A stretch of 64,000 bases of DNA, from assembly GCF_030848505.1 (NCBI RefSeq), contig NZ_JAVDDU010000005.1, positions 1 to 64,000 on the forward strand. The letters are read 5' to 3'. This DNA is from Marinimicrobium hydrolyticum. GTDB lineage: Bacteria; Pseudomonadota; Gammaproteobacteria; Pseudomonadales; Cellvibrionaceae. Numbering within the stretch: the stretch's first letter is position 1; every line of letters begins with the position of its first letter. Below the pieces are notes generated by a model. The model searched no databases. It saw nothing but the letters and a program-made list of their open reading frames with translations, and was not told the origin of the DNA. Below are positions 1 to 64,000 of this stretch, in pieces. Position numbers and translations under genes: made by a program.

Positions 1-63
1 GGACGGCTTACACTACGCTCGTTCCTCGCTACGTTACAATCGCCCCATGTGCGGGCGTTATAA
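1..63 (+). other. attC-like recombination site, left part outside the window
   Basis: The 3' half of an integron attC-type site. It ends in a GCGTTATAAG core (GTT at 57-59), preceded by GCCCCATGTGCGGGC; almost the same block, GCCCATGTGCGG, precedes the GTTAG core near 432. The first gene begins 12 bases after the core, as in gene cassettes. The matching left arm lies outside the window, so folding cannot be checked. Confidence 0.55.
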
Positions 64-74
64 GTGCTAAAGAT

Positions 75-356
75 ATGGCCATTGTTTTACTATTCTTCAT
101 TTTGAGCGTTATTTCAGATGGGATTCTCTTTTCAGCCATGGAGAAAAAAGAGCCGGAGTTGTATGAAAAACTTGGCAGCCCAGGTTTCCTTTCTTTGTCA
201 ATGAACCCGCTAGTTATCATAAAGTACTGGATTTTTATACTAAGTCCTAATCCGCTTCCAGAAGAGTGTGATCTAAATTCATTGCTATGGGTTAGTCGTA
301 TATGCGTTATCGGTTTTATTGGTTCAATTTTTTTGAGCTTATGGTGGCAAACGTAA
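75..356 (+). CDS. small membrane protein of a gene cassette, unknown function
   Basis: A 93-residue protein that I do not recognise. It has a hydrophobic N-terminal segment (about residues 2-16), a charged stretch with EKKEPELYEK (23-32), a second hydrophobic segment near 47-56 and a third near the C terminus (about 73-90), so it is probably an inner-membrane protein. The base composition is clearly AT-richer than the housekeeping genes of the window. The ATG lies a few bases after an attC-like core and the stop codon runs into the next attC-like palindrome, which is the typical tight packing of an integron cassette. No Shine-Dalgarno sequence is obvious, also common in cassettes. Confidence 0.6.
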   Translation: MAIVLLFFILSVISDGILFSAMEKKEPELYEKLGSPGFLSLSMNPLVIIKYWIFILSPNPLPEECDLNSLLWVSRICVIGFIGSIFLSLWWQT

Positions 357-438
357 TTATACCAATGCGTGCCAATACACCGCCGCAAGCGGGCGGCGGG
401 ACGCTCGTAAACTCGCGCCCATGTGCGGAACGTTAGGG
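354..438 (+). other. attC-like site between cassettes 1 and 2
   Basis: Imperfect palindromic region that starts at the stop codon of the 93-residue gene (TATACCAATGCG, similar to a left R'' box) and ends in AACGTTAGGGC (GTTAGGG at 432-438). It carries a CCGCC..GGCGG inner stem and the GCCCATGTGCGG block shared with the site at the left edge. Length (about 85 bases) and placement fit attC sites. The left box is degenerate, so the call rests on the 3' core, the internal symmetry and the repeat of this arrangement in neighbouring gaps. Confidence 0.55.
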
Positions 439-458
439 CTAGGACCAAGGGAGTATAA

Positions 459-800
459 ATGGAACTGAAGAACGTTAAATCAGAGGGCGAGCTATACTCT
501 GATAGCGTAAGGGCAGAGCTGGGTCTTGCTTCCTATCTTAGGGTCATAGTCTTTGCAGGATTTGCGTGGGCTTTGGTCGGAGCGGTTGTGGCCGCAATCG
601 CTTCTGAACCGGAGGTTACCAGCATCACTGAGCAAATTGCATTTTACGGAATCGTTATGGGCTTTGGAGCGGTGTGGGGCTTTGCGAGGCTTATAATCGC
701 GGGGTTGATTGGGTACCCTTTATATAAATTTTGGTGTTCTCGTATGCGAGGACAAAGGCTTCAAGGAAAGTTCGCGGTTGTTGTTCCGTTGGAGCCCTAA
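459..800 (+). CDS. small membrane protein of a gene cassette, unknown function
   Basis: A 113-residue protein with two clear hydrophobic segments (about residues 29-47 and 60-87) after a charged N terminus, and a basic C-terminal part with YPLYKFWCSRMRGQRLQGKF. Predicted inner-membrane protein; function not recognised, although its general make-up resembles the small membrane proteins common in marine integron cassettes. A good ribosome binding site (AAGGGAG, 446-452) precedes the ATG. The start lies 27 bases after the GTTAGGG core of the preceding attC-like site, and the stop codon (798-800) falls inside the left box of the next one. Confidence 0.7.
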   Translation: MELKNVKSEGELYSDSVRAELGLASYLRVIVFAGFAWALVGAVVAAIASEPEVTSITEQIAFYGIVMGFGAVWGFARLIIAGLIGYPLYKFWCSRMRGQRLQGKFAVVVPLEP

Positions 801-876
801 GAATCCAAGGAAGCGGGACATATTTTGCTTCGCTGCGCTCAAAACGCAAAATATCCCCTGCTTGGGGCGTTATACG
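796..876 (+). other. attC-like site between cassettes 2 and 3
   Basis: The best of the attC-like sites. Its left arm at 805-828 (CCAAGGAAGCGGGACATATT..GC) pairs with the right arm at 846-867 (GCAAAATATCCCCTGCTTGGGG), with a few unpaired bases, as attC hairpins have. A small GCTTCGCTGCGC loop lies between. The right core is GCGTTATACG (867-876); the left core CCCTAAGAATCC overlaps the stop codon of the upstream gene. Total length about 81 bases. Confidence 0.7.
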
Positions 877-1002
877 TCGAGGTAACTGATGAAGCAGATC
901 CAAACACGCTCACTAATAGAAGCTTTCGCGGGTCTACTAGGGCTCTGGTTGCTTGTCCGTCGTGTGCCAGACTACGCGTCGTTAGCCAAAGGAGTAAACC
1001 TG

Positions 1003-1779
1003 TTGAGGACAATACTTTCCATTGCTTTCTCCTTGTGTTCTCTCACTCTTAATGCAGAGGCGATATATATCGTCGATAAATCAAGGGACAGAGAAATACC
1101 TGTCGAGGTCTATGAGGCTAAGGATCAAAGAGGCTGCGCATCCCAATCCAAGTGTCCAGTAGCTATACTGAGCGCCGGATATGGCGTTCCACATACAAAT
1201 TACGAATTCGCCGTCAATTCCTACGTCGAGCAAGGATATCTGGTGCTTGCCGTGCGTCATGAGGTTCCCGGAGATCCACCGCTTTCAACATCTGGTGATC
1301 TTTATCAAACTAGGATAGAAAACTGGCAGAGAGGCGCGGAAACGCTCAGGGTAGTTGCCGCTAGTATGAAGAAGCGGCGTCCAGACTACGATTTCAATAG
1401 ACTCACTCTTATTGGCCACTCCAACGGCGGTGATATTTCAGCTTGGCTAGCGAATCAGGACGCTTCGATGGTCGATGCTCTAATCACTCTGGATCACCGG
1501 AGGGTCCCACTCCCGAAAGTTGAGGGAGTGCGCATCCTCTCTTTCCGGGCTGGCGATTTTCCCGCAGATGCGGGTGTTATTCCGACTAAAGATGAGCAGG
1601 CATCGCTCGGAATATGTATTGTGGAGTTGCCCGAAGCGCTGCACAACGACATGACGGACGAAGGGCCTGAATGGCTAAAAAGCCGAATTCACAAGACGCT
1701 TCAGAGGTTTTCATTAGGCAATCAGGAGTGCTCAGAATCAGGCGAGGCTAACAAAATAATCCCCGCGACAAGCGCGTAA
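1003..1779 (+). CDS. secreted alpha/beta-hydrolase, cassette-borne
   Basis: Alpha/beta-hydrolase fold protein, 258 residues from the chosen TTG start. The nucleophile serine lies in GHSNGG (nt about 1420-1437) and a candidate catalytic histidine in ALHNDM near the C terminus; substrate unknown (esterase, lipase or related). The TTG at 1003 has a strong ribosome binding site (AAAGGAG, 988-994) and gives a signal peptide MRTILSIAFSLCSLTLNAEA, so the enzyme is probably exported. The frame is also open back to an ATG at 889, which would add 38 residues with a hydrophobic segment (IEAFAGLLGLWLLV). That ATG sits 20 bases behind the attC-like core, so the upstream part may be the beginning of another cassette gene fused in frame, or the true start. 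Expression would come from an upstream cassette promoter. Confidence 0.75.
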   Translation: MRTILSIAFSLCSLTLNAEAIYIVDKSRDREIPVEVYEAKDQRGCASQSKCPVAILSAGYGVPHTNYEFAVNSYVEQGYLVLAVRHEVPGDPPLSTSGDLYQTRIENWQRGAETLRVVAASMKKRRPDYDFNRLTLIGHSNGGDISAWLANQDASMVDALITLDHRRVPLPKVEGVRILSFRAGDFPADAGVIPTKDEQASLGICIVELPEALHNDMTDEGPEWLKSRIHKTLQRFSLGNQECSESGEANKIIPATSA

Positions 1780-1917
1780 TTGCGGCAGTTAGAATGCGGG
1801 AAATCCCGGTAATAGTGGGCTTAATTTTCTTGTGAAAAATCGGTTGTGCCTAATCCAGGTGGAATTGCATTTCTGGTTGCCGTTTTAAACAAAATGTAGG
1901 GGTTGGATACAAAGCAA

Positions 1918-2682
1918 ATGAAGTTGGGAAAACGAACACAGCTTATCGGTTTACTGGTTGGGATTTCGCTGCCGGGTATTGTGCTTATCGCGTTACAGGT
2001 GCCGGGAATGGTTGAGCACCTGGACGCTGAGCTACCGCCACGGGCGGTGCTCATATTGTCGGCTGCCATTCAAAGCCTAGTGCTGGTTTCTGTGGTGGCC
2101 GCTTTGGGCGCCTGGGTGGCTCCCAAGGTTAATCTTCGCGCGCCGGCCATCGAAGGCCTGGTAGACGGGAATAGTCCTCGTTCAATACTGGCTTCGCAGG
2201 CTAAATTTGCCTTACCGGTCGGGTTTGGAGTTGGTGTGCTGATCGTGGCTGTCGAAGCTGTGGTTTTTCAGCCGTACTTGCCGGATACACTCTATCTGCT
2301 CGGCACCCCAATGACGCTCAACTACTTGCTGGCAGCCTTGACCTACGGAGGAATAGTAGAAGAGGTCTTGTTGCGGTGGGGTGTTATGAGTCTGGTGGCT
2401 TGGCTGATCTTTCTGGTTCTCGGTCGGCGCCATCTAGGTATCGCCCTTGTACTAGGTAACATACTGGCCGCAATACTTTTCGGCATCGGCCACTTGCCGG
2501 CCGTTGGTCTAATGGTGGGCGAGCTTACTACGCCCATCATTTTGCGGACGCTGATTCTTAACGCGGTGCCTGGCTTTATCTTTGGCATGTTCTTTCAGCG
2601 CCGTGGGCTGGAGGCCGCCATGTTTGCGCACATGGGCGTACACGTTGGAATGGCGGTCCCACGCGTTATCTTCGGCGCATAG
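1918..2682 (+). CDS. CPBP-family intramembrane metalloprotease
   Basis: Integral membrane protein of about 254 residues with around seven hydrophobic segments. It has the CPBP (CAAX protease and bacteriocin-processing, Abi) signature: EEVLLRWG at nt 2358-2381, a second motif FGIGHLPA around nt 2500, and an asparagine-containing helix followed by FAHMGVHV near the C terminus. The two glutamates, arginine and histidines are the expected metal ligands and catalytic residues of this glutamic/metalloprotease group. Known members process prenylated proteins, regulatory membrane proteins or bacteriocins; the target here is unknown. The start is uncertain: a TTG at 1903 directly follows AGGGG, while the ATG at 1918 is 15 bases behind it. 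It is followed by an attC-like hairpin at 2753-2814, so it may also be a cassette gene. Confidence 0.8.
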   Translation: MKLGKRTQLIGLLVGISLPGIVLIALQVPGMVEHLDAELPPRAVLILSAAIQSLVLVSVVAALGAWVAPKVNLRAPAIEGLVDGNSPRSILASQAKFALPVGFGVGVLIVAVEAVVFQPYLPDTLYLLGTPMTLNYLLAALTYGGIVEEVLLRWGVMSLVAWLIFLVLGRRHLGIALVLGNILAAILFGIGHLPAVGLMVGELTTPIILRTLILNAVPGFIFGMFFQRRGLEAAMFAHMGVHVGMAVPRVIFGA

Positions 2683-2752
2683 GCAAAGAGGCTGCAGGCA
2701 GCGCTGCTATTTTATGCCTACGAGAGGCTATGGGCGTCAGAGCGAGATTCAT

Positions 2753-2814
2753 TTCTAACGTGGCGCTGAAGCCGATGCGCCGTTCCGGCCTGGAGGCTTA
2801 GCCCTGCGTTTGCA
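2753..2814 (+). other. attC-like hairpin downstream of the CPBP gene
   Basis: A 62-base imperfect palindrome. The left end TTCTAACG pairs with the right end GCGTT (GTT at 2808-2810), and TGGCGCTGAAGCC pairs, with one extra base, with GGCTTAGCCCTG. The GAAGCC..GGCTTA inner boxes resemble those of well-known resistance-cassette attC sites. The right core (GTTTGCA) departs from the usual GTTRRRY, so it may be an inactive or old site. Confidence 0.45.
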
Positions 2815-2856
2815 GTTGGAAGAGATACCTATCATACAAATGAAAATCGGATTTTT

Positions 2857-3696
2857 ATGATTTTGATGAAAATTGTTGTTGCCTGCACCATGTTTGCATG
2901 CGCTGTAGCGTCGGCTTCCCCGTATCAAATGCCGAATACGGAGTCTAAAATATTAAGAGACGAGAATACGAAACGCGAGTACGAGTTGTACATAAAGCTA
3001 CCTGAAGATTACTCGGAAAACGTTAATTATCCAGTGATATATTTGACCGATTCATGGTACACGTTCCCTGTTGTAGCGGGTTCCGTTCAAGTCCCTATGG
3101 CGACAGAAAAAATGCAAGAAGTCATTGTCGTAGGGATTTCTAGAGACCTGAGTATGGACAGAGATACCTCCAGGCTTAGAGATTATACGCCGACAAGCCC
3201 TAAGAATTGGAAAAGGAAATCGGGGGAGGCTGATCTTTACCATCGTTTCATTTCTAACGACGTGTTCAATTATATAGACAGTACGTACAGCACGGATAAA
3301 AATCAAAGAACCTATGTGGGTGTTTCACTTGGAGGGTTGTGGGGCGCTTATGTACTTCTGACGTATCCTGATACGTTTGAGAATTACGTATTAGCTAGCC
3401 CTGCGTTATGGTTTGATGACGAGTATATTTTTCGCTTAGAGCAGGAGTATGCTAAAGCGAATAGTGATTTGAAAGCGAACGTATACTTGTCAGTGGGATC
3501 CTTGGAAGTGCTTAAGGGGGAGGGTTTTACTCTTGATATGGTAATCGATTCGCGTAGGCTGTATGAAGCGCTGAAAAGTCGCCAGTACGAAAATTTAACT
3601 ATAAAGAACGCGGTAGTGGATTCTGCAAATCATGAAACAGCATTTCCCGCATCATCTATTATGGGATTGTACTGGCTGTTCGGCAATGACAGTTAA
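2857..3696 (+). CDS. secreted esterase, putative esterase D / IroE-like family
   Basis: Alpha/beta-hydrolase of 279 residues, related to the 'putative esterase' family that includes esterase D, feruloyl esterases and the enterochelin esterase IroE. A signal peptide is evident (MKIVVACTMFACAVASA, from the second ATG at 2866). The nucleophile elbow is GVSLGG (nt about 3319-3336) and the histidine is in ANHETAFP near the C terminus. The substrate cannot be read from sequence; siderophore trilactone, S-formylglutathione-like or acyl ester substrates are possible. The gene is AT-rich relative to the rest of the window and lies directly after the cassette-like array, which suggests recent acquisition. 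No attC-like palindrome follows it clearly. Confidence 0.75.
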   Translation: MILMKIVVACTMFACAVASASPYQMPNTESKILRDENTKREYELYIKLPEDYSENVNYPVIYLTDSWYTFPVVAGSVQVPMATEKMQEVIVVGISRDLSMDRDTSRLRDYTPTSPKNWKRKSGEADLYHRFISNDVFNYIDSTYSTDKNQRTYVGVSLGGLWGAYVLLTYPDTFENYVLASPALWFDDEYIFRLEQEYAKANSDLKANVYLSVGSLEVLKGEGFTLDMVIDSRRLYEALKSRQYENLTIKNAVVDSANHETAFPASSIMGLYWLFGNDS

Positions 3697-3786
3697 GAAA
3701 CCGTTCAGCGTTAACGGGACGTGTTAAGCGTCGCACTAAGTAATTGGATTCGGGATAGATAACAGCAACTGCGTATCGGACAATGT

Positions 3787-4293
3787 ATGACTTTATTCAA
3801 ACGACAACTATTGATTTTGGTGGCAGCGCTGATTATGGCCAGCGTCACCTTCCAGGGTCCGTATTTGCTCAGCGACGACATAGTGATCGAAACCTCGACT
3901 TATCTGGACGCGGACGATCAGGAGCTGAACCGCGATATTCAGGCGTTGCTGGACAAGGGCTCACTGAGCGATGAAGAGCTTGATACCCTGACGCAGAAAC
4001 TGGCGCAGGTTTCGGGCAACGACGAAGGGATGTCGGAAGCAGAGCTTGAGCAGCAGGCGCGCGCGCAGTTGCGCACTTTCGGGCTCTGGCTTGTCGCGCC
4101 ACTGTGGCTGCTGTTTTTGGTGCTGTTGCCCCGCACTTGGGTGGAATACCTGGAGGTGTTGGCGTTGCCGGTGTTGTTCTACGCCGTCGGGGTGCTGATC
4201 GGCTTGGAGATTGCGGTTATTGTCGGCCTAGCGCTGTTGGTTGCCCTGCTGAAGCCCCGGCTCAAAAAGCGCCTGGGGCGGACGTATAGATGA
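3787..4293 (+). CDS. small membrane protein, unknown
   Basis: A 168-residue protein not matched to a named family. The first 20 residues form a hydrophobic, signal-anchor-like segment. Residues about 28-100 are acidic and predicted helical (repeated D, E, Q and L, as in SEAELEQQ), facing the periplasm if the N terminus is in. Three closely spaced hydrophobic segments follow, and the C terminus is very basic (KPRLKKRLGRTYR). It ends in an ATGA overlap with the VOC gene, so the two are translationally coupled and likely share a transcript. Confidence 0.65.
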   Translation: MTLFKRQLLILVAALIMASVTFQGPYLLSDDIVIETSTYLDADDQELNRDIQALLDKGSLSDEELDTLTQKLAQVSGNDEGMSEAELEQQARAQLRTFGLWLVAPLWLLFLVLLPRTWVEYLEVLALPVLFYAVGVLIGLEIAVIVGLALLVALLKPRLKKRLGRTYR

Positions 4294-4688
4294 TCCCTAA
4301 ATTAGCGAAATTACGAGTTGCAAGGCCAACTGATAACCTAAGTCAAATCACTGAGATGTATGTGAATGGGCTGGGCTTTAAGTTGCTAGGTAGATTCGAA
4401 GGGCACAATGGGTTTGACGGGTCAATTATCGGCCATGAGCAGCACAACTATCACCTTGAGTTCACCCACCACAAAGGCGCGAAGGTTGGCAAGGCACCGA
4501 CCAAAGACAATTTGCTAATTTTCTATATCGAGGATGAGAAAGTCTGGCGCGTCTCTTGCCAGAAAATGGTTGAGGCTGGGTTCACACCGGTGCAGTCCTA
4601 CAATGGTTACTGGGATGTGGCTGGTAGAACATTTGAGGACATCGATGGCTATCGTGTTGTATTGCAGAATCGAGAGTGGACGGCGTAG
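4290..4688 (+). CDS. VOC-family (glyoxalase / bleomycin resistance fold) protein
   Basis: Protein of 132 residues with two beta-alpha-beta-beta-beta modules of the vicinal oxygen chelate superfamily. The N-terminal half has LRVARPTDNLSQITEMY and GLGFKLLG; the C-terminal half ends with the typical FEDIDGYRVVLQN strand pattern. The histidines and glutamate in HNYHLEFTHH and the acidic residues in the last strands may bind metal. VOC proteins include glyoxalase I, dioxygenases and antibiotic-binding proteins, so substrate and reaction cannot be given. Its start codon overlaps the stop of the upstream membrane-protein gene. Confidence 0.8.
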   Translation: MIPKLAKLRVARPTDNLSQITEMYVNGLGFKLLGRFEGHNGFDGSIIGHEQHNYHLEFTHHKGAKVGKAPTKDNLLIFYIEDEKVWRVSCQKMVEAGFTPVQSYNGYWDVAGRTFEDIDGYRVVLQNREWTA

Positions 4689-4874
4689 CAACGCACGTTA
4701 GCAGGAAGCTGCCCTCACCAGTGGCGGCTGCTGCGACGTCGAGAGCGGCGGCTGGTTTAGCGCCGGGTCACAAAATAACCACAAGACACCCCTGGGAACC
4801 TGTGCTTCGGGGCCCGGGTTCGCGTATAGTACGGCCCCCGCATACCTCAACACGCTTATTTCCAGGATATTCTC

Positions 4875-6479
4875 TTGATTACGACCGCAAATATCACCAT
4901 GCAATTTGGTGCCAAGCCCCTATTTGAAAACATTTCCGTTAAATTTGGCGAAGGCAAACGCTATGGCCTGATTGGCGCCAACGGGTGTGGTAAATCCACC
5001 TTTATGAAGATTCTTGACGGTAGCCTGGCGCCTTCCGCCGGCAACGTCTCTCTCGGGCCCAATGTGCGTATCGGCAAGCTCTCCCAGGATCAGTTCGCGT
5101 TTGAGGCATATTCGGTTATCGACACCGTCATTATGGGCCACCGAGAGCTGTGGGAAGTCAAGCAGGAGCGCGATCGTATCTATAGCCTGCCGGAAATGAC
5201 CGAAGAAGATGGCATGAAGGTGGCTGAATTAGAGGTTAATTTCGCCGAAATGGACGGCTATAGCGCCGAAAGCCGAGCAGGCGACTTGCTGTTGGGCGCT
5301 GGCATACCGCAGGACTTGCTGTTCGGCCCCATGAGCGAAGTGGCACCCGGCTTGAAGTTGCGCGTGTTGCTGGTACAAGCCCTGTTTTCTGACCCGGATA
5401 TTCTGCTGCTGGACGAGCCCACCAACAACTTGGATATCAACACCATCCGCTGGCTGGAAGGCCTGCTCAACGAGCGCGAGAGCACCATGGTGATTATCTC
5501 TCACGATCGCCACTTCCTGAATGCCGTTTGTACCCATATGGCCGACATCGACTACGGCGAGCTGCGTGTATACCCCGGTAACTATGATGACTTCATGATT
5601 GCGTCGACTCAGGCCCGCGAGCGCCTGCACTCGGAAAATGCCAAGAAAAAAGCGGAAATCGCCGATCTTCAGCAATTCGTCAGCCGCTTTTCTGCAAACG
5701 CTTCCAAGGCCAAGCAGGCGACGTCGCGGGCAAAGCGCGTGGAGAAGATTAAGCTCGACGAAGTGAAGCCCACCAGCCGCATCAGCCCGTTTATTCGCTT
5801 CAAGCAGGACAAAAAGCTGCATCGCCAGGCACTGACCCTTGAAAAACTGAGCCACGGCTTTGGCGGCGAGGTGCTGTTCAAGGGCGGTAATTTGATCTTG
5901 GAGGCCGGCACGCGCTTGGCGATTATCGGTGAAAACGGTGTGGGCAAGACCACTCTACTGCGCTGCTTGATGAACGAGCTCCCAGCCAACGTTGGGAAAA
6001 TTCAGTGGGCGGAAAGCGCCACGCTCGGTTATTGCCCACAAGACAGCAGCGCTGACTTTGATTGTGAGCTGACCCTGTTCGAGTGGATGAGCCAGTGGCG
6101 TAAGCCCAATCATGACGATCAGATCGTACGTGCCACTTTGGGCCGGCTACTGTTCTCCGCAGACGACTTTAACAAAAAGGCGGCCGTCTGCTCCGGTGGC
6201 GAAAAAAACCGCCTGCTGTTCGGCAAGCTCATGATGCAGGACACCAATGTCTTGATCATGGACGAGCCAACCAACCACCTGGACATGGAATCCATTGAAG
6301 CCCTCAACCTCGCGCTCGAGCATTATGAGGGTACGCTGATTTTTGTCAGCCACGATCGAGAGTTCGTCTCATCGCTGGCTACCCGGGTGATTGAGATCAA
6401 GGACAGGCAGCTGATCGACTTCCAAGGTAACTACGAGGAATATCTGGCGAGCCAAGCCGCTGTCACCGAACCGGCGTGA
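4875..6479 (+). CDS. ybiT: ABC-F ATP-binding protein, YbiT type
   Basis: Soluble twin-ATPase of the ABC-F family (534 residues), which acts on the ribosome rather than as a transporter; YbiT-type members are translation factors of poorly defined role. The first nucleotide-binding domain has GANGCGKST (about residues 35-43) and [11 protein letters not shown]; the second has GENGVGKTT (about 352), [14 protein letters not shown] and MDEPTNHLD. The linker between them is Lys/Ala-rich ([15 protein letters not shown]), as is usual for ABC-F P-site tRNA-interaction motifs. The TTG start is chosen because the following residues align with the conserved N terminus of YbiT ([14 protein letters not shown]) and AGGAT stands 7 bases upstream. 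Complete, with no sign of truncation. Confidence 0.9.
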
Positions 6480-6527
6480 GCGGTCTAAGGCATTGAGTCC
6501 TAGGTGCTGATTCTTTGTTACGGTGGC

Positions 6528-6560
6528 GAGAGCGCCCCAGTTTTCAAGCGGGGCGCTCTC
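6528..6560 (+). terminator. strong hairpin downstream of the ABC-F gene
   Basis: Perfect 11-bp stem (GAGAGCGCCCC / GGGGCGCTCTC) with an 11-base loop, 48 bases after the ABC-F stop codon. Only a short T-run follows (GGCTTTT at 6565-6571), so termination is likely but not certain; RNA 3'-end stabilisation is an alternative. Confidence 0.6.
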
Positions 6561-6926
6561 ATTGGCTTTTGAGAATTGGCAGCCGGTGAAACACGGTCCA
6601 TTGAGCCGAGCCGCCTAAGTTTGTTCAACCAGTCCATCCAGGTGAGTGTAACGCGCTCAACTTCGTCCAGGCCTTCCCTAGCCCTCGTCGGGGCACCGCC
6701 TCCTTCGGGCGCCTCCCCCTTTCTGTACCCCGACCTCTGGAAATTGTCGTCAAAATAACCCATATGGGTGATGCGCGCCGTCCCCCCGGCTCGGTAGCCT
6801 AATTACACGGTTAAGAAAGAGAACACTGTCGCGCAGCTTCTAATCAGGCATTTCGGCCGTTGAGCGCGGGCCAACACTCCCTCTTTGATACCCATAATTA
6901 GACGTAGACAGCACAAGAGGTGTGAC
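6561..6926. other. intergenic region with no supported gene
   Basis: About 366 bases between the ABC-F hairpin and the first lipoprotein. An 81-codon reading frame lies on the minus strand (6518-6763), but it overlaps the terminator hairpin and has no recognisable domain, so it is not called. A pyrimidine-rich stretch at 6660-6725 and a CCCATATGGG palindrome at 6757-6766 stand out. The promoter of the following lipoprotein presumably lies here. Confidence 0.4.
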
Positions 6927-8591
6927 ATGAAAAAGAACAACGACATTCGCCGACAAGGCTTGGGCGTCGCCTTCTTGCTGATCTGTTTAGGCCTGCTGGT
7001 GGCCTGCTCGGGCAGTAGTAGCGGGGACTCTGACCCTAACCCTGAATCTAATTCTGAACCTAACTCTGAATCTAACTCTGACTCCAGCTCCGGTGAAGGA
7101 ACTGGCGTATTCATCGATAGCCCGGTGGAAGGGCTCACCTACAAAACGGACAGTGGCACCGGCACCACTGATGAGCAAGGACGGTTTGAGTATGAGCCCG
7201 GAGAAATCGTTACCTTTTTTATTGGTGAGACATCCATCGGTGTGGCTCCCGGTGCGGCGGTTGTGACCCCCTACGATTTGGTCGAGAGTGCTGATGAAGA
7301 AGAGTTGAGTCGAGCAATCAACATTGCCCGGCTGTTGCAAAGTCTGGACGATGACCTCGACCCGGACACCGGAATCCGGCTGATCCCGGAAGCCAAAGAC
7401 CTTCCGCAGAATCTGGACTTTCGGGACGAATTTACACTGGCCGATGCACTCGGGCAGGTCCGGCCTGGCGTAGCCTTAGTGGATGCGGAAACCGCCCAGG
7501 CCCACCTAGATGCCAGTGTTGCCGAGGCGGTTCCTCTGCCTGAGGACCAAACCTTTCATGCCGTGACCCACGGTCAGTGGGTAGGGAACTTGGCCCCCCT
7601 CGATACCAGTTGCATGGACGACTGGAACGACGTCACGGTGACCATGACACAGCAGGCGGATGGCCGTACTCACTACGAAGGCAGCATGACTGGCGCACAG
7701 GGATTAGCCGATACCTTTGCCTTTAGCGGCAGAGCTCGCAATAACAGCGTCGGGCAGTCCCAGGGTGGGGAATACATCCACGTGGGCTTGTACACCTGGA
7801 TTGAGCCCGGTGGTTTGGTGGGTTCGGGCATGGTGCTAGACATCGGCGACCGCTATGGCTGCATTACCCGGTTCGTGCTCAAGGGCGAAAATGCCGAGAA
7901 TCAGCTTCCAGTCTCCTATGTTTCCCAGACTCGGGTTGGCATTTGTACGAGCGAATACAGCGAAGTGCGCTGGAATGAGTACACGATTAACTCTTACGAC
8001 ATAGATGGCTATATTCCCGATGCACCGGTTTACTATGAAATCCGCAACGGACAGGAGAGCGGTCCCTTTCCCATGACCGCAGAATGCATTGGTAATGATT
8101 GTGAAAGGTTCAATGACAGGCCGTCGCGCCGGATTGACCGGCTGACAATTGACGATCTCCCCTGCTTTGAGAGTATGGACCGCACTATCGAAATCGAGGT
8201 GACTGACAATGAAGGCGGTTCACGGCGAGTTCGTATCGCGACGGCTGATGAGGGTCAGGGAGAGGATGTAGACATAGGTGATTCGGCGGCATTTCAATTT
8301 TGCGCCGATGATTATCCGGTATTGTATTGCGACGGTGTAAGGGAAGCATCCGATCAACGGTATTGGTTTACTTGGAGTTTATTTGACAGTTGTTCGGACC
8401 TGTACGCTGAAACCGACGATATTGGACTCGAGCGGGTCGTGGAGGACTGGTCGGGTCGGGATGACACCGCGATCACCCTGCCCAACGGTGACGTTGTCGA
8501 TCCCGAGCCCCGGAGCCCTGATTACAGGGAAGATAGTGATAGCCGCGGCTCCTGCTGTATCAGCACTGAGTATGAAGGTTGTCCTCAATGA
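6927..8591 (+). CDS. lipoprotein with acidic linker, unknown function
   Basis: Predicted lipoprotein of 554 residues. The signal peptide ends in the lipobox LLVAC with Cys27. After it comes a low-complexity linker of SNSEPNS-type units (about residues 31-50). Then follows a small domain, GVFIDSPVEGLTYKT..TDEQGRFEYEPGE, of a kind common in lipoproteins of marine gammaproteobacteria and resembling carboxypeptidase-regulatory-like folds, ending in INIARLLQSLDDD. The rest (about 200-554) is not recognised; it holds many cysteines (for example AECIGNDCERF), which suggests disulfides in the periplasm or at the surface. The ATG at 6927 is chosen over an earlier in-frame ATG (6885) because AAGAGG at 6915-6920 precedes it and it gives a proper signal peptide. 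Probably co-transcribed with the next lipoprotein gene, 38 bases downstream. Confidence 0.75.
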   Translation: MKKNNDIRRQGLGVAFLLICLGLLVACSGSSSGDSDPNPESNSEPNSESNSDSSSGEGTGVFIDSPVEGLTYKTDSGTGTTDEQGRFEYEPGEIVTFFIGETSIGVAPGAAVVTPYDLVESADEEELSRAINIARLLQSLDDDLDPDTGIRLIPEAKDLPQNLDFRDEFTLADALGQVRPGVALVDAETAQAHLDASVAEAVPLPEDQTFHAVTHGQWVGNLAPLDTSCMDDWNDVTVTMTQQADGRTHYEGSMTGAQGLADTFAFSGRARNNSVGQSQGGEYIHVGLYTWIEPGGLVGSGMVLDIGDRYGCITRFVLKGENAENQLPVSYVSQTRVGICTSEYSEVRWNEYTINSYDIDGYIPDAPVYYEIRNGQESGPFPMTAECIGNDCERFNDRPSRRIDRLTIDDLPCFESMDRTIEIEVTDNEGGSRRVRIATADEGQGEDVDIGDSAAFQFCADDYPVLYCDGVREASDQRYWFTWSLFDSCSDLYAETDDIGLERVVEDWSGRDDTAITLPNGDVVDPEPRSPDYREDSDSRGSCCISTEYEGCPQ

Positions 8592-8629
8592 TTGTCTTGC
8601 TCACGCATAGAAATCTGTGGGAGGCCACA

Positions 8630-10825
8630 ATGGTAGAAAAATCTAAAAATTGGTTACGCCCCTTATGGGCGCTGATCATTGTTCTATTCGTTCTGGGCCT
8701 GGTGGCCTGCGGCGGAAGCGACAGTGGCGGTGGGAACAGCGGGGGAGATCCGAGCGGTAACGAATACAATAATGGAAATGGGAACGGGATCGACGATGGG
8801 ACCGACAACGGGACCGGCGATGAGAACGACAACGGGACCGACAACGGGACCGATGATGAGAACGACAACGGGACCGACAACGGAACCGATGATGAGAACG
8901 ACAACGGGACCGACGATGGAAACGGTGATGAGAACGGCGATGACGACGGAAACGGGAGCGGGAACGGCTATGGCCTCCCAGCATTACCTGAAGAAGGCGA
9001 TCTCAGCTTCCGTTTTGTCGAGGGCATTGACGGTTGGCATATCAATGCCACGGGCAATACCACTACTTTGGAAACCGACTATCTGCGTATCGCCCACGAT
9101 GGCGAGCATGAGGCCCTGATTCTCAACCCCAAAGACTGGGATACCGACAATTGGCGCCTGCAGGCCCGGTACGAGTTCGATGTAGGCTTGAATTTTGTTG
9201 ACGCAAGAGCAACCCTGGTGCTCGATATCCCCCAGTCTTACCTGGATGACAACAATCTTGGGATTCAGTTAATTTTGCTGGGCAACAGCGGAGACAGCTA
9301 CGGTGGCTTCATCACACTGGAAGACTCCGATACCGAGACTCAACGTATTGAGCTTGATCTGACCGAGCGAGGAGAAGATCTTAGCAGTATCGGCACCGTT
9401 GCCATTCAGCTCGCCCAACCGCCGGCAAACACCGACATCAGTGACCCTATCGCAGTGCGGTCTCTTGATTTCTACGAAGTGGGAGGGCTGAGTGAGCCGG
9501 GTGAACCCACCAGGGCCAATAAGGTCGTGCCGATCTGGCAATGGGGTACAGTCAATCATGAGTCTCACGATTCACCTGCGATTCGCTTGACTGACCGCTT
9601 CGACGACCCGGCGGCCGGATATCAGGTACTATTCACAGCGCTAAGCTCCCCCAGCGCGGGGCATGACATTGAGCACACCCTGGTTGAGACCGACTCTGAC
9701 GGAATCGCCGACTCCGGAGCCTGGACCATTCCTGACGACCCAGGACTGTATAGGGTGCGTGCTGAGCCGGCCAACGCCGAATCCGGCGATTGGGACGCGA
9801 TCGAATTTTCCATGGGCATCTACAATCCGGCTGAGTTTGAGAAGGTCTGGGGCGCCACCACCGGGCACTCCACCTGCGCCATTGACGCCAGCGGAACTGC
9901 CTACTGCTGGAGCTCTGGCAGTCAGCCGGCGGTTGTGGCGGGCGGTATGCCTTTCGTCGAATTGGCTGTAGGCAGCACCACTTTGTTTGGCCTGACGGCA
10001 GAGGGAGACACCTACTCAATTGGTAACCCGACGAACAACCCGCCCCCTTCAAGCGCGACGCTGGTAGCATCTGCCCCCAAGTTTGAGCAAATCGTTTCCG
10101 GCCAGTCTCACCGCTGTGGACTGACCAGTGACGGGACAGCCTATTGTTGGGGCGGGAACAGGGACGGCCAGTCCGGCGCACCGAGTGATACATCATCTGT
10201 CTCGGCGCCGCGAGCGGTAGATGGCGACCCACCTCCATTCGTTCATCTCGATGCGGGCTGGCTTCATACCTGCGCACTCACAGCAGGGGGCGAAGCCTAT
10301 TGCTGGGGAAGAAACGGCTGGGGCCAGATTGGTGATAACACCACCGAAAACCGTTATGAAGCGACACCGCTGGAAACCGATCTTCGCTTTGAGTCTCTCT
10401 CACTTGGCAACCGCTACTCTTGCGCGATGGACGCCGAAGGAAAAATTTACTGCTGGGGCCGTGAATTCATCACCGAAGACCCCTGGGAGGGGCCGCGCCT
10501 GACGCCGCGACAACAGGCCATCGGCCATGAGTTTGTTGAAATCAGCGCCGGCGGCTACCACACCTGCGGCCGACACGCCGATGGTTCGGTTGTCTGCTGG
10601 GGCCTGAATCACGAAGGCAGCTGGGGTGAGGGCACGGATGGGGGTATACGGGTGGCGCCCGGGCCCGTTTACGGCAATCATACCTTCAGCCAGCTTACCA
10701 GCAGCTGGGCGCACAGCTGTGGCATCACTGAGAATGGGCTGCTCTGCTGGGGCAGAAACGACCTCCTGGGCTTCCCCTGGCATGACAACGTCCTGTATCC
10801 GCTGTTCGTGAGCATGCCGGATTAA
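8630..10825 (+). CDS. lipoprotein with D/N/G-rich repeat linker and RCC1-like repeats
   Basis: Predicted lipoprotein of 731 residues. The lipobox LGLVAC is followed by a linker of GTDNGTDDENDN repeats (about 45-115), encoded by 36-bp DNA repeats and possibly Ca2+-binding. Residues about 120-290 form a beta-rich module (FRFVEGIDGWHIN..., ending RSLDFYEV) that looks like a carbohydrate-binding or galactose-binding-like sandwich (inference). From about residue 410 there are at least six RCC1-like repeats with the pattern H-x-C-A/G...G-x-x-Y-C-W-G, such as HRCGLTSDGTAYCWG, HTCALTAGGEAYCWG and HTCGRHADGSVVCWG. These should fold as a beta-propeller with a disulfide per blade. The start at 8630 has GGGAGG five bases upstream. 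Likely surface-exposed binding or adhesion protein; the ligand is unknown. Confidence 0.8.
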   Translation: MVEKSKNWLRPLWALIIVLFVLGLVACGGSDSGGGNSGGDPSGNEYNNGNGNGIDDGTDNGTGDENDNGTDNGTDDENDNGTDNGTDDENDNGTDDGNGDENGDDDGNGSGNGYGLPALPEEGDLSFRFVEGIDGWHINATGNTTTLETDYLRIAHDGEHEALILNPKDWDTDNWRLQARYEFDVGLNFVDARATLVLDIPQSYLDDNNLGIQLILLGNSGDSYGGFITLEDSDTETQRIELDLTERGEDLSSIGTVAIQLAQPPANTDISDPIAVRSLDFYEVGGLSEPGEPTRANKVVPIWQWGTVNHESHDSPAIRLTDRFDDPAAGYQVLFTALSSPSAGHDIEHTLVETDSDGIADSGAWTIPDDPGLYRVRAEPANAESGDWDAIEFSMGIYNPAEFEKVWGATTGHSTCAIDASGTAYCWSSGSQPAVVAGGMPFVELAVGSTTLFGLTAEGDTYSIGNPTNNPPPSSATLVASAPKFEQIVSGQSHRCGLTSDGTAYCWGGNRDGQSGAPSDTSSVSAPRAVDGDPPPFVHLDAGWLHTCALTAGGEAYCWGRNGWGQIGDNTTENRYEATPLETDLRFESLSLGNRYSCAMDAEGKIYCWGREFITEDPWEGPRLTPRQQAIGHEFVEISAGGYHTCGRHADGSVVCWGLNHEGSWGEGTDGGIRVAPGPVYGNHTFSQLTSSWAHSCGITENGLLCWGRNDLLGFPWHDNVLYPLFVSMPD
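8798..8941 (+). repeat. 36-bp tandem repeat inside the RCC1 lipoprotein gene
   Basis: Three full units at 8798-8833, 8834-8869 and 8870-8905 plus a diverged fourth, each starting GGGACCGACAACGG. The period is a multiple of three, so copy-number change would alter linker length without frameshift. Units encode GTDNGTDDENDN-type dodecapeptides. Confidence 0.9.
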
Positions 10826-10882
10826 CCACCGATATGCCCATCTGCAGGCGTCAGAGTTGCCTGCGGTGAGGTGTCAGATAAT

Positions 10883-10905
10883 CGGCGGCGAGGGAGTCGC
10901 CGCCG
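10883..10905. terminator. hairpin between convergent genes
   Basis: Nine-bp stem CGGCGGCGA / TCGCCGCCG with a 5-base loop, placed in the short gap between the RCC1 lipoprotein gene and the convergent hydrolase gene. It lacks a T-run on either side, so it is only a possible terminator. Confidence 0.4.
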
Positions 10906-10911
10906 GGAACC

Positions 10912-11688
10912 TCAGGCCAGGAGCGAGCGCAGTGTCCGCGTAAAGTCCTTTGGTTGCTCGAACTGTGGGAAGTGGTGGCTGCCGGGAATTACCTGCTCCA
11001 TCACATTCCCCGCACAGCGGTTACGGGCCGGTTCGGAAATATGTTCACCATTGATAGCGTGAATAGGGCAGTGCAATTCGGCAAAGGCCGCATCCGGTGA
11101 CCAGCGCAGCAGATCGGCCCAGATAGGTAACATCTTTTCCGGGTCAGCGCTGGCCATACGCTGTTTGATCCAGTCCCTCGTGGCCTCGTCCAACTCGGGC
11201 ACGGTGGTGTTATCGACCAGATAGTGCATGGCCCCGACAAAATCCTGCTGAAAGGGCGTCTCAATGCTGGCGATAGTTTCAGCATCCATGTCGCCATAGG
11301 GCAAGCCAAACGTATCCACTAGCACTACGCCCCCAAGCTGGCCGCCGTTTTGAGCCCACAATCTGGCGGCCTCCAGGGCTACGGTACCGCCCATGGAATG
11401 GCCCACCAGCGTCAGTCGGTCGGCCCCCGCTCTCTGCGCTGCGGCAACGACAAGCCGGGCCAAGCCGACGATGGTCCAGTCAGCCCAGTCGACATCGGCG
11501 GATTTGCCATGCCCTGGCAGATCCAACACCATCATGTGTCGCTCGTCCCCCAGCGCTGCCAAAACGGCATCCCAATCGCTGCCCTGGCAGCTCCAGCCGT
11601 GCAGAAAAAGGATTAGCTCTCCTTCCTCGCCAACGACTTTGCTGTGCAGCTGTGCTGCGACATTGGCTATAGGTGCAGCAGAATTCAT
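10912..11688 (-). CDS. alpha/beta-fold hydrolase
   Basis: Cytoplasmic alpha/beta-hydrolase of 258 residues. The oxyanion-hole motif FLHGWSCQGSDW lies at about 28-39, the nucleophile Ser98 in GHSMGG, and the catalytic histidine in PGSHHFPQFEQP near the C terminus, with a helical cap at about 135-195. No signal peptide. The family includes esterases, epoxide hydrolases, haloalkane dehalogenases and C-C hydrolases; sequence alone does not choose between them. It is transcribed divergently from the LuxR-type regulator gene across 136 bases, which suggests that this regulator controls it. Complete. Confidence 0.8.
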   Translation of the reverse strand: MNSAAPIANVAAQLHSKVVGEEGELILFLHGWSCQGSDWDAVLAALGDERHMMVLDLPGHGKSADVDWADWTIVGLARLVVAAAQRAGADRLTLVGHSMGGTVALEAARLWAQNGGQLGGVVLVDTFGLPYGDMDAETIASIETPFQQDFVGAMHYLVDNTTVPELDEATRDWIKQRMASADPEKMLPIWADLLRWSPDAAFAELHCPIHAINGEHISEPARNRCAGNVMEQVIPGSHHFPQFEQPKDFTRTLRSLLA

Positions 11689-11824
11689 ATCGACCTCCGT
11701 ATGTTATTTTTGGTGCACAATCGGTCCCGCGATCCGAGAGGATTTAGACACCCATTGGTAAATCCTCTACATTTACGATAAATTTGACGTTAAAACAAAC
11801 TTTTCTGGCTGATTCTAACACCCA

Positions 11825-12979
11825 ATGAATGACACTCAACTGGAACAGCGCTTCGAAACCCGCCAGGAACCGCTACTGGATAAGCTCTACAGCAGCGCAC
11901 TCGACGCCGGTCAATGGCAGCACTTTCTGGGAGAGCTGATACACGCCACCGACTCGCGCTCCGCTCGCCTGCTGGTGCTCAACAAAAGTGCCGACGAGGT
12001 GCTGCACAGCACCAAGGTCAACATCGACGACCGGGACCATCAGCGCTACATCGAACACTACGTTAATACCTGCCCCTGGCGACTCGAGCTGGCACAGAAA
12101 CCCCGGGGCCAACTCTATTCGACTTTTCACGACTTCAGCTGCCGCCAACCGGCGTTCTACCAGACCGAGTTTTTTAATGACTGGGCCCGTCATCTGGATA
12201 TTCATCACGGTATCTGCGGCACCGTCTACCAAACTGAAGAGTACAAGGTGCAGCTGCTGGTTCAGCGAACCCACGGGCAGGGGCCCTATTCACAGCGCGC
12301 GACTCAATTGGTCAACGGCCTGTTGCCCCATATGCGCCAGACGTTGCGCTTAAGCAGGCAGTCACAGCATCAGGCGGCGCCTGTGTGGGGCGCGGCCGCG
12401 GCCGCCGAGATGCGCGCGCTGCCGTTTATCCTGTTTGATAAGGCGGGCCGGGTTGTACATGTCTCCCAGGCTTGTGAACACTTAATACAGCAGGGCGAGT
12501 TGGATATCGTCAACCAACGCCTGGTGCTTGCGGAGCCCGCAGTGCAGCAACGCTTTCACGCGGCCTTCACAGAAGTAACTCAGGTGAGCGGCACCCTCGC
12601 TCGGGAGGCCGCACTGAATATCCGACGCCCAGGCCAACCGACCCTGCGCTGTATGCTCACGCCGATAGCACCCTCGGCAAACGTCGCCAAACTCTGGCCC
12701 TGTCCCGCCCACGTGGCACTCTACATCTACGACCCCGAGCAGGCCCTTACCATCGACCAGAATGCATTGATCGCAATGTACAACCTGACCGACAGTGAGG
12801 CCCGCGTCGCCGTCGATATCGCCCAGGGGTTAGACCCGCAATTTATCGCCGAACGCGACAACCGCTCTACCCACACGGTGCGCGCGCAGCTGAAGTCGAT
12901 ATTCAACAAAACCCTCTGCCATCGCCAAAATCAGCTGGCTGCGCTGATATTGCAGTCTCCCGCAGCACGCCGTTACTGA
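11825..12979 (+). CDS. LuxR-family transcriptional regulator
   Basis: Protein of 384 residues. The C-terminal part (about 312-380) is a LuxR-type helix-turn-helix: YNLTDSEARVAVDIAQGL, then IAERDNRSTHTVRAQLKSIFNKT, then RQNQLAALIL. The N-terminal 300 residues are a presumed sensory region without a named domain that I can identify; it contains a PAS-like segment around FILFDKAGRVVHVSQACEHLI (about 200-220). This arrangement is common in gammaproteobacterial regulators that sit beside a hydrolase gene. Likely binds in the divergent region 11689-11824 and regulates the hydrolase (inference). The ATG at 11825 has no strong ribosome binding site. Confidence 0.8.
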   Translation: MNDTQLEQRFETRQEPLLDKLYSSALDAGQWQHFLGELIHATDSRSARLLVLNKSADEVLHSTKVNIDDRDHQRYIEHYVNTCPWRLELAQKPRGQLYSTFHDFSCRQPAFYQTEFFNDWARHLDIHHGICGTVYQTEEYKVQLLVQRTHGQGPYSQRATQLVNGLLPHMRQTLRLSRQSQHQAAPVWGAAAAAEMRALPFILFDKAGRVVHVSQACEHLIQQGELDIVNQRLVLAEPAVQQRFHAAFTEVTQVSGTLAREAALNIRRPGQPTLRCMLTPIAPSANVAKLWPCPAHVALYIYDPEQALTIDQNALIAMYNLTDSEARVAVDIAQGLDPQFIAERDNRSTHTVRAQLKSIFNKTLCHRQNQLAALILQSPAARRY

Positions 12980-13321
12980 CAGGTCCTCCCCGTTCGCCAG
13001 CTGATCGTCCGCGCTACTGGCTGTATGCGGCGTGGGCGCCCCGATCCTAAATTTCCCCCGCCCCGATGGTGACCCTAAAGAGGTTAATCGCCGCCCGCCA
13101 GTGGCTTTTTCCGCATTTTTGAACTATAAAGATCCCCACTGTTATGATGTTTTAGGTGCCAGCACTTTCATTCGAGGCAGCGGCGTTCTTTTTCCTGATT
13201 ACACTCAGGAGCGCCAATTGGCCGTAGGCGGACACTGGTGAAGTGCTGCAGCAGGGCACTGAGGCCAATAATGTGGGCGAACCCACTTTTTAGACATAAT
13301 AAACCGAGAGGAATGACAACA
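12980..13321. other. intergenic region with a small terminator-like hairpin
   Basis: Between the LuxR gene and the NIPSNAP gene. A 69-codon plus-strand frame (13032-13241) has no ribosome binding site or recognisable domain and is not called. At 13273-13291 there is a compact hairpin GTGGG-CGAA-CCCAC followed by TTTTT, about 30 bases before the NIPSNAP start; it could end the upstream transcript or attenuate the next gene. Confidence 0.45.
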
Positions 13322-13732
13322 ATGAAAATTAGCGCACTAACTCAGACTCTCTCAGTCTGCCTACTTTTTTCCCTGGCTGTGATCGCGCAAGCGGACTCGG
13401 CTACTGTCTTTGAACTGAGAACCTACACGACCCACGAAGGAAAACTCCCTGCCTTGAATGAGAGATTCACTAACCACACGGCCGGGCTGTTTGAAAAGCA
13501 TGGAATGCGAAATGTAGGCTATTGGGTGCCCAGCGATCCTGATAAATCAGGCAACACGCTGATCTATATCCTTGAGCACAAAAGCCGTGAAGCCGCGGCT
13601 CAAAGTTGGCAGGCGTTTATAGACGATCCCGACTGGCAGAAGGCGTATAAAGAATCGAGAGAAGATGGACCGATTGTTAAGCATATCGACTCCGTTTTTA
13701 TGACCGCCACAGAGTATTCTGCAATTCGTTAA
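13322..13732 (+). CDS. NIPSNAP-family protein with signal peptide
   Basis: A 136-residue protein. The first 24 residues are a signal peptide (ending VIAQADS), so the protein is probably periplasmic. The mature part has the NIPSNAP pattern: VFELRTYTTHEGKL at the start, FEKHGMRNVGYWVP in the middle and WQAFIDDPDWQKAY, with a final strand ending in VFMTATEYS. NIPSNAP proteins are small alpha/beta dimeric ferredoxin-like proteins of uncertain biochemical role. ATG 13322 is chosen because GAGAGGA lies at a proper distance, whereas the ATG at 13313 abuts it. A hairpin follows the gene. Confidence 0.8.
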   Translation: MKISALTQTLSVCLLFSLAVIAQADSATVFELRTYTTHEGKLPALNERFTNHTAGLFEKHGMRNVGYWVPSDPDKSGNTLIYILEHKSREAAAQSWQAFIDDPDWQKAYKESREDGPIVKHIDSVFMTATEYSAIR

Positions 13733-13758
13733 ATCTTACTTAACTCGTATTTCTCACC

Positions 13759-13786
13759 ATTGGGGCAGCCAGCGTGCTGCCCCAAT
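13759..13786 (+). terminator. hairpin after the NIPSNAP gene
   Basis: Perfect 11-bp stem (ATTGGGGCAGC / GCTGCCCCAAT) with a 6-base loop, 27 bases behind the stop codon. No T-run follows; it may protect the mRNA end or terminate weakly. Confidence 0.5.
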
Positions 13787-13816
13787 TGACAAGTTGCGTG
13801 CCTGTTTTAACTCTTA

Positions 13817-13858
13817 GCCATTTGGATTTGGTGTGAATAAGTGCTTTAATCAAATGGC
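13817..13858 (+). promoter_or_regulatory. inverted repeat upstream of the GH11 xylanase gene
   Basis: GCCATTTG (13817-13824) and CAAATGGC (13851-13858) form perfect 8-bp arms 26 bases apart, about 100 bases before the xylanase start. Candidate regulator binding site or leader structure; no factor can be named. Confidence 0.35.
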
Positions 13859-13955
13859 GCCACAACGACTACCGTTGATTGAATTACCTCAAATTACAAA
13901 AGGTTCATCGCTTCGTTGAAAGTGTGAATCTTATACATAAAAGGAGGATCAAATT

Positions 13956-14771
13956 TTGAAAAACATTTTCCAAAAGACTACGATTTTACTGACGGTATGC
14001 GGTCTCGCAAGCTGTGCAGCGGAGCAAGACGACGCAGAAACAATGAATGATGCTGCTGCGGCGCCGGCCGTTAGTAACATCGACAAGTTCGAGGCCTACA
14101 CTCAAAGATTCTCCGAAACCACTGAAATTACCCAGCATCATGCAACCGGTCACGTTGGTGATTTTTTCTTCACCCATTGGAAGGACGGTGGCGCTGCGTC
14201 ATTAACCTTGAGCCCAGAGGGTGACTTCAGTGTTAGCTGGGAAGGCGGTGGCTACAATTACGTAGGCGGCCCTGGCTGGCATTACGGTGATGAAGATAGG
14301 GTTATTGGTTATCGCTTCGACGAGGACAGCGGTGCTAGCTACATCACCTTGTATGGCTGGGGCTACGACGAGACTATGTCCACATCAGATCCGGCACACC
14401 TGGTGGAGTACTACGTTCTGCAACGGTGGACCTATGACCCCAGCCAAAACGCTGAATATGGCACGACTTTCGTCAGCGATGGCATTGAGTATTCTACTTA
14501 CCGTTCCGTGCGGGAGGAAAAGCCCTCAATCAACGCGCCGTCCACTTTCTACCAATACTGGAGCAAACCCGCTGAGCAACGTCCGCTTGGTGAAGACCAG
14601 AAGATCATCTTCGCCGACCACGTGCAGGCGTGGGCCGAGTCTGGCTGGATTATTCCGGACATGAACAACTTCGATGCGAGCGATGACCCCACCTATCAGG
14701 TCATGGCTGTAGAGGTTTTCAATCCGCCGGAGGACGGTACGGCATCTGGCCAAGTCTGGGATGGTCGATAA
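13956..14771 (+). CDS. GH11 endo-1,4-beta-xylanase, lipoprotein
   Basis: Glycoside hydrolase family 11 xylanase, a retaining enzyme that cleaves internal beta-1,4-xylosidic bonds. Family motifs are in order: FSVSWEGGGYNYVGGPGW, ITLYGWGYD, LVEYYVLQRW, EYSTYRSVREEKPSI, TFYQYWSKP and DHVQAWAESGW. The nucleophile is Glu151 (in VEYYV) and the acid/base is Glu253 (in MAVEVF). The N terminus is a lipoprotein signal (GLASC, Cys21), followed by an Ala/Asp-rich linker, so the enzyme is probably membrane-anchored. The start is TTG, supported by a near-perfect ribosome binding site (AAAGGAGG, 13940-13947, 8 bases upstream). Length 271 is normal for one catalytic domain and there is no carbohydrate-binding module. 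Confidence 0.92.
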   Translation: MKNIFQKTTILLTVCGLASCAAEQDDAETMNDAAAAPAVSNIDKFEAYTQRFSETTEITQHHATGHVGDFFFTHWKDGGAASLTLSPEGDFSVSWEGGGYNYVGGPGWHYGDEDRVIGYRFDEDSGASYITLYGWGYDETMSTSDPAHLVEYYVLQRWTYDPSQNAEYGTTFVSDGIEYSTYRSVREEKPSINAPSTFYQYWSKPAEQRPLGEDQKIIFADHVQAWAESGWIIPDMNNFDASDDPTYQVMAVEVFNPPEDGTASGQVWDGR

Positions 14772-14904
14772 AAACTTCATTATAACCCTGTGGAACCGGC
14801 GCCATGACGAGTATGAGTGATTGAACGATGGTTGCTGCTGGATCGTGCCTAAATTCGGTGATTGGCGTATTATATTGATTCGGTCCGAATAACCGTAGGT
14901 TGGG

Positions 14905-15381
14905 ATGATGGAAAAGTTGTTTCAAAGTAGTCGGTTTGCGGTGGTAGTTGCCGTCATTGTCACGGCTGTGTCGGCTGCTCTCCTGTATCTTGTCAGTATT
15001 AACCTCTTGTTTAATACGGTGGTGGGAGTGTTCATGAACGTCCCCGAAACCACCGATCAGGGGAAAAACCTGGTCGTGACTCTGCTCAAATTGCTCGATA
15101 TTACGCTTATCGCCATTACCCTGCATTTGGTGGCGGTCAGTCTTTTCCGGTTGTTTATCACGCCCATTAAGGCGACTGAGAGTACGTTTCTCAATATTTT
15201 GAATATCAAGGATTTTCAGGATCTTAAGATCACCATCATCCATGTGTCTGTGGTTGTAATGACTATCCTTTTCCTAGAGCACGCGGTTGAGCAAGGCGCG
15301 TCATTGGAGTCGCTTTATTTCGGTGCCGGTATCGCGCTGGTGATATGGGCATCCGTTTATGCCTCCGGGAAGATGCACTAG
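14905..15381 (+). CDS. YqhA / UPF0114-family membrane protein
   Basis: Inner-membrane protein of 158 residues with four hydrophobic segments (about 12-34, 55-80, 108-125 and 135-153). The order and content fit the YqhA (UPF0114) family: an N-terminal SSRFAVVVAVIVTAVSA, LLKLLDITLIAITLHLVAVSL with FRLFITP, and LNIKDFQDLKITIIHVSVVV in the second half. Biochemical function unknown. ATGs at 14905 and 14908 are both possible. It stands alone, 133 bases behind the GH11 gene. Confidence 0.8.
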   Translation: MMEKLFQSSRFAVVVAVIVTAVSAALLYLVSINLLFNTVVGVFMNVPETTDQGKNLVVTLLKLLDITLIAITLHLVAVSLFRLFITPIKATESTFLNILNIKDFQDLKITIIHVSVVVMTILFLEHAVEQGASLESLYFGAGIALVIWASVYASGKMH

Positions 15382-15583
15382 CAGTTCTATCGCGCGCATG
15401 CCAACTGGTTGCCGCAAGGGTAGAGCGCCAGCTCCAATCCTGAGTGACTACTGGCGATTCAGCGATAAGTGGCGGCTTTTTGGTGTGATCATCGCTTCAC
15501 GCTTGTCCAGAATCGCCAACAGTCCAATGGCGGAAGGGCGTCATGTAAATACAATCGTGCTGGCGGCTACTTATAACTTGTAG

Positions 15584-15760
15584 CTAAACCCCTACCGGCC
15601 TACCTTCATTGTTGGCCAATACCCCTTTCGCACGGATGGGAGTGTCCATGGCAACGGCCATTCCTGGTTTGTAAATGCCATAACCTATCCGGCTCATCTC
15701 CACACCCCTGGACAATAAACTTTCGTCCAACAAAGGCGCGAACTGGCCCGTAACGGTCAC
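15584..15760 (-). pseudogene. small orphan reading frame, probable gene remnant
   Basis: A 58-codon minus-strand frame with a GTG start overlapping the stop of the frame described next (GTGA). Reading from the start it contains GQFAPLLDESLLSRGVEMS, RIGYGIYKPG and MDTPIRAKGVLANNEG, which look like real protein sequence rather than chance, but I do not recognise the family. It is either a very short gene or the C-terminal-type fragment of one. Neighbouring sequence is free of other genes. Confidence 0.4.
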
Positions 15761-15936
15761 TCGGGCTCCTTCAATTTATACTCAATTTTGGGTATGCGGC
15801 TTTCCAGACGAGGCAGTAGCATGATGCCAAACAGGCGATTACGGCCAGCCTTGGCGGTAATTATGGCGATTTCATCCCAGGAAAATTCACGCACGGTATC
15901 TAGTGAAGGAATCTCCAACAACAATAAACAGAGGAC
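15757..15936 (-). pseudogene. orphan frame coupled to the previous one, truncated at its 5' end
   Basis: An open minus-strand frame of 59 codons ending in TGA at 15757-15759, with no good start: only TTG codons near 15920, and an in-frame stop just upstream. It contains SLDTVREFSWDEIAIITAK, AGRNRLFGIMLLPRLE and a charged end KIEYKLKEPE. The four-base stop/start overlap with the following small frame looks like a preserved operon junction. I read the pair as the remains of a two-gene unit whose 5' part was lost when the duplicated-domain lipoprotein gene region took its present place. Confidence 0.4.
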
Positions 15937-15943
15937 TTACCCA

Positions 15944-17461
15944 ATGTTACAAAAATTACTGATTGCGTTTTTAACCGTTTTTTTGCTCTCCGCCTGCGGC
16001 GGCAGCAGTAACGGCTCGGGCCCCGACGTCCAGAATCCGCCTCCCGCTGACACTGATGACTCCAGTGATGACACTGACGACTCCAGTGATGACACTGACG
16101 ACCCCAGCGATGACATTGACGATGCCAACGATGGCGCTGACGACAACCCCGTTGACGCTGACGACTCGAACGGTGGCGGGGACGACAACACCGATGATGA
16201 CAACACGGATGACGACAACACTGATGACGCTGACGGCACCAACAGCGATGACCGCAATACTCTCGTTTTCAATATGGGCGATTCGCGCTGGAACAATGAT
16301 GGTCGCGAATCCACCCTGGAGTATCGCGACGACGAAGATGTACTGGTCATCATCCCTGACTTCACGAGAGTAGAGTGCCCACAGAGCTGGGATTCAAATG
16401 CACGATGCATGTACGTTGCCAACCACACAGTGGACGGCCCTCTGGATTTGCGTGGCAGCCAGTTCGTATTCGAGCTGGAAATCTCCCAGTCCATTCTTGA
16501 CAATGGCGGCGACCCAGGTGGCATCGTCTTGGTGGCTTACGTTCAGGAAAGCACTGCCCCCTGGGAAGGTGCTTGGACCTGTGCGACAAATAACCAAAAC
16601 ATTGAGTCAACCACTTTTACTTACGAGTGCACCATGCCCGAAGACAACGACGCCCTGAATCTGGCGGGCGGCGGAGATGTCGGGAAGGTAGGCCTTCAGA
16701 TTCTGCGTGGTGACATTGAAAACAGTGCGGGCGGTGTCAACAATGACATTGAAGGCACCATCACCATGAAGAGTTTTGTCATTCACTACACTAATGCCCC
16801 CGACGATAACGACGATGCCAATGATGATGATACCGGCGGTGACGATACCGGCAATGACGATACCAGTGGTGACGATACTAACGATGATGACGGCGGCACC
16901 AACGACGATGACAGCAATACGCTCGTTTTCAGCATGGGCGACTCACGCTGGAACAACGATGGTTTCGAATCCACTCTGGAGTATCGCGACGACGATGATG
17001 TGCTGGTTATAATCCCTGACTTCACGAGAGTAGAATGCCCCCAGAGCTGGGATGCAGATGCACGATGCTTGTACATTGCCAACCACACAGTGGACGGCCC
17101 TCTGGATCTGCGCGGCAGCCACTTCGTATTCGAGCTGGAAATCTCACAGTCCATTCTTGACAATGGTGGCGACCCAGGCGGCATCGTATTGCAGGCTTAC
17201 GTCCAGGAAAGCACTGATCCTTGGCACGGTGCGTGGACCTGCGCAACAAACAACCAGGACATTGGATCAACCACTTTCACTTATGAGTGCACCATGCCCG
17301 AAGACAACGACGCCTTGAATCTGACGGGCGGTGATGATGCTGGGAAGGTGGGCCTTCAGGTTCTGCGTGGTGATATTGAAAACAGTGCGGGCGGTGTCAA
17401 CAATGATATTGAAGGTACCGTCACAATGAAGAGTTTTGTCATTCACCTAGCTGCAGATTAA
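15944..17461 (+). CDS. lipoprotein with Asp-rich linkers and a duplicated beta-domain
   Basis: Predicted lipoprotein of 505 residues. The lipobox LLSAC puts the lipid on Cys19; then comes an Asp-rich linker built of DDSSDDT units (about 33-100). Two near-identical domains follow (about 105-280 and 325-500), each beginning NTLVFxMGDSRWNNDG, with DVLVIIPDFTRVECPQSW, LDLRGS, FELEISQSILDNGGDPGG, WTCATNN, FTYECTMPEDNDALN and a last strand MKSFVIH. A second Asp-rich linker separates them. Four conserved cysteines per domain suggest disulfides. The fold looks like a beta-sandwich, and carbohydrate binding at the cell surface is possible given the nearby xylanase, but this is inference. ATG 15944 is preceded by AGAGGA; longer in-frame starts (15788) lack a signal peptide. 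Confidence 0.75.
   Translation: MLQKLLIAFLTVFLLSACGGSSNGSGPDVQNPPPADTDDSSDDTDDSSDDTDDPSDDIDDANDGADDNPVDADDSNGGGDDNTDDDNTDDDNTDDADGTNSDDRNTLVFNMGDSRWNNDGRESTLEYRDDEDVLVIIPDFTRVECPQSWDSNARCMYVANHTVDGPLDLRGSQFVFELEISQSILDNGGDPGGIVLVAYVQESTAPWEGAWTCATNNQNIESTTFTYECTMPEDNDALNLAGGGDVGKVGLQILRGDIENSAGGVNNDIEGTITMKSFVIHYTNAPDDNDDANDDDTGGDDTGNDDTSGDDTNDDDGGTNDDDSNTLVFSMGDSRWNNDGFESTLEYRDDDDVLVIIPDFTRVECPQSWDADARCLYIANHTVDGPLDLRGSHFVFELEISQSILDNGGDPGGIVLQAYVQESTDPWHGAWTCATNNQDIGSTTFTYECTMPEDNDALNLTGGDDAGKVGLQVLRGDIENSAGGVNNDIEGTVTMKSFVIHLAAD
16256..17445 (+). repeat. 660-bp direct duplication within the lipoprotein gene
   Basis: The segment starting at 16256 reappears at 16916 with an exact offset of 660 bases and no net indels through the domain (compare 16481-16510 with 17141-17170). 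Most differences are single-base changes. The Asp-rich linker within each unit differs more than the domain. Confidence 0.9.
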
Positions 17462-17481
17462 GGCAACCGCTGCTTTTTGGA

Positions 17482-17506
17482 TAAAAACCCGGCCTTGCGC
17501 CGGGTT
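17482..17506 (-). terminator. rho-independent terminator of gcvP
   Basis: Eight-bp stem AACCCGGC / GCCGGGTT with a 5-base loop. Read on the minus strand it is followed by TTTTTAT, 32 bases behind the gcvP stop codon. In the plus direction no T-run follows, so it mainly serves gcvP. Confidence 0.75.
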
Positions 17507-17537
17507 AGGATGCGGACGAACCCCTTTGGCTTAGGCT

Positions 17538-20447
17538 CTACTGATACTCCTCAATACTCGGGCAACTGCACACCAAATTCCGATCCCCATACACATTGTC
17601 AATGCGATTCACCGTCGGCCACACCTTGTGCTCTTTGAGCCAGGGTGCGGGTCGGGCGGCGGTTTCGCGGGTGTAGGGGTGTGGCCATTCGGCTTCCAGG
17701 ACCTCGTCTTGCGTATGCGGTGCATTGCGCAGTGGACTTTCTTCCAAGGTTACTTCTCCGCCTTCCAGCTGAGCGATTTCCTGGCGGATGGCGATCATGG
17801 CTCCAATAAAACGATCCAGTTCCGGTTTGGATTCGGATTCTGTGGGTTCGATCATTAGGGTGCCGGCCACTGGGAAGGACATGGTGGGGGCGTGGAAGCC
17901 GAAGTCCATCAGGCGCTTGGCGATGTCTTCTTCGGTCACGCCGCTGCTTTCTTTCATGGGGCGCAAATCCAGCAAACATTCGTGGGCCACAAAGCCCTGG
18001 CTGCCTTTGTACAGAATAGGGTAGTGGTCGGCGAGTTTGCTGGCCACGTAGTTGGCGTTGAGGATGGCGTACTCGCTGGCCTGGCGCATGCCTTGGGCGC
18101 CCATCATTTTGATGTACATCCAACTGATGGGCAGGATGCTGGCGGAACCCCAGGGCGCGGCGGAGATGGTGCCGTTGGCGGGGTCTGTGCCGGGCACGCC
18201 CTGCACTGGGTGGCCGGGCAGGAAGGGCGCCAAATGCTCACCCACACCGATGGGGCCCATGCCCGGACCACCGCCGCCGTGGGGAATGCAGAAGGTTTTG
18301 TGCAGGTTCAGGTGCGATACGTCGCTACCGAACTTGCCCGGTGCGGCCAGGCCCACCAGGGCGTTCATGTTCGCACCGTCCAGGTATACCTGGGCACCGA
18401 TGGCGTGAATCATCTCGCACAGCTGAGTCACGCCCTCTTCAAACACGCCGTGGGTGGACGGGTAGGTGATCATAATGCAGGCGATGCGCTCGCCGTGCTG
18501 GGCGATTTTCGCTTCCAGATCCCGCAGGTCCACGTTGCCCTGCTTGTCGCAGGCGACTACCACCACTTTCATGCCCACCATTTGCGCGGAGGCGGGGTTG
18601 GTGCCGTGGGCTGAGGCGGGAATCAGACAAATATCGCGCTCGTGCTCGCCCCGGCTCTCAAAGTATTTGCTGATGGCGACCAGACCGGCGTATTCGCCCT
18701 GAGACCCTGCGTTGGGTTGCAGGCTGATGGCATCGTAGCCGGTGCAGGTGCGCAGCATCTGCTCCAGCTCTTCAAACAACTGGCGGTATCCCTGGGCCTG
18801 ATCGATGGGCGCAAAGGGATGCAGTTGGGAAAACTCCGGCCAGGTAACCGGAATCATTTCCGCCGTGGCGTTGAGTTTCATGGTGCAGGAGCCCAAGGGA
18901 ATCATCGAGTGATTCAGGGCGATGTCCCGGCCCTCCAGGCGGCGCAAGTAGCGCAGCATATCGGTTTCGCTGTGATAGCTGTTGAACACCGGGTGGGTGA
19001 GCACGGCATCCTGACGCTCCAAGGGCATGGGGATGGCATCGGGGAAGTCGCCGCGCGCCAGATCGGCGTCCAGCGCGGGAAGATCCAGCGCGTGGTCACC
19101 GGCGCAGAAGACGTTCAGCAGGAGGTTGATATCCTCCAGGGTAGTGGTCTCGTCCAGGCTGATGCCTATAGAGTCCTCGCCCACTTTGCGCACGTTGATT
19201 TCGTGGGTGAGGGCGGCTTGGAAGATGCCGTTTTGCTTTTTCTCGCTGCCCAGTTTTACCGTGACGGTATCAAAGTACTGGTTATAGGCCAGTTCGAAGC
19301 CTTTGATCTTCAGACCTTCGGCCACCAGCCGGGTTAGGCGGTGAATGCGCTCGGCAATGCGTTTCAGCCCCTCGGGCCCGTGGTAGATGGCGTAGCAGAC
19401 GCTGATCACCGCCAGCAGCACCTGGGAGGTGCAAATGTTGGAGTTGGCCTTCTCGCGGCGAATGTGTTGCTCGCGGGTTTGCATGGCCATGCGCAGGGCG
19501 GTTTTACCGCGCTTGTCCACGGACACGCCGATAATGCGTCCGGGCGCTGAGCGTTTGTAGGCTTCGCGGAAGGCAAAAAAGCCTGCATGGGGGCCGCCAA
19601 AACCCATGGGCACGCCAAAGCGTTGGTTGCTGCCTACCACCACGTCGGCGCCCATTTGGCCGGGGGATTTGAGCAGCATTAGGGCCATCAGGTCCGTGGC
19701 TACAGTGACCAGGGTTTGCTTGGCGTGGGCCTGCTCGATAATGGCGGTCAGGTCCTGAAGTCGGCCGGTGGAACCTGGGTGTTGCAGCAGGGCACCGAAG
19801 CAGTCGGTGTTGGGCAGGTCTTCGGGCTGACCAACGATGATCTCAAAACCGAAGTAGCGGGCGCGGGTTTCTACCACGGCCAGAGTTTGCGGGTGGGTGT
19901 CCACGTCCACAAAGAATACATCGGACTTGTTGCGCTTGTTCTGGCGCTTGCACATGGTCATGGCTTCGGCGGCAGCCGTGCCTTCGTCGAGCATGGAGGC
20001 GTTGGCCATCTCCATGCCGGTCAGGTCCATGATCATCTGTTGGAAGTTCAGGAGCGCCTCAAGCCGGCCCTGGGCGATTTCCGGCTGATAGGGGGTGTAG
20101 GCGGTGTACCAGCCGGGGTTTTCCAGCACGTTGCGCACAATGACCGGCGGCACTTGGGTGTCGTAGTAGCCCATGCCGATGTAGCTTTTAAAGCGCTTGT
20201 TCTTGGCGGCGATGCTTTTCAGCTCGGCCAGCGCCTGATGCTCGGTGGTGGGAGCGCCTAGTTCGAGGGGCTCTGAGCTTCGAATCTGCGTTGGCAGGCA
20301 CTTGTCCATCAGCTCGCTCAAGCTGTTCACGCCCAGCTGGGCGAGCATGGCCTGGGTTTGCTCGCTGTCCGGGCCTATATGGCGGTGAATAAAAGCTTCG
20401 GGGTGGGCCAGCTGGGACAGGCTCGCAGAGCGAAAATCAACGGACAT
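17538..20447 (-). CDS. gcvP: glycine dehydrogenase (decarboxylating), P protein
   Basis: Large single-chain P protein of the glycine cleavage system (969 residues from ATG 20447), which decarboxylates glycine using PLP and passes the aminomethyl group to lipoylated H protein. The start [13 protein letters not shown] with [13 protein letters not shown] shortly after is the normal N terminus; a longer frame to 20549 is not supported. The PLP lysine is Lys717 in [17 protein letters not shown]. Both homologous halves of the protein are present. The gene is monocistronic here: gcvT and gcvH are not adjacent, unlike many operons. A terminator follows at 17482-17506. I saw no glycine riboswitch in the 488 bases upstream. 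Confidence 0.97.
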
Positions 20448-20935
20448 AGGCGGCTCTTCAGGATTAAGCAAAGGGGTCGGATAGGGGGCAGGGGATGACG
20501 TGGCGCCAACGCGGCGCTGGGTCTGCCCAAAGGCTGGCAATGGTAGCAAGGACGCGCCTTTTGAGCAATTCGTGGCGTGTGAATTTTGTTTTGATTCTCT
20601 CTCGGTGCGGCGCCAAAATCTGGATTTATGGGCGGCGGTGGGTTTATACTGCCGGTCTTATAGTTATATTAACTATATTGCCGTGCCGTCGCCCCCTTGG
20701 ACCGTCGGTACGGCAAGCCTGACACTGAGCCCCCGTGCTCTATGCACAGCCTTGCGGCAGCGGTTACACTCGCTTACCTTCCGCTGCGCGCTGGTGCCCC
20801 TCGGCCTTGCACTCTGGTGGCGGGGTGAGCAGAGTCAGGTTGAACAGGTACGAGTTCGGATGTTCGCGCGTGGCCCGGTTGGGCCTTCTGAGCCTGATGC
20901 CCATTTTTTGACTAACTTAAATAAGATAATGAATT
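20448..20935. promoter_or_regulatory. divergent intergenic region between gcvP and the GPH transporter
   Basis: A 488-base region holding the promoters of two divergent genes. It contains an AT-rich perfect palindrome at 20659-20677 (TATAGTTA-TAT-TAACTATA), a likely operator or promoter core, and next to it a GC-rich imperfect repeat (GCCGTGCCGTCG / CGTCGGTACGGC, about 20680-20716). No gene is supported inside it. The transporter start is preceded by AATAAGATAATGAATT with no clear ribosome binding site. Confidence 0.45.
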
Positions 20936-22408
20936 ATGGAATCTACAAACGTCTCAAGTGCAGCGGTTGAAAAGAAGCTTAAGCCGCTCGGGTTGGTAGA
21001 AAAAGTTGGCTACGGCCTGGGCGATGCAGCCTCCAACATCTACTTTCAGATTTTTGTTACCTACCTGATGATCTTCTATACCGATGTGGTCGGCTTGCCG
21101 GCGGCAGCGGTGGGCACCATGTTTTTGGTATCGCGACTGTTCGACGCCATCAATGACCCGCTGATCGGCGCCTTTGCCGACCGGGCTCATACCCGTTGGG
21201 GTAAATTTCGTCCGTTTGTGTTCTTCTTTGCGGTGCCTCTAGCGGGTATGGGGATCATGGCGTTCAGCACCCCCGACTTCGAGGTCACGGGCAAGCTGGT
21301 CTACGCCTACATCACGTACAACCTGTTGATGGTGATGTACACCCTGGTAAACGTGCCTTACTCCTCTTTGATGGGTGTCATTACGCCCAACTCCATGGAG
21401 CGGGTTGAGCTGTCTTCCTTCCGCTTTGTGGGTGCCTTCTTCGGTGGTTTGATTGTGCAGGCCTCGGCGTTGGTGTTGGTGGACTACTTTGGTGGTGGAG
21501 ACAACCCGCAGCTGGGCTGGCAGTTGACCATGGCTTTCCTGGGCGCTCTGGTTGTGATCTTTTTGTTCATCACCTTTATAACCACCAATGAGCGTGTACA
21601 GCCGCCGGCCAATCAAAAAATGGCGGCCAAGCAGGACATCAAAGATTTGATGGCCAACGTTGCCTGGAGACTGATTGCCATTGCGACGGTTTTTCAGCTG
21701 ATCTTTATTGTTATGCGCAGCACCGCGGCCACCTTTTACATGCGTTACTACGTCGAAGAGCAAACGGTGACCTTGTTTGGCTGGACCTGGGAGCCAACGG
21801 TTGCGGTATTGACTTCGGCCTTTATGACCTCGGGCATGGTGGTGACTATTCTGGGTGTTATTTGCACCAAGATGATCGCCCGTCGCTTCGATAAGAAACG
21901 CACCTACATGGCGTGCATGGGAATCAGCGCCGTGATGTCGCTGCTGTTCTTTGTCTTGCCGCCCAACGCGGTCATTATGATGTTCCTGGCTAATTTCATT
22001 ATTAGTTTTGTGTGGGGGCCGGTATCGGTGCTGCAGTGGGCTATGTACACCGACGCGGCCGACTTCGGCGAATGGAAACACGGTCGCCGGATTACCGGTT
22101 TGGTGATGGCCGCTTCGCTGTTCGCCCTGAAACTTGGCTTGGCGCTGGGTGGTGCCTTTACGGGCTGGGCGCTCGGTTGGTACGGTTTTGAGGCCAACGT
22201 ACAGCAAACGGAAGAGTCGCTCACTGGTATCGTTATGATCATGAGCTTCCTGCCCGCCGCTTTCGGTATTGTCTGCGTCGCCGTCATGGCCTGGTACCCG
22301 CTGACCAACGACAAGATGAACGAGATCGAGAAAGATCTGGTCGCGCGTCGTTTGGCGGCTGGTGAGTCTTCACCTGACGAGGAAGACGGTCCTCTCGTTA
22401 GAGCTTAA
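20936..22408 (+). CDS. GPH-family sugar:cation symporter (MFS)
   Basis: Inner-membrane transporter of 490 residues with about 12 hydrophobic segments, of the glycoside-pentoside-hexuronide:cation symporter family (MelB, XynP, YicJ type). Recognisable features are EKVGYGLGDAASNIYFQ at the N terminus, the loop RLFDAINDPLIGAFADRAHTR WGKFRPF after the second helix, and DFGEWKHGRRITGLV in the second half. Members import di- and oligosaccharides with Na+ or H+. Substrate not determined; xylo-oligosaccharides are plausible because the window encodes two xylanases, but no glycosidase gene is adjacent. Complete, and followed by a strong terminator. Confidence 0.88.
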   Translation: MESTNVSSAAVEKKLKPLGLVEKVGYGLGDAASNIYFQIFVTYLMIFYTDVVGLPAAAVGTMFLVSRLFDAINDPLIGAFADRAHTRWGKFRPFVFFFAVPLAGMGIMAFSTPDFEVTGKLVYAYITYNLLMVMYTLVNVPYSSLMGVITPNSMERVELSSFRFVGAFFGGLIVQASALVLVDYFGGGDNPQLGWQLTMAFLGALVVIFLFITFITTNERVQPPANQKMAAKQDIKDLMANVAWRLIAIATVFQLIFIVMRSTAATFYMRYYVEEQTVTLFGWTWEPTVAVLTSAFMTSGMVVTILGVICTKMIARRFDKKRTYMACMGISAVMSLLFFVLPPNAVIMMFLANFIISFVWGPVSVLQWAMYTDAADFGEWKHGRRITGLVMAASLFALKLGLALGGAFTGWALGWYGFEANVQQTEESLTGIVMIMSFLPAAFGIVCVAVMAWYPLTNDKMNEIEKDLVARRLAAGESSPDEEDGPLVRA

Positions 22409-22463
22409 GTGGGGACACGGGCGGGCTCTAGCTCGCCCGAATCTTAGAAATCGTTACAAAAAA

Positions 22464-22497
22464 AACGCGGTCAGGATTCCTGGCCGCGTTTTTTTTA
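22464..22497. terminator. bidirectional rho-independent terminator
   Basis: Stem AACGCGGTCAGG / CCTGGCCGCGTT (one G-T pair, 3-base loop) flanked by an A-run on the left and eight Ts on the right. It serves the GPH transporter gene and, in the opposite direction, the TerB-like gene ending at 22515. Confidence 0.9.
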
Positions 22498-22514
22498 TGG
22501 GATTCGGTTAATCG

Positions 22515-22982
22515 CTATGCGCTGGGAGACTGGTTGTCCCTAACGGTGTTGCGGGCACGAATAAACTGGCTGTGGGACACGTAAATCAGTTCCGCCACTT
22601 TGCGAATCAGTGCTTCCTGGTACTTGTGCAGGCTTCCGTCCGCGTAGGCGATTTCCCACATGGCTTCAATCAGGCAGTACTTTTCTTTAGCACTGCACTC
22701 ATCGTTGATTAGGTGGGTAAATTGATACAAGGAGGTGGCGTCACTTTGCTCGGCCAGAGCCAATTCTCTGAGTTCGTCCAATCGTTCGGAACTTAGCTTG
22801 AATTTGCGCTCCAGGATGGCGCGCAGAGAGGCGAGTTCACTGTCTTCCAGATTATAATCGGCAACGGCGACTTCAATAAGCAAAGCCGCCACTGCCAACT
22901 GTTTTTGCTCGAAGGACAGCTCCTCAGAGCCGTCCTCGTGCTGCAGATGCTTTTCAAAAAACTGTGAAATTCGATTAAGCAC
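22515..22982 (-). CDS. TerB-family (tellurite-resistance-like) protein
   Basis: Soluble helical protein of 155 residues with the TerB / DjlA N-terminal-like fold: [21 protein letters not shown], then a second repeat [20 protein letters not shown] with the DG/DxE positions that bind metal in this family. Role unknown; single-domain TerB proteins of this type are widespread in gammaproteobacteria and are not evidence of tellurite resistance. Its start overlaps the end of the transaldolase gene by 8 bases, so the two are probably co-transcribed and translationally coupled. Confidence 0.8.
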
Positions 22983-23931
22983 GTTCTTTCAACAGGGTTT
23001 CGAGTTTGATCTGATCCTGGGCAAAAGTGCGGATGCCTTCAGCCAGTTTTTCAGTGGCCATGGCGTCGTCATTCAGCGCAAAACGGAAGCTGGACTCAGT
23101 GTCGATGACTTTGGCAATTTTCTCGCCAGTGTCAGAAGGCGACAGGCGGCGTTCCAGAGTGCCGGTGTCATCGTTCAGCTCTTTCAGCAGTTGCGGGCTG
23201 ATGGTCAGGCGATCACAGCCGGCCAGGGCTTCAATTTCGCCAGTGTTGCGGAAGCTGGCACCCATCACGACGGTGGAGTAGTTGTGCTGCTTGAAGTAGT
23301 TGTAGATCTGGCGTACAGAAACCACGCCGGGATCTTCGTCCGGAGCGTATTCGGTTTTGCCGGTGCTCTTCTTGTACCAGTCCAGAATCCGGCCCACGAA
23401 AGGCGAGATCAGGAAAGCGCCAGCGTCGGCACAGGCGGCGGCTTGATTAAAGCTGAACAGCAGAGTCAGGTTGCAGTCGATGCCTTCTTTTTGCAGTACT
23501 TCAGCGGCACGGATGCCTTCCCAGGTGGAGGCCAGCTTAATCAAAACACGGGACTTATCGATACCGTTTTTCTCGTACAGATCGATCAGGTGGTGGGCCT
23601 TGTCAATGCTCGCTTTGGTGTCAAACGACAAGCGTGCGTCCACTTCGGTGGAAATACGGCCCGGGACCAATTTCAGGATCTCGGTACCGATGGCCACAGC
23701 CAGGTGATCGCTGGCGTAGCTGATTTGTTCGGCGCTGGTTTTGCCTTCTTTTTTACCGGCTTCAACGGATTTTCCTACCAGCTCGTTATAGGCGGGAATT
23801 TGCGCAGCTTTCAAAAGCAGTGATGGGTTGGTGGTGGCATCCTGAGGCTTGTAAAGCTTAATCGCTTCAATATCGCCGGTATCAGCCACCACATCGGTCA
23901 TCTTTTTCAGCTGTTCGAGTTTAGTAGTCAC
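22975..23931 (-). CDS. tal: transaldolase
   Basis: Transaldolase of the pentose phosphate pathway (318 residues), which moves a dihydroxyacetone unit between sugar phosphates. The Schiff-base lysine is Lys132 in [13 protein letters not shown], the same number as in E. coli TalB. Other motifs: [23 protein letters not shown] near the start, [18 protein letters not shown] and [12 protein letters not shown]. The GTG at 23931 is chosen because TAGGAA lies 6 bases upstream and the protein then begins as in TalB; an in-frame GTG at 23949 is upstream of that site. Overlaps the TerB-like gene. Links xylose-derived pentoses to glycolysis in a xylan degrader. Confidence 0.95.
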
Positions 23932-24085
23932 AATGCTATTCCTATTCACGAAAGGTTAGTTGGTCAATGGTCTCACTATTTCGCGCCCATTGTACTCCTT
24001 TTGAGGCCCTTTTTCACGGAGTTTGAGCGCTGGGGGTAGCGGGTAAGCCCTTGAAATATGGTGATTCTCCCGATCGGGAGCATTG

Positions 24086-25072
24086 CTAGGCGGCGACTGC
24101 TCGCCTGGCGGCGGCAAGTACTTCAAGACCGGCTCCAGGCTTGTGGGTGTGCTCGCTTATGGTGCGCCGGAACTGCCGCGCACCGGGGACACCCTGAAAC
24201 AATCCCAAGATATGCCGTGTCATGTATTTTAAAGGTACGTCACGCGCAAGTTCGCTGGTGACGTACTCCGTAAACGCGTCCAACACTTCCAGTCGAGTTG
24301 AGATTTCGGATTCACAACCGTACAACTGTTGGTCGACTTGGGACAGCAGGTAGGGGTTGGCGTAAGCCTCCCGGCCCACCATGACGCCGTCTAAGTCTTC
24401 GAGCAGGGTCTGGCACTGCTCCAAGGTGGTAATGCCGCCGTTAATGACAATTTCCAAATCCGGCCGCTCGCGCTTGAGCTGAATGACTTTGTCGTATTGC
24501 AAAGGTGGGATGTCGCGGTTCTCTTTGGGGCTCAAGCCTTTTAGCCACGCTTTGCGAGCGTGCACAATAAACGTTTCACAGCCCGCGCTCGCCACCGTAT
24601 CCACAAATTGGCGCAGGCCGTCGTAGTCATCCATGTCATCGACACCGATGCGGTTCTTTACCGTCACCGGGATTTGAACGGCCGCTTTCATGGCCGCAAC
24701 ACATTCGGCGACTAAACCCGGTTCGGTCATTAAACAGGCGCCGATCATATTGTTCTGGACCCGCTCACTGGGACAACCACAATTGAGATTCACTTCGTCG
24801 TAGCCGGCATCTTCGGCCATACGTGCACACTCGGCCAATTCCTTGGGGTTGCTGCCACCCAGCTGTAAGGCCAGTGGGTGTTCGGCGGGGTGGTAGTACA
24901 AAAAGCGCTCACGGTCGCCGTGTATCAGTGCACCCGTGGTCACCATTTCGCTATACAAGGGCGCATTTTTACTTAACAGGCGCCAAAAATAACGACAGTG
25001 CGTGTCCGACCAGGACATCATGGGAGCGGCACAAAAACGGCGGTTTATGGGGCGTGGAGAGAAGGCTGACAT
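24086..25072 (-). CDS. dusA: tRNA-dihydrouridine(20/20a) synthase
   Basis: FMN-dependent enzyme that reduces uridine in the D-loop of tRNA (328 residues). TIM-barrel features: CAAPMMSWSDTHCRYFWR at the N terminus, SEMVTTGALIHGDRERFL, LQLGGSNPKELAECA, the catalytic cysteine in LNCGCPSERVQNN, TVKNRIGVDD, HARKAWLKGLSPKENR (DusA-type) and INGGITT. The length is normal. The ATG at 25072 is preferred over an in-frame TTG at 25093. Monocistronic, with unrelated neighbours. Confidence 0.95.
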   Translation of the reverse strand: MSAFSPRPINRRFCAAPMMSWSDTHCRYFWRLLSKNAPLYSEMVTTGALIHGDRERFLYYHPAEHPLALQLGGSNPKELAECARMAEDAGYDEVNLNCGCPSERVQNNMIGACLMTEPGLVAECVAAMKAAVQIPVTVKNRIGVDDMDDYDGLRQFVDTVASAGCETFIVHARKAWLKGLSPKENRDIPPLQYDKVIQLKRERPDLEIVINGGITTLEQCQTLLEDLDGVMVGREAYANPYLLSQVDQQLYGCESEISTRLEVLDAFTEYVTSELARDVPLKYMTRHILGLFQGVPGARQFRRTISEHTHKPGAGLEVLAAARRAVAA

Positions 25073-25295
25073 GAGCGGGACTACTGAGTGCAAAGTTTGT
25101 GAATTCTAACATTAACCCGCATTCAGAGCGAGTCAGCGGACTCTTGATGTAGGTCGCCTGGCACGACATTTCTGCTCGTGTACAATAACGGTACTTTGGC
25201 GCAATGATCGTTTCCGTGCCATACCAGTCTCTCGTTGCTCTGTAGAGCGCGAGACCTAGGCTATAAATCGGCTATTGACCTTTAAGGATGTGCAT

Positions 25296-26051
25296 ATGCG
25301 GTTTACCCTTTTGACCACACTTTTGGCGACGAGTCTCGCCGCTCCCCTGGCTATGGCTGAAAAAGATCAGCGTCCTTGGAAAGTGTCCGCTGAAGTGGGT
25401 GCAATTGCCACCTCAGGCAACACCGAAACCACTACCATTCAAGGCAAAATTGATGCTGAGCACAATACACCCAACTGGAGCAATCGTTACACCTTGGGCG
25501 TACTGTTTAAAGAAGATCAGATCCAGCAGGCAGATGGCTCCACGGCTACGGTAAAAACAGCCGAGCGAGTGTCGGTGTCGGCGCGTGGCGGGTATCGCCT
25601 GGCGCGCGAGCATTCCACTTTGTTTGTGTACGGCTCCCATGTGGATGATGAGTTTGCGGCCTACAGTACCTACACCACCGTATCGGTGGGTTATGGTGCC
25701 CGGTTGCACGACGGCTCTCGGACTCAGCTGGATGCGGAAATTGGTCCCGGTTATTACTGGGCTGATCAGCGCCTTAGCGATGGTAGTACGGTAGCTGAAA
25801 GCAGTGTTATTGCTCGCGGCGCCTTGAAATTTGATTGGCAGTGGACGGAGAGTGCGGACTTTCGACAAGTGCTTAGTGTTGAGACCGGCCCAGACAACAC
25901 CCGCACCACTTCTGACACATCACTCAGTACGCGCATCAACAACGCTTTCCAAATGAAAGTCGGTTTTAACCTGACCAGTGACACGGACGTGGCACCGGGA
26001 AAGGAGCGCACGGATACCACGACTTACGTGAATCTGGTGTACAGTTTTTAA
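25296..26051 (+). CDS. DUF481-family outer-membrane protein (YdiY-like)
   Basis: Exported protein of 251 residues. The signal peptide ends in PLAMA. The mature part consists of alternating amphipathic strands ending in a terminal phenylalanine (TTYVNLVYSF), as in outer-membrane beta-barrels. The opening motif VSAEVGAIATSGNTETTTIQGK is typical of DUF481 (YdiY-like salt-inducible outer-membrane proteins). Function unknown. ATG 25296 is chosen because AAGGA stands 9 bases upstream and it starts the signal peptide; an in-frame ATG/TTG 21 bases earlier is less likely. Confidence 0.85.
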   Translation: MRFTLLTTLLATSLAAPLAMAEKDQRPWKVSAEVGAIATSGNTETTTIQGKIDAEHNTPNWSNRYTLGVLFKEDQIQQADGSTATVKTAERVSVSARGGYRLAREHSTLFVYGSHVDDEFAAYSTYTTVSVGYGARLHDGSRTQLDAEIGPGYYWADQRLSDGSTVAESSVIARGALKFDWQWTESADFRQVLSVETGPDNTRTTSDTSLSTRINNAFQMKVGFNLTSDTDVAPGKERTDTTTYVNLVYSF

Positions 26052-26201
26052 GCTTCCCATTTAAGCTTTGTGCCTTGGCATTGTCGAAGCACCGTATAGT
26101 GATAGTATAGTGATTAGGTTTAGGGGTGCGCTGGGCTTGCCAGGCGCGTCTCTTTACCTAATTAACGAACGCTAACCGGGAACGACAAGCGAGAGGCAGT
26201 T

Positions 26202-28943
26202 ATGACTCAGTCCTATCAAGTGACCGAAACTCTGTCGGTCAACGGCAAAGATTACCGCTATTATCCTTTCACGCGCGTTGCGGAAAAATACGCCGTCGAT
26301 AAGCTGCCGTACTCCCTGAAAGTTCTCCTGGAAAACCTGCTCCGCCATGCGGACTCTCCCGCCGTGAGTGAGTCGGATATAGATGCCTTGGCGGGCTGGG
26401 ACCCGCAGGCAACTCCTTCCCAAGAAATCGCATTTGTGCCGGCGCGCGTGGTGCTGCAGGATTTTACCGGCGTGCCGGCCATTGTGGATCTAGCCGCCAT
26501 GCGCGACGCCGTGACCGAACTCGGTGGCAAGCCGCAACAAATTAATCCGCTTTCGCCAGTTGAGTTGGTGATTGATCACTCGGTGATGGTGGATTTTTAT
26601 GGCGCAAGCGATGCTTTTGAAAAAAACACCGCGGTTGAAGTACAGCGCAATCGGGAGCGGTATCAGTTCCTGCGCTGGGGGCAAAAAGCTTTTGATAATT
26701 TTAAAGTGGTTCCGCCGGGCACTGGCATTGTGCATCAGGTGAACCTGGAATATTTGGCGCGCAGTGTTTTTGTTCGCGATGGCGACGACATGCCGGAGGT
26801 GTATCCCGATACGTTGGTGGGCACCGATTCCCACACCACCATGATTAATGGTTTGGGTGTTCTGGGCTGGGGCGTAGGCGGTATTGAAGCCGAAGCGGCC
26901 ATGTTGGGGCAGCCCATTTCGATGCTGATTCCTCAGGTGGTGGGTTTCAAACTCAATGGCGAACTACCCGAGGGCGCCACCGCCACGGACCTGGTACTAA
27001 CGGTTACGCAGATGCTGCGAGAGCTGGGGGTGGTGGGAAAATTTGTGGAGTTTTTTGGTCCCGGCCTCAAGCATTTGACCCTTGCGGATCGGGCCACCAT
27101 TGGCAATATGGCGCCTGAGTACGGTGCCACTTGCGGCATTTTCCCGGTGGATCAGCAAACCCTCGACTACCTGAAATTTACCGGTCGCTCCGAGGAGCAA
27201 GTCGAACTCGTTAAAACCTATATGAAAGCCATGGGGCTGTGGCACGACGACGCCAGTATTGATGCCAATTACAGCACCGTGCTGGAGCTGGATCTGAACG
27301 ACGTAGAGCCTTGCATTGCCGGCCCCAAACGGCCTCAGGATCGAATTACTCTGCAAGACAGCAAAAGCGCATTTCACAAATTGATGGATGAGCGGGAGGC
27401 GCGGCATGATGCCATGATCGCCAGCACCACGGAACAACACTATGCCGCGGAGGGTGGCAGCGCGGCCGTGGGCAGTGTTTCGCCGGCCGAGCAGGGCGCC
27501 GTTCCCGTAACCTACCAAGGTGAAGATTTTTTCCTGCGTCACGGCGCGGTGGTCATCGCCGCGATCACTAGTTGCACCAACACCTCCAACCCCGCAGTGT
27601 TAATGGCGGCGGGTTTGGTGGCGAGAAAAGCTCGCGAGCGCGGGCTCAAAACGCATCCCTGGGTAAAAACCAGTTTGGCGCCCGGCTCCAAAGTGGTGAC
27701 CGATTACCTGAATAAAGCCGGATTGACGGAAGACTTGGAAGCGTTGGGCTTTTACCTGGTGGGGTACGGTTGCACGACCTGCATCGGTAACTCCGGACCC
27801 TTGCCTCAGGAAATCTCCGAAGCCATACATAAAGGTGATTTGACGGTAGCGTCCGTGTTGTCAGGCAACCGCAACTTTGAAGGCCGAATCCACCCGGAAG
27901 TCCGCACCAACTACCTGGCATCGCCGCCCTTGGTGGTGGCTTACGCTTTGGCGGGCACCATGAACATTGATTTAACGAAAGACCCTGTGGGCTTGGATCA
28001 AGAACGCAAGCCGGTGTATCTGAAGGATATTTGGCCCAGCACTGAAGAGATTCATCAGGCCATTGCAGATAACGTACAACCGGAAATGTTCGCCGATAAG
28101 TACGCCGACGTTTACACGGGTGACGATAACTGGCGCAACCTACCCGTAGAAGACAGCCAGTTGTATGGATGGCCGGATTCCGACTATGTGCGTCGCCCGC
28201 CATTTTTTGACGGCATCAGCGCGGACGTAGACGATATAAAGCCCATCGAAAAAGCACGTTGTCTGGTCAAAGTGGGTGACAGCATCACAACGGACCATAT
28301 TTCCCCAGCCGGCGCCATTATGCCCGACAGCCCGGCGGGCCAATACTTGCAGGAGCAGGGCGTAGAGCCCAAGGATTTTAACTCCTACGGCTCCCGGCGC
28401 GGTAACCACGAAGTGATGATGCGCGGTACCTTTGCCAATGTACGCCTGAAAAATGAAATGGCTCCCGGCACCGAGGCTTGTTGGACGACCTACTTGCCGG
28501 AAGATGAGGTCATCAGCATTTACGACGCCGCACAGCGGTATCGCGAGGACGGTACGCCCTTGGTCGTTTTGGCTGGCAAGGAATACGGCTCCGGGTCCTC
28601 CCGGGATTGGGCCGCCAAAGGGCCGGCGTTGTTGGGTGTGCGCGCTGTTATCGCCGAAAGCTACGAGCGCATTCACCGCTCTAACTTGGTGGGTATGGGC
28701 ATACTGCCTTTGCAATTCAATGAAGGTGATTCGGCGGAGTCGCTCGGCTTAACCGGGAAGGAAAGTTTTTCCATTCCCGCCGTGAACGCGGACAGCAAAA
28801 CGCTGACGGTGACGGCGGAGTCGCCGGACGGCAAACAGCAGACGTTTGAGGTTCGAGTACGCATTGATACTCCCAATGAATTCAGTTACTTCCAGCACGG
28901 TGGTATTTTGAAATATGTACTGCGCAGCCTCGCACAGCGGTAG
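26202..28943 (+). CDS. acnA: aconitate hydratase A
   Basis: Aconitase of the AcnA/IRP1 type (913 residues), isomerising citrate to isocitrate in the TCA cycle. The [4Fe-4S] ligands are Cys458 (SCTNTSNP) and Cys524/Cys527 (GCTTCIGN). Substrate-binding motifs such as [21 protein letters not shown] and [10 protein letters not shown] are intact, and the C-terminal swivel domain is complete. The upstream region has a repeated GTATAGTGAT (about 26092-26117), possibly part of the promoter. moaC follows after 35 bases on the same strand, but a functional link is not expected. Confidence 0.97.
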
Positions 28944-28978
28944 CCAGTTGGCGCAATGACGATTACGATGGATTTTTC

Positions 28979-29461
28979 ATGACCCTAAGCCACACCGATG
29001 ACCATGGCAAAGCCAGCATGGTCGATGTTTCCGACAAACCGGCCACCGTAAGGGAAGCATGGGCGCAGGCACGTATTGTGATGCGCCCGGAAACCCTGGA
29101 ACTGATTCGCGATAATGCGCTTAAAAAAGGCGATGTTTTAGCTGTTGCGCGCATCGCGGGTATACAAGCTGCCAAGAAATGCTCCGATCTTATCCCCCTG
29201 TGCCATCCACTGGCACTCAGCAAAGTGGCGGTGGAGTTTGACCTCCACGACCAGCCAGCCGGCCTGACCATTACCAGCTATTGCAAATTGACTGGCCAAA
29301 CCGGGGTGGAAATGGAAGCCCTTACCGCCGCCAGTGTGGCGGCGCTTACGGTTTACGACATGTGTAAAGCCGTGGATATGGAGATGGTCATTGAGCAGGT
29401 GCAGTTGCTGGAAAAATCCGGTGGTCGCCGGGGCCATTATAAGCGGGGGGAAACCGCATGA
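28979..29461 (+). CDS. moaC: cyclic pyranopterin monophosphate synthase
   Basis: MoaC (160 residues), which with MoaA converts GTP to cyclic pyranopterin monophosphate in molybdenum cofactor synthesis. Motifs: [69 protein letters not shown] and KSGGRRGHY. Complete and of normal length. Its stop overlaps the start of moaD (ATGA), forming a compact moaCDE operon. moaA and moaB are not in the window. Confidence 0.97.
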
Positions 29462-29706
29462 TCACAGTCCTGTTTTTTGCCCAGCTTCGGGACCAACTGG
29501 GTTGCGAGTCGGTATCGGTGAACGCCGAAGGCATTCGTAATCTGGCGGAGCTGCGCGCGCATTTGTTGGAAGAGCACCCCGACTGGCAGCCCTACTTGGG
29601 TCTTGAATCCCTGTTATTGGCGGTGAACCAAACCCTGGTCAAACTGGACCATGTCGTTAACAGTGGCGACGAAGTGGCCTTTATGCCTCCGGTAACTGGA
29701 GGCTAA
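29458..29706 (+). CDS. moaD: molybdopterin synthase sulfur carrier subunit
   Basis: Small ubiquitin-like subunit (82 residues) of molybdopterin synthase. It ends in the essential PPVTGG, whose C-terminal glycine becomes a thiocarboxylate that donates sulfur to the pterin. [17 protein letters not shown] at the start and [23 protein letters not shown] near the end fit MoaD. Overlaps moaC by four bases and is followed by moaE after 5 bases. Confidence 0.95.
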
Positions 29707-29711
29707 ATCCG

Positions 29712-30161
29712 GTGAATGAGATCGCGGTACAAACACAAGATTTTGATGTAGGCGCAGAGTACGCAGCGCTTATCAGTGGCGACACTGACGCAGGTGCTGC
29801 CGTGTTTTTTGTGGGGCGAGTGCGGGCGCGCAACGACGGTCGTGAAGTCACCGGACTGCACCTTGAACATTACCCGGGGATGACGGAAAAATCTTTGCAG
29901 GACATAGTCCAGCAGGCGAAAGAACGTTGGCCTATTGAGCGGGTACGGGTGATTCATCGGGTCGGTGCGCTAAGGCTTGGAGAGCAAATTGTTTTTGTGG
30001 GCGCTACCAGTCCGCACAGGGCGGCTGCCTTTTCTGCCGCTGAGTTTATAATGGACTACTTGAAAACCCGGGCACCGTTCTGGAAGAAAGAACAGACGTC
30101 CTCGGGTGAACTCTGGGTGGAAGCCCGGGATACCGACCAGCAGTCGGCGCAACGCTGGTGA
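29712..30161 (+). CDS. moaE: molybdopterin synthase catalytic subunit
   Basis: MoaE (149 residues), the large subunit that binds MoaD and inserts two sulfurs into cyclic pyranopterin monophosphate. Motifs: AAVFFVGRVRARNDGREVTGL, EHYPGMTEKSL, IHRVGALRLGEQIVFVG and TRAPFWKKE, which contains the active-site lysines. The start is GTG at 29712, five bases after the moaD stop. Last gene of moaCDE; the next gene is a glycosyltransferase 24 bases downstream. Confidence 0.95.
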   Translation: MNEIAVQTQDFDVGAEYAALISGDTDAGAAVFFVGRVRARNDGREVTGLHLEHYPGMTEKSLQDIVQQAKERWPIERVRVIHRVGALRLGEQIVFVGATSPHRAAAFSAAEFIMDYLKTRAPFWKKEQTSSGELWVEARDTDQQSAQRW

Positions 30162-30185
30162 ACCATAGCGCAAGGAAAAGCACTG

Positions 30186-31004
30186 ATGAAGCTGAAAGAG
30201 TACCCGAGCTCACTGTTTAACGCCTGCTTGCTGCAGCCGTTGAGCCCCGTGCGGCTTAATTCCATTGAAGGAATGCCGCTACCGGTCATTGTCTCCCTTA
30301 CCTCCATCCCTTCACGATTGGCCACCGTACACTTGACGATTCGCAGCCTCCTGGCTCAGACCCATAAGCCCGAGAAAGTGGTATTGTGGCTAAACGATAG
30401 GTTGCGCGGGCAGATACCCGATTCTCTCGCTCGCCTGGAGGGGGGGGTGTTTCAGATCCGCTTTGCGGGGTTGGATTGTTCGCATAGAAAGCTGGTGCAC
30501 GCTCGTGCCGCCTTCCCTGGAAGGCTGATTGTTACCTGCGATGATGATTTGATGTACGGGAAAAGTTGGCTAGTGCGTTTGTATCGTGATCACCTACGCC
30601 ATCCTCAGTCGGTTATTGCCCACGAGTGCCGCAGTATCGCCTTAGATGGAGGCGCACTTTTACCCTACAAGCAGTGGCCAGTGGAGACCCGCCAGGGGGT
30701 TAGCGATCAACGGCTGCTGCCCATCGGTTATGGTGGTGTGCTGTATCCGCCGGGCGGTTTGCATGAAGATGTGGATAATCCTGAACTGTTTCTGAAACTG
30801 GCCCCAAGAGCGGATGACCTTTGGTTTAAGGCTATGTCTTATCTGGCCGGCACGACAACGCGACGCTCTTCCGACCCGGGTAGCAAGCCGATTCCTATCG
30901 TGCGTTCTCAGCGGGATTCTCTGCAGAAATCCAATGTAAAACAGGACGCAAATCGCGTACAGTGGCAATCTATTTGCGAGTATTATAATTTCGCTATCGA
31001 GTAA
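30186..31004 (+). CDS. putative glycosyltransferase (GT-A fold)
   Basis: A 272-residue protein with the layout of an inverting GT-A glycosyltransferase: VIVSLTSIPSRLATVHLTIRSLLAQT resembles the nucleotide-binding N terminus, and VTCDDDLMYGKSWL contains a DDD metal/nucleotide-sugar motif. A later PIGYGGVLYPPGGL and ADDLWFKAMSYL fit the acceptor side. No membrane segment. Donor and acceptor are unknown; the position near waaC and other glycosyltransferase genes suggests lipopolysaccharide or surface glycan. Possibly expressed with moaE, since the gap is short. Confidence 0.7.
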   Translation: MKLKEYPSSLFNACLLQPLSPVRLNSIEGMPLPVIVSLTSIPSRLATVHLTIRSLLAQTHKPEKVVLWLNDRLRGQIPDSLARLEGGVFQIRFAGLDCSHRKLVHARAAFPGRLIVTCDDDLMYGKSWLVRLYRDHLRHPQSVIAHECRSIALDGGALLPYKQWPVETRQGVSDQRLLPIGYGGVLYPPGGLHEDVDNPELFLKLAPRADDLWFKAMSYLAGTTTRRSSDPGSKPIPIVRSQRDSLQKSNVKQDANRVQWQSICEYYNFAIE

Positions 31005-31028
31005 GCGAATTTCCAGGGGAGAACCACC

Positions 31029-31877
31029 ATGAATTCATTCAAGCCTGCCGTAGTGCTGATGGTAGCACTGCTGATTTCTGCCTGTCAGCCGGGCTACGAG
31101 CGGGACGCTGCTGAAGTGCCCACAGAAGATGAGTTAGAGCTCTGGTTACCGCCAATTCTAGCCGGAGATCACCGATCAGAGGCCCATAAACACCGCGATC
31201 AATACCGTAATCCGCTGGAAACGCTCAGTTTTTTCGGGGTGTCCGTGGATGACCGGGTGATTGAGATTAATCCTGGCAACGGCTGGTACACAGAAATTTT
31301 GGCTCCGCTGTTGTTTGCGCACGGGCAGTATGTGGCCGCGACGCCGGATCCGAGCATCGACGGTTTGCCGGGGTATTTTGTGGCTCATGCGCAGGGCATG
31401 CAGGAGCGCAAGAATGAGCAGTCTGAGCTTTTTGGCGAAATTGAAATTCAATTTTATGACCCAGAGAGCCCGGTACTGGGCGAACCCGAAAGCGCCGACA
31501 AGGTGCTGACCTTCCGCAATATTCACGGTTGGATCAATGCCGGCACGGCTGAGTCCATGTTCGAAGCTTTCGCGGAGGTACTTAAGCCTGGCGGTGTTTT
31601 GGGTGTGGTGCAGCACCGCGCACCGGAAGGTGCCGACCCGGATGCTTCTGCACCGGAAGGCTATGTTTCGGAATCCGCGGTCATCGCTCTGGCGGAAGCC
31701 GCAGGCCTTAGCTTCGACGGCCGCTCTGAAGTAAACGCCAACCCCAAGGATACGCGACAGCATCCTTACGGTGTGTGGACTTTACCGCCTAGTCTGCGGT
31801 TAGGCGATGAGCAGCGTGAGCACTATTTGGATGTCGGCGAGAGCGATCGGATGACTTTACGGTTTAAGAAGGAATAG
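31029..31877 (+). CDS. lipoprotein with class I methyltransferase fold
   Basis: A 282-residue protein. It begins with a lipoprotein signal (LLISAC, Cys19), so it should lie in the periplasm. The body has a Rossmann-type methyltransferase layout: motif I VIEINPGNGWYTEILAPLL and a later LKPGGVLGVVQHR. It resembles the predicted methyltransferases of the COG4798 group, several of which carry signal peptides. SAM is not known to be available in the periplasm, so either the fold has another role or the substrate is unusual. Sits between two glycosyltransferase genes, 24 and 5 bases away, and is likely in their operon. Confidence 0.7.
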   Translation: MNSFKPAVVLMVALLISACQPGYERDAAEVPTEDELELWLPPILAGDHRSEAHKHRDQYRNPLETLSFFGVSVDDRVIEINPGNGWYTEILAPLLFAHGQYVAATPDPSIDGLPGYFVAHAQGMQERKNEQSELFGEIEIQFYDPESPVLGEPESADKVLTFRNIHGWINAGTAESMFEAFAEVLKPGGVLGVVQHRAPEGADPDASAPEGYVSESAVIALAEAAGLSFDGRSEVNANPKDTRQHPYGVWTLPPSLRLGDEQREHYLDVGESDRMTLRFKKE

Positions 31878-31882
31878 TATCG

Positions 31883-33019
31883 TTGGCTACGTTGCAGCGA
31901 ACTGGGGTCTCAGAACCCCAGTTGAATGTCTTGTTTATTAAAAGAAACCTTGATCAAGCGGAGCTGGCTCTCGTTTTAGCTCTTAGGTCAAAAGGGGTCA
32001 ATATCAAGGTGCTTACGGCTGCGACATCGCCGGGCGTGGTAAAACTGGAGCAAGCGGGCGTATTTGTAGAATCCCGGCCTTACGCATCCAAGGTGAATGT
32101 GCGCTTTATTAGGCAGGTTCGACAACTGGTCATCGCTGAGCGTATTTCAATAGTTCATGCCGTAGATAGCAGGTCACTGGCTAACGCTATCTGGGCGACT
32201 TACTTTTTGCCCGTCAAGATAGTGGCCTATCGAGGTACTTTGGCGAAAATTCGAAAGACCGATATCAGCTATTGGGCAGGCATTCTTAATCCGCGCGTTG
32301 ACCGGGTGATTTGTGTCAACACTGCCATCTATGAATATCTACAGAACTTCTTCCCCGTCGAGCACTTGCTTTTGGACTACAAAGGCTATGAACCTGAATG
32401 GAGTCAGGAGGTTGAGGCGTCCGACGGTAGCTTCCCAGATCTCCCGGATGGGTCTATCGCCGTAATCTGTGTGGCCGATGCCAAAGGAAGGCCCCATAAG
32501 GGTGTGAATTTACTGTTGGAAGCGATGCACAAAACGGCGCGCCCCGAGATTCATTTAATTTACCTTGGTAGTTACGACAAGTCCTCCCGGCACCTCGCTG
32601 AACGCGGGCCAGCGGCGTCGCGCATCCACTTCCTAGGCTTTCATCGGGGTATTGCAAAGTTCTTGAAGCAAGCCGATATCTATGTGTTGCCTTCGCTTCG
32701 CGATGGACTTCCTCGGGCAGTGAAGGAGGCTATGGCGGAAGAGTTACCTGTCATTTGCGCCAATATCCCCGGTCCCACAGATCTGGTGATAGATAACGAA
32801 ACAGGAGTGTGGTTTGAGCCTGGTTCGGTTGTAGCTCTAACCGAGGCGATTCTCGCCTTGAGCGATGATGCCGCTAAACGTAGGAGGCTGGGGCGTCAGG
32901 GTAAGCAAAGGTTGCTTCGCGAGTTTTCTTCGGCCGCATCGGCCGATAAAGTGCTCGATTTATATCGGGGGTTGGTTCCATCCAAAGGTGTAGTAGCGAA
33001 GCCTGATCAGCGCGTCTGA
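31883..33019 (+). CDS. glycosyltransferase family 4-like protein
   Basis: GT-B fold glycosyltransferase of 378 residues. The C-terminal half shows VICVADAKGRPHKGVNLLLEA, IYLGSYDKSS, IHFLGF and the donor-binding loop YVLPSLRDGLPRAVKEAMAEELPVICANIPGPTDLV, where the E-x7-E-like glutamates fit GT4. Substrate unknown, probably an envelope polysaccharide or LPS core sugar. The assigned start is TTG at 31883, five bases after the methyltransferase stop; a later start cannot be excluded. Ends 10 bases from the convergent GT2 gene. Confidence 0.8.
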   Translation: MATLQRTGVSEPQLNVLFIKRNLDQAELALVLALRSKGVNIKVLTAATSPGVVKLEQAGVFVESRPYASKVNVRFIRQVRQLVIAERISIVHAVDSRSLANAIWATYFLPVKIVAYRGTLAKIRKTDISYWAGILNPRVDRVICVNTAIYEYLQNFFPVEHLLLDYKGYEPEWSQEVEASDGSFPDLPDGSIAVICVADAKGRPHKGVNLLLEAMHKTARPEIHLIYLGSYDKSSRHLAERGPAASRIHFLGFHRGIAKFLKQADIYVLPSLRDGLPRAVKEAMAEELPVICANIPGPTDLVIDNETGVWFEPGSVVALTEAILALSDDAAKRRRLGRQGKQRLLREFSSAASADKVLDLYRGLVPSKGVVAKPDQRV

Positions 33020-33029
33020 GGTGAGGTGC

Positions 33030-33851
33030 CTATTTGACGATGCCATTGGGTGTCCAGCTACGCCCCGTTTTCCTGACTTCACGACGAATGGCGTAGTTCT
33101 TTTCCCAGGTTTCCGGGGTGTCGTAACTACGCGGGTGATCCAAGTGCAGGCAGGATACGCTGTAACGGACCTGACGAGGCTTGAGGCCATAGTTGCAGAG
33201 CCGCTCGCCCAGTTCTCTGTCCAAGCCCCCGTACTGCATATCTTCATTGAAACCGTTCACCGCTTTGAGGGCGTCAGTCCAGGTGGAGCTGTTCATGCCG
33301 TTCCAGGTGGCGCCCGCGGGAGTCAGACGATTCAATAAGCTTTTCAGCCAAGGCGTTTTGACCAGTTTCCACAGTTTGGAATTGGCTGGCTGACCGCGCT
33401 GCATCAGCCAGTGTCGTTCGAATGCGCGGCCTTTAGCGATATCCTCTTCGGTAATCCCTTGAGAAACCGAAAGCGTTAACTTGATATACCCTCCGGACAA
33501 AAACACTCCAGGAGTCGCCATTTGCTGATGAATTTCGACGAACTTGGGCTCTGGAATACAGTCGCCGTCCGTAAAAATAAGGTAGTCGCAAGGGGTTTCG
33601 GCAATCGCTTTATTGAGAATGACGCATTTCTGAAAGCCATTATCTGGGTGCCATACGTGATCTATCGTGAGCTTGCCCCGCGCTTTAAAACGATCAATAA
33701 CCGCCTGGGTTTCCGGGCCTGAACCGTCGTCGGCAATGATTACTCGAAACTGCTTGGCGGTTTGGGTCTCATACCCAAGCAGTACCTTCTCCAGCCACTC
33801 AGGGGCATTGTAGGTGGTAATCACCACGCCCATGTTCTTGGGTGCGCTCAC
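33030..33851 (-). CDS. glycosyltransferase family 2
   Basis: GT-A glycosyltransferase of 273 residues. Motifs: MGVVITTYNAPEWLEKVL, IIADDGSGPET, NKAIAETPCDYLIFTDGDCIPEPKF (the DGD is the metal-binding triad) and FNEDMQYGGLDRELGERL, which is typical of polysaccharide GT2 enzymes. Likely adds a sugar to the LPS core or a surface glycan. The GTG at 33851 is chosen because it overlaps the stop of waaC (GTGA) and the conserved part starts six residues later. The longer frame to 33908 would overlap waaC needlessly. Confidence 0.85.
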   Translation of the reverse strand: MSAPKNMGVVITTYNAPEWLEKVLLGYETQTAKQFRVIIADDGSGPETQAVIDRFKARGKLTIDHVWHPDNGFQKCVILNKAIAETPCDYLIFTDGDCIPEPKFVEIHQQMATPGVFLSGGYIKLTLSVSQGITEEDIAKGRAFERHWLMQRGQPANSKLWKLVKTPWLKSLLNRLTPAGATWNGMNSSTWTDALKAVNGFNEDMQYGGLDRELGERLCNYGLKPRQVRYSVSCLHLDHPRSYDTPETWEKNYAIRREVRKTGRSWTPNGIVK

Positions 33852-34873
33852 GACATTTTCTCCTGCAGGGCTTGCCACACGTGAGAAGGGTCTATGTCTT
33901 TCATGCACGGCGGAGTTTCAGCGCTGTCCGCCGGTAGGAAACGGCACTGTCGTTTGTGACAGGGCATGCAGGGCAGGGCGGGTGTCAGCGTCATATTCAC
34001 AGTGTGATCGCCAATCAGTCCAACCTTGGTGGGGGAGGTGGGCCCATAGAGCGCGACGGTAGGGGTTTCCAGTGCGCCAGAAAGGTGGGAAAAGCCCGTA
34101 TCCATGCCCACAACGCCTGCCGCGCTCACCAGTTTTTCTGCCACCCGGGTAATGCTCTGCCGTTCTGCTGAGCGCCAAGCTTGAGGGTGGCTGGTGGCGA
34201 TGCAGTCCGCCATTTGCCGCTCATCGTCACTACCCCAGATAATTTCAACTTGGTAGCCCTGCTCCGTGGCCAGAACGGTCAGGCCCTGCCACGCCTCTAG
34301 TGACCACAGTTTGGTGCGCCAACTGCTGCCGGGAATAAAGATCAATTGTTTCGAGTCGGCACTGCCGCCGGTGAAATGCTCCTGGATACCAAAGCGAAAG
34401 CTCTCTTCAAGAGGGTAACCGAAGGTTGAGGCGAATAGCTTCCGAGTTCTTAGTACGGCGTGTTCATCTTTGTTGACGTGATGCTTAACCTGATAGAACC
34501 AACTGGCGATGGCTTCACGGGCTGAGTCGGTGTGGTAACCGTGACTTTCGCTGGCGTTGGCGAAGCGAGTAATCACGGCACTTTTTAACAGACCTTGAGC
34601 ATCCAGTACCAGATCGTACTGTTTTTGCTGCAGTTCATGGCGCCAGGCCTTGAAGGCTCGCAAGTCCTCCCGGCGCTTATGTTTCATCCACTGGCGTAAG
34701 TTGATGGGAATGACCCGGTTTACGGCCGGGTGCCAGGCGGCAATTTCGGCAAAGCTCTCCTCGACCAGCCAATCAATCTCGGCGTCGGGGTGATGGGCTT
34801 TAAGGTCAGTCAGGGCAGGGAAGGTGTGGAACAGATCCCCCATTGACGACATTTTGATCAGCAGGATTTTCAT
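33848..34873 (-). CDS. waaC: lipopolysaccharide heptosyltransferase I-like (GT9)
   Basis: GT9 family enzyme of 341 residues that probably adds the first L-glycero-D-manno-heptose to Kdo of the LPS inner core, on the cytoplasmic face of the inner membrane. Motifs: MKILLIKMSSMGDLFHTFPALTD at the start, VLDAQGLLKSA, IFIPGSSWRTKLWSLEAWQGL, GMDTGFSHLSGALETPTVALYGPTSP and cysteines in CMPCHKRQC near the end. ATG 34873 is the conserved start; an upstream in-frame start (34909) is not. Overlaps the GT2 gene by four bases. Confidence 0.88.
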   Translation of the reverse strand: MKILLIKMSSMGDLFHTFPALTDLKAHHPDAEIDWLVEESFAEIAAWHPAVNRVIPINLRQWMKHKRREDLRAFKAWRHELQQKQYDLVLDAQGLLKSAVITRFANASESHGYHTDSAREAIASWFYQVKHHVNKDEHAVLRTRKLFASTFGYPLEESFRFGIQEHFTGGSADSKQLIFIPGSSWRTKLWSLEAWQGLTVLATEQGYQVEIIWGSDDERQMADCIATSHPQAWRSAERQSITRVAEKLVSAAGVVGMDTGFSHLSGALETPTVALYGPTSPTKVGLIGDHTVNMTLTPALPCMPCHKRQCRFLPADSAETPPCMKDIDPSHVWQALQEKMS

Positions 34874-34938
34874 GGGCACGCTACAGCAGTAGTCCTTATC
34901 GGGTCCCAAAGAGATTGCCAGTACCGGTTATCCGCCAG

Positions 34939-35334
34939 TTACTGGTAGTCCTGGTAGGATTTTTCCTCAATCAACTCTGAGCCAAAAGTCAGGTTGATCT
35001 CTTTTTTTGCCTGGGCTCGTTTGTCATTGGTGAAGTAGACAGATCGAGCCAGTTCGATAAACGTGGGCCCGAAATCGCTTTCACGCTCACAGTCACGGAT
35101 ACGATCTTCAATATCCCATAGGGCTTCGTTAATGGACTTCAGCCCCGCCTTAAGCGGCTGCAACGTCGCCTTCTCAACTGCGTCGAGCAGCTCTCCCACC
35201 TTGGCGTCCAGGATGTTCAATTCGTGATCAACGTTGCGGCGTTTTTCCGGATCACTGATATTGACCTGCTTGATCTCGAGAATGGTGATTTTGTCGATCA
35301 GTTCGCCGAGGGAGATAGGAGCCTCTACCAACAT
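34939..35334 (-). CDS. DUF6165-family protein
   Basis: A 131-residue soluble protein with PISLGELIDKITILEIK at the start, a helical coiled-coil-like middle (LNILDAKVGELLDAVEKA), and FTNDKRAQAKKEINLTFGS near the end; these fit DUF6165. Function unknown, but such genes repeatedly sit with LPS glycosyltransferase genes, as here (66 bases upstream of waaC, same strand). A regulatory or scaffold role in LPS assembly is a guess. Confidence 0.75.
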   Translation of the reverse strand: MLVEAPISLGELIDKITILEIKQVNISDPEKRRNVDHELNILDAKVGELLDAVEKATLQPLKAGLKSINEALWDIEDRIRDCERESDFGPTFIELARSVYFTNDKRAQAKKEINLTFGSELIEEKSYQDYQ

Positions 35335-35593
35335 GTTGGAGTCCCATAGTCGTAGGAAGGTTATTGTAGAAAATGACCGGTAATACTACCAAAAAAGCGG
35401 GTGGTCTGAATCCCCTGTGGCGTAAAAATGCTCAAAGTGGGACAAGTTTGTCGTCAAGCAGCGCACGTGGGGCGGTTCGTTTCTCCCTTGAACGGCGCTA
35501 TGGGTTGTGATTTGCAGTTGGTATACAATAGCCCGCCTTTCGGTACACACCGCCGCAAACACCTGTTAATCCCCTGATTGGAAGTCAAAGTCT

Positions 35594-37090
35594 ATGACCG
35601 TTCGCACTCGTATTGCACCGTCTCCTACTGGTGATCCCCACGTGGGAACCGCCTACATTGCTTTGTTCAACCAGTGCTTTGCACGTCAGCACGGCGGTCA
35701 GTTTGTATTGCGCATAGAGGACACCGATCAGACTCGGAGCACGGCGGAATCCGAGCAGGCGATACTGGATAGCTTGCGCTGGTTGGGGCTGGAGTGGGAT
35801 GAGGGCCCCGATGTTGGGGGTGACTATGGTCCCTATCGGCAAAGTGAGCGCATGAGCAGCTACCGGCAGTATGCCGAGGAGCTTGTCGAAAAAGGCCACG
35901 CCTTTTATTGCTTCGCCAGCGCCGAGGAGCTGGACGAAATGCGTCGCGAACAGCAGGCTCGGGGAGAAACCCCCAAATACGACGGGCGCGGACTGGCACT
36001 GTCACAAGATGAAGTGCAGGCGCGCCTGGCGGCGGGAGAGCCCCATGTGATCCGCATGAAAATCCCTGAAAGCGGCAGCTGTCGCATACCCGACATGCTG
36101 CGCGGCGATATTGAGATTGAATGGTCGCAGGTGGATATGCAGGTGCTGCTCAAGGCCGACGGCATGCCTACCTATCACCTGGCTAACGTGGTGGATGACC
36201 ACCTAATGGCCATTACTCATGTGATTCGCGGTGAGGAATGGATCAATTCCGCACCCAAGCACTTGAAGTTGTACGAATACTTTGGCTGGGAGGCGCCAAC
36301 GCTGTGCCATTTGCCGCTGCTGCGCAACCCGGACAAATCCAAGCTCAGCAAGCGCAAAAACCCCACCAGCATTCTCTACTATCAGCGCATGGGCTACTTG
36401 CCCGAGGCCGTACTCAATTACCTGGGACGTATGGGTTGGTCCATGCCCGATGAGCGGGAAAAGTTTTCCCTGGCGGAAATGTTGGCTCATTTCGACATTA
36501 ACCGCGTGTCCTTGGGCGGGCCGATCTTCGACGTGGAAAAGCTTTCCTGGCTCAATGGCTTGTGGATCCGGGAGAATCTGAGCACCGAACAACTGGCAAA
36601 CCGGCTCCAGGATTGGGCGTTGAACCGCGACAACCTGATGAAAGTATTACCGCATGCGCAGCCTCGCATGGAGACGCTGAGCGACTTTGCGCCGCTGACG
36701 AGTTTTCTGGCGTCCGGCATGCTGCCTGTAACGGAAACGGATTTTTCGTCCAACAAACTGGATTTGGACGACCAGAAAAGAGTCCTGCAATTCGCGCTTT
36801 GGCGCCTGGAGGCGCTACGTACCTGGGAGCGGGATGCGATTTTTGAGGAGTTAAAGACGCTTTCCGGGCAAATGGCGATCAAACTCAAGGAGCTGTTGGC
36901 GCCATTGTTCGTCGCCATCGCCGGGACTACGGCCTCTTTCTCAGTGATGGACTCCATGACCCTGCTGGGGCCGGATATGAGCCGCGCCCGCTTGCGCCAT
37001 GCGATCAATGCGCTGGGTGGTGTGGGCAAGAAACAGCAAAAAAAGCTGGAAAAGGCCTACGAGCAACTGGCGGAAGAAAGGTCCGAATAG
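35594..37090 (+). CDS. gltX: glutamate-tRNA ligase
   Basis: Class I aminoacyl-tRNA synthetase charging tRNA-Glu (498 residues). The HIGH-type motif is [18 protein letters not shown], the KMSKS-type motif is KLSKRK (nt about 36340), and [10 protein letters not shown], which reads the glutamate substrate, is present. Anticodon-binding helical domain is at the C terminus. Start ATG 35594. A -10-like TACAAT at 35524-35529 is the possible promoter. Followed by the promoter and gene of tRNA-Ala. Confidence 0.97.
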
Positions 37091-37171
37091 GGTTTGTAAC
37101 CTACTGATTTTAAACTAAAAGTTAGCTGTCCGGTGGTGTGGAAGCTGGGCTATTAAAAGGGATATTGGTTC

Positions 37172-37199
37172 TTGACAGCCCTCGGGGGAGTGATACAAT
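37172..37199 (+). promoter_or_regulatory. sigma-70 promoter of tRNA-Ala
   Basis: Perfect -35 TTGACA (37172-37177) and -10 TACAAT (37194-37199) with 16-base spacing. A G+C-rich GCGCCCCGC block follows, like the stringent-response discriminator of stable RNA promoters. The tRNA begins 27 bases downstream. Confidence 0.85.
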
Positions 37200-37226
37200 G
37201 CGCCCCGCTTCCAAGGAAGCATCTGT

Positions 37227-37302
37227 GGGGCCTTAGCTCAGCTGGGAGAGCGCAACACTGGCAGTGTTGAGGTCAGCGGTTCGATCCCGCTAGGCTCCAC
37301 CA
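37227..37302 (+). tRNA. tRNA-Ala (anticodon GGC)
   Basis: 76-base tRNA with encoded CCA. Acceptor stem GGGGCCT / AGGCTCC, D-loop TTAGCTCAGCTGGGAGAGC, anticodon stem CAACA/TGTTG around loop CTGGCAG (anticodon GGC, reads GCC/GCU), and T-loop GGTTCGATCCC. Transcribed from its own promoter and followed at once by a terminator. Confidence 0.97.
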
Positions 37303-37350
37303 AACATAAAAAAACCCCTGTGCCGTAAGGTGCAGGGGTTTTTTTATGTT
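37303..37350. terminator. rho-independent terminator behind tRNA-Ala
   Basis: Long stem AACATAAAAAAACCCCTG paired with CAGGGGTTTTTTTATGTT. The A-run and T-run are on opposite arms, so it can work in both directions. Confidence 0.92.
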
Positions 37351-37389
37351 TGTCGGTGCCTGGTTGGGTGAGACTCGCTGAAGCGGTTC

Positions 37390-37602
37390 ACAAAATGGCA
37401 GGACAGCCATTTTGCACAGCGCAGCTGCCCGAAGGGCGAGGCACAGGGAAGTGCCGGGTGACAAAATGGCAGGACAGCCATTTTGCACAGCGCAGCTGCC
37501 CGAAGGGCGAGGCACAGGGAAGTGCCGAGTGACAAAATGTCAGGACAGCCATTTTGCACAGCGCAGCTGCCCGAAGGGCGAGGCGCAGGGAAGTGCCGAG
37601 TG
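37390..37602. repeat. three 71-bp tandem repeats with internal palindrome
   Basis: Units begin at 37390, 37461 and 37532. Each holds a palindrome CAAAATGGC-AGGACA-GCCATTTTG (one change in unit 3), CAGCGCAGCTGCCCGAAGGGCGAGGC and GGGAAGTGCC. Copies are nearly identical. It does not resemble CRISPR because the whole unit is conserved without spacers. No coding gene is supported across it. Confidence 0.9.
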
Positions 37603-37623
37603 AATCCCGCCTGACTCCACCCA
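37601..37623 (+). other. tRNA 3'-end-like sequence, possible attachment-site scar
   Basis: The last repeat runs into TGAATCCCGCCTGACTCCACCC, which resembles the T-arm and acceptor end of a tRNA (compare CGATCCCGCTAGGCTCCACC of tRNA-Ala, 37281-37301). Sharing ATCCCGC and CTCCACC with the tRNA at about the same spacing, it may be a duplicated or foreign tRNA end left by an integrated element. Confidence 0.4.
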
Positions 37624-38244
37624 CCTTACCGCAGAGACATTCCTCTCCCATCCATTGCCTCGACGTTCTAACCCTGTAGTTAATCGAACCCTTTTGTAAT
37701 CGGTTACCACAAACACGTTCCTGATTCAGGCTGCAAATGCGCACCGCGTCATGGCGAAGGCCGCACTGATACCGCGCGTTGAGAATGTAAAGACGTTTGG
37801 AGGCTGTTGCCTTTGAGCTTTTACCGTACTATGCTCCGGCCAAACTGTTATCGGTTACATTTCGATGGCAAGTTTTGGGTTTTCTGGTTAAGCCGACTCG
37901 AGATTGGTGGCCAGTGGGTCCAGCGCTTTGAGTAACCAGCTTGGGGATGACAGGGGTGCGAGAAGGGTGGTGTTACAAATAGTAACACGATCGCGCCCAG
38001 GCTTTCTTTACTGAAAGCGCACATATAAGCATCAGTATCAGCTGCTGGGTAGGCCATTGCCACCTCGGACATGCCTGAGATGAGTGGGTTCGGGAGAGCA
38101 TATGCGGCAGCTCCACAGCTTCGCAGATAACTGCAGTTAGCCGGTACTGGTTAAAGCTATTACTTCAGTGCCAAGCACGGTTCGTCTCACGAAGCCGGTC
38201 TTTGTGCGGAAGATAATAATTTTGCTATAACAAAGGAGAGTTTC
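37624..38244. promoter_or_regulatory. regulatory region upstream of the TonB receptor
   Basis: About 620 bases with no supported gene. Two similar palindromic 12-mers stand out, GTAATCGGTTAC at 37696-37707 and GTTATCGGTTAC at 37847-37858. They have the GTAA-N4-TTAC form, with a CG pair in the centre, seen in LacI-family operators near sugar-uptake genes. A good ribosome binding site (AAAGGAGAG) precedes the receptor start at 38245. Promoter elements could not be placed with confidence. Confidence 0.5.
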
Positions 38245-41200
38245 ATGAACCCCAATAAAACTCGTTTCAAAAGAAAGCTCATGGCCGTGGCTGTGGCGTC
38301 TTATGCAATGTCGGGCCTCAGTACCACAGCGGTTGCACAAACCGATGAGATGCTCGAAGAGGTTGTTGTACGCGGTATCCGTGCCTCAATTGAGACATCC
38401 ATCAACACCAAGCGTGACGCGGCGACCGTAGTGGACGCCATCACCGCTGAAGACATCGGTAAGCTACCCGACGTCACCATTTCTGACTCTTTGCAGCGGA
38501 TTTCCGGCGTTCAGATTCGCCGCAGTGCGGGTGAAGGTTCATCGGTAAACATTCGTGGTTTGCCCCAAGTGGTAACCCAACTCAACGGCGAGCAGTTCCT
38601 GGGCTCAAGCTCCGTTGTTTCTGTTCAACCCAACTTCAACGAAATCCCTTCACAGTTGTTCCGTGGCGCGGACGTCTATAAGTCGGCCACCGCCGACCTG
38701 AACCGTGCCGGTATTACCGGTACTGTGGATCTGAAAACCTACCGACCGTTCGATTTTGATGAAGGCCTCACGGCTGCAGGCAGTTTTGAAGTCAGCACGG
38801 GCGAAGAGACGGGTGAGTTCGATCCGATGATTTCCGGTCTGGTTAACTGGCAAAACAACCGCGTTGGCTTCATGCTCGCGGGTACATACTCCAACGTAAA
38901 TCTCGCCAATACTTACGCTGGCGTTAGCGCGGGTAGTCCGGACGCTGGGGGTGCGGCGGGCTGGACTGGTCGTAGCAACGATGGGAATGTGATCGGCAAT
39001 ATCACAGGAGATCCGCTGGCCAACCTGGGCGGTGTTGACCTGGTAGATCAGGGTCGCAGCTACCTGTCACAGGAAGGCATACTGGCCTGGCATCAGGTTA
39101 CAGAGCGTGAGCGTATCGGGCTAAATGCATCGTTTCAGGCCGACCTAGGTGAAGGTTGGACCCTGACCAGTGACTGGTTCTATGCGAACCGTGAGGAGTA
39201 CAACCGTAAAGTGGGCGTTGCTGCCACCAACAAATGGCAAGGTAATGATTGGTCCTATCCCACGGCTTCGCGTGATACGGGCGAAGAGTTGGACGGAAAC
39301 GATTTCCACACTTGGCAGGTTGGCGAGATGGCACCCAAGCGTTTGGCATCGTTGACTCAGAACGACGTCTTCGATAACACGTCGCGCAACGTCAATGTCC
39401 AATTGGATTACGACAATGGTGGTCCGTTCACAGCGACATTCCGTGGTGTGTTTGGTAGTGCCGAGCAGACTCGTCGCATGGCCTTCAACGAAGGTGATCT
39501 GACCAACGCCTCCTCCACCTTGGGTCGCACCACCAATTTTGTACCCGGTGAGCAGTGCACCAACGGCGAGGAGATTGTCGGTGATGAAGGTGGTTGCTTC
39601 CAGGCCATCAATCCTCTGGGTTACTCTGAAAACCCGCACATCACATACGATACCAGCGGTTCTCACCCCCATTGGAGCGGTTTTGACCGTCAGCTGGCTG
39701 GCGGCTTGGGCGCGGGTAACACCACTGCCGACTATATGAGCAACCTCGATAGCTACAATGTTGGTGCCTACGCGTCCGAGAACAACGAAGACGCCAAAGG
39801 TACGCTAACGGCATTGAGCCTTGCGGGTAGCTATGAAATTGAAAACAATTTCTTTACCAGTGTGGACGCCGGTGTCCGCCTGAGCACCCGTACGGCGGAT
39901 TACTCTCGTTGGAACTATATGGCACCGGCCAATAACACCGAGTGTGAAGCTCAGTGGTTGGCCACCGACGTTGAGTTGGAGTCAGACGTGTGCAGCGCAG
40001 GCGAGACAGTGGATGGCGAGTTTGTTCCCTACATCGCGCTGGGCAATACCCGTCTGGATGAAAACAACAACGCTATTTGGGTTGACGACTTTGGGTCCGT
40101 GACCGGCATCCCCGGCGTTTGGGCCACAGATCCGCGTGACTATGATGATCCCGTCGCCTTTATGGAGCGCACTTTCGGTGAAGGTAGCCGAGTTCCGGTA
40201 CCGGGCTCTACCTTTTACGTAGAAATGGAAGAGTTGTCCTACTACTTGCAGGGTAACTTTGAGGTTGGTGCTTTGACGGGTAACGTCGGCGTCAAGGTGA
40301 TTGAAACTGACCTTCTGGTTCAGCAAAACATCGCTGGTCCCGGTATTCCGTTCGGTAACTTGAACGAAGACGCCGGTGATGTATTCACTGCCCGCAGCTA
40401 CACTGATGTGCTTCCCTCCGTTAACCTGGCTTACAACCTGACCGATGACTTGGTACTGCGTGCAGCCTACACGCAGGCCATGGTTCCCTTGAACCTGAAC
40501 CAGTACGGTGACGGTTTGGTGCTGAACTACACCATCGATTCAGCCGAAGGCAGCCCCACTGAAGGTGACTTTATCGTCTCTGGTGGTAGCTTGAGCGGTA
40601 ACCCACAGTTGGATCCCTGGCGTTCAGACAACTATGACCTCTCTCTCGAGTGGTATGTCGGGCCGGCGTCTATGTTAAACGTTGGTTTGTTCCGGGTTGA
40701 GATCGACAGTTTTACCGAAGGTCAGACTGTGCAGATGGAGCAGCCCGACGCCGATGGTGTGGTGCGTCGATCTGTACCCATTAACACGACCGGGCAAGGC
40801 AGTGGTGGTACCCTGGAAGGTATTGAGTTGGGCGCGAAGATCGCGTTTGGCGACTTCCTGGATGGGTGGATTGCTGACTTCGGTATAGATACCAACTTTA
40901 CCTATTCGCCCAGTGAGGGTGAAGGGGAAGATATTCAAGGCAATACCAACCCCTTCCCGGACAACTCGAAAGAGCAGTTTAACTTCTCTTTGTGGTACGA
41001 GAGCAATCGCTTCCAGGCGCGTATTGCGCACAACTATCGCAGTGAACGTCTGGCTGCGACTGGTGCCGCGTGGGGTGCTCTGAACGTGTATCAGAAAGCC
41101 ACCAATTACATCGACCTTTCTGCTACCTACGATATCAACGATAATATTAGTGTCTTCTTCCACGGCTCTAACATTACCGGCGAAATCGAAGAGTACTACT

Positions 41201-41277
41201 TCGAGTGGGACGATCAGTTGGCGTTTCAGAGTTACTTTGAGCCGCGTTACTCTCTGGGTGTTCGAGCTCGGTTCTAA
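38245..41277 (+). CDS. TonB-dependent outer-membrane receptor
   Basis: TonB-dependent receptor of 1010 residues. A signal peptide ends at about AVAQ (32); a plug domain follows (DAITAEDIGKLPDVTISDSLQ, RISGVQIRR, VNIRGLPQVVTQLNGEQFLG), then the long beta-barrel, ending in the outer-membrane-type YSLGVRARF. This is the long type (TIGR01782-like) found in carbohydrate-scavenging proteobacteria, rather than a short siderophore receptor. It should import an oligosaccharide or another large molecule, energised by TonB/ExbBD, which are not in the window. Followed after a terminator by a flavin-dependent halogenase gene and a cupin gene, an arrangement typical of such receptors. Confidence 0.92.
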   Translation: MNPNKTRFKRKLMAVAVASYAMSGLSTTAVAQTDEMLEEVVVRGIRASIETSINTKRDAATVVDAITAEDIGKLPDVTISDSLQRISGVQIRRSAGEGSSVNIRGLPQVVTQLNGEQFLGSSSVVSVQPNFNEIPSQLFRGADVYKSATADLNRAGITGTVDLKTYRPFDFDEGLTAAGSFEVSTGEETGEFDPMISGLVNWQNNRVGFMLAGTYSNVNLANTYAGVSAGSPDAGGAAGWTGRSNDGNVIGNITGDPLANLGGVDLVDQGRSYLSQEGILAWHQVTERERIGLNASFQADLGEGWTLTSDWFYANREEYNRKVGVAATNKWQGNDWSYPTASRDTGEELDGNDFHTWQVGEMAPKRLASLTQNDVFDNTSRNVNVQLDYDNGGPFTATFRGVFGSAEQTRRMAFNEGDLTNASSTLGRTTNFVPGEQCTNGEEIVGDEGGCFQAINPLGYSENPHITYDTSGSHPHWSGFDRQLAGGLGAGNTTADYMSNLDSYNVGAYASENNEDAKGTLTALSLAGSYEIENNFFTSVDAGVRLSTRTADYSRWNYMAPANNTECEAQWLATDVELESDVCSAGETVDGEFVPYIALGNTRLDENNNAIWVDDFGSVTGIPGVWATDPRDYDDPVAFMERTFGEGSRVPVPGSTFYVEMEELSYYLQGNFEVGALTGNVGVKVIETDLLVQQNIAGPGIPFGNLNEDAGDVFTARSYTDVLPSVNLAYNLTDDLVLRAAYTQAMVPLNLNQYGDGLVLNYTIDSAEGSPTEGDFIVSGGSLSGNPQLDPWRSDNYDLSLEWYVGPASMLNVGLFRVEIDSFTEGQTVQMEQPDADGVVRRSVPINTTGQGSGGTLEGIELGAKIAFGDFLDGWIADFGIDTNFTYSPSEGEGEDIQGNTNPFPDNSKEQFNFSLWYESNRFQARIAHNYRSERLAATGAAWGALNVYQKATNYIDLSATYDINDNISVFFHGSNITGEIEEYYFEWDDQLAFQSYFEPRYSLGVRARF

Positions 41278-41317
41278 GCCGTGTGAAAGCCTGAACCGCG
41301 TTTTGGTTTAGGTGAAG

Positions 41318-41361
41318 CCGCCGGAAGTTACGCTGCAAGGCGAGTCTCCGGCGGTTTTTTT
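41318..41361 (+). terminator. rho-independent terminator after the TonB receptor
   Basis: Stem CCGCCGGA / TCCGGCGG followed by seven Ts (41355-41361), between the receptor and the halogenase gene. It may lower expression of the halogenase relative to the receptor instead of separating the units fully. Confidence 0.85.
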
Positions 41362-41385
41362 CGTTTTTGCTACAGGGATAAGAAT

Positions 41386-42891
41386 ATGTCCAATAATCCA
41401 GTAGAAAGCGTTGTAATTGTAGGTGGCGGTACAGCCGGGTGGATGGTCGCGGCCAGTTTGTCCAACTTATTTGGCAAACGTCTAAAAATCACCTTGGTGG
41501 AGTCCTCTGAGATCGGCACCGTCGGTGTGGGCGAAGCCACCAACGCCACCATTCGGCGATTTTACGGCCGCCTGGGCATGACCGATTTTGACGTGCTTCG
41601 GGCCACCCAGGGCACTTGCAAACTGGGAATTCGCTTCGACAACTGGCATCAGAAAGGCCACTCTTATTTCCACCCTTTTGGCGTATACGGCCAAGAGGTT
41701 CGGCAGGTTCAGTTCCACCATTTCTGGCTAAAAATGCGCGAGATGGGTGATCAGACCCCACTCGATGATTATTGCCTCGGCACCACCTTGGCAATGCACG
41801 ATAAGTTCACCACGCCCAGTCCCAATCCGCCGTCGAGCCTTTCAGTATTTGATTGGGCTCTGCATTTCGACGCTACCTTGTTTGGCCATCTGATGCGTGA
41901 TTTTGCGATTGACAAGGGTGTGCGCCGAGTGGACGCCAAGGTCTCCAACGTAAATCTGAATCCCGATAATGGCTTTATCGATTCTGTGACCTTGGAGGGG
42001 CACGATGCGCCCCTGGCAGGGGACTTGTTTATCGACTGCTCGGGCTTTAAAGCTTTATTGATTGAAGGTGCTTTAAAGACGGGCTATGAAGATTGGAGCC
42101 AGTGGCTGCCCACCGACAGTGCCGTAGCCGTGCAGAGCGAATCCGTGGGCGAGCCGCACCCCTACACGGTATCTACAGCTCATGAGGCGGGCTGGCAATG
42201 GAACATCCCGCTACAGCACCGACAGGGGAATGGCCATGTGTATTGCAGCGAGTACATCAGTGACGATGAGGCCACGGAAGTCCTTATGCGCAACATCGAC
42301 GGCCCTTTGAGCAGTGATCCGAAAATGTTCCGCTTTGTACCGGGGCGTCGAAAAAAAGCCTGGAACAAGAACTGTATATCCGTTGGCCTGGCCTCCGGCT
42401 TTCTTGAACCTCTGGAAAGCACCGCCATTGCGCTGGTGGAAACCGCCATTGAAAAAATTCGGCTGTTGTTTCCGGACAAAAGCATGCCCCAGGGGTGCAT
42501 TGATGAGTTCAATGATATGACCCGTTTGGAGTATGAACGGGTTCGGGACTTTATTATTTTGCACTACCACGCCACCGCCCGTACCGATGCGCCTTTGTGG
42601 AATCACTGCCGTACCATGGAGATTCCCGAGCCCCTGGCCCATAAAATGAAACTGTTTAAACAGCGCGGTCATTTGGTGAAGTACCGTTGGGAAATTTTTC
42701 AACCGGCCAGTTGGCTCGCGCTCTATTCCGGCAACAATATTTACCCGGAAATGTACGATCCCAGAGTGGACACCTTTGACATGAACTACGTCAGAAAAAG
42801 CCTGGCGGAGATGAAAAAGTCCCTACAATCGGCTATGGAGCCGCTACCGAGCCATGGAGAATTTATTCGGAAAAATTGCTACTACCGCTAA
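41386..42891 (+). CDS. flavin-dependent halogenase (tryptophan halogenase family)
   Basis: A 501-residue protein of the PrnA/RebH-like family, which uses FADH2, O2 and halide to form HOX and halogenate an aromatic substrate. FAD motif VGGGTAGWM lies at about 12-20; the catalytic lysine is Lys79 (GTCKLGI), the same number as in PrnA; the WxWxIP halogenase motif is GWQWNIP (about 268-274) and EPLEST, with the second key glutamate, is at about 341-346. All hallmark residues are intact. The substrate is unknown: members beside TonB receptors form their own subgroup and some brominate indoles in vitro. A flavin reductase is not adjacent. Confidence 0.9.
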   Translation: MSNNPVESVVIVGGGTAGWMVAASLSNLFGKRLKITLVESSEIGTVGVGEATNATIRRFYGRLGMTDFDVLRATQGTCKLGIRFDNWHQKGHSYFHPFGVYGQEVRQVQFHHFWLKMREMGDQTPLDDYCLGTTLAMHDKFTTPSPNPPSSLSVFDWALHFDATLFGHLMRDFAIDKGVRRVDAKVSNVNLNPDNGFIDSVTLEGHDAPLAGDLFIDCSGFKALLIEGALKTGYEDWSQWLPTDSAVAVQSESVGEPHPYTVSTAHEAGWQWNIPLQHRQGNGHVYCSEYISDDEATEVLMRNIDGPLSSDPKMFRFVPGRRKKAWNKNCISVGLASGFLEPLESTAIALVETAIEKIRLLFPDKSMPQGCIDEFNDMTRLEYERVRDFIILHYHATARTDAPLWNHCRTMEIPEPLAHKMKLFKQRGHLVKYRWEIFQPASWLALYSGNNIYPEMYDPRVDTFDMNYVRKSLAEMKKSLQSAMEPLPSHGEFIRKNCYYR

Positions 42892-43103
42892 GCGCCTGCC
42901 TCTGATGGTGGGCCGACACCGTTACGCTACTCGACATGCGGGCATGGTGAGGGATGTGAGGTGAACCTTTACCGTAAGTCATCAGTCCATCAACACTTCT
43001 TTACTTTTTGAGCTGGTACCATGGCTGGGAGCGTTGCTTGGCGACGCATCGTTTTTCGCCAGGAAATGCCTGGTGCCAGATTAATCCAGACTTTGATGTT
43101 GTT

Positions 43104-44111
43104 ATGTCCTTGCCGAGAGTAAAAGAGTGGCACAATGTCACTCGGGAAATGTTTGAACAGGAAATTGTGCCGCGCTATGAGCCAGCGATACTCAGGGGGC
43201 ATGTGAAGGACTGGCCGGTGACCCGCCAGAGCCTGAAGTCTGCTGAATCCGCAGCACGCTATGTATCCCAGTTTGACAGCGGCAGACCGGTACTCTCCTG
43301 GGTGGGTGAGCCATCCATCGAAGGTCGGTTTTTTTATAACCGCGACCTGAGCGGAATGAACTTCCAACAGGTGCAGGCCGAACTCAGGCCCACGTTAAAT
43401 CGCATCCTGTCCCTGAGCGGGGAGGAACGGCCTCCGGCACTCTATGTGGGTGCTACCTCAGTCGCAGATTCCCTGCCGGGATTTGCCCACGAAAATCCTT
43501 CGCCGTTGGTGGATAAAGCAATTATTCCCAACATTTGGCTGGGTAATCAGGTCACCATTTCTGCTCATTTTGATACGTCTGACAACATCGCCTGCGTGGT
43601 TGCGGGCCGGCGTAAGTTCACCCTGTTTCCTCCCGAGCAAGTGTCCAACCTGTATGTAGGTCCTATTGACTTCACGCCGGCGGGACAGCCTATCAGCATG
43701 GTGTCGGTAAAGGAGCCGGACTTTGAGCGTTTTCCGCGCTTTAGACAAGCGCTGGCGGCGGCCAAAGTAGCTGAGCTTGAGCCGGGCGACGCGATTTATA
43801 TACCTTCATTGTGGTGGCACAACGTAGAGGCAACGGAAGATTTCAATATTCTGATCAATTACTGGTGGGAAGACTCAGTGCCGGGAGTAGGGTCGCCCTT
43901 CGATGCACTGGTACATTCGACTCTTACCACGTCCAGTTTGCCGCCGGAAAAGGTAGCCGCTTGGAAGAGTATGTTCGATCACTACGTGTTTGAACGCGAA
44001 CAGCAGTCCGCTGAGCATATTCCTCCTGAGCGTCGCGGCCCCTTGGGCAAGATGACACCACGAGTGGCGGCTTATGTTCGCAACTATTTACGCGGTGTGC
44101 TGAACCGTTAG
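43104..44111 (+). CDS. cupin-like / JmjC-domain protein (Cupin_8)
   Basis: A 335-residue member of the Cupin_8 / JmjC-like Fe(II) and 2-oxoglutarate dioxygenase superfamily. It has the double-stranded beta-helix metal motif HFD (SAHFDTSDN, about residue 154) and a distal histidine (PSLWWHNVEA, about residue 238). ILRGHVKDWP near the start and RRKFTLFPPEQV are typical of the family. Likely hydroxylates a protein or small molecule. The ATG at 43104 is chosen because the conserved part begins there; a TTG at 43008 is possible, and neither has a clear ribosome binding site. Part of the receptor-halogenase locus, 212 bases behind the halogenase gene. Confidence 0.82.
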   Translation: MSLPRVKEWHNVTREMFEQEIVPRYEPAILRGHVKDWPVTRQSLKSAESAARYVSQFDSGRPVLSWVGEPSIEGRFFYNRDLSGMNFQQVQAELRPTLNRILSLSGEERPPALYVGATSVADSLPGFAHENPSPLVDKAIIPNIWLGNQVTISAHFDTSDNIACVVAGRRKFTLFPPEQVSNLYVGPIDFTPAGQPISMVSVKEPDFERFPRFRQALAAAKVAELEPGDAIYIPSLWWHNVEATEDFNILINYWWEDSVPGVGSPFDALVHSTLTTSSLPPEKVAAWKSMFDHYVFEREQQSAEHIPPERRGPLGKMTPRVAAYVRNYLRGVLNR

Positions 44112-44118
44112 CCGCGGC

Positions 44119-45642
44119 TCAGGAGTCATCAGCTGAGCAATGGCGGCGGATGAATTCCTGGTGCGTGGGCGCCTGCTCGGCGGCGGCGCGAATGGCCGTG
44201 CGCATTTGTGCCAGCTGTTGTTTTAATTGCGCCTCGTCAATCCAGTCCGCTCTCGGGTCATAGTGTTGTGGCAGTATGCCGAAGCCGTGATACATGGTGA
44301 CCCAACTGGCCTCTTCAAAAGACTCTCCTTCGTAGCTCACCAGATACCCTCGGTCCTTGAATAGGGCGACCTTATGCGCAAGCGTGTCGGGCACGGACAT
44401 GTCACGGGTAAGGCGCCACAGCGGTGTGTCGTCCCGCTGTGTGCCTTTGTAATGGAGAATAATGAAATCCCGGATGCGTTCGTATTCGTTTCGGGATTGG
44501 CGGTTAGCCTCTTCGATGCAGGCCGGATTGAAGCTTTGGTCCGGGAAGAAATACAACAGCCGGGAGATGGCCGTCTGTATTAAAGAAATACTGGTGGATT
44601 CCAACGGTTCCAAGAAGCCGGAAGCCAGACCGATGGCGACACAGTTTTTGTGCCAGAACTTTTTGCGCATGCCAGTAGTGAATCTGAGCGGTTTGGGATC
44701 ATTGAGTGCTTTACCGGGCAGGTGTGACAGCAACGTCTGACAGGCTTCATCTTCACTGATTAAATCGCTGCAATACACATAGCCGTTACCGGTGCGGTGT
44801 TGCAGGGGTATGCGCCACTGCCAACCCGCCTCACGGGCGGTGGAGCGGGTAAAGGGCGCGGGTGGTTCGGCTCCGGACTCGCTGGGCACGGCTAGAGCAC
44901 GATCACAGGGCAACCAGTGGGTCCAAGTTTCGTAGCCGGTCTGCAGGGCTTCTTCTATCAGAAGGCCTCGAAACCCAGAACAATCCACAAACAAATCGGC
45001 TGTAAAAGACTCGCCGTTGTCCAATGTAACGGACTGAATAAATCCTGTGTCCGGCTCTAGGGAAACCTGCTCAATCACACCATCTTGCTTGAGCACGCCT
45101 CGCTCAGTCGCCCAGTTGCTTAAATACTGCGCGTACAGTCCAGCATCGAAATGAAACGCGTAGTTGTACCGGGCCAAAGGTGTGGGCGGATTTGGATTGG
45201 GCTGTGCGAAGCGGCCCAATTGCGCCATGATCGCCGGCAGCGAGTATTCTTCGATGGAGTGGGGTTGTTCCAGCGTTTGAAGTTTGTGCCAAAGGTGATG
45301 AAAATCCGCGCCGCCCAAAGGTAAACCGTAATCCGCGAACGGATGAAAAAAGCGCGTGTTGAGCTTGCACCAGTCAACAAACTCGATGCCGAGTTTGAAA
45401 GTCGCCTGGGTTTTTTTTACGAAATCCAGCTCATCGATGCCCAGGCTATTGTTAAAGTCGCGGATGCCCGGCAGCGTGGCTTCACCGACGCCCACGGTAC
45501 CGATCTGGGAAGATTCGATCAGGGTAATTGAGACTGGCCGTTCACGCAGAAAATTGGCCAACGCCGCAGCCGTCATCCAGCCAGCGGTGCCGCCCCCAAC
45601 AATGACAATATTTTCAATGGGTTTGTGTTGTGGGCTTCGCAT
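44119..45642 (-). CDS. second flavin-dependent halogenase
   Basis: A 507-residue paralogue of the first halogenase, convergent to the cupin gene (7-base gap). FAD motif VGGGTAGWM (about 15-23), catalytic lysine Lys83 (ATFKLGIEF), GWQWRIP and EPLEST are all present, so it should be active. The two proteins agree over their length but differ clearly, so this is an old duplication or separate acquisition. AGGAAG lies just before the ATG. It is 33 bases downstream of the RNase II gene on the same strand and could be transcribed with it. Substrate unknown. Confidence 0.9.
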   Translation of the reverse strand: MRSPQHKPIENIVIVGGGTAGWMTAAALANFLRERPVSITLIESSQIGTVGVGEATLPGIRDFNNSLGIDELDFVKKTQATFKLGIEFVDWCKLNTRFFHPFADYGLPLGGADFHHLWHKLQTLEQPHSIEEYSLPAIMAQLGRFAQPNPNPPTPLARYNYAFHFDAGLYAQYLSNWATERGVLKQDGVIEQVSLEPDTGFIQSVTLDNGESFTADLFVDCSGFRGLLIEEALQTGYETWTHWLPCDRALAVPSESGAEPPAPFTRSTAREAGWQWRIPLQHRTGNGYVYCSDLISEDEACQTLLSHLPGKALNDPKPLRFTTGMRKKFWHKNCVAIGLASGFLEPLESTSISLIQTAISRLLYFFPDQSFNPACIEEANRQSRNEYERIRDFIILHYKGTQRDDTPLWRLTRDMSVPDTLAHKVALFKDRGYLVSYEGESFEEASWVTMYHGFGILPQHYDPRADWIDEAQLKQQLAQMRTAIRAAAEQAPTHQEFIRRHCSADDS

Positions 45643-45675
45643 CGGCCACTTCCTGTGCGAGTTATCAGTAGTCGT

Positions 45676-47667
45676 TTATGTCTCTGGGTGCCAAGCCTTC
45701 AGTCGTTCGGCCATCTGCGGGTCTACCAGCTCCAAGGATATACGGCGCTGCTCTAAATCCACTTCGCTAATCACCACCATCAGTTTTTGATCCAGCTGAT
45801 AACGCTGATCGTCAAGGGTCAGGCTCAGGCGGCGGGCGTCAAAGCGTGGCTTGGGTGCATCTTTAGAGGCGAGCATAACAAAGCCTTCGAAACCGGACTC
45901 GTCCAAGCGCACGCCCACGCCGTTGGAGGTCACCAGTCCAATGGTACCCAGGTGCACACTACCGATTTTGTCACGGTAGTATTCGCACGCTAACCACTGT
46001 TCCTGTTGCCGGCAAGCCTGACGGCCCTTGGTCAGTTGCTGCTGTAAAGACTCCACCAATGCTGGGTCGATACGGGGCTCCAGGTTGCCGTGCAGTATTT
46101 GCTTAATCGCCAAATGATTATGAAAATCGTGATAGCGCCGAATAGGTGAGGTGACCGTGGCGTAATGCTGAAACCCCAAACCAAAATGCTCGCTGGAATC
46201 GAGTGACAAAGCACTGGCCTGAAGCATCCGTTGCAAAATCGGCAGCAATTGGGTGAAGCTCTCGTCTCCGTCCGGGTTCAGGCGCAGATCCTGCAATAGA
46301 CGTTGAAAATCGGGGAGGTTCTGTAAGTCGCCAACAGAGTATTCCGGGGAATCCTCTTCAAGCAGACTGAGGGCATCCTCCAGGCGTTCGGGGCGAAACC
46401 CTACGTGATTGGAAAATATACCCAGGCCGGGGTGTTGCGTGAGAAGTTTTCCCGCACAAATATTGGTGGCGAGCATGGCCTCTTCAACAATGCGGTGCGC
46501 CGGTGTGCGTTCGCGCTTTTCAATGCGTTCGATTTTCTTCTGGTCGTTCAGTATGTAGTAGTAATCGGCCCGATCTTCCATTACCAGGGCGTGATCCTGG
46601 CGATGTTGAGCGCGGGTTGCTGCAAACGCCTGCAACTCTTTCAGCATTGCCAGCACAGGGGCAGGCACGGTTGAGCACTCTGGATTCTCCAGCCACTCGG
46701 AAACACTTTGATAGTTGAGTTTGTGGTGAGAGCGTATCATGGCTTCGGTGAAACTGAATTCGCCGATGCTGCCATCCTGCCCAACATGCAGGGTGCAAAT
46801 CAGTGCCGGGCGTTGCTGATCCGGGACCAGGGAAAAGGTGTCATGGGACAACTCCGTTGGCAGCATGGTGATGCTTTGCCCCAGCAAATACACGGTGCTG
46901 GCGCGCCGTTGAGCTTCCTGGTCCAGGGGTGTTCCAGGAGCAATGAAACGGGTCGGATCGGCGATGGCGACTTTTAGATGCCAACCGGACTCTGTTGCTT
47001 CCAGATACACGGCGTCGTCCATATCCCGTGTATTTTCCGAGTCTATGGTCACGAAGGGCAGGTGAGTAAGATCTTCCTGTTCCTCCGCCAGAACAATGGG
47101 CGTGAGATTAATGGCCTGGGCTTGCTCCTGGGCTCGTACGGACCACTCGGTAGGCAGTTCGAATTTCGCCGTCAGGTAGCGGGCTTCAACGCCGGGTTCG
47201 CCCGGGCTGCCAAGCGGGGCGGTCGGTTTTACCTGCCCTTTGCCGTCATTTTTAAAAGGGTGCCGGGTCAATTTACCTTGCACGTAATCACCGTGGCGGT
47301 ATTCGCCCCGGTCTTGCGGCGCGACAAAAAGCCAACGATTAAACTGGGGGAAATCGGGCTCTATAAAGTGCGCCTTGCCGCGCACACGGTAGCGGCCCAC
47401 AAAGCGCGAGAATTCACTGTCGAGCAATTTTTCCAGGGTAGCTTCAAGTTGATCTTTTTTGTTGGTGGTCAGCGACACTTCCACCCGATCTCCGGGCAGG
47501 ACCTTTTGCGCTTCGTCCGGCGCGAGAAAGGCATCTTTGCCGTCATCGAGTCTGACAAACGCGAAACGCTTGGTCGTGGTACGAACCAGACCCTGAGAGA
47601 GATTCTTTTGCGATTGCAAACTGGATTTTAGTGCGGTGAGCTGCTGTAGGGCATTTTTGTCGAACAT
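45676..47667 (-). CDS. rnb: exoribonuclease II (RNB family)
   Basis: 3'-5' exoribonuclease of the RNase II/R family (663 residues), which degrades single-stranded RNA. N-terminal cold-shock-like domains, then the RNB catalytic core with TIDSENTRDMDDAVYLE (the metal-binding aspartates) and VTSPIRRYHDFHNHLAIKQ, and a C-terminal S1 domain. The length is close to E. coli RNase II and too short for RNase R. ATG 47667 is used; a GTG six bases upstream is possible. The halogenase gene follows at 33 bases, an odd pairing. Confidence 0.9.
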   Translation of the reverse strand: MFDKNALQQLTALKSSLQSQKNLSQGLVRTTTKRFAFVRLDDGKDAFLAPDEAQKVLPGDRVEVSLTTNKKDQLEATLEKLLDSEFSRFVGRYRVRGKAHFIEPDFPQFNRWLFVAPQDRGEYRHGDYVQGKLTRHPFKNDGKGQVKPTAPLGSPGEPGVEARYLTAKFELPTEWSVRAQEQAQAINLTPIVLAEEQEDLTHLPFVTIDSENTRDMDDAVYLEATESGWHLKVAIADPTRFIAPGTPLDQEAQRRASTVYLLGQSITMLPTELSHDTFSLVPDQQRPALICTLHVGQDGSIGEFSFTEAMIRSHHKLNYQSVSEWLENPECSTVPAPVLAMLKELQAFAATRAQHRQDHALVMEDRADYYYILNDQKKIERIEKRERTPAHRIVEEAMLATNICAGKLLTQHPGLGIFSNHVGFRPERLEDALSLLEEDSPEYSVGDLQNLPDFQRLLQDLRLNPDGDESFTQLLPILQRMLQASALSLDSSEHFGLGFQHYATVTSPIRRYHDFHNHLAIKQILHGNLEPRIDPALVESLQQQLTKGRQACRQQEQWLACEYYRDKIGSVHLGTIGLVTSNGVGVRLDESGFEGFVMLASKDAPKPRFDARRLSLTLDDQRYQLDQKLMVVISEVDLEQRRISLELVDPQMAERLKAWHPET

Positions 47668-47808
47668 GAACACAACTTATGGGTAGGGGCCGGCGAAACC
47701 GGAATCATAACAGGATTCTGTCCTCTGCGTTACCGAGGCCGCGTCTGCTCCGGCTTTCGGGGCGTTTCACTGCAGCGGCAGAAGTGAATCTATAGTACTA
47801 TTTGTGTC

Positions 47809-49524
47809 ATGGATCTCCTGAATCAAGTCATTTTATTCGGCGGAGCGCTGTTTCTCGTCAGCGTTCTGGCCAGCAGCCTATCGCCGCGTGTGGGGATGCC
47901 ACTGCTGCTGGTATTCCTAATTATCGGCATGCTGGCGGGGGTTGATGGCCTGGGCGGCTTGCAGTATGACGACGTACAGTCGGCTTATCTTTTGGCGACA
48001 CTGGCCCTGGCCGTAATTCTGTTTGATGGTGGCTTGCGCACGGACAGCCACAACTTCCGGGTTGGCCTTAAACCCGCTTTGACCTTGGCAACCTTGGGCG
48101 TAATTGCCACCGCCGCTTTGTGTGGTGCCTTCGCGGCTTGGATGCTGGGACTGAAGTGGGAGCAGGGGTTTCTGATTGGAGCGATCGTCGGTTCAACGGA
48201 CGCCGCTGCGGTTTTTTCCGTACTCAACATGCAGGGGCTGGCGCTTAAAAAACGGGTTGGCGCCACATTGGAGATCGAGTCCGGGCTCAACGATCCCATG
48301 GCCATCTTTCTGACCATTATCATGATCGAATTCATGATCAGTGGGGAGGACGGCGTCAGTTGGACAATGTTTGGCCAATTTGGCTGGCAGATGGGGCTGG
48401 GCGCTCTGATTGGCCTCGCGGGCGGCCGACTGCTCGCCTACGGTGTTGGGCGTTTGGCCCTTAGCCCCGGGCTCTATCCTCTGCTCGCACTGTTTGGCGG
48501 TATTACCATTTATGGCCTCGCGGCTGTGGCTCAGGCTAGTGGCTTTTTGGCGGTGTATCTCGCCGGGTTGGTCGTGGGTAATCGGGTCTCTCGCGGGCTG
48601 TACAATATTCAGCGCTTTCACGATGGCATTGCCTGGCTGGCTCAAATTAGCCTGTTTTTAATGCTGGGGTTGCTGGTTTCACCGCGGGAGCTGCTGGCCT
48701 ACGCACCCAGTGCGCTCTTGGTGAGTTTGTTTCTGATCTTTGTGGCGCGCCCCGTTGCCGTCTGGCTCTGTTTACTGCCGTTCCAGTTCTCCTGGCAGGA
48801 GAAGACGTTTATCAGCTGGGTTGGGCTTCGAGGCGCTGTGCCGATTGTACTGGCCATGTTTCCCTGGCTGGCCGGCTTTGAGCACTGGCCCTTCTTCTTC
48901 AATATCGCGTTTTTTATGGTGCTCATATCCCTGGTCCTGCAGGGTTGGACTGTGGCGCCCATGGCTCGCTGGTTAAACCTGGATGTTCCTTCGAGCTCAT
49001 CGAGGGTGCAACGGGTGGAACTTGGTGTGCCGGGTCAGGTAGGCTACGAATTTGTCGGCTACAAAATTGCCGACGGTAGCCCGGCACTGCGCTTGAGCAC
49101 CGATAACCTTTCACTGCCAGCGCAAACGTCTCTTTTGTGTGTGTTGCGTGATGATCAGCCCCTGCCATTAGGGCAGGGACACGCTTTTAAACCGGGTGAT
49201 CATGTCTACTTACTGGCGACTGCGGCGGACTTGGTCGCGCTGGACAAGGCCTTCGTGGGCGTCGAGGAGCCGGAACGGCTGTCCGCCCTGGCGTTCTTTG
49301 GTGAGTTTGCCGTAACGCCTCGAGCCAAGCTCGCGGATTTGGGCACCTTGTATGGCTTTTCGGTTCCAGAAGACAAAGCGAACTGGAGTATCGCCCGCTA
49401 CATCTATAATAAGTACAAGCAGCCGGTGGTGGGTGACCGGGTGCGCTTGGGGCAAGTGGAGTTCGTTGTGCTGGCGATGGATGATGCCCGCCTGACCAAG
49501 ATAAGCCTGAAACTGCATAAATAG
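47809..49524 (+). CDS. nhaP2: potassium/proton antiporter, CPA1 family
   Basis: A 571-residue cation/proton antiporter of NhaP2 (CvrA) type. About 12-13 membrane segments fill residues 1-390, with SPRVGMPLLLVFLIIGMLAG, ILFDGGLRTD, GAIVGSTDAAAVFSVL and ESGLNDPMAIFL as family motifs (the ND pair is the ion site). The cytoplasmic C terminus holds a TrkA-C domain (VGYKIADGSPALRL...) and a CorC/HlyC-like end. Function in K+ or Na+ efflux and pH balance is inferred from family. Confidence 0.9.
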   Translation: MDLLNQVILFGGALFLVSVLASSLSPRVGMPLLLVFLIIGMLAGVDGLGGLQYDDVQSAYLLATLALAVILFDGGLRTDSHNFRVGLKPALTLATLGVIATAALCGAFAAWMLGLKWEQGFLIGAIVGSTDAAAVFSVLNMQGLALKKRVGATLEIESGLNDPMAIFLTIIMIEFMISGEDGVSWTMFGQFGWQMGLGALIGLAGGRLLAYGVGRLALSPGLYPLLALFGGITIYGLAAVAQASGFLAVYLAGLVVGNRVSRGLYNIQRFHDGIAWLAQISLFLMLGLLVSPRELLAYAPSALLVSLFLIFVARPVAVWLCLLPFQFSWQEKTFISWVGLRGAVPIVLAMFPWLAGFEHWPFFFNIAFFMVLISLVLQGWTVAPMARWLNLDVPSSSSRVQRVELGVPGQVGYEFVGYKIADGSPALRLSTDNLSLPAQTSLLCVLRDDQPLPLGQGHAFKPGDHVYLLATAADLVALDKAFVGVEEPERLSALAFFGEFAVTPRAKLADLGTLYGFSVPEDKANWSIARYIYNKYKQPVVGDRVRLGQVEFVVLAMDDARLTKISLKLHK

Positions 49525-49548
49525 CATATTGTAATTGGAGGTCCTGCG

Positions 49549-50079
49549 ATGAATCCCAGAGGCGACAGCTTAATTCTGATTGGCATGCCCGGTTCCGGCA
49601 AAAGCACGGTGGGGATTCTCCTGGCCAAGGAGTTGGTAAAGGGTTTTGTAGACACAGATTTGCTTATCCAGGAGCGAGAAGGTCAGCCGTTGCAGGAAAT
49701 CATCAACAACGCGGACTTTCAGGCCCTGCGAAATATAGAGGAGCAGGTTCTGTTGGCCACGGATTTTCCCAATCACGTCATTGCCACTGGTGGCAGCGCG
49801 GTGTATAGCGACGCCGGTATGAATCACCTCCGGACCTATGGGCGGGTGGTTTTTCTGGATGTACCGCTGGATGAGTTGCAAATGCGTGTGACTAACTACG
49901 CGGCGCGGGGCATTGCGGCGCCGCATGGCCAAACCCTGGCACAGTTGTACGATGAGCGTCGTGCGCTCTACCGCCGCTACGCCGATATCACCATCGAATG
50001 CGGCGCACGGCCGCCAAGTGACTTGGTGTCCGACATTATCTATGAAAGTGGCGAGTGGTACGCTGAAGTGGACGCTTGA
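49549..50079 (+). CDS. shikimate-kinase-family protein
   Basis: A 176-residue P-loop kinase. Walker A GMPGSGKST, then VDTDLLIQ (DTD of shikimate kinase), FQALRNIEEQVL and ATGGSAVYS in place of the usual GGG motif, with RGIAAPHGQT as lid and ERRALYRRYAD at the end. It fits the shikimate kinase fold, but the altered third-glycine motif and the absence of aroB nearby mean that it may be a specialised paralogue, not the housekeeping AroK. Start ATG 49549 behind GGAGG. Convergent with the Lrp gene after 1 base. Confidence 0.75.
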   Translation: MNPRGDSLILIGMPGSGKSTVGILLAKELVKGFVDTDLLIQEREGQPLQEIINNADFQALRNIEEQVLLATDFPNHVIATGGSAVYSDAGMNHLRTYGRVVFLDVPLDELQMRVTNYAARGIAAPHGQTLAQLYDERRALYRRYADITIECGARPPSDLVSDIIYESGEWYAEVDA

Positions 50080-50080
50080 A

Positions 50081-50551
50081 TCACAGTGGTAACTGAGTCG
50101 AGTATTTGACTTGCCGAAGGGCGAAGGTGGAGTTGATAGAGGCCACATTGGGTAACGGCAAAAGGTTCCGTTTCAACAAGCGCTCATAGTGCTCCACACT
50201 TTTGACCACGATTTTCAGGCCATAATCATAATCGCCACTGAGCGCGTAGCATTCAAGCACGTGGGGTAGTGTCTGAATTTGAGCTTCGAAGGCCTCCAGG
50301 ACGTTGGGTTGGTGATCTTTCATTCTGACCTGTGCGTGCACAATCACATCCAAGTCCAGGTTGCTGGGGTCCAAGAGAGTCACTTTTTTCTGGATAACGC
50401 CCTCTGCCTCAAGCCGCTTCAAGCGCCGCCAGCAAGGAGTGTGGGAGAGACCGATCAGGCCGCCCAGGTCGGCCATGGAGTGATCGGCGTTAGCTTGTAA
50501 AGCGCGCAGTATCCTGCGATCAAACTCATCCAGTTCTACAGAAGCCACCAT
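50081..50551 (-). CDS. Lrp/AsnC-family transcriptional regulator
   Basis: A 156-residue regulator. The N-terminal winged helix (LDEFDRRILRALQANADHSM, LGGLIGLSHTPCWRRLKRLEAEGVI) is followed by the RAM ligand-binding domain (LPHVLECYALSGDYDYGLKIV). Family members sense amino acids and form octamers. Its targets cannot be told from the neighbours; the gene is convergent with the kinase and 60 bases downstream of another minus-strand gene. Confidence 0.92.
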   Translation of the reverse strand: MVASVELDEFDRRILRALQANADHSMADLGGLIGLSHTPCWRRLKRLEAEGVIQKKVTLLDPSNLDLDVIVHAQVRMKDHQPNVLEAFEAQIQTLPHVLECYALSGDYDYGLKIVVKSVEHYERLLKRNLLPLPNVASINSTFALRQVKYSTQLPL

Positions 50552-50611
50552 GCGTTCGATCTCACCTGGGTTGCGGGTACCTCTTTCGGACAGAAGACGC
50601 GCGAACAGCGC

Positions 50612-50971
50612 TTAGCTTGCTTCCGCTGTTTCCTCGGATTTCATCTGCTCCGCTTTCAGCCGGCGTAAATGTTTTTGACTCAAAGCAAGAAGGCGCGGTG
50701 TTTGTCCCTCATCTTCGTAAAGTGGATCGCCTTGTTCGTCTTCCGAGATGATGCGCGATCCCGGTACGTAGGGAAGGCCGCCCTCAAGCTCATTCAGGGC
50801 CGCGTGCAATAAATCGGTAATCAATTCTTCCGTACGCTTTTTGGGAAACATTTCGTGCAGAGCAGCCAATTTGGCGGCATCCTCCAGAGGCAGGCGAACC
50901 GAGTAACTTGCTTCCGTGAGTCCACCGCCGGCATGTTGTTCCCAATGCTGTATCAGGTTACTGACCTTCAT
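50612..50971 (-). CDS. small conserved-type protein, unknown function
   Basis: A 119-residue acidic protein that I cannot assign to a named family. It begins VSNLIQHWEQHAGG, then has a helical segment YSVRLPLEDAAKLAALHEMFPKKRTEELITDLLHAALNELE, whose spacing resembles a ribbon-helix-helix-like dimerisation motif but is not diagnostic, followed by an acidic SEDEQGDPLYEDEG tail and a Lys/Arg-rich end. Expressed from the minus strand, with a good ribosome binding site region (AAAGAGG) before the ATG. Possibly in an operon with the Lrp gene. Confidence 0.6.
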   Translation of the reverse strand: MKVSNLIQHWEQHAGGGLTEASYSVRLPLEDAAKLAALHEMFPKKRTEELITDLLHAALNELEGGLPYVPGSRIISEDEQGDPLYEDEGQTPRLLALSQKHLRRLKAEQMKSEETAEAS

Positions 50972-52190
<1,219 letters not shown>

Positions 52191-52215
52191 ATAACTGATA
52201 AAAACTGACGTACTC

Positions 52216-52241
52216 AAACAGGCCCCACGGGGCCTGTTTTT
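52216..52241 (+). terminator. rho-independent terminator after adk
   Basis: Eleven-bp stem AAACAGGCCCC / GGGGCCTGTTT with a 2-base loop (likely opened to 4-6 bases) and a T-run to 52241. Confidence 0.9.
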
Positions 52242-52641
52242 GTTTCTGCTGTTCGCAGGCGTAGTTTTACCCTGCTCATTTGTCCGTGTTTTGAGTTCTT
52301 TCTCCTGTTGGATTTCGGTTGGAAAAAAATCTTCGAAAGCGTGGTTTAAAGTGCCGATTTTTTTAACGGTGCGCACGCCTACCGTTGTTGTTTCTGTTGT
52401 TTAGCTTTCGATTCAGCCGAAAAACAGAAAAAACTTTTGGAAAAATCCAAAAAATTTTGAAAAAACGGCCGCAAAAACGTGCATTGAGATAATTTTTTAA
52501 ATAATATGCGCTACGAAGCCTTGCTGCACAAAAAGTGTGCTATGGTTTGAGTGAACCATGTGCTTAGCGTGCATGTTGGTTGTATGCATGCACGGATCAG
52601 CGCATGACCTATCATGATAGGAAGTTGAGGAGAACATTCTT
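52242..52641 (+). promoter_or_regulatory. AT-rich leader region of the histone-like gene with several palindromes
   Basis: 400 bases without a gene. The centre (about 52420-52505) is strongly A/T-rich with A-tracts (GAAAAAACG, TTTTTTAAATAAT), likely bent DNA with promoter. Downstream lie ATGGTT-N6-AACCAT (52542-52559), a TGCATG-rich patch (about 52570-52592) and the perfect palindrome CCTATCATGATAGG (52608-52621), just before the ribosome binding site. These could fold in the mRNA leader or bind a regulator. Confidence 0.5.
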
Positions 52642-53421
52642 ATGGCCAGAGTTACGAAAAAGCGCGTTGCAAAAAAAGCGCCTCGCAAAGCCACAGCCAA
52701 GCGAGCAAACACTAAACGCACCGTAGCCCAACCCGCCGACCCCGCCGTAATCAAGGCACAAGCCACCCTCGAAAAATTGCAAAAAGACGTTCAGGCTCAG
52801 GCTAAGGACGTGGATGCCGCGCGTAAAAAAGCGGCTAGCGCCAAAGCCAAAGCGGCCAGTTCCGGTAAAGCCGTGGACAAGCGCAAAGCCAAAACAGCCA
52901 CTAATGCCGTGGCTAAAGCCGCTCAGAAAGCTAAAGCCGTGCGCTCCAAAGTTGCCGAGGCCAAGGCGAGTCTGGCCAAAGCTAAGACTCTGGCAGCCGC
53001 TAAAGCCGTTGAAGAGGCTACCAAGGCTAAGGTTGAAGCCCTGCGCGCGAACCTGGCTGAACGCGCCGAGAAAGACTTGGCGAAAGCTAAAGCCGCATTT
53101 GAGCAACGCTGGAAAAAGAGCCGCACCAAAGCAGATGATCGCAAGGTGAAGGCGGCCGAGAAGAAGCTCAACGCTAAGGCTAAAGCCGCAGAGAAGAAAG
53201 CCAATGCAAAAATTGCCGCCGCCGAACGCAAAGCCGCCGCAAAAGCTAAGGCTGCAGAGAAAAAGGCTCAGGCTAAGGCCAAGGGCAAGGCTCGGAAAAA
53301 GACCGCTAAAAAGCGTACGAGCACGGCAGCTACCGCTAAGCGAGCGCCTGCGCGCAAAACCAGCGCGCGCAAGAAGACCGCTCGTAAGGCCACGGCCAAA
53401 CGCCGCGCGGCGAAAAGGTAA
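52642..53421 (+). CDS. Lys/Ala-rich histone-H1/AlgP-like DNA-binding protein
   Basis: A 259-residue, strongly basic protein made largely of Ala, Lys, Arg and Thr. The N terminus (KKRVAKKAPRKATAKRA) and the C terminus (RKKTAKKRTSTAATAKRAPARK and on) are arginine/lysine-rich tails of the histone H1 kind, with a central helical region (about 40-200) of alternating Ala/Lys, including AKAKAAEKKANAK repeats. It resembles AlgP (AlgR3) and other bacterial H1-like proteins. Likely binds DNA non-specifically; in Pseudomonas AlgP influences alginate gene expression. Start ATG 52642 has TTGAGGAGA nearby. A strong terminator follows. Confidence 0.8.
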   Translation: MARVTKKRVAKKAPRKATAKRANTKRTVAQPADPAVIKAQATLEKLQKDVQAQAKDVDAARKKAASAKAKAASSGKAVDKRKAKTATNAVAKAAQKAKAVRSKVAEAKASLAKAKTLAAAKAVEEATKAKVEALRANLAERAEKDLAKAKAAFEQRWKKSRTKADDRKVKAAEKKLNAKAKAAEKKANAKIAAAERKAAAKAKAAEKKAQAKAKGKARKKTAKKRTSTAATAKRAPARKTSARKKTARKATAKRRAAKR

Positions 53422-53476
53422 GGCCAGTCCAGCGCTTTTACCCCAGAGTTGACACTAGGGTAAACAGCGTTGATTA

Positions 53477-53508
53477 AAAACCCCCGGTACTCACGCACCG
53501 GGGGTTTT
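53477..53508. terminator. rho-independent terminator after the histone-like gene
   Basis: Stem AAAACCCCCGGT / ACCGGGGGTTTT with an 8-base loop and flanking A and T runs. Confidence 0.9.
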
Positions 53509-53593
53509 GTGTTTTGGGTACCAGTGCTATATCCGCTAGTGGAATTCTGGCAAAATGGTCGCCAATTTCATTAGCCTTGGGCCCACTTCCTTC

Positions 53594-54298
53594 ATGACCC
53601 ATATTCTCGCCATAGATACCTCAACGGATGCCTGCTCTGTAGCTCTGAGTGCGAACGGCACCGTCACTGGACTGTTTGAGTTGGCGGCAAAAAGCCATAC
53701 TCAGCGTCTGTTGCCCATGGTGGAAGAGCTGCTGCACCAATGTCATTGTGGCTTGGAAAATCTGGACGCCATTGCGTTTGGACGTGGGCCTGGATCATTT
53801 ACCGGCCTGCGCATCGGTCTGGGCGTGGTCCAGGGGCTGGCGTTCGCGCGCCGCCTCCCCGTCATCCCGGTGTCTACCCTCGCTGCCATGGCTGCGGGCT
53901 ACTGGCGGCGGAATCCCGACGCGGCGGTTCGGCCTGTGCTCACGTCCCTGGATGCTAGAATGAATGAAGTTTATTGGAGCGTCTATCGGGCGTGCTCTGG
54001 GCAGCAGACTCCCGAGCAGGTTATTGAAGAGCAAGTGATCTCGCCCGCCTCTGCGGCCTCAGCCATGAACGACTGGGAGGAGGCGTTTGACGGAATAGGG
54101 CAGGGCTGGCATTACGACGAGCTCCGTTCTTTGGATCCACACACCATAGAGCAAGCGTGCTATCCGGCGGCGGAAGACATTGCTCGTCTTGCTGTCGAAG
54201 CCTTTACCCGAGGAGAAGCGGTGCCTGTACAAGAGGCCCGTCCTGTGTACTTGCGAGACACGGTTTCCTGGAAAAAACGCACCCGAATTCGGAGCTGA
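53594..54298 (+). CDS. tsaB: tRNA threonylcarbamoyladenosine biosynthesis protein TsaB
   Basis: TsaB (234 residues), the non-catalytic partner of TsaD in t6A37 tRNA modification. Actin-like ATPase fold: [55 protein letters not shown] and [12 protein letters not shown] 53594 is the conserved start; an upstream in-frame ATG (53555) is not. Complete. The aminopeptidase gene follows 62 bases downstream. Confidence 0.95.
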
Positions 54299-54360
54299 TT
54301 GCGGCGTCGCTTTGCCCAACTGGGGCGGCGCGCTGGTCAGTCACAGCCAAAGGTAGTTTT

Positions 54361-55680
54361 ATGAGCAAAGATGTCATGGATACTCAGTCCTTTAATACCG
54401 ATCTTTTGAGCTTTCTACAAGCTTCTCCCACGCCCTTTCATGCTACTGACACTATTGTCCAACAGCTCAGCCTTGCAGGCTTCACCGAGTTGCGCGAGGG
54501 CGATGCCTGGAACTTGCAAGCGGGCGGTCGCTACTGGCTCACGCGCAATGACTCCTCAGTGATCGCCTTCGTCTACGGCAAGCGCCCAATGCTTGAAACG
54601 GGCATTCGCATGGTGGGCGCCCACACCGACAGTCCCTGCTTGAAAGTCAAACCTCAGCCCGAACTTACCCGGCAAAACTACGCTCAGTTGGGAGTGGAAG
54701 TGTACGGCGGCGTTTTGATGGCGCCTTGGTTTGATCGGGATCTATCGATGGCTGGGCGGGTTAGCTTTCGAGGTGACGATGATCGAATTGCCAGTGCCCT
54801 GGTGGATTTTGTCGCACCTGTGGCCGTAGTGCCCAGTCTCGCCATCCATCTAGACCGGGAGGCCAACCGGCAGCGCTGCATTAACCCGCAAAAAGAGTTA
54901 CCCCCTTTGCTGTTGCAGTTAAGTGGCGGCGACAAGGCACCGGACTTCCGCGCGTTGCTGCACGATCAGCTGCGCAGCCAACACCCAGAGCTAACCGTGG
55001 CCGAGGTGTTGGATTATGAAATTAGCCTGTACGACACTCAGGCACCCGCACTGGTGGGCTTGAAACAAGATTTTATTGCCAGCGCTCGGCTGGACAATTT
55101 GCTCAGCTGTTACGTGGGCCTGCGCAGCCTGCTTGAGGCTGATCCAGAGGTTACCAGCTTGCTGGTCTGCAACGATCATGAGGAAGTGGGCAGCGCGTCC
55201 TCCTGCGGTGCCAAAGGCCCTATGCTTCAGCAGTTTCTTGAGCGTTTGTTACCGGACCCGGATAGTCGCGTTCGGGTGCTCGATCGCTCCTTGATGATCT
55301 CCGCCGACAATGCCCACGGCGTGCATCCCAATTTTTCAGACCGGCATGATGAAAACCATGGGCCGCTTTTGAATGCTGGCCCGGTCATTAAGGTTAATGC
55401 CAATCAACGCTACGCCACCAACAGTGCCACCAGCGCCCTGTTCCGGGAACTGTGCCGCCAAGTGTCGGTGCCAGTGCAAACGTTCGTTTCCCGTACCGAC
55501 ATGGAGTGCGGCAGTACTATAGGGCCGGTTACGGCAGCCGAGATAGGGGTGAAAACGCTGGATGTGGGCGTACCCACTTTCGCCATGCATTCGATCCGGG
55601 AACTGGCCGGCAGCCAAGATGCGTGCTATTTGTATCAAGTCCTGAAACAGTTTTACGGCTACCCGCACCCGTTGGTGTAG
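54361..55680 (+). CDS. apeB: M18-family aminopeptidase
   Basis: Dinuclear zinc aminopeptidase of the M18 family (439 residues), homologous to aspartyl aminopeptidase; removes N-terminal residues from peptides in the cytoplasm. [29 protein letters not shown] (metal-binding His and Asp), [32 protein letters not shown] and [16 protein letters not shown] are typical. Start chosen at ATG 54361 behind AAAGG; longer in-frame extensions overlap tsaB. Confidence 0.93.
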
Positions 55681-55712
55681 TAAGCCCTAGGTGTAGTGAT
55701 AGAGGAATAATA

Positions 55713-56384
55713 ATGAAACACATAAAAGTATTGTGCCTGGCGGCCGCGGCTTGCCTTGGAGCGAATTTGGCTTGGGCCAACGGCGGGCACTTCGCGGTGG
55801 ATGATGCAGGTATCGCCCCCGGTGGTAGTTGTGGAATGGAATCGTGGATAAGCCGTGTTGATTCCACCAATACCGCTACTTTGAGTCCGATGTGTAATTT
55901 TACCGGCGGCTCTGAGTGGACGCTGCCGTTGGTTTACAACCTCGAGGGGAGCGAGTTGGCCTATATGGGCCTGGAATACAAGACTGTCTGGTTGGACACG
56001 GGCCGTGGACCCGCACTGGCGTTTGATGCCGGGTTTATGTACAACCGCTTGGCGAGAGATTTTGAGGAATACTACATCAACATTCCCGCCAGCTTTCAAG
56101 CCTTGGAAAATCTGACGCTGCACCTGAATACCGGCGCTCGACACGAACCGGATGCCCGGGACACCTACGCCACCTGGGGGTTGGCGGCAACAGTGAAAAC
56201 CGTCAATGGCCCGGTTTTGATCATGGAGTACTCGGACGATGATCGCTACGACCCTCTGATAGCTGCCGGCGCCCGTTTCCGAGTAGGTGCCACCCGCTGG
56301 ACAATGGATCTGGGGGTCGCTCACGATACGGGTCCCGGCGACAACATCTTCACGATCGGTTTAAACATTCCGCGCTTTTTCTGA
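55713..56384 (+). CDS. exported protein, probable outer-membrane barrel, unknown
   Basis: A 223-residue protein. The signal peptide ends in LAWA. The mature part begins GGHFAVDDAGIAPGGSCGMESW and has two cysteines (CGME and PMCNFTGG) that can form a disulfide, then repeated amphipathic strands (LVYNLEGSELAYMGLEYKT, FDAGFMYNRL, TLHLNTGARH) and an end in phenylalanine (GLNIPRFF). This is a pattern of small outer-membrane barrels; family not recognised. The ATG at 55713 follows AGAGGAA. Confidence 0.6.
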   Translation: MKHIKVLCLAAAACLGANLAWANGGHFAVDDAGIAPGGSCGMESWISRVDSTNTATLSPMCNFTGGSEWTLPLVYNLEGSELAYMGLEYKTVWLDTGRGPALAFDAGFMYNRLARDFEEYYINIPASFQALENLTLHLNTGARHEPDARDTYATWGLAATVKTVNGPVLIMEYSDDDRYDPLIAAGARFRVGATRWTMDLGVAHDTGPGDNIFTIGLNIPRFF

Positions 56385-56546
56385 TCGTCATTGACGGATT
56401 TTTACCTCTAAAACTCGAGCTTGCGACGGGCGGCACATTTCGCCCGTTGTCGTGTCTCGGTTCAAGCAGTACTGTATGCAGTTGTCCGCAGCGACCGGCA
56501 ACCAACCCCAGCCTTACTCCAACACCCAGTGTCTAAAAGGTATGCT

Positions 56547-57602
56547 ATGACCATTACCCGCGACCAGCTGAGCTTCTTTAGTCCCTTTGATACTCTCTCG
56601 GAAGAGTACCTGCATAAGGTGCTGGACAAAGCCCAAGTTCGCGACGTACCGAAAGGCAAAATCATTTTTCCGCGCGGTAAATCGCTTTCCGAAAGCCTGT
56701 ACTTGCTCGAAGGTCAGGTTGACCTAGTGTCGGCAAATTTTGAGCGCGAGCCGCGCGAAGCCGGCAGCGAAGCCAGCCGTGTGCCGCTCAACAACACCTT
56801 ACCCACGCAAGTCTCCGCGGTTGCCACTACAGACGTTCGCCTGTTACGTCTTGGACAGGATTTTGTCGATCTGGTTATGGCCTGGAGCGAGAGCCACGAC
56901 CAAAAGAGTCAGGAACCGGTTGAAAAGAAAACCAGCGGGGCGGACGAGCACGACTGGATGTCCTGCCTGTTGGAAGCACCGTTGTTTGCTCGAGTGCCCC
57001 CCGGCAACATTCAGCAGTTGTTCGTGCGTTTTGTCCCCGAGGAAATCAAGGCGGGTCAGCTGGTGGTGCGAGAGGGCGAGCCGGGCGACTATTTTTACGT
57101 CCTGGAAAGTGGCTCCGCGCTGGTTAAGGACAAGGGCGGAGTGGTGCTCGCGGAGCTGGGCCCCGGTGAATATTTTGGTGAAGAGGCGCTGGTTGGGGAA
57201 ACTACCCGCAACGCCAGCGTGGAAATGCTCACGGACGGCACTCTGATGAAGTTGGAAAAGGCGGATTTCCAGGCTTTGCTGCAAGAACCGATGATGCGCG
57301 TCGTTGATGCGCAAGAGTGGCAGAAGTTGGCCGCTGAACCCTCCGGCGCCATTCTGCTGGATGTTCGTCTGCCTTTGGAGCGGCGAATGGGCCTGGTGCC
57401 AGAAAGTCGCAATATCCCCTTGGGCAGGCTGCGTCAGGCGCTTCCCGAGCTAAAAGCCGGCCCCACCTACGTGGTTGCCGATGACGGTGGGCGGCGCAGC
57501 TGCGTGGCCGCCCAATTATTGTTGCAGGCCGGGCTGGATGCCGTCATCTTAAAAGACGCCGAGCGACTGCACCCTCAGAACCAGGTCGCGGAGTCCCGGT
57601 AA
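56547..57602 (+). CDS. cyclic-nucleotide-binding and rhodanese-like fusion protein
   Basis: A 351-residue cytoplasmic protein. Residues about 1-110 are a degenerate cNMP-binding-like domain, about 130-240 a well-formed one (RFVPEEIKAGQLVVREGEPGD, YFYVLESGSALVKDKGGVV, ELGPGEYFGEEALVGETTRNASV). The C-terminal 100 residues are rhodanese-like (ILLDVRLPLERRMGLVPESRNIPLGRL). The expected catalytic cysteine loop reads ADDGGRRSCVAA, with Asp where the sulfur-carrying Cys should be, so it is probably inactive and used for binding. No DNA-binding domain. Ligand and partner unknown. ATG 56547 behind AAAAGG. Confidence 0.8.
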   Translation: MTITRDQLSFFSPFDTLSEEYLHKVLDKAQVRDVPKGKIIFPRGKSLSESLYLLEGQVDLVSANFEREPREAGSEASRVPLNNTLPTQVSAVATTDVRLLRLGQDFVDLVMAWSESHDQKSQEPVEKKTSGADEHDWMSCLLEAPLFARVPPGNIQQLFVRFVPEEIKAGQLVVREGEPGDYFYVLESGSALVKDKGGVVLAELGPGEYFGEEALVGETTRNASVEMLTDGTLMKLEKADFQALLQEPMMRVVDAQEWQKLAAEPSGAILLDVRLPLERRMGLVPESRNIPLGRLRQALPELKAGPTYVVADDGGRRSCVAAQLLLQAGLDAVILKDAERLHPQNQVAESR

Positions 57603-57615
57603 AAGTGAAGTCGCG

Positions 57616-58740
57616 GTGAAAATATTGTTGTTGTCGGCTTACGACGCGCACAGCCACAAAATCTGGCGCCAGGGCCTGGAAGCCCACTTCCCCGACTGCC
57701 AGTGGATCCAGCTGGCCCTGCCTCCCCGGCACTTTCGCTGGCGCATTCGAGGCAACAGTCTTACCTGGGCCTTCGAATCCCGCGATTTGTTATGTGCCCC
57801 CTATGACCTGCTCATCGCCACCTCGATGGTCGACTTGTCGACGTTGCGGGGGCTGGTGCCCCAGTTAGCGTCTTTGCCCACCGCGGTGTATTTCCACGAG
57901 AATCAGTTCGCTTATCCGCCCAGTGCGCGCCAGGGTGACAGCGTTGGCCCGCAGGTTCTCAATCTGTACACCGCTTTGTGCGCGAACCGAGTGGTGTTCA
58001 ACTCCGAGTTCAACCGCAGCACCTTTTTGGATGGCGTGGACGAGCTGTTGCGGCGTCTACCCGATCATGTGCCCGCGAACGTTGCCAACCTTTTGGCCCA
58101 GCGCAGTGAAGTTATTCCTGTCCCTTTGGCGGACGCCTGTTTTCAGCCATCTTCGGCAGGCGATCAACCGTTCTCGCTCCTATGGAACCATCGCTGGGAA
58201 TATGACAAAGCCCCCGAGCGACTGCTGGCCGCACTGCAACGATTTTTTGCGGCTCGAGATCAAGATGCCGGCCCGGTGCGGGTGCATGTAGTGGGGCAAC
58301 AGTTTCGCCGCCAGCCGGCCGCTTTCAAGCAAATACGTGCGCTTTTGGAAGCCGAAGGCGCTGTGGGGCAGTGGGGTTATGTGGAAGATCTGGACGCTTA
58401 CCGACGGCTGCTGGCGTCAAGCCACGTGGTCCTTTCAACGGCACTGCATGACTTCCAAGGGCTATCGGTTCTGGAAGCGGTGGCGGGGGGCGCTCGACCC
58501 CTAGTGCCAGAGCGTCAGGCCTACCCGGAATGGTTTGGGCCTGAGTACCGCTACCAGAGCGATTCTTCCCAACCGGGTCTGGAGGAACAGGCAATGGCGG
58601 ATAAGCTGCTCCAATGGGAGGCCGAGTTCCGTCAGGGGCAGTGGGCCGCTGCACCAACCATAGAAGCTTTATCCTGGCGCACACTGGAGGGGCACTATAG
58701 AAACCTGTTCGAGCGCCTGACCGTTTGCCGCTCGGGGTGA
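57616..58740 (+). CDS. putative tRNA-queuosine alpha-mannosyltransferase (DUF3524)
   Basis: A 374-residue GT-B glycosyltransferase with the DUF3524 N-terminal domain, related to animal GTDC1 (QTMAN), which mannosylates queuosine in tRNA-Asp. Motifs: MKILLLSAYDAHSHKIWRQGL, LPPRHFRWRIRGNSLTWA, YDLLIATSMVDLSTLRGL, TAVYFHENQFAYPPS, VVFNSEFNRSTFL and, in the C-terminal donor domain, LWNHRWEYDKAPERLL and LSTALHDFQGLSVLEAVAGGARPLV. The activity in bacteria is taken from family annotation. GTG start at 57616, 13 bases after the cNMP gene; the two may form an operon. Confidence 0.8.
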   Translation: MKILLLSAYDAHSHKIWRQGLEAHFPDCQWIQLALPPRHFRWRIRGNSLTWAFESRDLLCAPYDLLIATSMVDLSTLRGLVPQLASLPTAVYFHENQFAYPPSARQGDSVGPQVLNLYTALCANRVVFNSEFNRSTFLDGVDELLRRLPDHVPANVANLLAQRSEVIPVPLADACFQPSSAGDQPFSLLWNHRWEYDKAPERLLAALQRFFAARDQDAGPVRVHVVGQQFRRQPAAFKQIRALLEAEGAVGQWGYVEDLDAYRRLLASSHVVLSTALHDFQGLSVLEAVAGGARPLVPERQAYPEWFGPEYRYQSDSSQPGLEEQAMADKLLQWEAEFRQGQWAAAPTIEALSWRTLEGHYRNLFERLTVCRSG

Positions 58741-58817
58741 AAAGTCGCCCGCAAGGTGCACAGGTGCCACGCCTGCCTGTATCATACGGGCGCTGAGTCA
58801 CAACAAGACAGGTCATC

Positions 58818-59825
58818 ATGAGTAAGCAACGGGTTTTAACAGGCATTACCACCACCGGAACGCCCCACTTGGGCAACTACGTCGGCGCCATCCGCCCAGC
58901 CATTCAGGCCAGCGAGCGGGATGACGCTCAGTCCTTTTATTTTTTGGCTGACTTCCACGCCCTGATCAAGTGTCAGGACGCCGAGCAAGTCCACCAATCC
59001 ACGCGCGAAATTGCCGCCACCTGGTTGGCCTTGGGCCTGAACACCGATAAAGCCATTTTTTATCGCCAATCGGACGTGCCGGAAATTCCACAACTGTGCT
59101 GGCTATTGACCTGTCAGGCGGCGAAGGGCCTGATGAACCGTGCGCACGCCTACAAGGCGGCGGTAGCCGCAAACCAGGAAGCCGGGGAAGATCCGGATTA
59201 CGGCATTACCATGGGCCTGTATAGCTATCCGGTGCTGATGGCAGCGGATATTTTGATGTTCAATGCCAACGAAGTGCCGGTGGGTAAAGACCAAATCCAG
59301 CACGTGGAAATGGCCCGGGACATCGCCGCGCGTTTTAACCATCACTATGGCGAACATTTTGTATTACCGGAAGCTCGTGTGGACGAACAGGTGTCGGTTC
59401 TGCAGGGTTTGGACGGGCGTAAAATGAGTAAGAGCTACGGCAACACGATTCCGCTTTTTCTGCCCGAAAAGAAACTGAAAAAGCACATCAATAAAATCAA
59501 AACCAATCTTCTTGAACCCGGCGAGCCGAAAGACCCGGACGACGCCACTGTGTTTCAAGTTTGGCAAGCCTTCGCCACCCCGGAGCAAACCGCTTCCATG
59601 CGTCTGGCGTTCGCTGAGGGTATCGCCTGGGGCGAGGCCAAGCGGCAGTTGTTCGAATTGATCAACGATCAATTGGGGGAAGCTCGCGAACGCTACAACG
59701 AGCTGATGGATAATCCCGTATACGTAGAAGAGGTTCTACAGGCGGGAGCTGCCAAAGCTCGCGCTCACAGCCAACCTATGCTGGAAAAATTGCGCGCGGC
59801 AGTGGGTATTAGACCGCTAGGGTAG
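58818..59825 (+). CDS. trpS: tryptophan-tRNA ligase
   Basis: Class I synthetase charging tRNA-Trp (335 residues). HIGH-type motif [16 protein letters not shown]-type motif [13 protein letters not shown], and [19 protein letters not shown] in the tryptophan/adenylate pocket. Complete, of bacterial length, with AAGACAGG upstream of the ATG. Confidence 0.97.
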
Positions 59826-59893
59826 TCTTACAAATTCGAGCAATAAGGTTTTGGTTCTCCAGTTAGTCCTTGGACAATCTGGAACTGGGGCGA

Positions 59894-59984
59894 TTGGGTA
59901 AGCTATTCCGGAAACGCAGTGAACACATCCATGTGGCTCCCGCGCGTCATCCATGACGCGAGGGTTCCGGAATAGCTTACCCAA
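59894..59984. repeat. 91-bp palindromic repeat element
   Basis: Perfect 20-bp terminal inverted repeats (TTGGGTAAGCTATTCCGGAA and its complement) enclosing a hairpin CGCGTCAT-CC-ATGACGCG (59943-59960) and ACATCCATGT. Read on the minus strand the core has ATGGATGaCGC...ATGGATGTGTTCAC...TTTCCGG, matching the core of the element at 60202-60299. A short, non-coding, MITE-like or REP-like element. Confidence 0.85.
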
Positions 59985-60066
59985 CCACCCTTGGTGCTAA
60001 TAGTAATGCTCGGAAAAGCCCGAATTTGGGTTTCGCTTGGCTCCACAACTCCGAATTTAATTTCCT

Positions 60067-60299
60067 TATTTCCCAAATCTTTCAGTTGGCACAGCGGAGG
60101 GGGCAGGCATTCCCGGAGTGTGGCGGACAGGAAAGGCCCTCAGGATCTCTAAGCTTTTCAAGCTCTCTTATTTCCCGAAACATCCAGAGTGGCACCGCGG
60201 AGAGTGGGGCAGGCATTCCCGGACTGTATGCGGCATGGATGCCGCATCCAAGCCTACACGGACGTATTCACGGCGTGTCCGGGTGTGCCTGCCCCACTC
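60067..60299. repeat. second copy of the palindromic repeat family with a partial duplicate
   Basis: A full unit at 60202-60299 has arms GAGTGGGGCAGGCATTCCCGG.. (60202-60224) and its complement (60277-60299), with two mismatches, around GCGGCATGGATGCCGC and ACGGACGTATTCACGGCGTGT. A partial copy of the left flank (TTTCCC..TGGCAC.GCGGAG..GGGGCAGGCATTCCCGGA) occurs at 60067-60121 and again at 60169-60223. Together with the 91-bp element they fill the trpS-bioA gap. No gene is supported in 59826-60336. Confidence 0.8.
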
Positions 60300-60336
60300 G
60301 TAGCACTCGACCAAAGTGCCGAAGCTGTCGTGTCCC

Positions 60337-61650
60337 CTACGAACTCAACTTCTCGACTACCCGATAAATACCACCGGTAAGCTGACGCAATTCCTCGGGA
60401 GAAATTACGTAGGGCGGCATAACGTAGACCAGTTTTCCAAAAGGTCGCACCCAAATGCCTTGGTCCACAAACATGGGTTGCACCTGGTTCATATCCACTG
60501 GCTCCTTCAGTTCCACCACACCAATGGCGCCCAACACCCGCACATCGGCGACAGCGTCCAGTTCACGGCATCGGGCCAGCTCAAGTTCCATCTGCGTCTC
60601 AATGGCTTTAACTCGTCCTGCCCAGTCGCTTTCCAACAGCAACTCAATACTGGCGTTGGCGACGGCGCAGGCCAGCGGATTGCCCATAAACGTCGGCCCG
60701 TGCATAAACACTCCGGCTTCGCCGTGGCAAATACCATCGCTGACCTTGTCGTTACACAGCGTCGCCGCCAGAGTCATATAGCCGCCGGTCAGACCTTTAC
60801 CCAAACACATAATATCTGGGCTGATGCCAGCGTGTTCACAGGCAAAGAGTGTGCCCGTGCGTCCAAAGCCTGTGGCAATTTCGTCGGCAATTAACAGCAC
60901 TTGGTGCTGATCACACAGCTCCCTAACCCGTTGCAGGTAGCGGGGCGAATAGAAGCGCATTCCGCCAGCGCCTTGAACAATGGGTTCCAGAATCACCGCG
61001 GCCAGTTCATCTCGATGATCTTCAAGCAGCCGAGCGAGCTCGGTGATATCGCTGTCATCCCAGGGGGCATCGAACGCGCATTGCGGTTCGGGAGCAAACA
61101 ACTGTTGTGCCAGGGTGTGGCTAAAGAGTTGGTGCATGCCGGTAACCGGATCACACACTGACATGGCGCCAAAGGTGTCGCCGTGGTATCCCTTACGTAA
61201 AGCCAGAAAGCGGTGTTTTTGTGGTTGGCCTTGGGAGTGCCAATACTGCATGGCCATTTTTAGGGCGACTTCTACGGATACGGAGCCGGAGTCAGCCAAA
61301 AACACTTTGTTCAAACCCGGTGGCGTTAGCGCAATCAGTGTTTGCGCCAAGCGCACGGCCGGCTCGTGAGTCAGGCCGCCAAACATTACGTGTGCCATAC
61401 TCTGTAACTGCGTTTGTACAGCGGCGTTGAGCACCGGGTGATTGTATCCGTGCAGCTGCGACCACCAGGAGGCCATTCCATCCACTAATTTTCGGCCATC
61501 ACTGAGTTGGATGTATACACCTTCAGCACTGGCGACAGGAAACACGGGGCTGGGGGTTAGAAACGAGGAGTAGGGGTGCCACAAATGCTCTCGGTCAAGA
61601 GTGGTTAGCTGTTCGGCGGAAAGGGGCTGGTTATCGGGCATAGGCAACAT
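60337..61650 (-). CDS. bioA: adenosylmethionine-8-amino-7-oxononanoate aminotransferase
   Basis: PLP enzyme of biotin synthesis (437 residues) that converts KAPA to DAPA with SAM as amino donor. Fold type I aminotransferase motifs: [88 protein letters not shown] and the PLP-lysine region [18 protein letters not shown]. Complete. An ATG three codons downstream (61641) could also start. The rest of the bio operon is not in the window, and I saw no clear BirA operator upstream. Confidence 0.95.
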
Positions 61651-61987
61651 CTAGCGTTTAAAGGTCGGGCTCGGTAAAACCGAAAGGAGAGCCCGTAAAC
61701 TTAGCAGAAAACGCGATGAAAATCAGCTGCGAAGGCCTTTGATCCTCTACTTAACCCGGGTATTTGCCCGGCCTTCTGGCGCGCCAACGGTGGGCGCTTA
61801 TACTAACTGGGTATTTGACCTTGCGCCGAACTTAGCGTAACTTCTGGTCCAATTGACCAAATGGTTTTGTTCGGTTGCGAACGGGATTTTGAGGCGAGTG
61901 AAGTTCTGGTTATATGTGGGGAGAGGCCCTAGTGGTAAGCCTCCCGGGTATGAGAGTTGCGAGAAAAATAACAGAGGTAAGACGTTT
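61651..61987. promoter_or_regulatory. divergent intergenic region between bioA and the GH10 xylanase
   Basis: 337 bases without a gene, containing promoters for both directions. Palindromes: TGGTC-CAATT-GACCA at 61845-61859, about 130 bases before the xylanase start, and GGGCTC..GAGCCC at 61674-61703. The first may be an operator for xylanase control. The xylanase start has CAGAGGTAAG upstream. Confidence 0.4.
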
Positions 61988-63472
61988 ATGAAGCACCTAG
62001 CCAAATTTGTTTCCAGCGCCGCCTTGGGTTTGTCCCTGGCTGTCGGTGCGAGTGCGCAAGAAGTTACTCCGCTTGCCGAAGGGCATGACAAATTTTTGGG
62101 CGGCATCTTTGCTACCAACCAAGTGGAAGGGTTTACTCAGTACTTCAACCAAGTGACGCCCGAAAACGCCGGTAAATGGGGCGCCGTCACCAACCAAAAC
62201 AGCCGACCTGCTGAGTATCAGGACAGCTGGTTCGAGGGCGGTTGGCACGGTGGTTTAGATAATGCTTTTAACCTCGCCAAAGACAACGATTTCGTATTTC
62301 GAATGCACGTGCTGATATGGGGCAACCAGCAGCCGGGTTGGATTCGAGATCTTCCGCAAGAGGAGCAGCTGGAAGCCATCCGTGAGTGGTTTGGCGTTCT
62401 ACGGGATCGCTACAACGATGACCGAGGCGGATTTGATTATATTGAGGTGGTCAATGAACCCGTCAACGATCCGCCCGATGGCGAAGACGGCGATAGTGAC
62501 GGTGGCCATTATGCGGACGCACTGGCCAGTGCCGTACAGGACGGCACTGGGGGTGAATGGGATTGGGCAATTGCCGCCTATGAAATGGCCCGTGAATACT
62601 TCCCCCGGACTCCAGACGGTGGCAATAAATTGATGTTGAACGAGTACAACGTCATTAGTGTGGGCAGTGTTCGCTCCCGCTACCTGGAACTGGCGGAGCT
62701 GTTGAAAGAGCGTGATTTGTTGGATGCTATCGGAGCACAGGCACACGCATTTTCTACCGGTGGCTCTTCGGCAAGCATTCGGGCTGCGATTGATGAAGTG
62801 GCAGCGGTGGGAGTTCCCGTGTATATCACGGAAATGGATATCGACGGTCCTACAGACCAAGAGCAGTTGCTTGAATACTCGCGTGTTTTCCCAATTTTTT
62901 GGGAGCATGAAGCGGTGGCAGGGGTGACCTTGTGGGGCTTCCGACCCGGATTGTGGCGTGACTCCGCCAACCTGGTTCGCACTGATGGTTCCGAGCGTCC
63001 TGCCATGAAATGGCTGCGTTGTTACTTGCAATGCGACACAGTGGCGGTGATCGAAGATCAGGTGTTCGAGCTGGGTGACAACGCAAGAGCTGGAGCGAAC
63101 ATCGGCCGCGTGGTTGGTCACAGCCCTAACGGTAACATTTCCTCCTGGGAGATTACCGGTGGTGATGATGCCTCTTTGTTTACCATCAACGAAGATGGTC
63201 GTTTGGCTCTGGCCAGCAACGCAACTCTGGATCACAGCATAGCTACCAGCCACGATATCAGCGTTGTCGCGCATGACAGTGAAGGCTCCAGCGAGCCGGT
63301 CACAGTACGCCTGAAAGTGCGGGACGAAGGTGGTCCTGCTGATAGCGGTGGTAACGGCGGTAGCGACTACACGCCACCTGTTAAGAGCACGGGCGGCGGC
63401 GCGAGCAGCCTCCTGTTGCTGATGCTCACCATGCTGGGTGGTGCTGGGCTGATGTCCCGCCGCACTCGCTAG
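61988..63472 (+). CDS. GH10 endo-1,4-beta-xylanase with cadherin-like domain and GlyGly-CTERM-like tail
   Basis: Secreted xylanase of 494 residues. Signal peptide to about residue 23 (VGASAQ). The GH10 catalytic domain spans about 30-350: FNQVTPENAGKWGAV, FRMHVLIWGNQQPGW, the acid/base Glu157 in VVNEPVN, QAHAFSTGGS, and the nucleophile Glu282 in YITEMDID; VTLWGFRPGLWRDS closes it. A cadherin-like beta-domain follows (VAVIEDQVFELGD to VTVRLKVRDE, about 355-455). The C terminus has GGNGGSDY, GGGASSLLLLMLTMLGGAGL and RRTR, a Gly-rich/hydrophobic/basic tail of the GlyGly-CTERM kind cut by rhombosortase before export or surface display. ATG 61988 is preferred; longer in-frame starts lack a signal peptide. 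Confidence 0.92.
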   Translation: MKHLAKFVSSAALGLSLAVGASAQEVTPLAEGHDKFLGGIFATNQVEGFTQYFNQVTPENAGKWGAVTNQNSRPAEYQDSWFEGGWHGGLDNAFNLAKDNDFVFRMHVLIWGNQQPGWIRDLPQEEQLEAIREWFGVLRDRYNDDRGGFDYIEVVNEPVNDPPDGEDGDSDGGHYADALASAVQDGTGGEWDWAIAAYEMAREYFPRTPDGGNKLMLNEYNVISVGSVRSRYLELAELLKERDLLDAIGAQAHAFSTGGSSASIRAAIDEVAAVGVPVYITEMDIDGPTDQEQLLEYSRVFPIFWEHEAVAGVTLWGFRPGLWRDSANLVRTDGSERPAMKWLRCYLQCDTVAVIEDQVFELGDNARAGANIGRVVGHSPNGNISSWEITGGDDASLFTINEDGRLALASNATLDHSIATSHDISVVAHDSEGSSEPVTVRLKVRDEGGPADSGGNGGSDYTPPVKSTGGGASSLLLLMLTMLGGAGLMSRRTR

Positions 63473-63485
63473 GAGTTTCAGCTCC

Positions 63486-63522
63486 ACATAAAAAAAGCGG
63501 CCATTGGCCGCTTTTTTTATGT
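63486..63522. terminator. rho-independent terminator between GH10 and aldo/keto reductase genes
   Basis: Long stem ACATAAAAAAAGCGGCC / GGCCGCTTTTTTTATGT with a 3-base loop, between convergent genes and usable in both directions. Confidence 0.93.
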
Positions 63523-63547
63523 TCGGTTACTTTCGAGCCCTACTGAA

Positions 63548-64000
63548 TCAATAAACGCCGCGAATGTGCTCTTTCACTCGCTGCTGGTAAAACTCGTACA
63601 ATTCGTTGTGCAGACTTTCGGGTAAGGGAGCTAACTCGCTGACGCGCACGTTTTCTCGTACCTGGGCAGCCGAACTGGCGCCGGGAATAATCGTGCTCAC
63701 CGCGTCCTGATCCAGCAACCAACGCATAGCCATTTGCGCCATGGTGTAACCCTCAGGCACCTTATCGTTCAGCTCCCGAACCAGCTGGACGCCAGTTTCA
63801 AACGGAATGCCGGCGAAGGTTTCGCCCACGCTGAAAGCTTTGCCTTCACGATTGAAGTTGCGATGATCTGTGGATGCGAACTGAGTTTTCTCATCAAACT
63901 TGCCGCTCAGCATGCCGCTGGCCAACGGTAGGCGCACAATAATGCCAATCTGGTTTTCTTTCGCTTTGGGCAACAGCTCATCACGCAACTTCTGGCGGAA
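63548..64000 (-). CDS. aldo/keto reductase, incomplete at the window edge
   Basis: C-terminal part of an aldo/keto reductase, a NADPH-dependent (beta/alpha)8-barrel. Visible motifs: PKAKENQIGIIVRLPLASGMLSGKF, MAQMAMRWLLDQDAVSTIIPGASSAAQVREN (nucleotide-binding loop) and a final LYEFYQQRVKEHIRGVY. The frame is still open at base 64000, so the catalytic Tyr/Lys part lies beyond the window. Substrate unknown; oxidation of sugars or aldehydes is typical of the family. Confidence 0.88.
   Translation of the reverse strand, partial: FRQKLRDELLPKAKENQIGIIVRLPLASGMLSGKFDEKTQFASTDHRNFNREGKAFSVGETFAGIPFETGVQLVRELNDKVPEGYTMAQMAMRWLLDQDAVSTIIPGASSAAQVRENVRVSELAPLPESLHNELYEFYQQRVKEHIRGVY

Follow-up and report, generated by a model that had tools for sequence, protein, structure and literature searches.

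Identification of a cassette array at the contig end

Short palindromes alternate with small genes at the left end of the Marinimicrobium hydrolyticum contig studied here, which raises the question whether this locus belongs to an integron and whether its cassettes can still move. The window, i.e., the whole stretch of 64,000 bp that was analyzed, corresponds to G000:C26:1-64000, and its base 1 is the contig start. An earlier note, made from the sequence alone, had described the locus as the cassette array of an integron, cut by the window edge. The cut is real, but it was made by the assembly, because the window edge coincides with the contig edge (G000:C26 base 1), and the left side of the array, where the note expected the integrase, is unseen. 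The cassette array itself was borne out by attC sites, by the cassette logic, by attC outside the window and by the intact integron integrase that the genome encodes on another contig. With a probability of roughly 0.87, we consider bases 1 to about 3,700 to form the distal end, on the chromosome side, of an old array of integron cassettes with decaying recombination sites. The following features were assigned:

1 to 63, plus strand: attC site 1, left part lost at the contig end, core G at 57 (right half 14.6 bits; covariance model 19.8 bits, cut at the 5' end, E 0.012)
58 to 432, plus strand: cassette 1 with an ORF of 93 aa (75-356), 0 Pfam families; start GTTATAA against R'' TTATACC at 357, 6/7 (script)
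357 to 438, plus strand: attC site 2, decayed, with ACC in place of the R'' AAC (357-363) and L'/L'' pairing lost (right half 18.0 bits, left half 9.1 bits; R pairing 0.01)
433 to 869, plus strand: cassette 2 with an ORF of 113 aa (459-800), 0 Pfam families; start GTTAGGG against R'' CCCTAAG at 795, 6/7 (script)
795 to 875, plus strand: attC site 3, with a retained L stem and AAG in place of the R'' AAC (795-801) (32.6 bits in the covariance model, window-wide E 5.6e-6; fold)
870 to 981, plus strand: piece of 112 bp from attC site 3 to the start of the hydrolase cassette, missing from the related genome G021
982 to 1788, plus strand: cassette 3, coding for an exported alpha/beta hydrolase (ORF 889-1779); start GTTAGCC complementary to R'' GGCTAAC (1746) in 7/7 (by eye)
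1746 to 1794, plus strand: attC site overlooked earlier, 49 nt, which retains the R box and has lost the L stem (13.3 bits in an unfiltered run; related copies; fold)
1789 to 2808, plus strand: cassette 4, CPBP/Rce1-like membrane protease (1903-2682; Rce1-like 29.6 bits, cut-off 22.4); start GTTAGAA (1788) complementary to R'' TTCTAAC (2753) in 7/7 (by eye)
2753 to 2814, plus strand: candidate attC, uncertain (left half 5.8 bits; right half 1.2 bits, core 2808)
2857 to 3696, plus strand: esterase gene (Esterase PF00756, 76.8 bits; a cassette-borne esterase gene of C30, right end, is related at 35%)
3787 to 4293, plus strand: first gene assigned to the ordinary chromosome, 168 aa (84% homolog in G020, where the surroundings are unrelated)

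Folding of the bottom strands had been proposed by the earlier note as a check of its four sites. Plain minimum free energy folding was not significant (z -0.16, -0.21, -0.92 and -1.21), and a sequence profile and a covariance model were trained for this reason. For the profile, 34 loci of relatives with or beside intI were scanned, which yielded 139 filtered sites and 124 after removal of duplicates; both strands of the rest of the same window (118,973 positions) served as background. The covariance model was built from 40 short attC of relatives. Its paired columns co-vary, with 136 cells changed on both sides versus 52 in shuffles. As a control for folding, an attC-like fold was obtained for 24 of 40 real attC versus 26 of 1166 background pairs.

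The right-half profile scores were 14.6 bits for core 57, 18.0 bits for core 432 and 16.2 bits for core 869. Only one of the background positions reached 12 bits or more (9944, 17.0 bits, without a left half). The best R'' left halves in the profile were located at 357 (9.1 bits) and 795 (10.3 bits). With filters off, the covariance model gave six matches in bases 1-4300, including 1746-1794 (13.3 bits, E 0.037) and 357-438 (10.7 bits, E 0.18). An Rfam scan of window positions 1-5000 returned three chance matches and no attC family. Among the four attC-like palindromes proposed before, those ending near 63, 438 and 876 are clear profile matches, whereas the fourth (2753-2814) is weak, and the site at 1746-1794 had been missed. 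The right-half score of core 2808 was matched or exceeded at 64 background positions; the candidate has an attC-like fold, yet the share of background pairs given above folds alike, and no relative of it was found by sequence comparison. The exact string shared by sites 1 and 2 also had to be corrected and is CCCATGTGCGG (11 nt), not GCCCATGTGCGG.

By itself, the covariance model is not significant for 357-438 and 1746-1794, which counts against the reading as a decaying array.

The window array belongs to the known kind of integrons or CALIN: the features that can be tested are present, and those that mark a complete integron, such as attI and the Pc promoter, would be located beyond the contig end. 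At least two clustered attC in one orientation are expected for this kind, and three profile matches lie inside 900 bp, all on the plus strand. The attC architecture (R''-L''...L'-R' with a GTT core) is found for cores 57, 432 and 869 by the profile, for 795-875 by the covariance model and for 1746-1794 by related copies.

Cassettes and their boundaries

The left end of C26 follows the cassette logic of one gene and one attC of about 49-82 nt per cassette. The start of a cassette (R') is complementary to the R'' at its own end, and we compared the three variable bases of both. In relatives, they agree fully in 67 of 96 consecutive pairs versus 15 of 96 when the next core is used as a control. 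All four testable cassettes of the window show this agreement (57/357 and 432/795 by script, 981/1746 and 1788/2753 by eye).

The small genes start soon after each core and stop inside the next palindrome, as described before, but the hydrolase cassette starts at 981 and not at 869. This start was chosen because a 73% homolog of the hydrolase directly adjoins an attC, which it follows, in G021:C18; among 144 genomes of the family, no other homolog was found apart from the window gene itself. Window positions 799-872 and 980-1730 adjoin each other in G021:C18, so that the 112 bp at 870-981 are extra in the window. The true start of the hydrolase ORF is likely the TTG at 1003, and its Pfam match to Abhydrolase_1 (20.6 bits) is below the cut-off. 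The esterase gene (2857-3696) may be a further cassette without a recognizable attC after it, because its 35% relative at the right end of C30 is a cassette gene. The array is taken to end before 3787. A defense role of the cassette genes is not supported, as none of ten proteins, six from the window and four from other clusters, matched PADLOC.

Decay of the recombination sites

The first attC scanner, which required AAC in R'', found none of the four originally noted sites, and this pointed to decay of R''. Either the R'' triplet or a stem is decayed in every complete attC of the window array. The AAC of R'' is lost in attC sites 2 and 3, the two complete upstream sites. It is kept in 205 of 206 sites of relatives counted at the same thresholds, a count biased towards AAC by training sites that were chosen with AAC, and sites with one change still pass the threshold, as both window sites do. 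In other clusters of the same genome, 20 of 20 listed sites keep it. AAC and GTT at the boundaries are described as conserved attC bases in PMC2727003.

For site 2, relatives are found at C25:201.5k (84% over 76 nt), at C23:132.8k (89% over 64 nt) and as an attC in the intI array of G021 (90% over 61 nt). Its predicted R pairing is 0.01, versus 4.14 and 3.08 in two copies of the same genome and 0.15 in the G021 copy. Site 3, which is related to a G021 attC (87% over 75 nt), has a predicted R pairing of 0.08 versus 0.41 in that relative, with the L stem kept and the R box not. The minimum-energy fold of the site at 1746-1794 keeps the R box and has no L stem, which is formed by three related copies; relatives of this site are located at C25:201.9k (86% over 43 nt) and C30:144.3k (80% over 49 nt). 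The GTTA cores at 57, 432, 869 and 1788 are intact. The weak predicted folding is not proof of inactivity, because the G021 relatives of sites 2 and 3 also fold with the weak R pairing given above (0.15 and 0.41).

Judged from these sequences, the decay may reflect a slow loss of mobility, and most cassettes of the window probably no longer move easily and persist as ordinary genes. The earlier note had taken the locus as the strongest sign of a mobile accessory system in the window. The integron array stands, but since its sites are decayed, they suggest a frozen array end more than current mobility.

Integrase and further arrays in the genome

The earlier note had named the lack of an integrase or of further attC outside the window as evidence against an integron; one IntI and six further attC clusters were found in the genome. 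The integrase is the only one above the integron-integrase family cut-off; encoded at C23:558818-559750, it scores 393.5 bits and comprises 347 aa, counted from the chosen start, with no stop. A distance of 439 bp separates the start of its gene from the C23 contig end, and ridA and spoT are neighbors. A LexA-like box (CTGT-N8-ACAG), which has the motif described in PMC3108266, precedes the start codon by 14 bp. In one scan, the nearest named relatives of IntI came from Pseudomaricurvus, Marinagarivorans, Microbulbifer, Sessilibacter and others (62-65%). On the 280-kb contig C26, of which the left of base 1 is unseen, no integron integrase passed the cut-off. A tblastn search for IntI remnants (E 1e-2, in a subset of loci without L197-L200) returned the gene of C23 itself and one 32% match in locus L163 of a relative.

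Over the whole genome, the covariance model gave 15 matches at E ≤ 10. Applied to seven stretches, it gave 24 matches at E ≤ 3 in six clusters without IntI beside them: C23:130-133k, C25:1-1,940, C25:196-202k, C30:78-88k, C30:142-144k and C8:3.5k. The stretch at the C23 end that holds intI has no match at E ≤ 3. Further array pieces may lie on contigs C13-C22 and C24, which this reading of the genome leaves out. In front of the cluster C30:78-88k lies a copy of the intI upstream region (81% over 393 aligned columns) with no integrase there. The sole attI-like leader without an integrase was found at C30:77.2-77.6k.

In other integrons, the integrase recognizes the folded bottom strand of attC, cuts in the R' box and excises or inserts the cassette. 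It would act on the bottom strands of the window attC in the same way. With R'' triplets or L stems mutated while R' cores persist, most of the cassettes would move only with difficulty, and their genes would be retained. If an integrase is active on them, it would be supplied by the intI at the C23 contig end, which may be under LexA (SOS) control. We infer such SOS control, and either a physical link to the IntI of C23 or its supply in trans.

Origin of the array

The palindromes might be terminators or chance inverted repeats between ordinary genes, as the weak z-scores of their folds and the lack of an Rfam match would allow. This is very improbable given the profile ranks of the cores, the related attC inside true arrays and the matching starts and ends of the cassettes. 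These findings refute it for cores 57, 432, 869 and 1788, but not for 2753-2814. A cassette array can be derived in two ways that differ only in a physical link to the integrase. The array may be the tail of a complete integron, with intI on C23, then missing cassettes and then C26, a reading that we regard as possible at somewhat less than even odds. It would explain that IntI starts so close to the C23 end, where cassettes would be read outward, and that C26 starts inside an array read away from its own edge; array-bearing contigs are also described to break often (PMC9024848). However, C25 at its left end and C30 at its right end likewise begin with inward-read arrays, so that at most one of these three contigs can be the tail. 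C23 and C26 also have no contig-end sequence in common at a possible junction; the C23 end consists of a repeat, further copies of which lie at or close to the ends of C30 and C6. Synteny in relatives (spoT, ABC-F, recG, Tex) gave no answer on a C23-C26 link and does not support it, and the GC skew beside intI, over a short stretch, is opposite in sign to that of the flank of the window array.

We lean slightly towards an orphan cluster (CALIN), which would have arisen from a rearranged older integron or from cassettes inserted in trans. Such a status is possible for the window array because six further clusters in the genome have no nearby integrase. The window sites are also more decayed in R'' than the sites of those six clusters, and near-complete relatives with one or no IntI match carry scattered arrays as well. 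The unseen left side of the C26 array and the fact that the ends of long arrays may decay equally speak against this reading. Like a CALIN, the window array consists of attC-bounded cassettes with no integrase in view; it differs in that CALIN are defined by no integrase near, while this contig ends at base 1 and the adjoining side is unseen. CALIN are proposed to be probably degraded integrons, and draft genomes inflate their number, according to PMC9024848.

The chromosomal setting, the unknown or accessory genes and an IntI with a LexA-like box in the same genome resemble a sedentary chromosomal integron. Such an integron has one large array, whereas here several separate clusters, decayed sites and an IntI on another contig are found. 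Xanthomonas integrons and CALIN are similar in that intI occupies one locus and cassette clusters lie elsewhere. For about half of the Xanthomonas genomes, CALIN away from intI are reported in PMC12444791. In contrast to these other bacteria, in which intI is located beside ilvD, it lies beside ridA here.

Distribution and orientation of arrays in relatives

An IntI match at E 1e-60 was obtained in 35 of the 58 genomes searched, including the own genome. All 12 searched relatives assembled in one or two contigs have covariance-model attC at E ≤ 0.001, from 3 in G033 to 103 in G029; among them, G033 and G036 are without an IntI match, and G065 and G066 were outside the IntI search. In the near-complete genomes of relatives, attC arrays are dispersed over the chromosome; in G029, for which a single IntI match was obtained, the attC matches listed are spread over at least seven places.

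The direction of arrays was compared with the local GC skew of a 20-kb flank for 20 arrays or single sites among the matches listed, five of them beside intI. They came from five genomes (G029, G035, G032, G024 and G014), and the sample leaves out the sites of G005, G036, G008, G041, G065 and G066 and two single sites of G014. Direction agrees with skew in 19 of these 20, although two of the agreeing flanks have a skew of only about 0.01 and halves of opposite sign. The window array also agrees (0.043 over 59 kb). In the own genome, agreement is seen for four of eight attC clusters, measured over short stretches, which does not favor a wider pattern of co-orientation. For large chromosomal integrons, an orientation rule is already known (PMC11023631). 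As a tentative and rather unlikely wider model for this family, one integrase would serve an archipelago of arrays around the chromosome and pass cassettes between them in trans, and all arrays would keep the orientation that places attC bottom strands on the leading-strand template. Unused arrays and array ends, such as that of the window, would become frozen once R'' and L pairing is lost, with their genes retained.

Taken alone, the window array is of modest weight, being the worn end of an array from a draft genome. The attC copies of the same genome show the features that it has lost, which would allow the influence of natural decay on the mobility of cassettes to be compared copy versus copy. 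If one integrase with distant, skew-aligned arrays proved true in a full survey, this would extend the orientation rule of large integrons to arrays without an adjacent integrase.

Sequences flanking intI and the attC clusters

A copy of the upstream region of intI, the only integron integrase gene above the cut-off in the M. hydrolyticum genome, was found on contig C30 at positions 77241-77630 (7242-7631 of the larger extracted stretch L197) with 81% identity. It opens into a cluster of attC sites (cassette recombination sites), and an integrase is absent. This copy reads as an attI-like leader which has lost its integrase. The gene intI itself, near the right end of contig C23, is adjoined by a repeat approximately 160 bp long, whose 14-nt ends (CCGACACCTGTCCG) are inverted relative to each other. 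This repeat occurs at the right end of C23, at the left end of C30 and near the right end of C6, so that three contigs end or almost end in it.

Two further attC loci of this genome are followed by other elements. Contig C25 carries an array at its left end, whose last attC is immediately followed by a DDE transposase gene (C25:1972-3567, stretch L183) with the domains DUF772 and DDE_Tnp_1_6. On contig C8 (3492-3914, stretch L200), a lone attC is directly followed by a group II intron (RF02005, 93.3 bits), downstream of which no reverse-transcriptase ORF of at least 150 aa was seen.

In the window, 112 bp (870-981) separate the third attC from the hydrolase cassette. This piece, which contains no clear attC, is absent in the related genome G021. 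Positions 4819-4887, at the beginning of the ABC-F gene, show 83% identity over 69 bp to positions 7854-7920 of contig C303 in G001, a genome of the same genus, where some 60 bp separate this segment from the 3' end of intI.

In Pseudomaricurvus alcaniphilus, five near-identical attC sites with a constant spacing of 449 bp were observed (stretch L074, 522-2434). This series resembles a tandem repetition of a single cassette.

Follow-up and report, generated by a model that had tools for sequence, protein, structure and literature searches.

BrvH (PDB 6frl) is the nearest solved structure to both halogenases of the locus described here. The enzyme weakly brominates free indole in vitro, is reported to lack the residues that bind the amino and carboxyl groups of Trp, and has an active site that reportedly could accept larger substrates (doi 10.1371/journal.pone.0196797). 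Its gene, like those of our locus, adjoins a second halogenase gene, whereas a TonB receptor goes unmentioned in that paper. Among described uptake systems, our locus is also close to the CUT loci (Blanvillain et al. 2007, doi 10.1371/journal.pone.0000224), which likewise feature plant-glycan-type receptors and sugar-type operators. Also close are clusters from the same bacterial family that combine a TonB receptor, SapC, a Cupin_8 gene, halogenases, and DUF6445. They share the receptor, cupin, and halogenase families with our locus, which in contrast lacks SapC and DUF6445, uses a receptor and halogenases of other clades, and carries a convergent second halogenase. Such neighborhoods are reportedly mentioned in comparative-genomics work on JmjC-like oxygenases and in studies of the Xanthomonas N-acetylglucosamine locus. 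In the open-licence literature, of which our coverage was incomplete, we found nothing on receptor-linked halogenases accompanied by a cupin or SapC.

The association of halogenases with receptors is real, widespread, and poorly understood, and it is already recognizable as a kind. Hundreds of such halogenases exist in bacterial genomes (at least 588 relatives among the matches listed), and most of those sampled lie beside TonB receptors. In agreement with a preliminary description of this DNA, no natural substrate is on record for the halogenases or the cupin. New in this member are a probable regulon, a comparison with loci that lack the enzyme genes, and the expression layout. The preliminary description had overlooked the LacI-type operators with their link to mannan, the syntenic loci without a cassette, and the arrangement of terminator and RNase II gene. 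With a predicted inducer (beta-mannan), predicted operators, and orthologous receptors that share a chromosomal position but differ in whether the cassette is there, the locus makes a loose association open to experiment.

The analysed 64,000-nt stretch of Marinimicrobium hydrolyticum DNA (the window) encodes a receptor, a halogenase, a Cupin_8 protein, and a convergent halogenase. All four genes are intact ORFs, confirming the grouping as first described. The TonB-dependent receptor (38245..41277, + strand, 1010 aa) has a signal peptide-like N-terminus and an EEVVV TonB box. It belongs to TIGR01782 (TonB-Xanth-Caul; 515 bits, curated cut-off 310), has plug and barrel domains according to Pfam, and is modeled with confidence as a TonB-receptor fold. 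When printed termini were compared by eye, no TonB box or N-terminal extension peculiar to halogenase-bearing receptors was seen. The receptor region is flanked by tRNA-Ala, a glutamyl-tRNA-synthetase-like ORF, and an RNB nuclease. A 71-bp unit is present in three tandem copies (97% alike; 37390-37603) on the stretch from tRNA-Ala(GGC) to the receptor, and its core recurs at just one other place in the genome, in two copies (G000:C29:127157-127246).

Halogenase 1 (41386..42891, + strand, 501 aa) and halogenase 2 (44119..45642, - strand, 507 aa) fill the PF04820 profile with 599 and 617 bits, and halogenase 1 is 55.7% identical to BrvH. The catalytic residues Lys79 and Glu344 (Lys79 and Glu346 in PrnA), which BrvH also possesses, are invariant in an alignment of 16 halogenases that includes both window copies, as are the GxGxxG flavin motif and the WxW motif. 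By profile, motifs, and catalytic residues, both genes encode flavin-dependent halogenases with predicted activity.

The third enzyme is a Cupin_8 protein of about 335 aa (PF13621, 228 bits; + strand) whose start is likely the ATG at 43104 (43104..44111), whereas the mechanical ORF begins with a TTG at 43008. Its metal triad HxD...H (His156, Asp158, and His240, counting from base 43101) is invariant in 22 of 22 relatives. The key residues were thus rightly said to be present in the enzymes. The nearest solved relatives by sequence are FIH and JMJD5. The predicted structure (pLDDT 88) aligns best with JMJD5 (Z 26, 2.4 Å over 226 residues) and also with TYW5 and JMJD7 (Z 22-26), placing the protein in the JmjC double-stranded beta-helix fold with a predicted oxygenase function that would use Fe(II) and 2-oxoglutarate. 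It shares the fold and the metal-binding motif with JMJD5, JMJD7, FIH, and TYW5, but at about 20-25% identity only, and in the sequence alignment FIH Lys214 is matched by an Arg. Used as a single query against the named genomes, the cupin gave no match.

The preliminary description stated that such groupings recur in carbohydrate-degrading proteobacteria, and this holds. The host genome (3.99 Mb) encodes 13 full-length halogenases in six places, plus one split weak match, together with ten TIGR01782 receptors above the cut-off and three Cupin_8 genes. A TIGR01782 receptor lies next to five of these six places (binomial about 2e-7). In two of the other host places, receptor, SapC, cupin, halogenases, and DUF6445 form one run, an arrangement also found at nearly all of 20 cupin loci in relatives. 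Across the named genomes, searched with an alignment of halogenases, a receptor is in reach at 46 of 58 halogenase loci with long flanks, a lower limit because the receptor profile was built from gammaproteobacterial receptors.

The window receptor falls into a clade of 19 sequences (SH-aLRT 100), 15 of which are accompanied by halogenases and four of which are next to a halogenase cluster, whereas halogenases occur with just one receptor in the sister clade of 14. Without exception, the other halogenase-bearing loci of this clade (14 of 14) have a convergent halogenase that points toward the receptor from the opposite end. In the halogenase tree, first-position copies form one clade (13 sequences, support 100) that includes halogenase 1, convergent copies form another (16, support 98) that includes halogenase 2, and second copies mostly form a third. 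A receptor followed by one halogenase and faced by a convergent one is an old architecture among relatives. The window cupin occupies the slot that a second halogenase holds in seven of them. Different receptor clades use different halogenase clades. Across 13 loci, receptor identities correlate with those of the two halogenases (r 0.69 and 0.61), and the halogenases correlate more tightly with each other (r 0.95), although shared descent alone may explain these values because no species tree served as reference.

Two genomes of one other genus (loci L121 and L122) carry an orthologous receptor (46-48% identity) without halogenase or cupin. Their flanks match the window in the RNB nuclease (67-68%) and an antiporter-like gene (81-82%), but the gap between receptor and nuclease is about 80 bp, compared with 4.4 kb in the window. 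Since the same receptor persists at the same site without them, the enzyme genes form an optional cassette at a fixed position. Optional presence at a fixed site, like the runs of up to four halogenases, could also suit a cassette whose product is a halogenated defence compound or reactive hypohalite and whose place beside receptors reflects frequent gene exchange at uptake loci. We regard this as improbable, since the position-specific orthologs have been retained for long and the cassettes adjoin one receptor family rather than many kinds of genes.

Upstream of the receptor are two exact LacI-type operators, TGTAATCGGTTACC (37695..37708, + strand, 22.2 bits, 537-550 bp 5' of the receptor start) and TGTTATCGGTTACA (37846..37859, + strand, 20.95 bits). 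Scored with a matrix derived from other loci, both exceed the best hit in 20 shuffled windows (18.65). The genome contains nine exact sites, among which are three pairs spaced <160 bp, one of them the window pair; random placement gave at most one close pair in 20,000 trials. Matches with one mismatch were at background level in the genome scan, and only exact or matrix-scored operators were therefore used. The other sites precede a GH5-CBM10 gene whose product is closest to beta-mannanase 1bqc, a gene for a mannan-binding/CBM35 protein found with a receptor and GH26, and a separate GH26 gene. A further site lies inside a divergent cluster, between an SSF symporter-GH130-epimerase-GH5 run and MFS-LacI.

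Relatives show similar patterns. The operator stands 5' of the receptor in 10 of 14 loci of the sister clade, and comparable operators (20.9 and 22.8 bits) are found at L112 and L113, which hold the closest orthologs of the receptor. Halogenase 2 groups with a halogenase (L136) that adjoins GH130 and epimerase genes. In the relative G021 (putatively Marinimicrobium agarilyticum), GH130, GH26, and GH5 genes carry the operator. There the window cupin has its closest relative (54%; L062:8233-10649), encoded after the GH5 mannanase gene, which stands behind two operators, with no halogenase or receptor nearby; the cupin can therefore serve without them.

Since its operators also precede the mannanase genes and the GH130/epimerase cluster of the same genome, the receptor probably belongs to a beta-mannan regulon. 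Some caution applies to the mannan assignment, as related LacI regulators have similar-looking operators; those in the window also sit farther 5' (400-550 bp) than those at other loci, and at L112 the neighbor is a GH3 gene and not a mannanase. In CUT loci, the neighbors of the receptor are genes for glycosidases, inner-membrane transporters, or regulators. Here, no glycosidase or inner-membrane sugar transporter gene adjoins, and the link to sugar utilization runs through the shared operator only. The locus departs from a classical CUT locus in gene adjacency and resembles one just in its probable regulation. Elsewhere in the genome, a perfect mannan-type operator (G000:C30:55021, L056:9022) is followed by genes for a sugar-binding protein and a chemoreceptor, a pairing that perhaps serves chemotaxis to manno-oligosaccharides.

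A terminator-like hairpin with a T-run (41314..41361, + strand, -25.9 kcal/mol, z -2.9) occupies the gap between the receptor and halogenase 1. Similar hairpins follow most receptors, whether halogenases are present or not, and also occur in most halogenase-bearing loci. Enzyme genes behind such a hairpin would therefore need either read-through or separate promoters; a sigma-70 scan found no promoter for the receptor or cassette genes. Outside the cassette, and useful as a marker of synteny, is the gene for an RNB-domain exoribonuclease resembling RNase II (45676..47673, - strand). Halogenase 2 may be transcribed with it because it begins 33 bp downstream on the same strand. Co-expression of the four genes, as first assumed, is doubtful: given a terminator-like hairpin that sets the receptor apart from halogenase 1, and given that halogenase 2 trails the RNase II gene, a single expression unit is unlikely.

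The glycosidases that adjoin halogenase-bearing receptors vary widely (pullulanase, amylase, GH67, GH94, GH9, GH20, GH3 with GH16, and GH130), implying starch, xylan, beta-glucan, chitin, and mannan. Several of these glycans have no aromatic groups. Together with the correspondence between halogenase and receptor clades, this variety speaks against an aromatic attached to a particular glycan as the substrate and favors the receptor or another shared target. It weakens the initial proposal of an aromatic carried with plant polymers, by which the enzymes would detoxify or assimilate compounds such as lignin-linked or phenolic fragments of mannan or xylan. Likely co-regulation with mannan enzymes suits that proposal, and cytoplasmic enzymes could meet such a compound once it is inside the cytoplasm, but delivery by the receptor reaches the periplasm only. 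Moreover, esterase and aromatic-catabolism genes are absent among the neighbors examined, and the glycans at pullulanase/amylase, GH20, and GH94 loci do not bear such aromatics. We consider this route unlikely, and detoxification, which had been offered separately, found no specific evidence.

The substrate could instead be an endogenous small aromatic (indole, phenol, or amine), converted to a signal or modified metabolite for which the receptor would be the route of release or retrieval, with the sugar regulon setting the timing. The activity of BrvH on free indole fits this possibility, as do the tight pairing of the two halogenases, expected of successive steps on one molecule, and the 12 of 58 halogenase loci with no receptor in reach (an upper limit). 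Biosynthetic, export, and carrier genes are, however, absent from the locus, the same type of cassette occurs in many glycan contexts, and the halogenase clade changes with that of the receptor. We entertain a small aromatic tentatively.

We prefer a protein target, as the fold relatives of the cupin mostly hydroxylate proteins (JMJD5, JMJD7, and FIH) and the BrvH site could admit larger substrates. Modification of the receptor itself, one of the roles proposed initially, is compatible with the data, but its expected trace did not appear: the conservation comparison of receptors found no aromatic residue or His that tracks halogenase presence. The clade-specific Cys438, Cys451, and His474 are missing from the L136 receptor, which does have a halogenase; they lie in a long loop of the receptor model and would be explained by ligand specificity. 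The orthologous receptors that persist without a cassette in L121 and L122 also count against the receptor as target, as does the closer correlation of the two halogenases with each other than with the receptor. Because the conservation test gave no support, we hold protein modification as tentatively as the small aromatic, on a level with it.

In the protein-modification model, the receptor would import oligosaccharides derived from beta-mannan (or glucomannan) through the outer membrane, controlled with the mannan regulon through the paired operators. The optional downstream cassette would supply cytoplasmic enzymes, held below the receptor in expression by the terminator. Two halogenases would put Br or Cl onto aromatic side chains; hydroxylation of a side chain would probably be the task of the JmjC-fold cupin. 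Their most likely target would be a protein encountered at every such locus, with the receptor polypeptide prior to export as the foremost candidate. The sequence itself shows the gene identities, the operators, the synteny, the clade structure, and the hairpin, whereas ligand, in vivo regulation, catalysis, and target are inferences. The combination of mannan-regulon receptor and protein-modifying cassette is a speculative proposal. Somewhat more speculative still is its extension, in which dedicated halogenases and a JmjC-type hydroxylase modify TonB receptors before export as an optional upgrade, a bacterial protein-halogenation system spanning alpha-, beta-, and gammaproteobacteria.

Other loci hold variations on these components. 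A very divergent halogenase-like protein (L019:10443-11897, 193 bits), in which the catalytic Glu motif was not found, has a normal halogenase on either side in a locus that follows a receptor and is perhaps a non-catalytic partner. DUF6445 proteins (L016:10998-11732, L016:13303-14010, and L017:16143-16832) conserve an HxD...H motif together with a late Arg (at least 90% across 11 sequences), a pattern resembling Fe(II)/2-oxoglutarate oxygenases. The only host halogenase place without an adjoining TIGR01782 receptor (L018:5054-6592; G000:C12, about 314.6 kb) has a LysR-looking ORF before it and, after it, the gene for a 2462-aa surface-type protein (7124-15585) with DUF4347, a lactonase propeller, and Ig domains. 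An OmpA-like barrel is also encoded there, beyond the halogenase.
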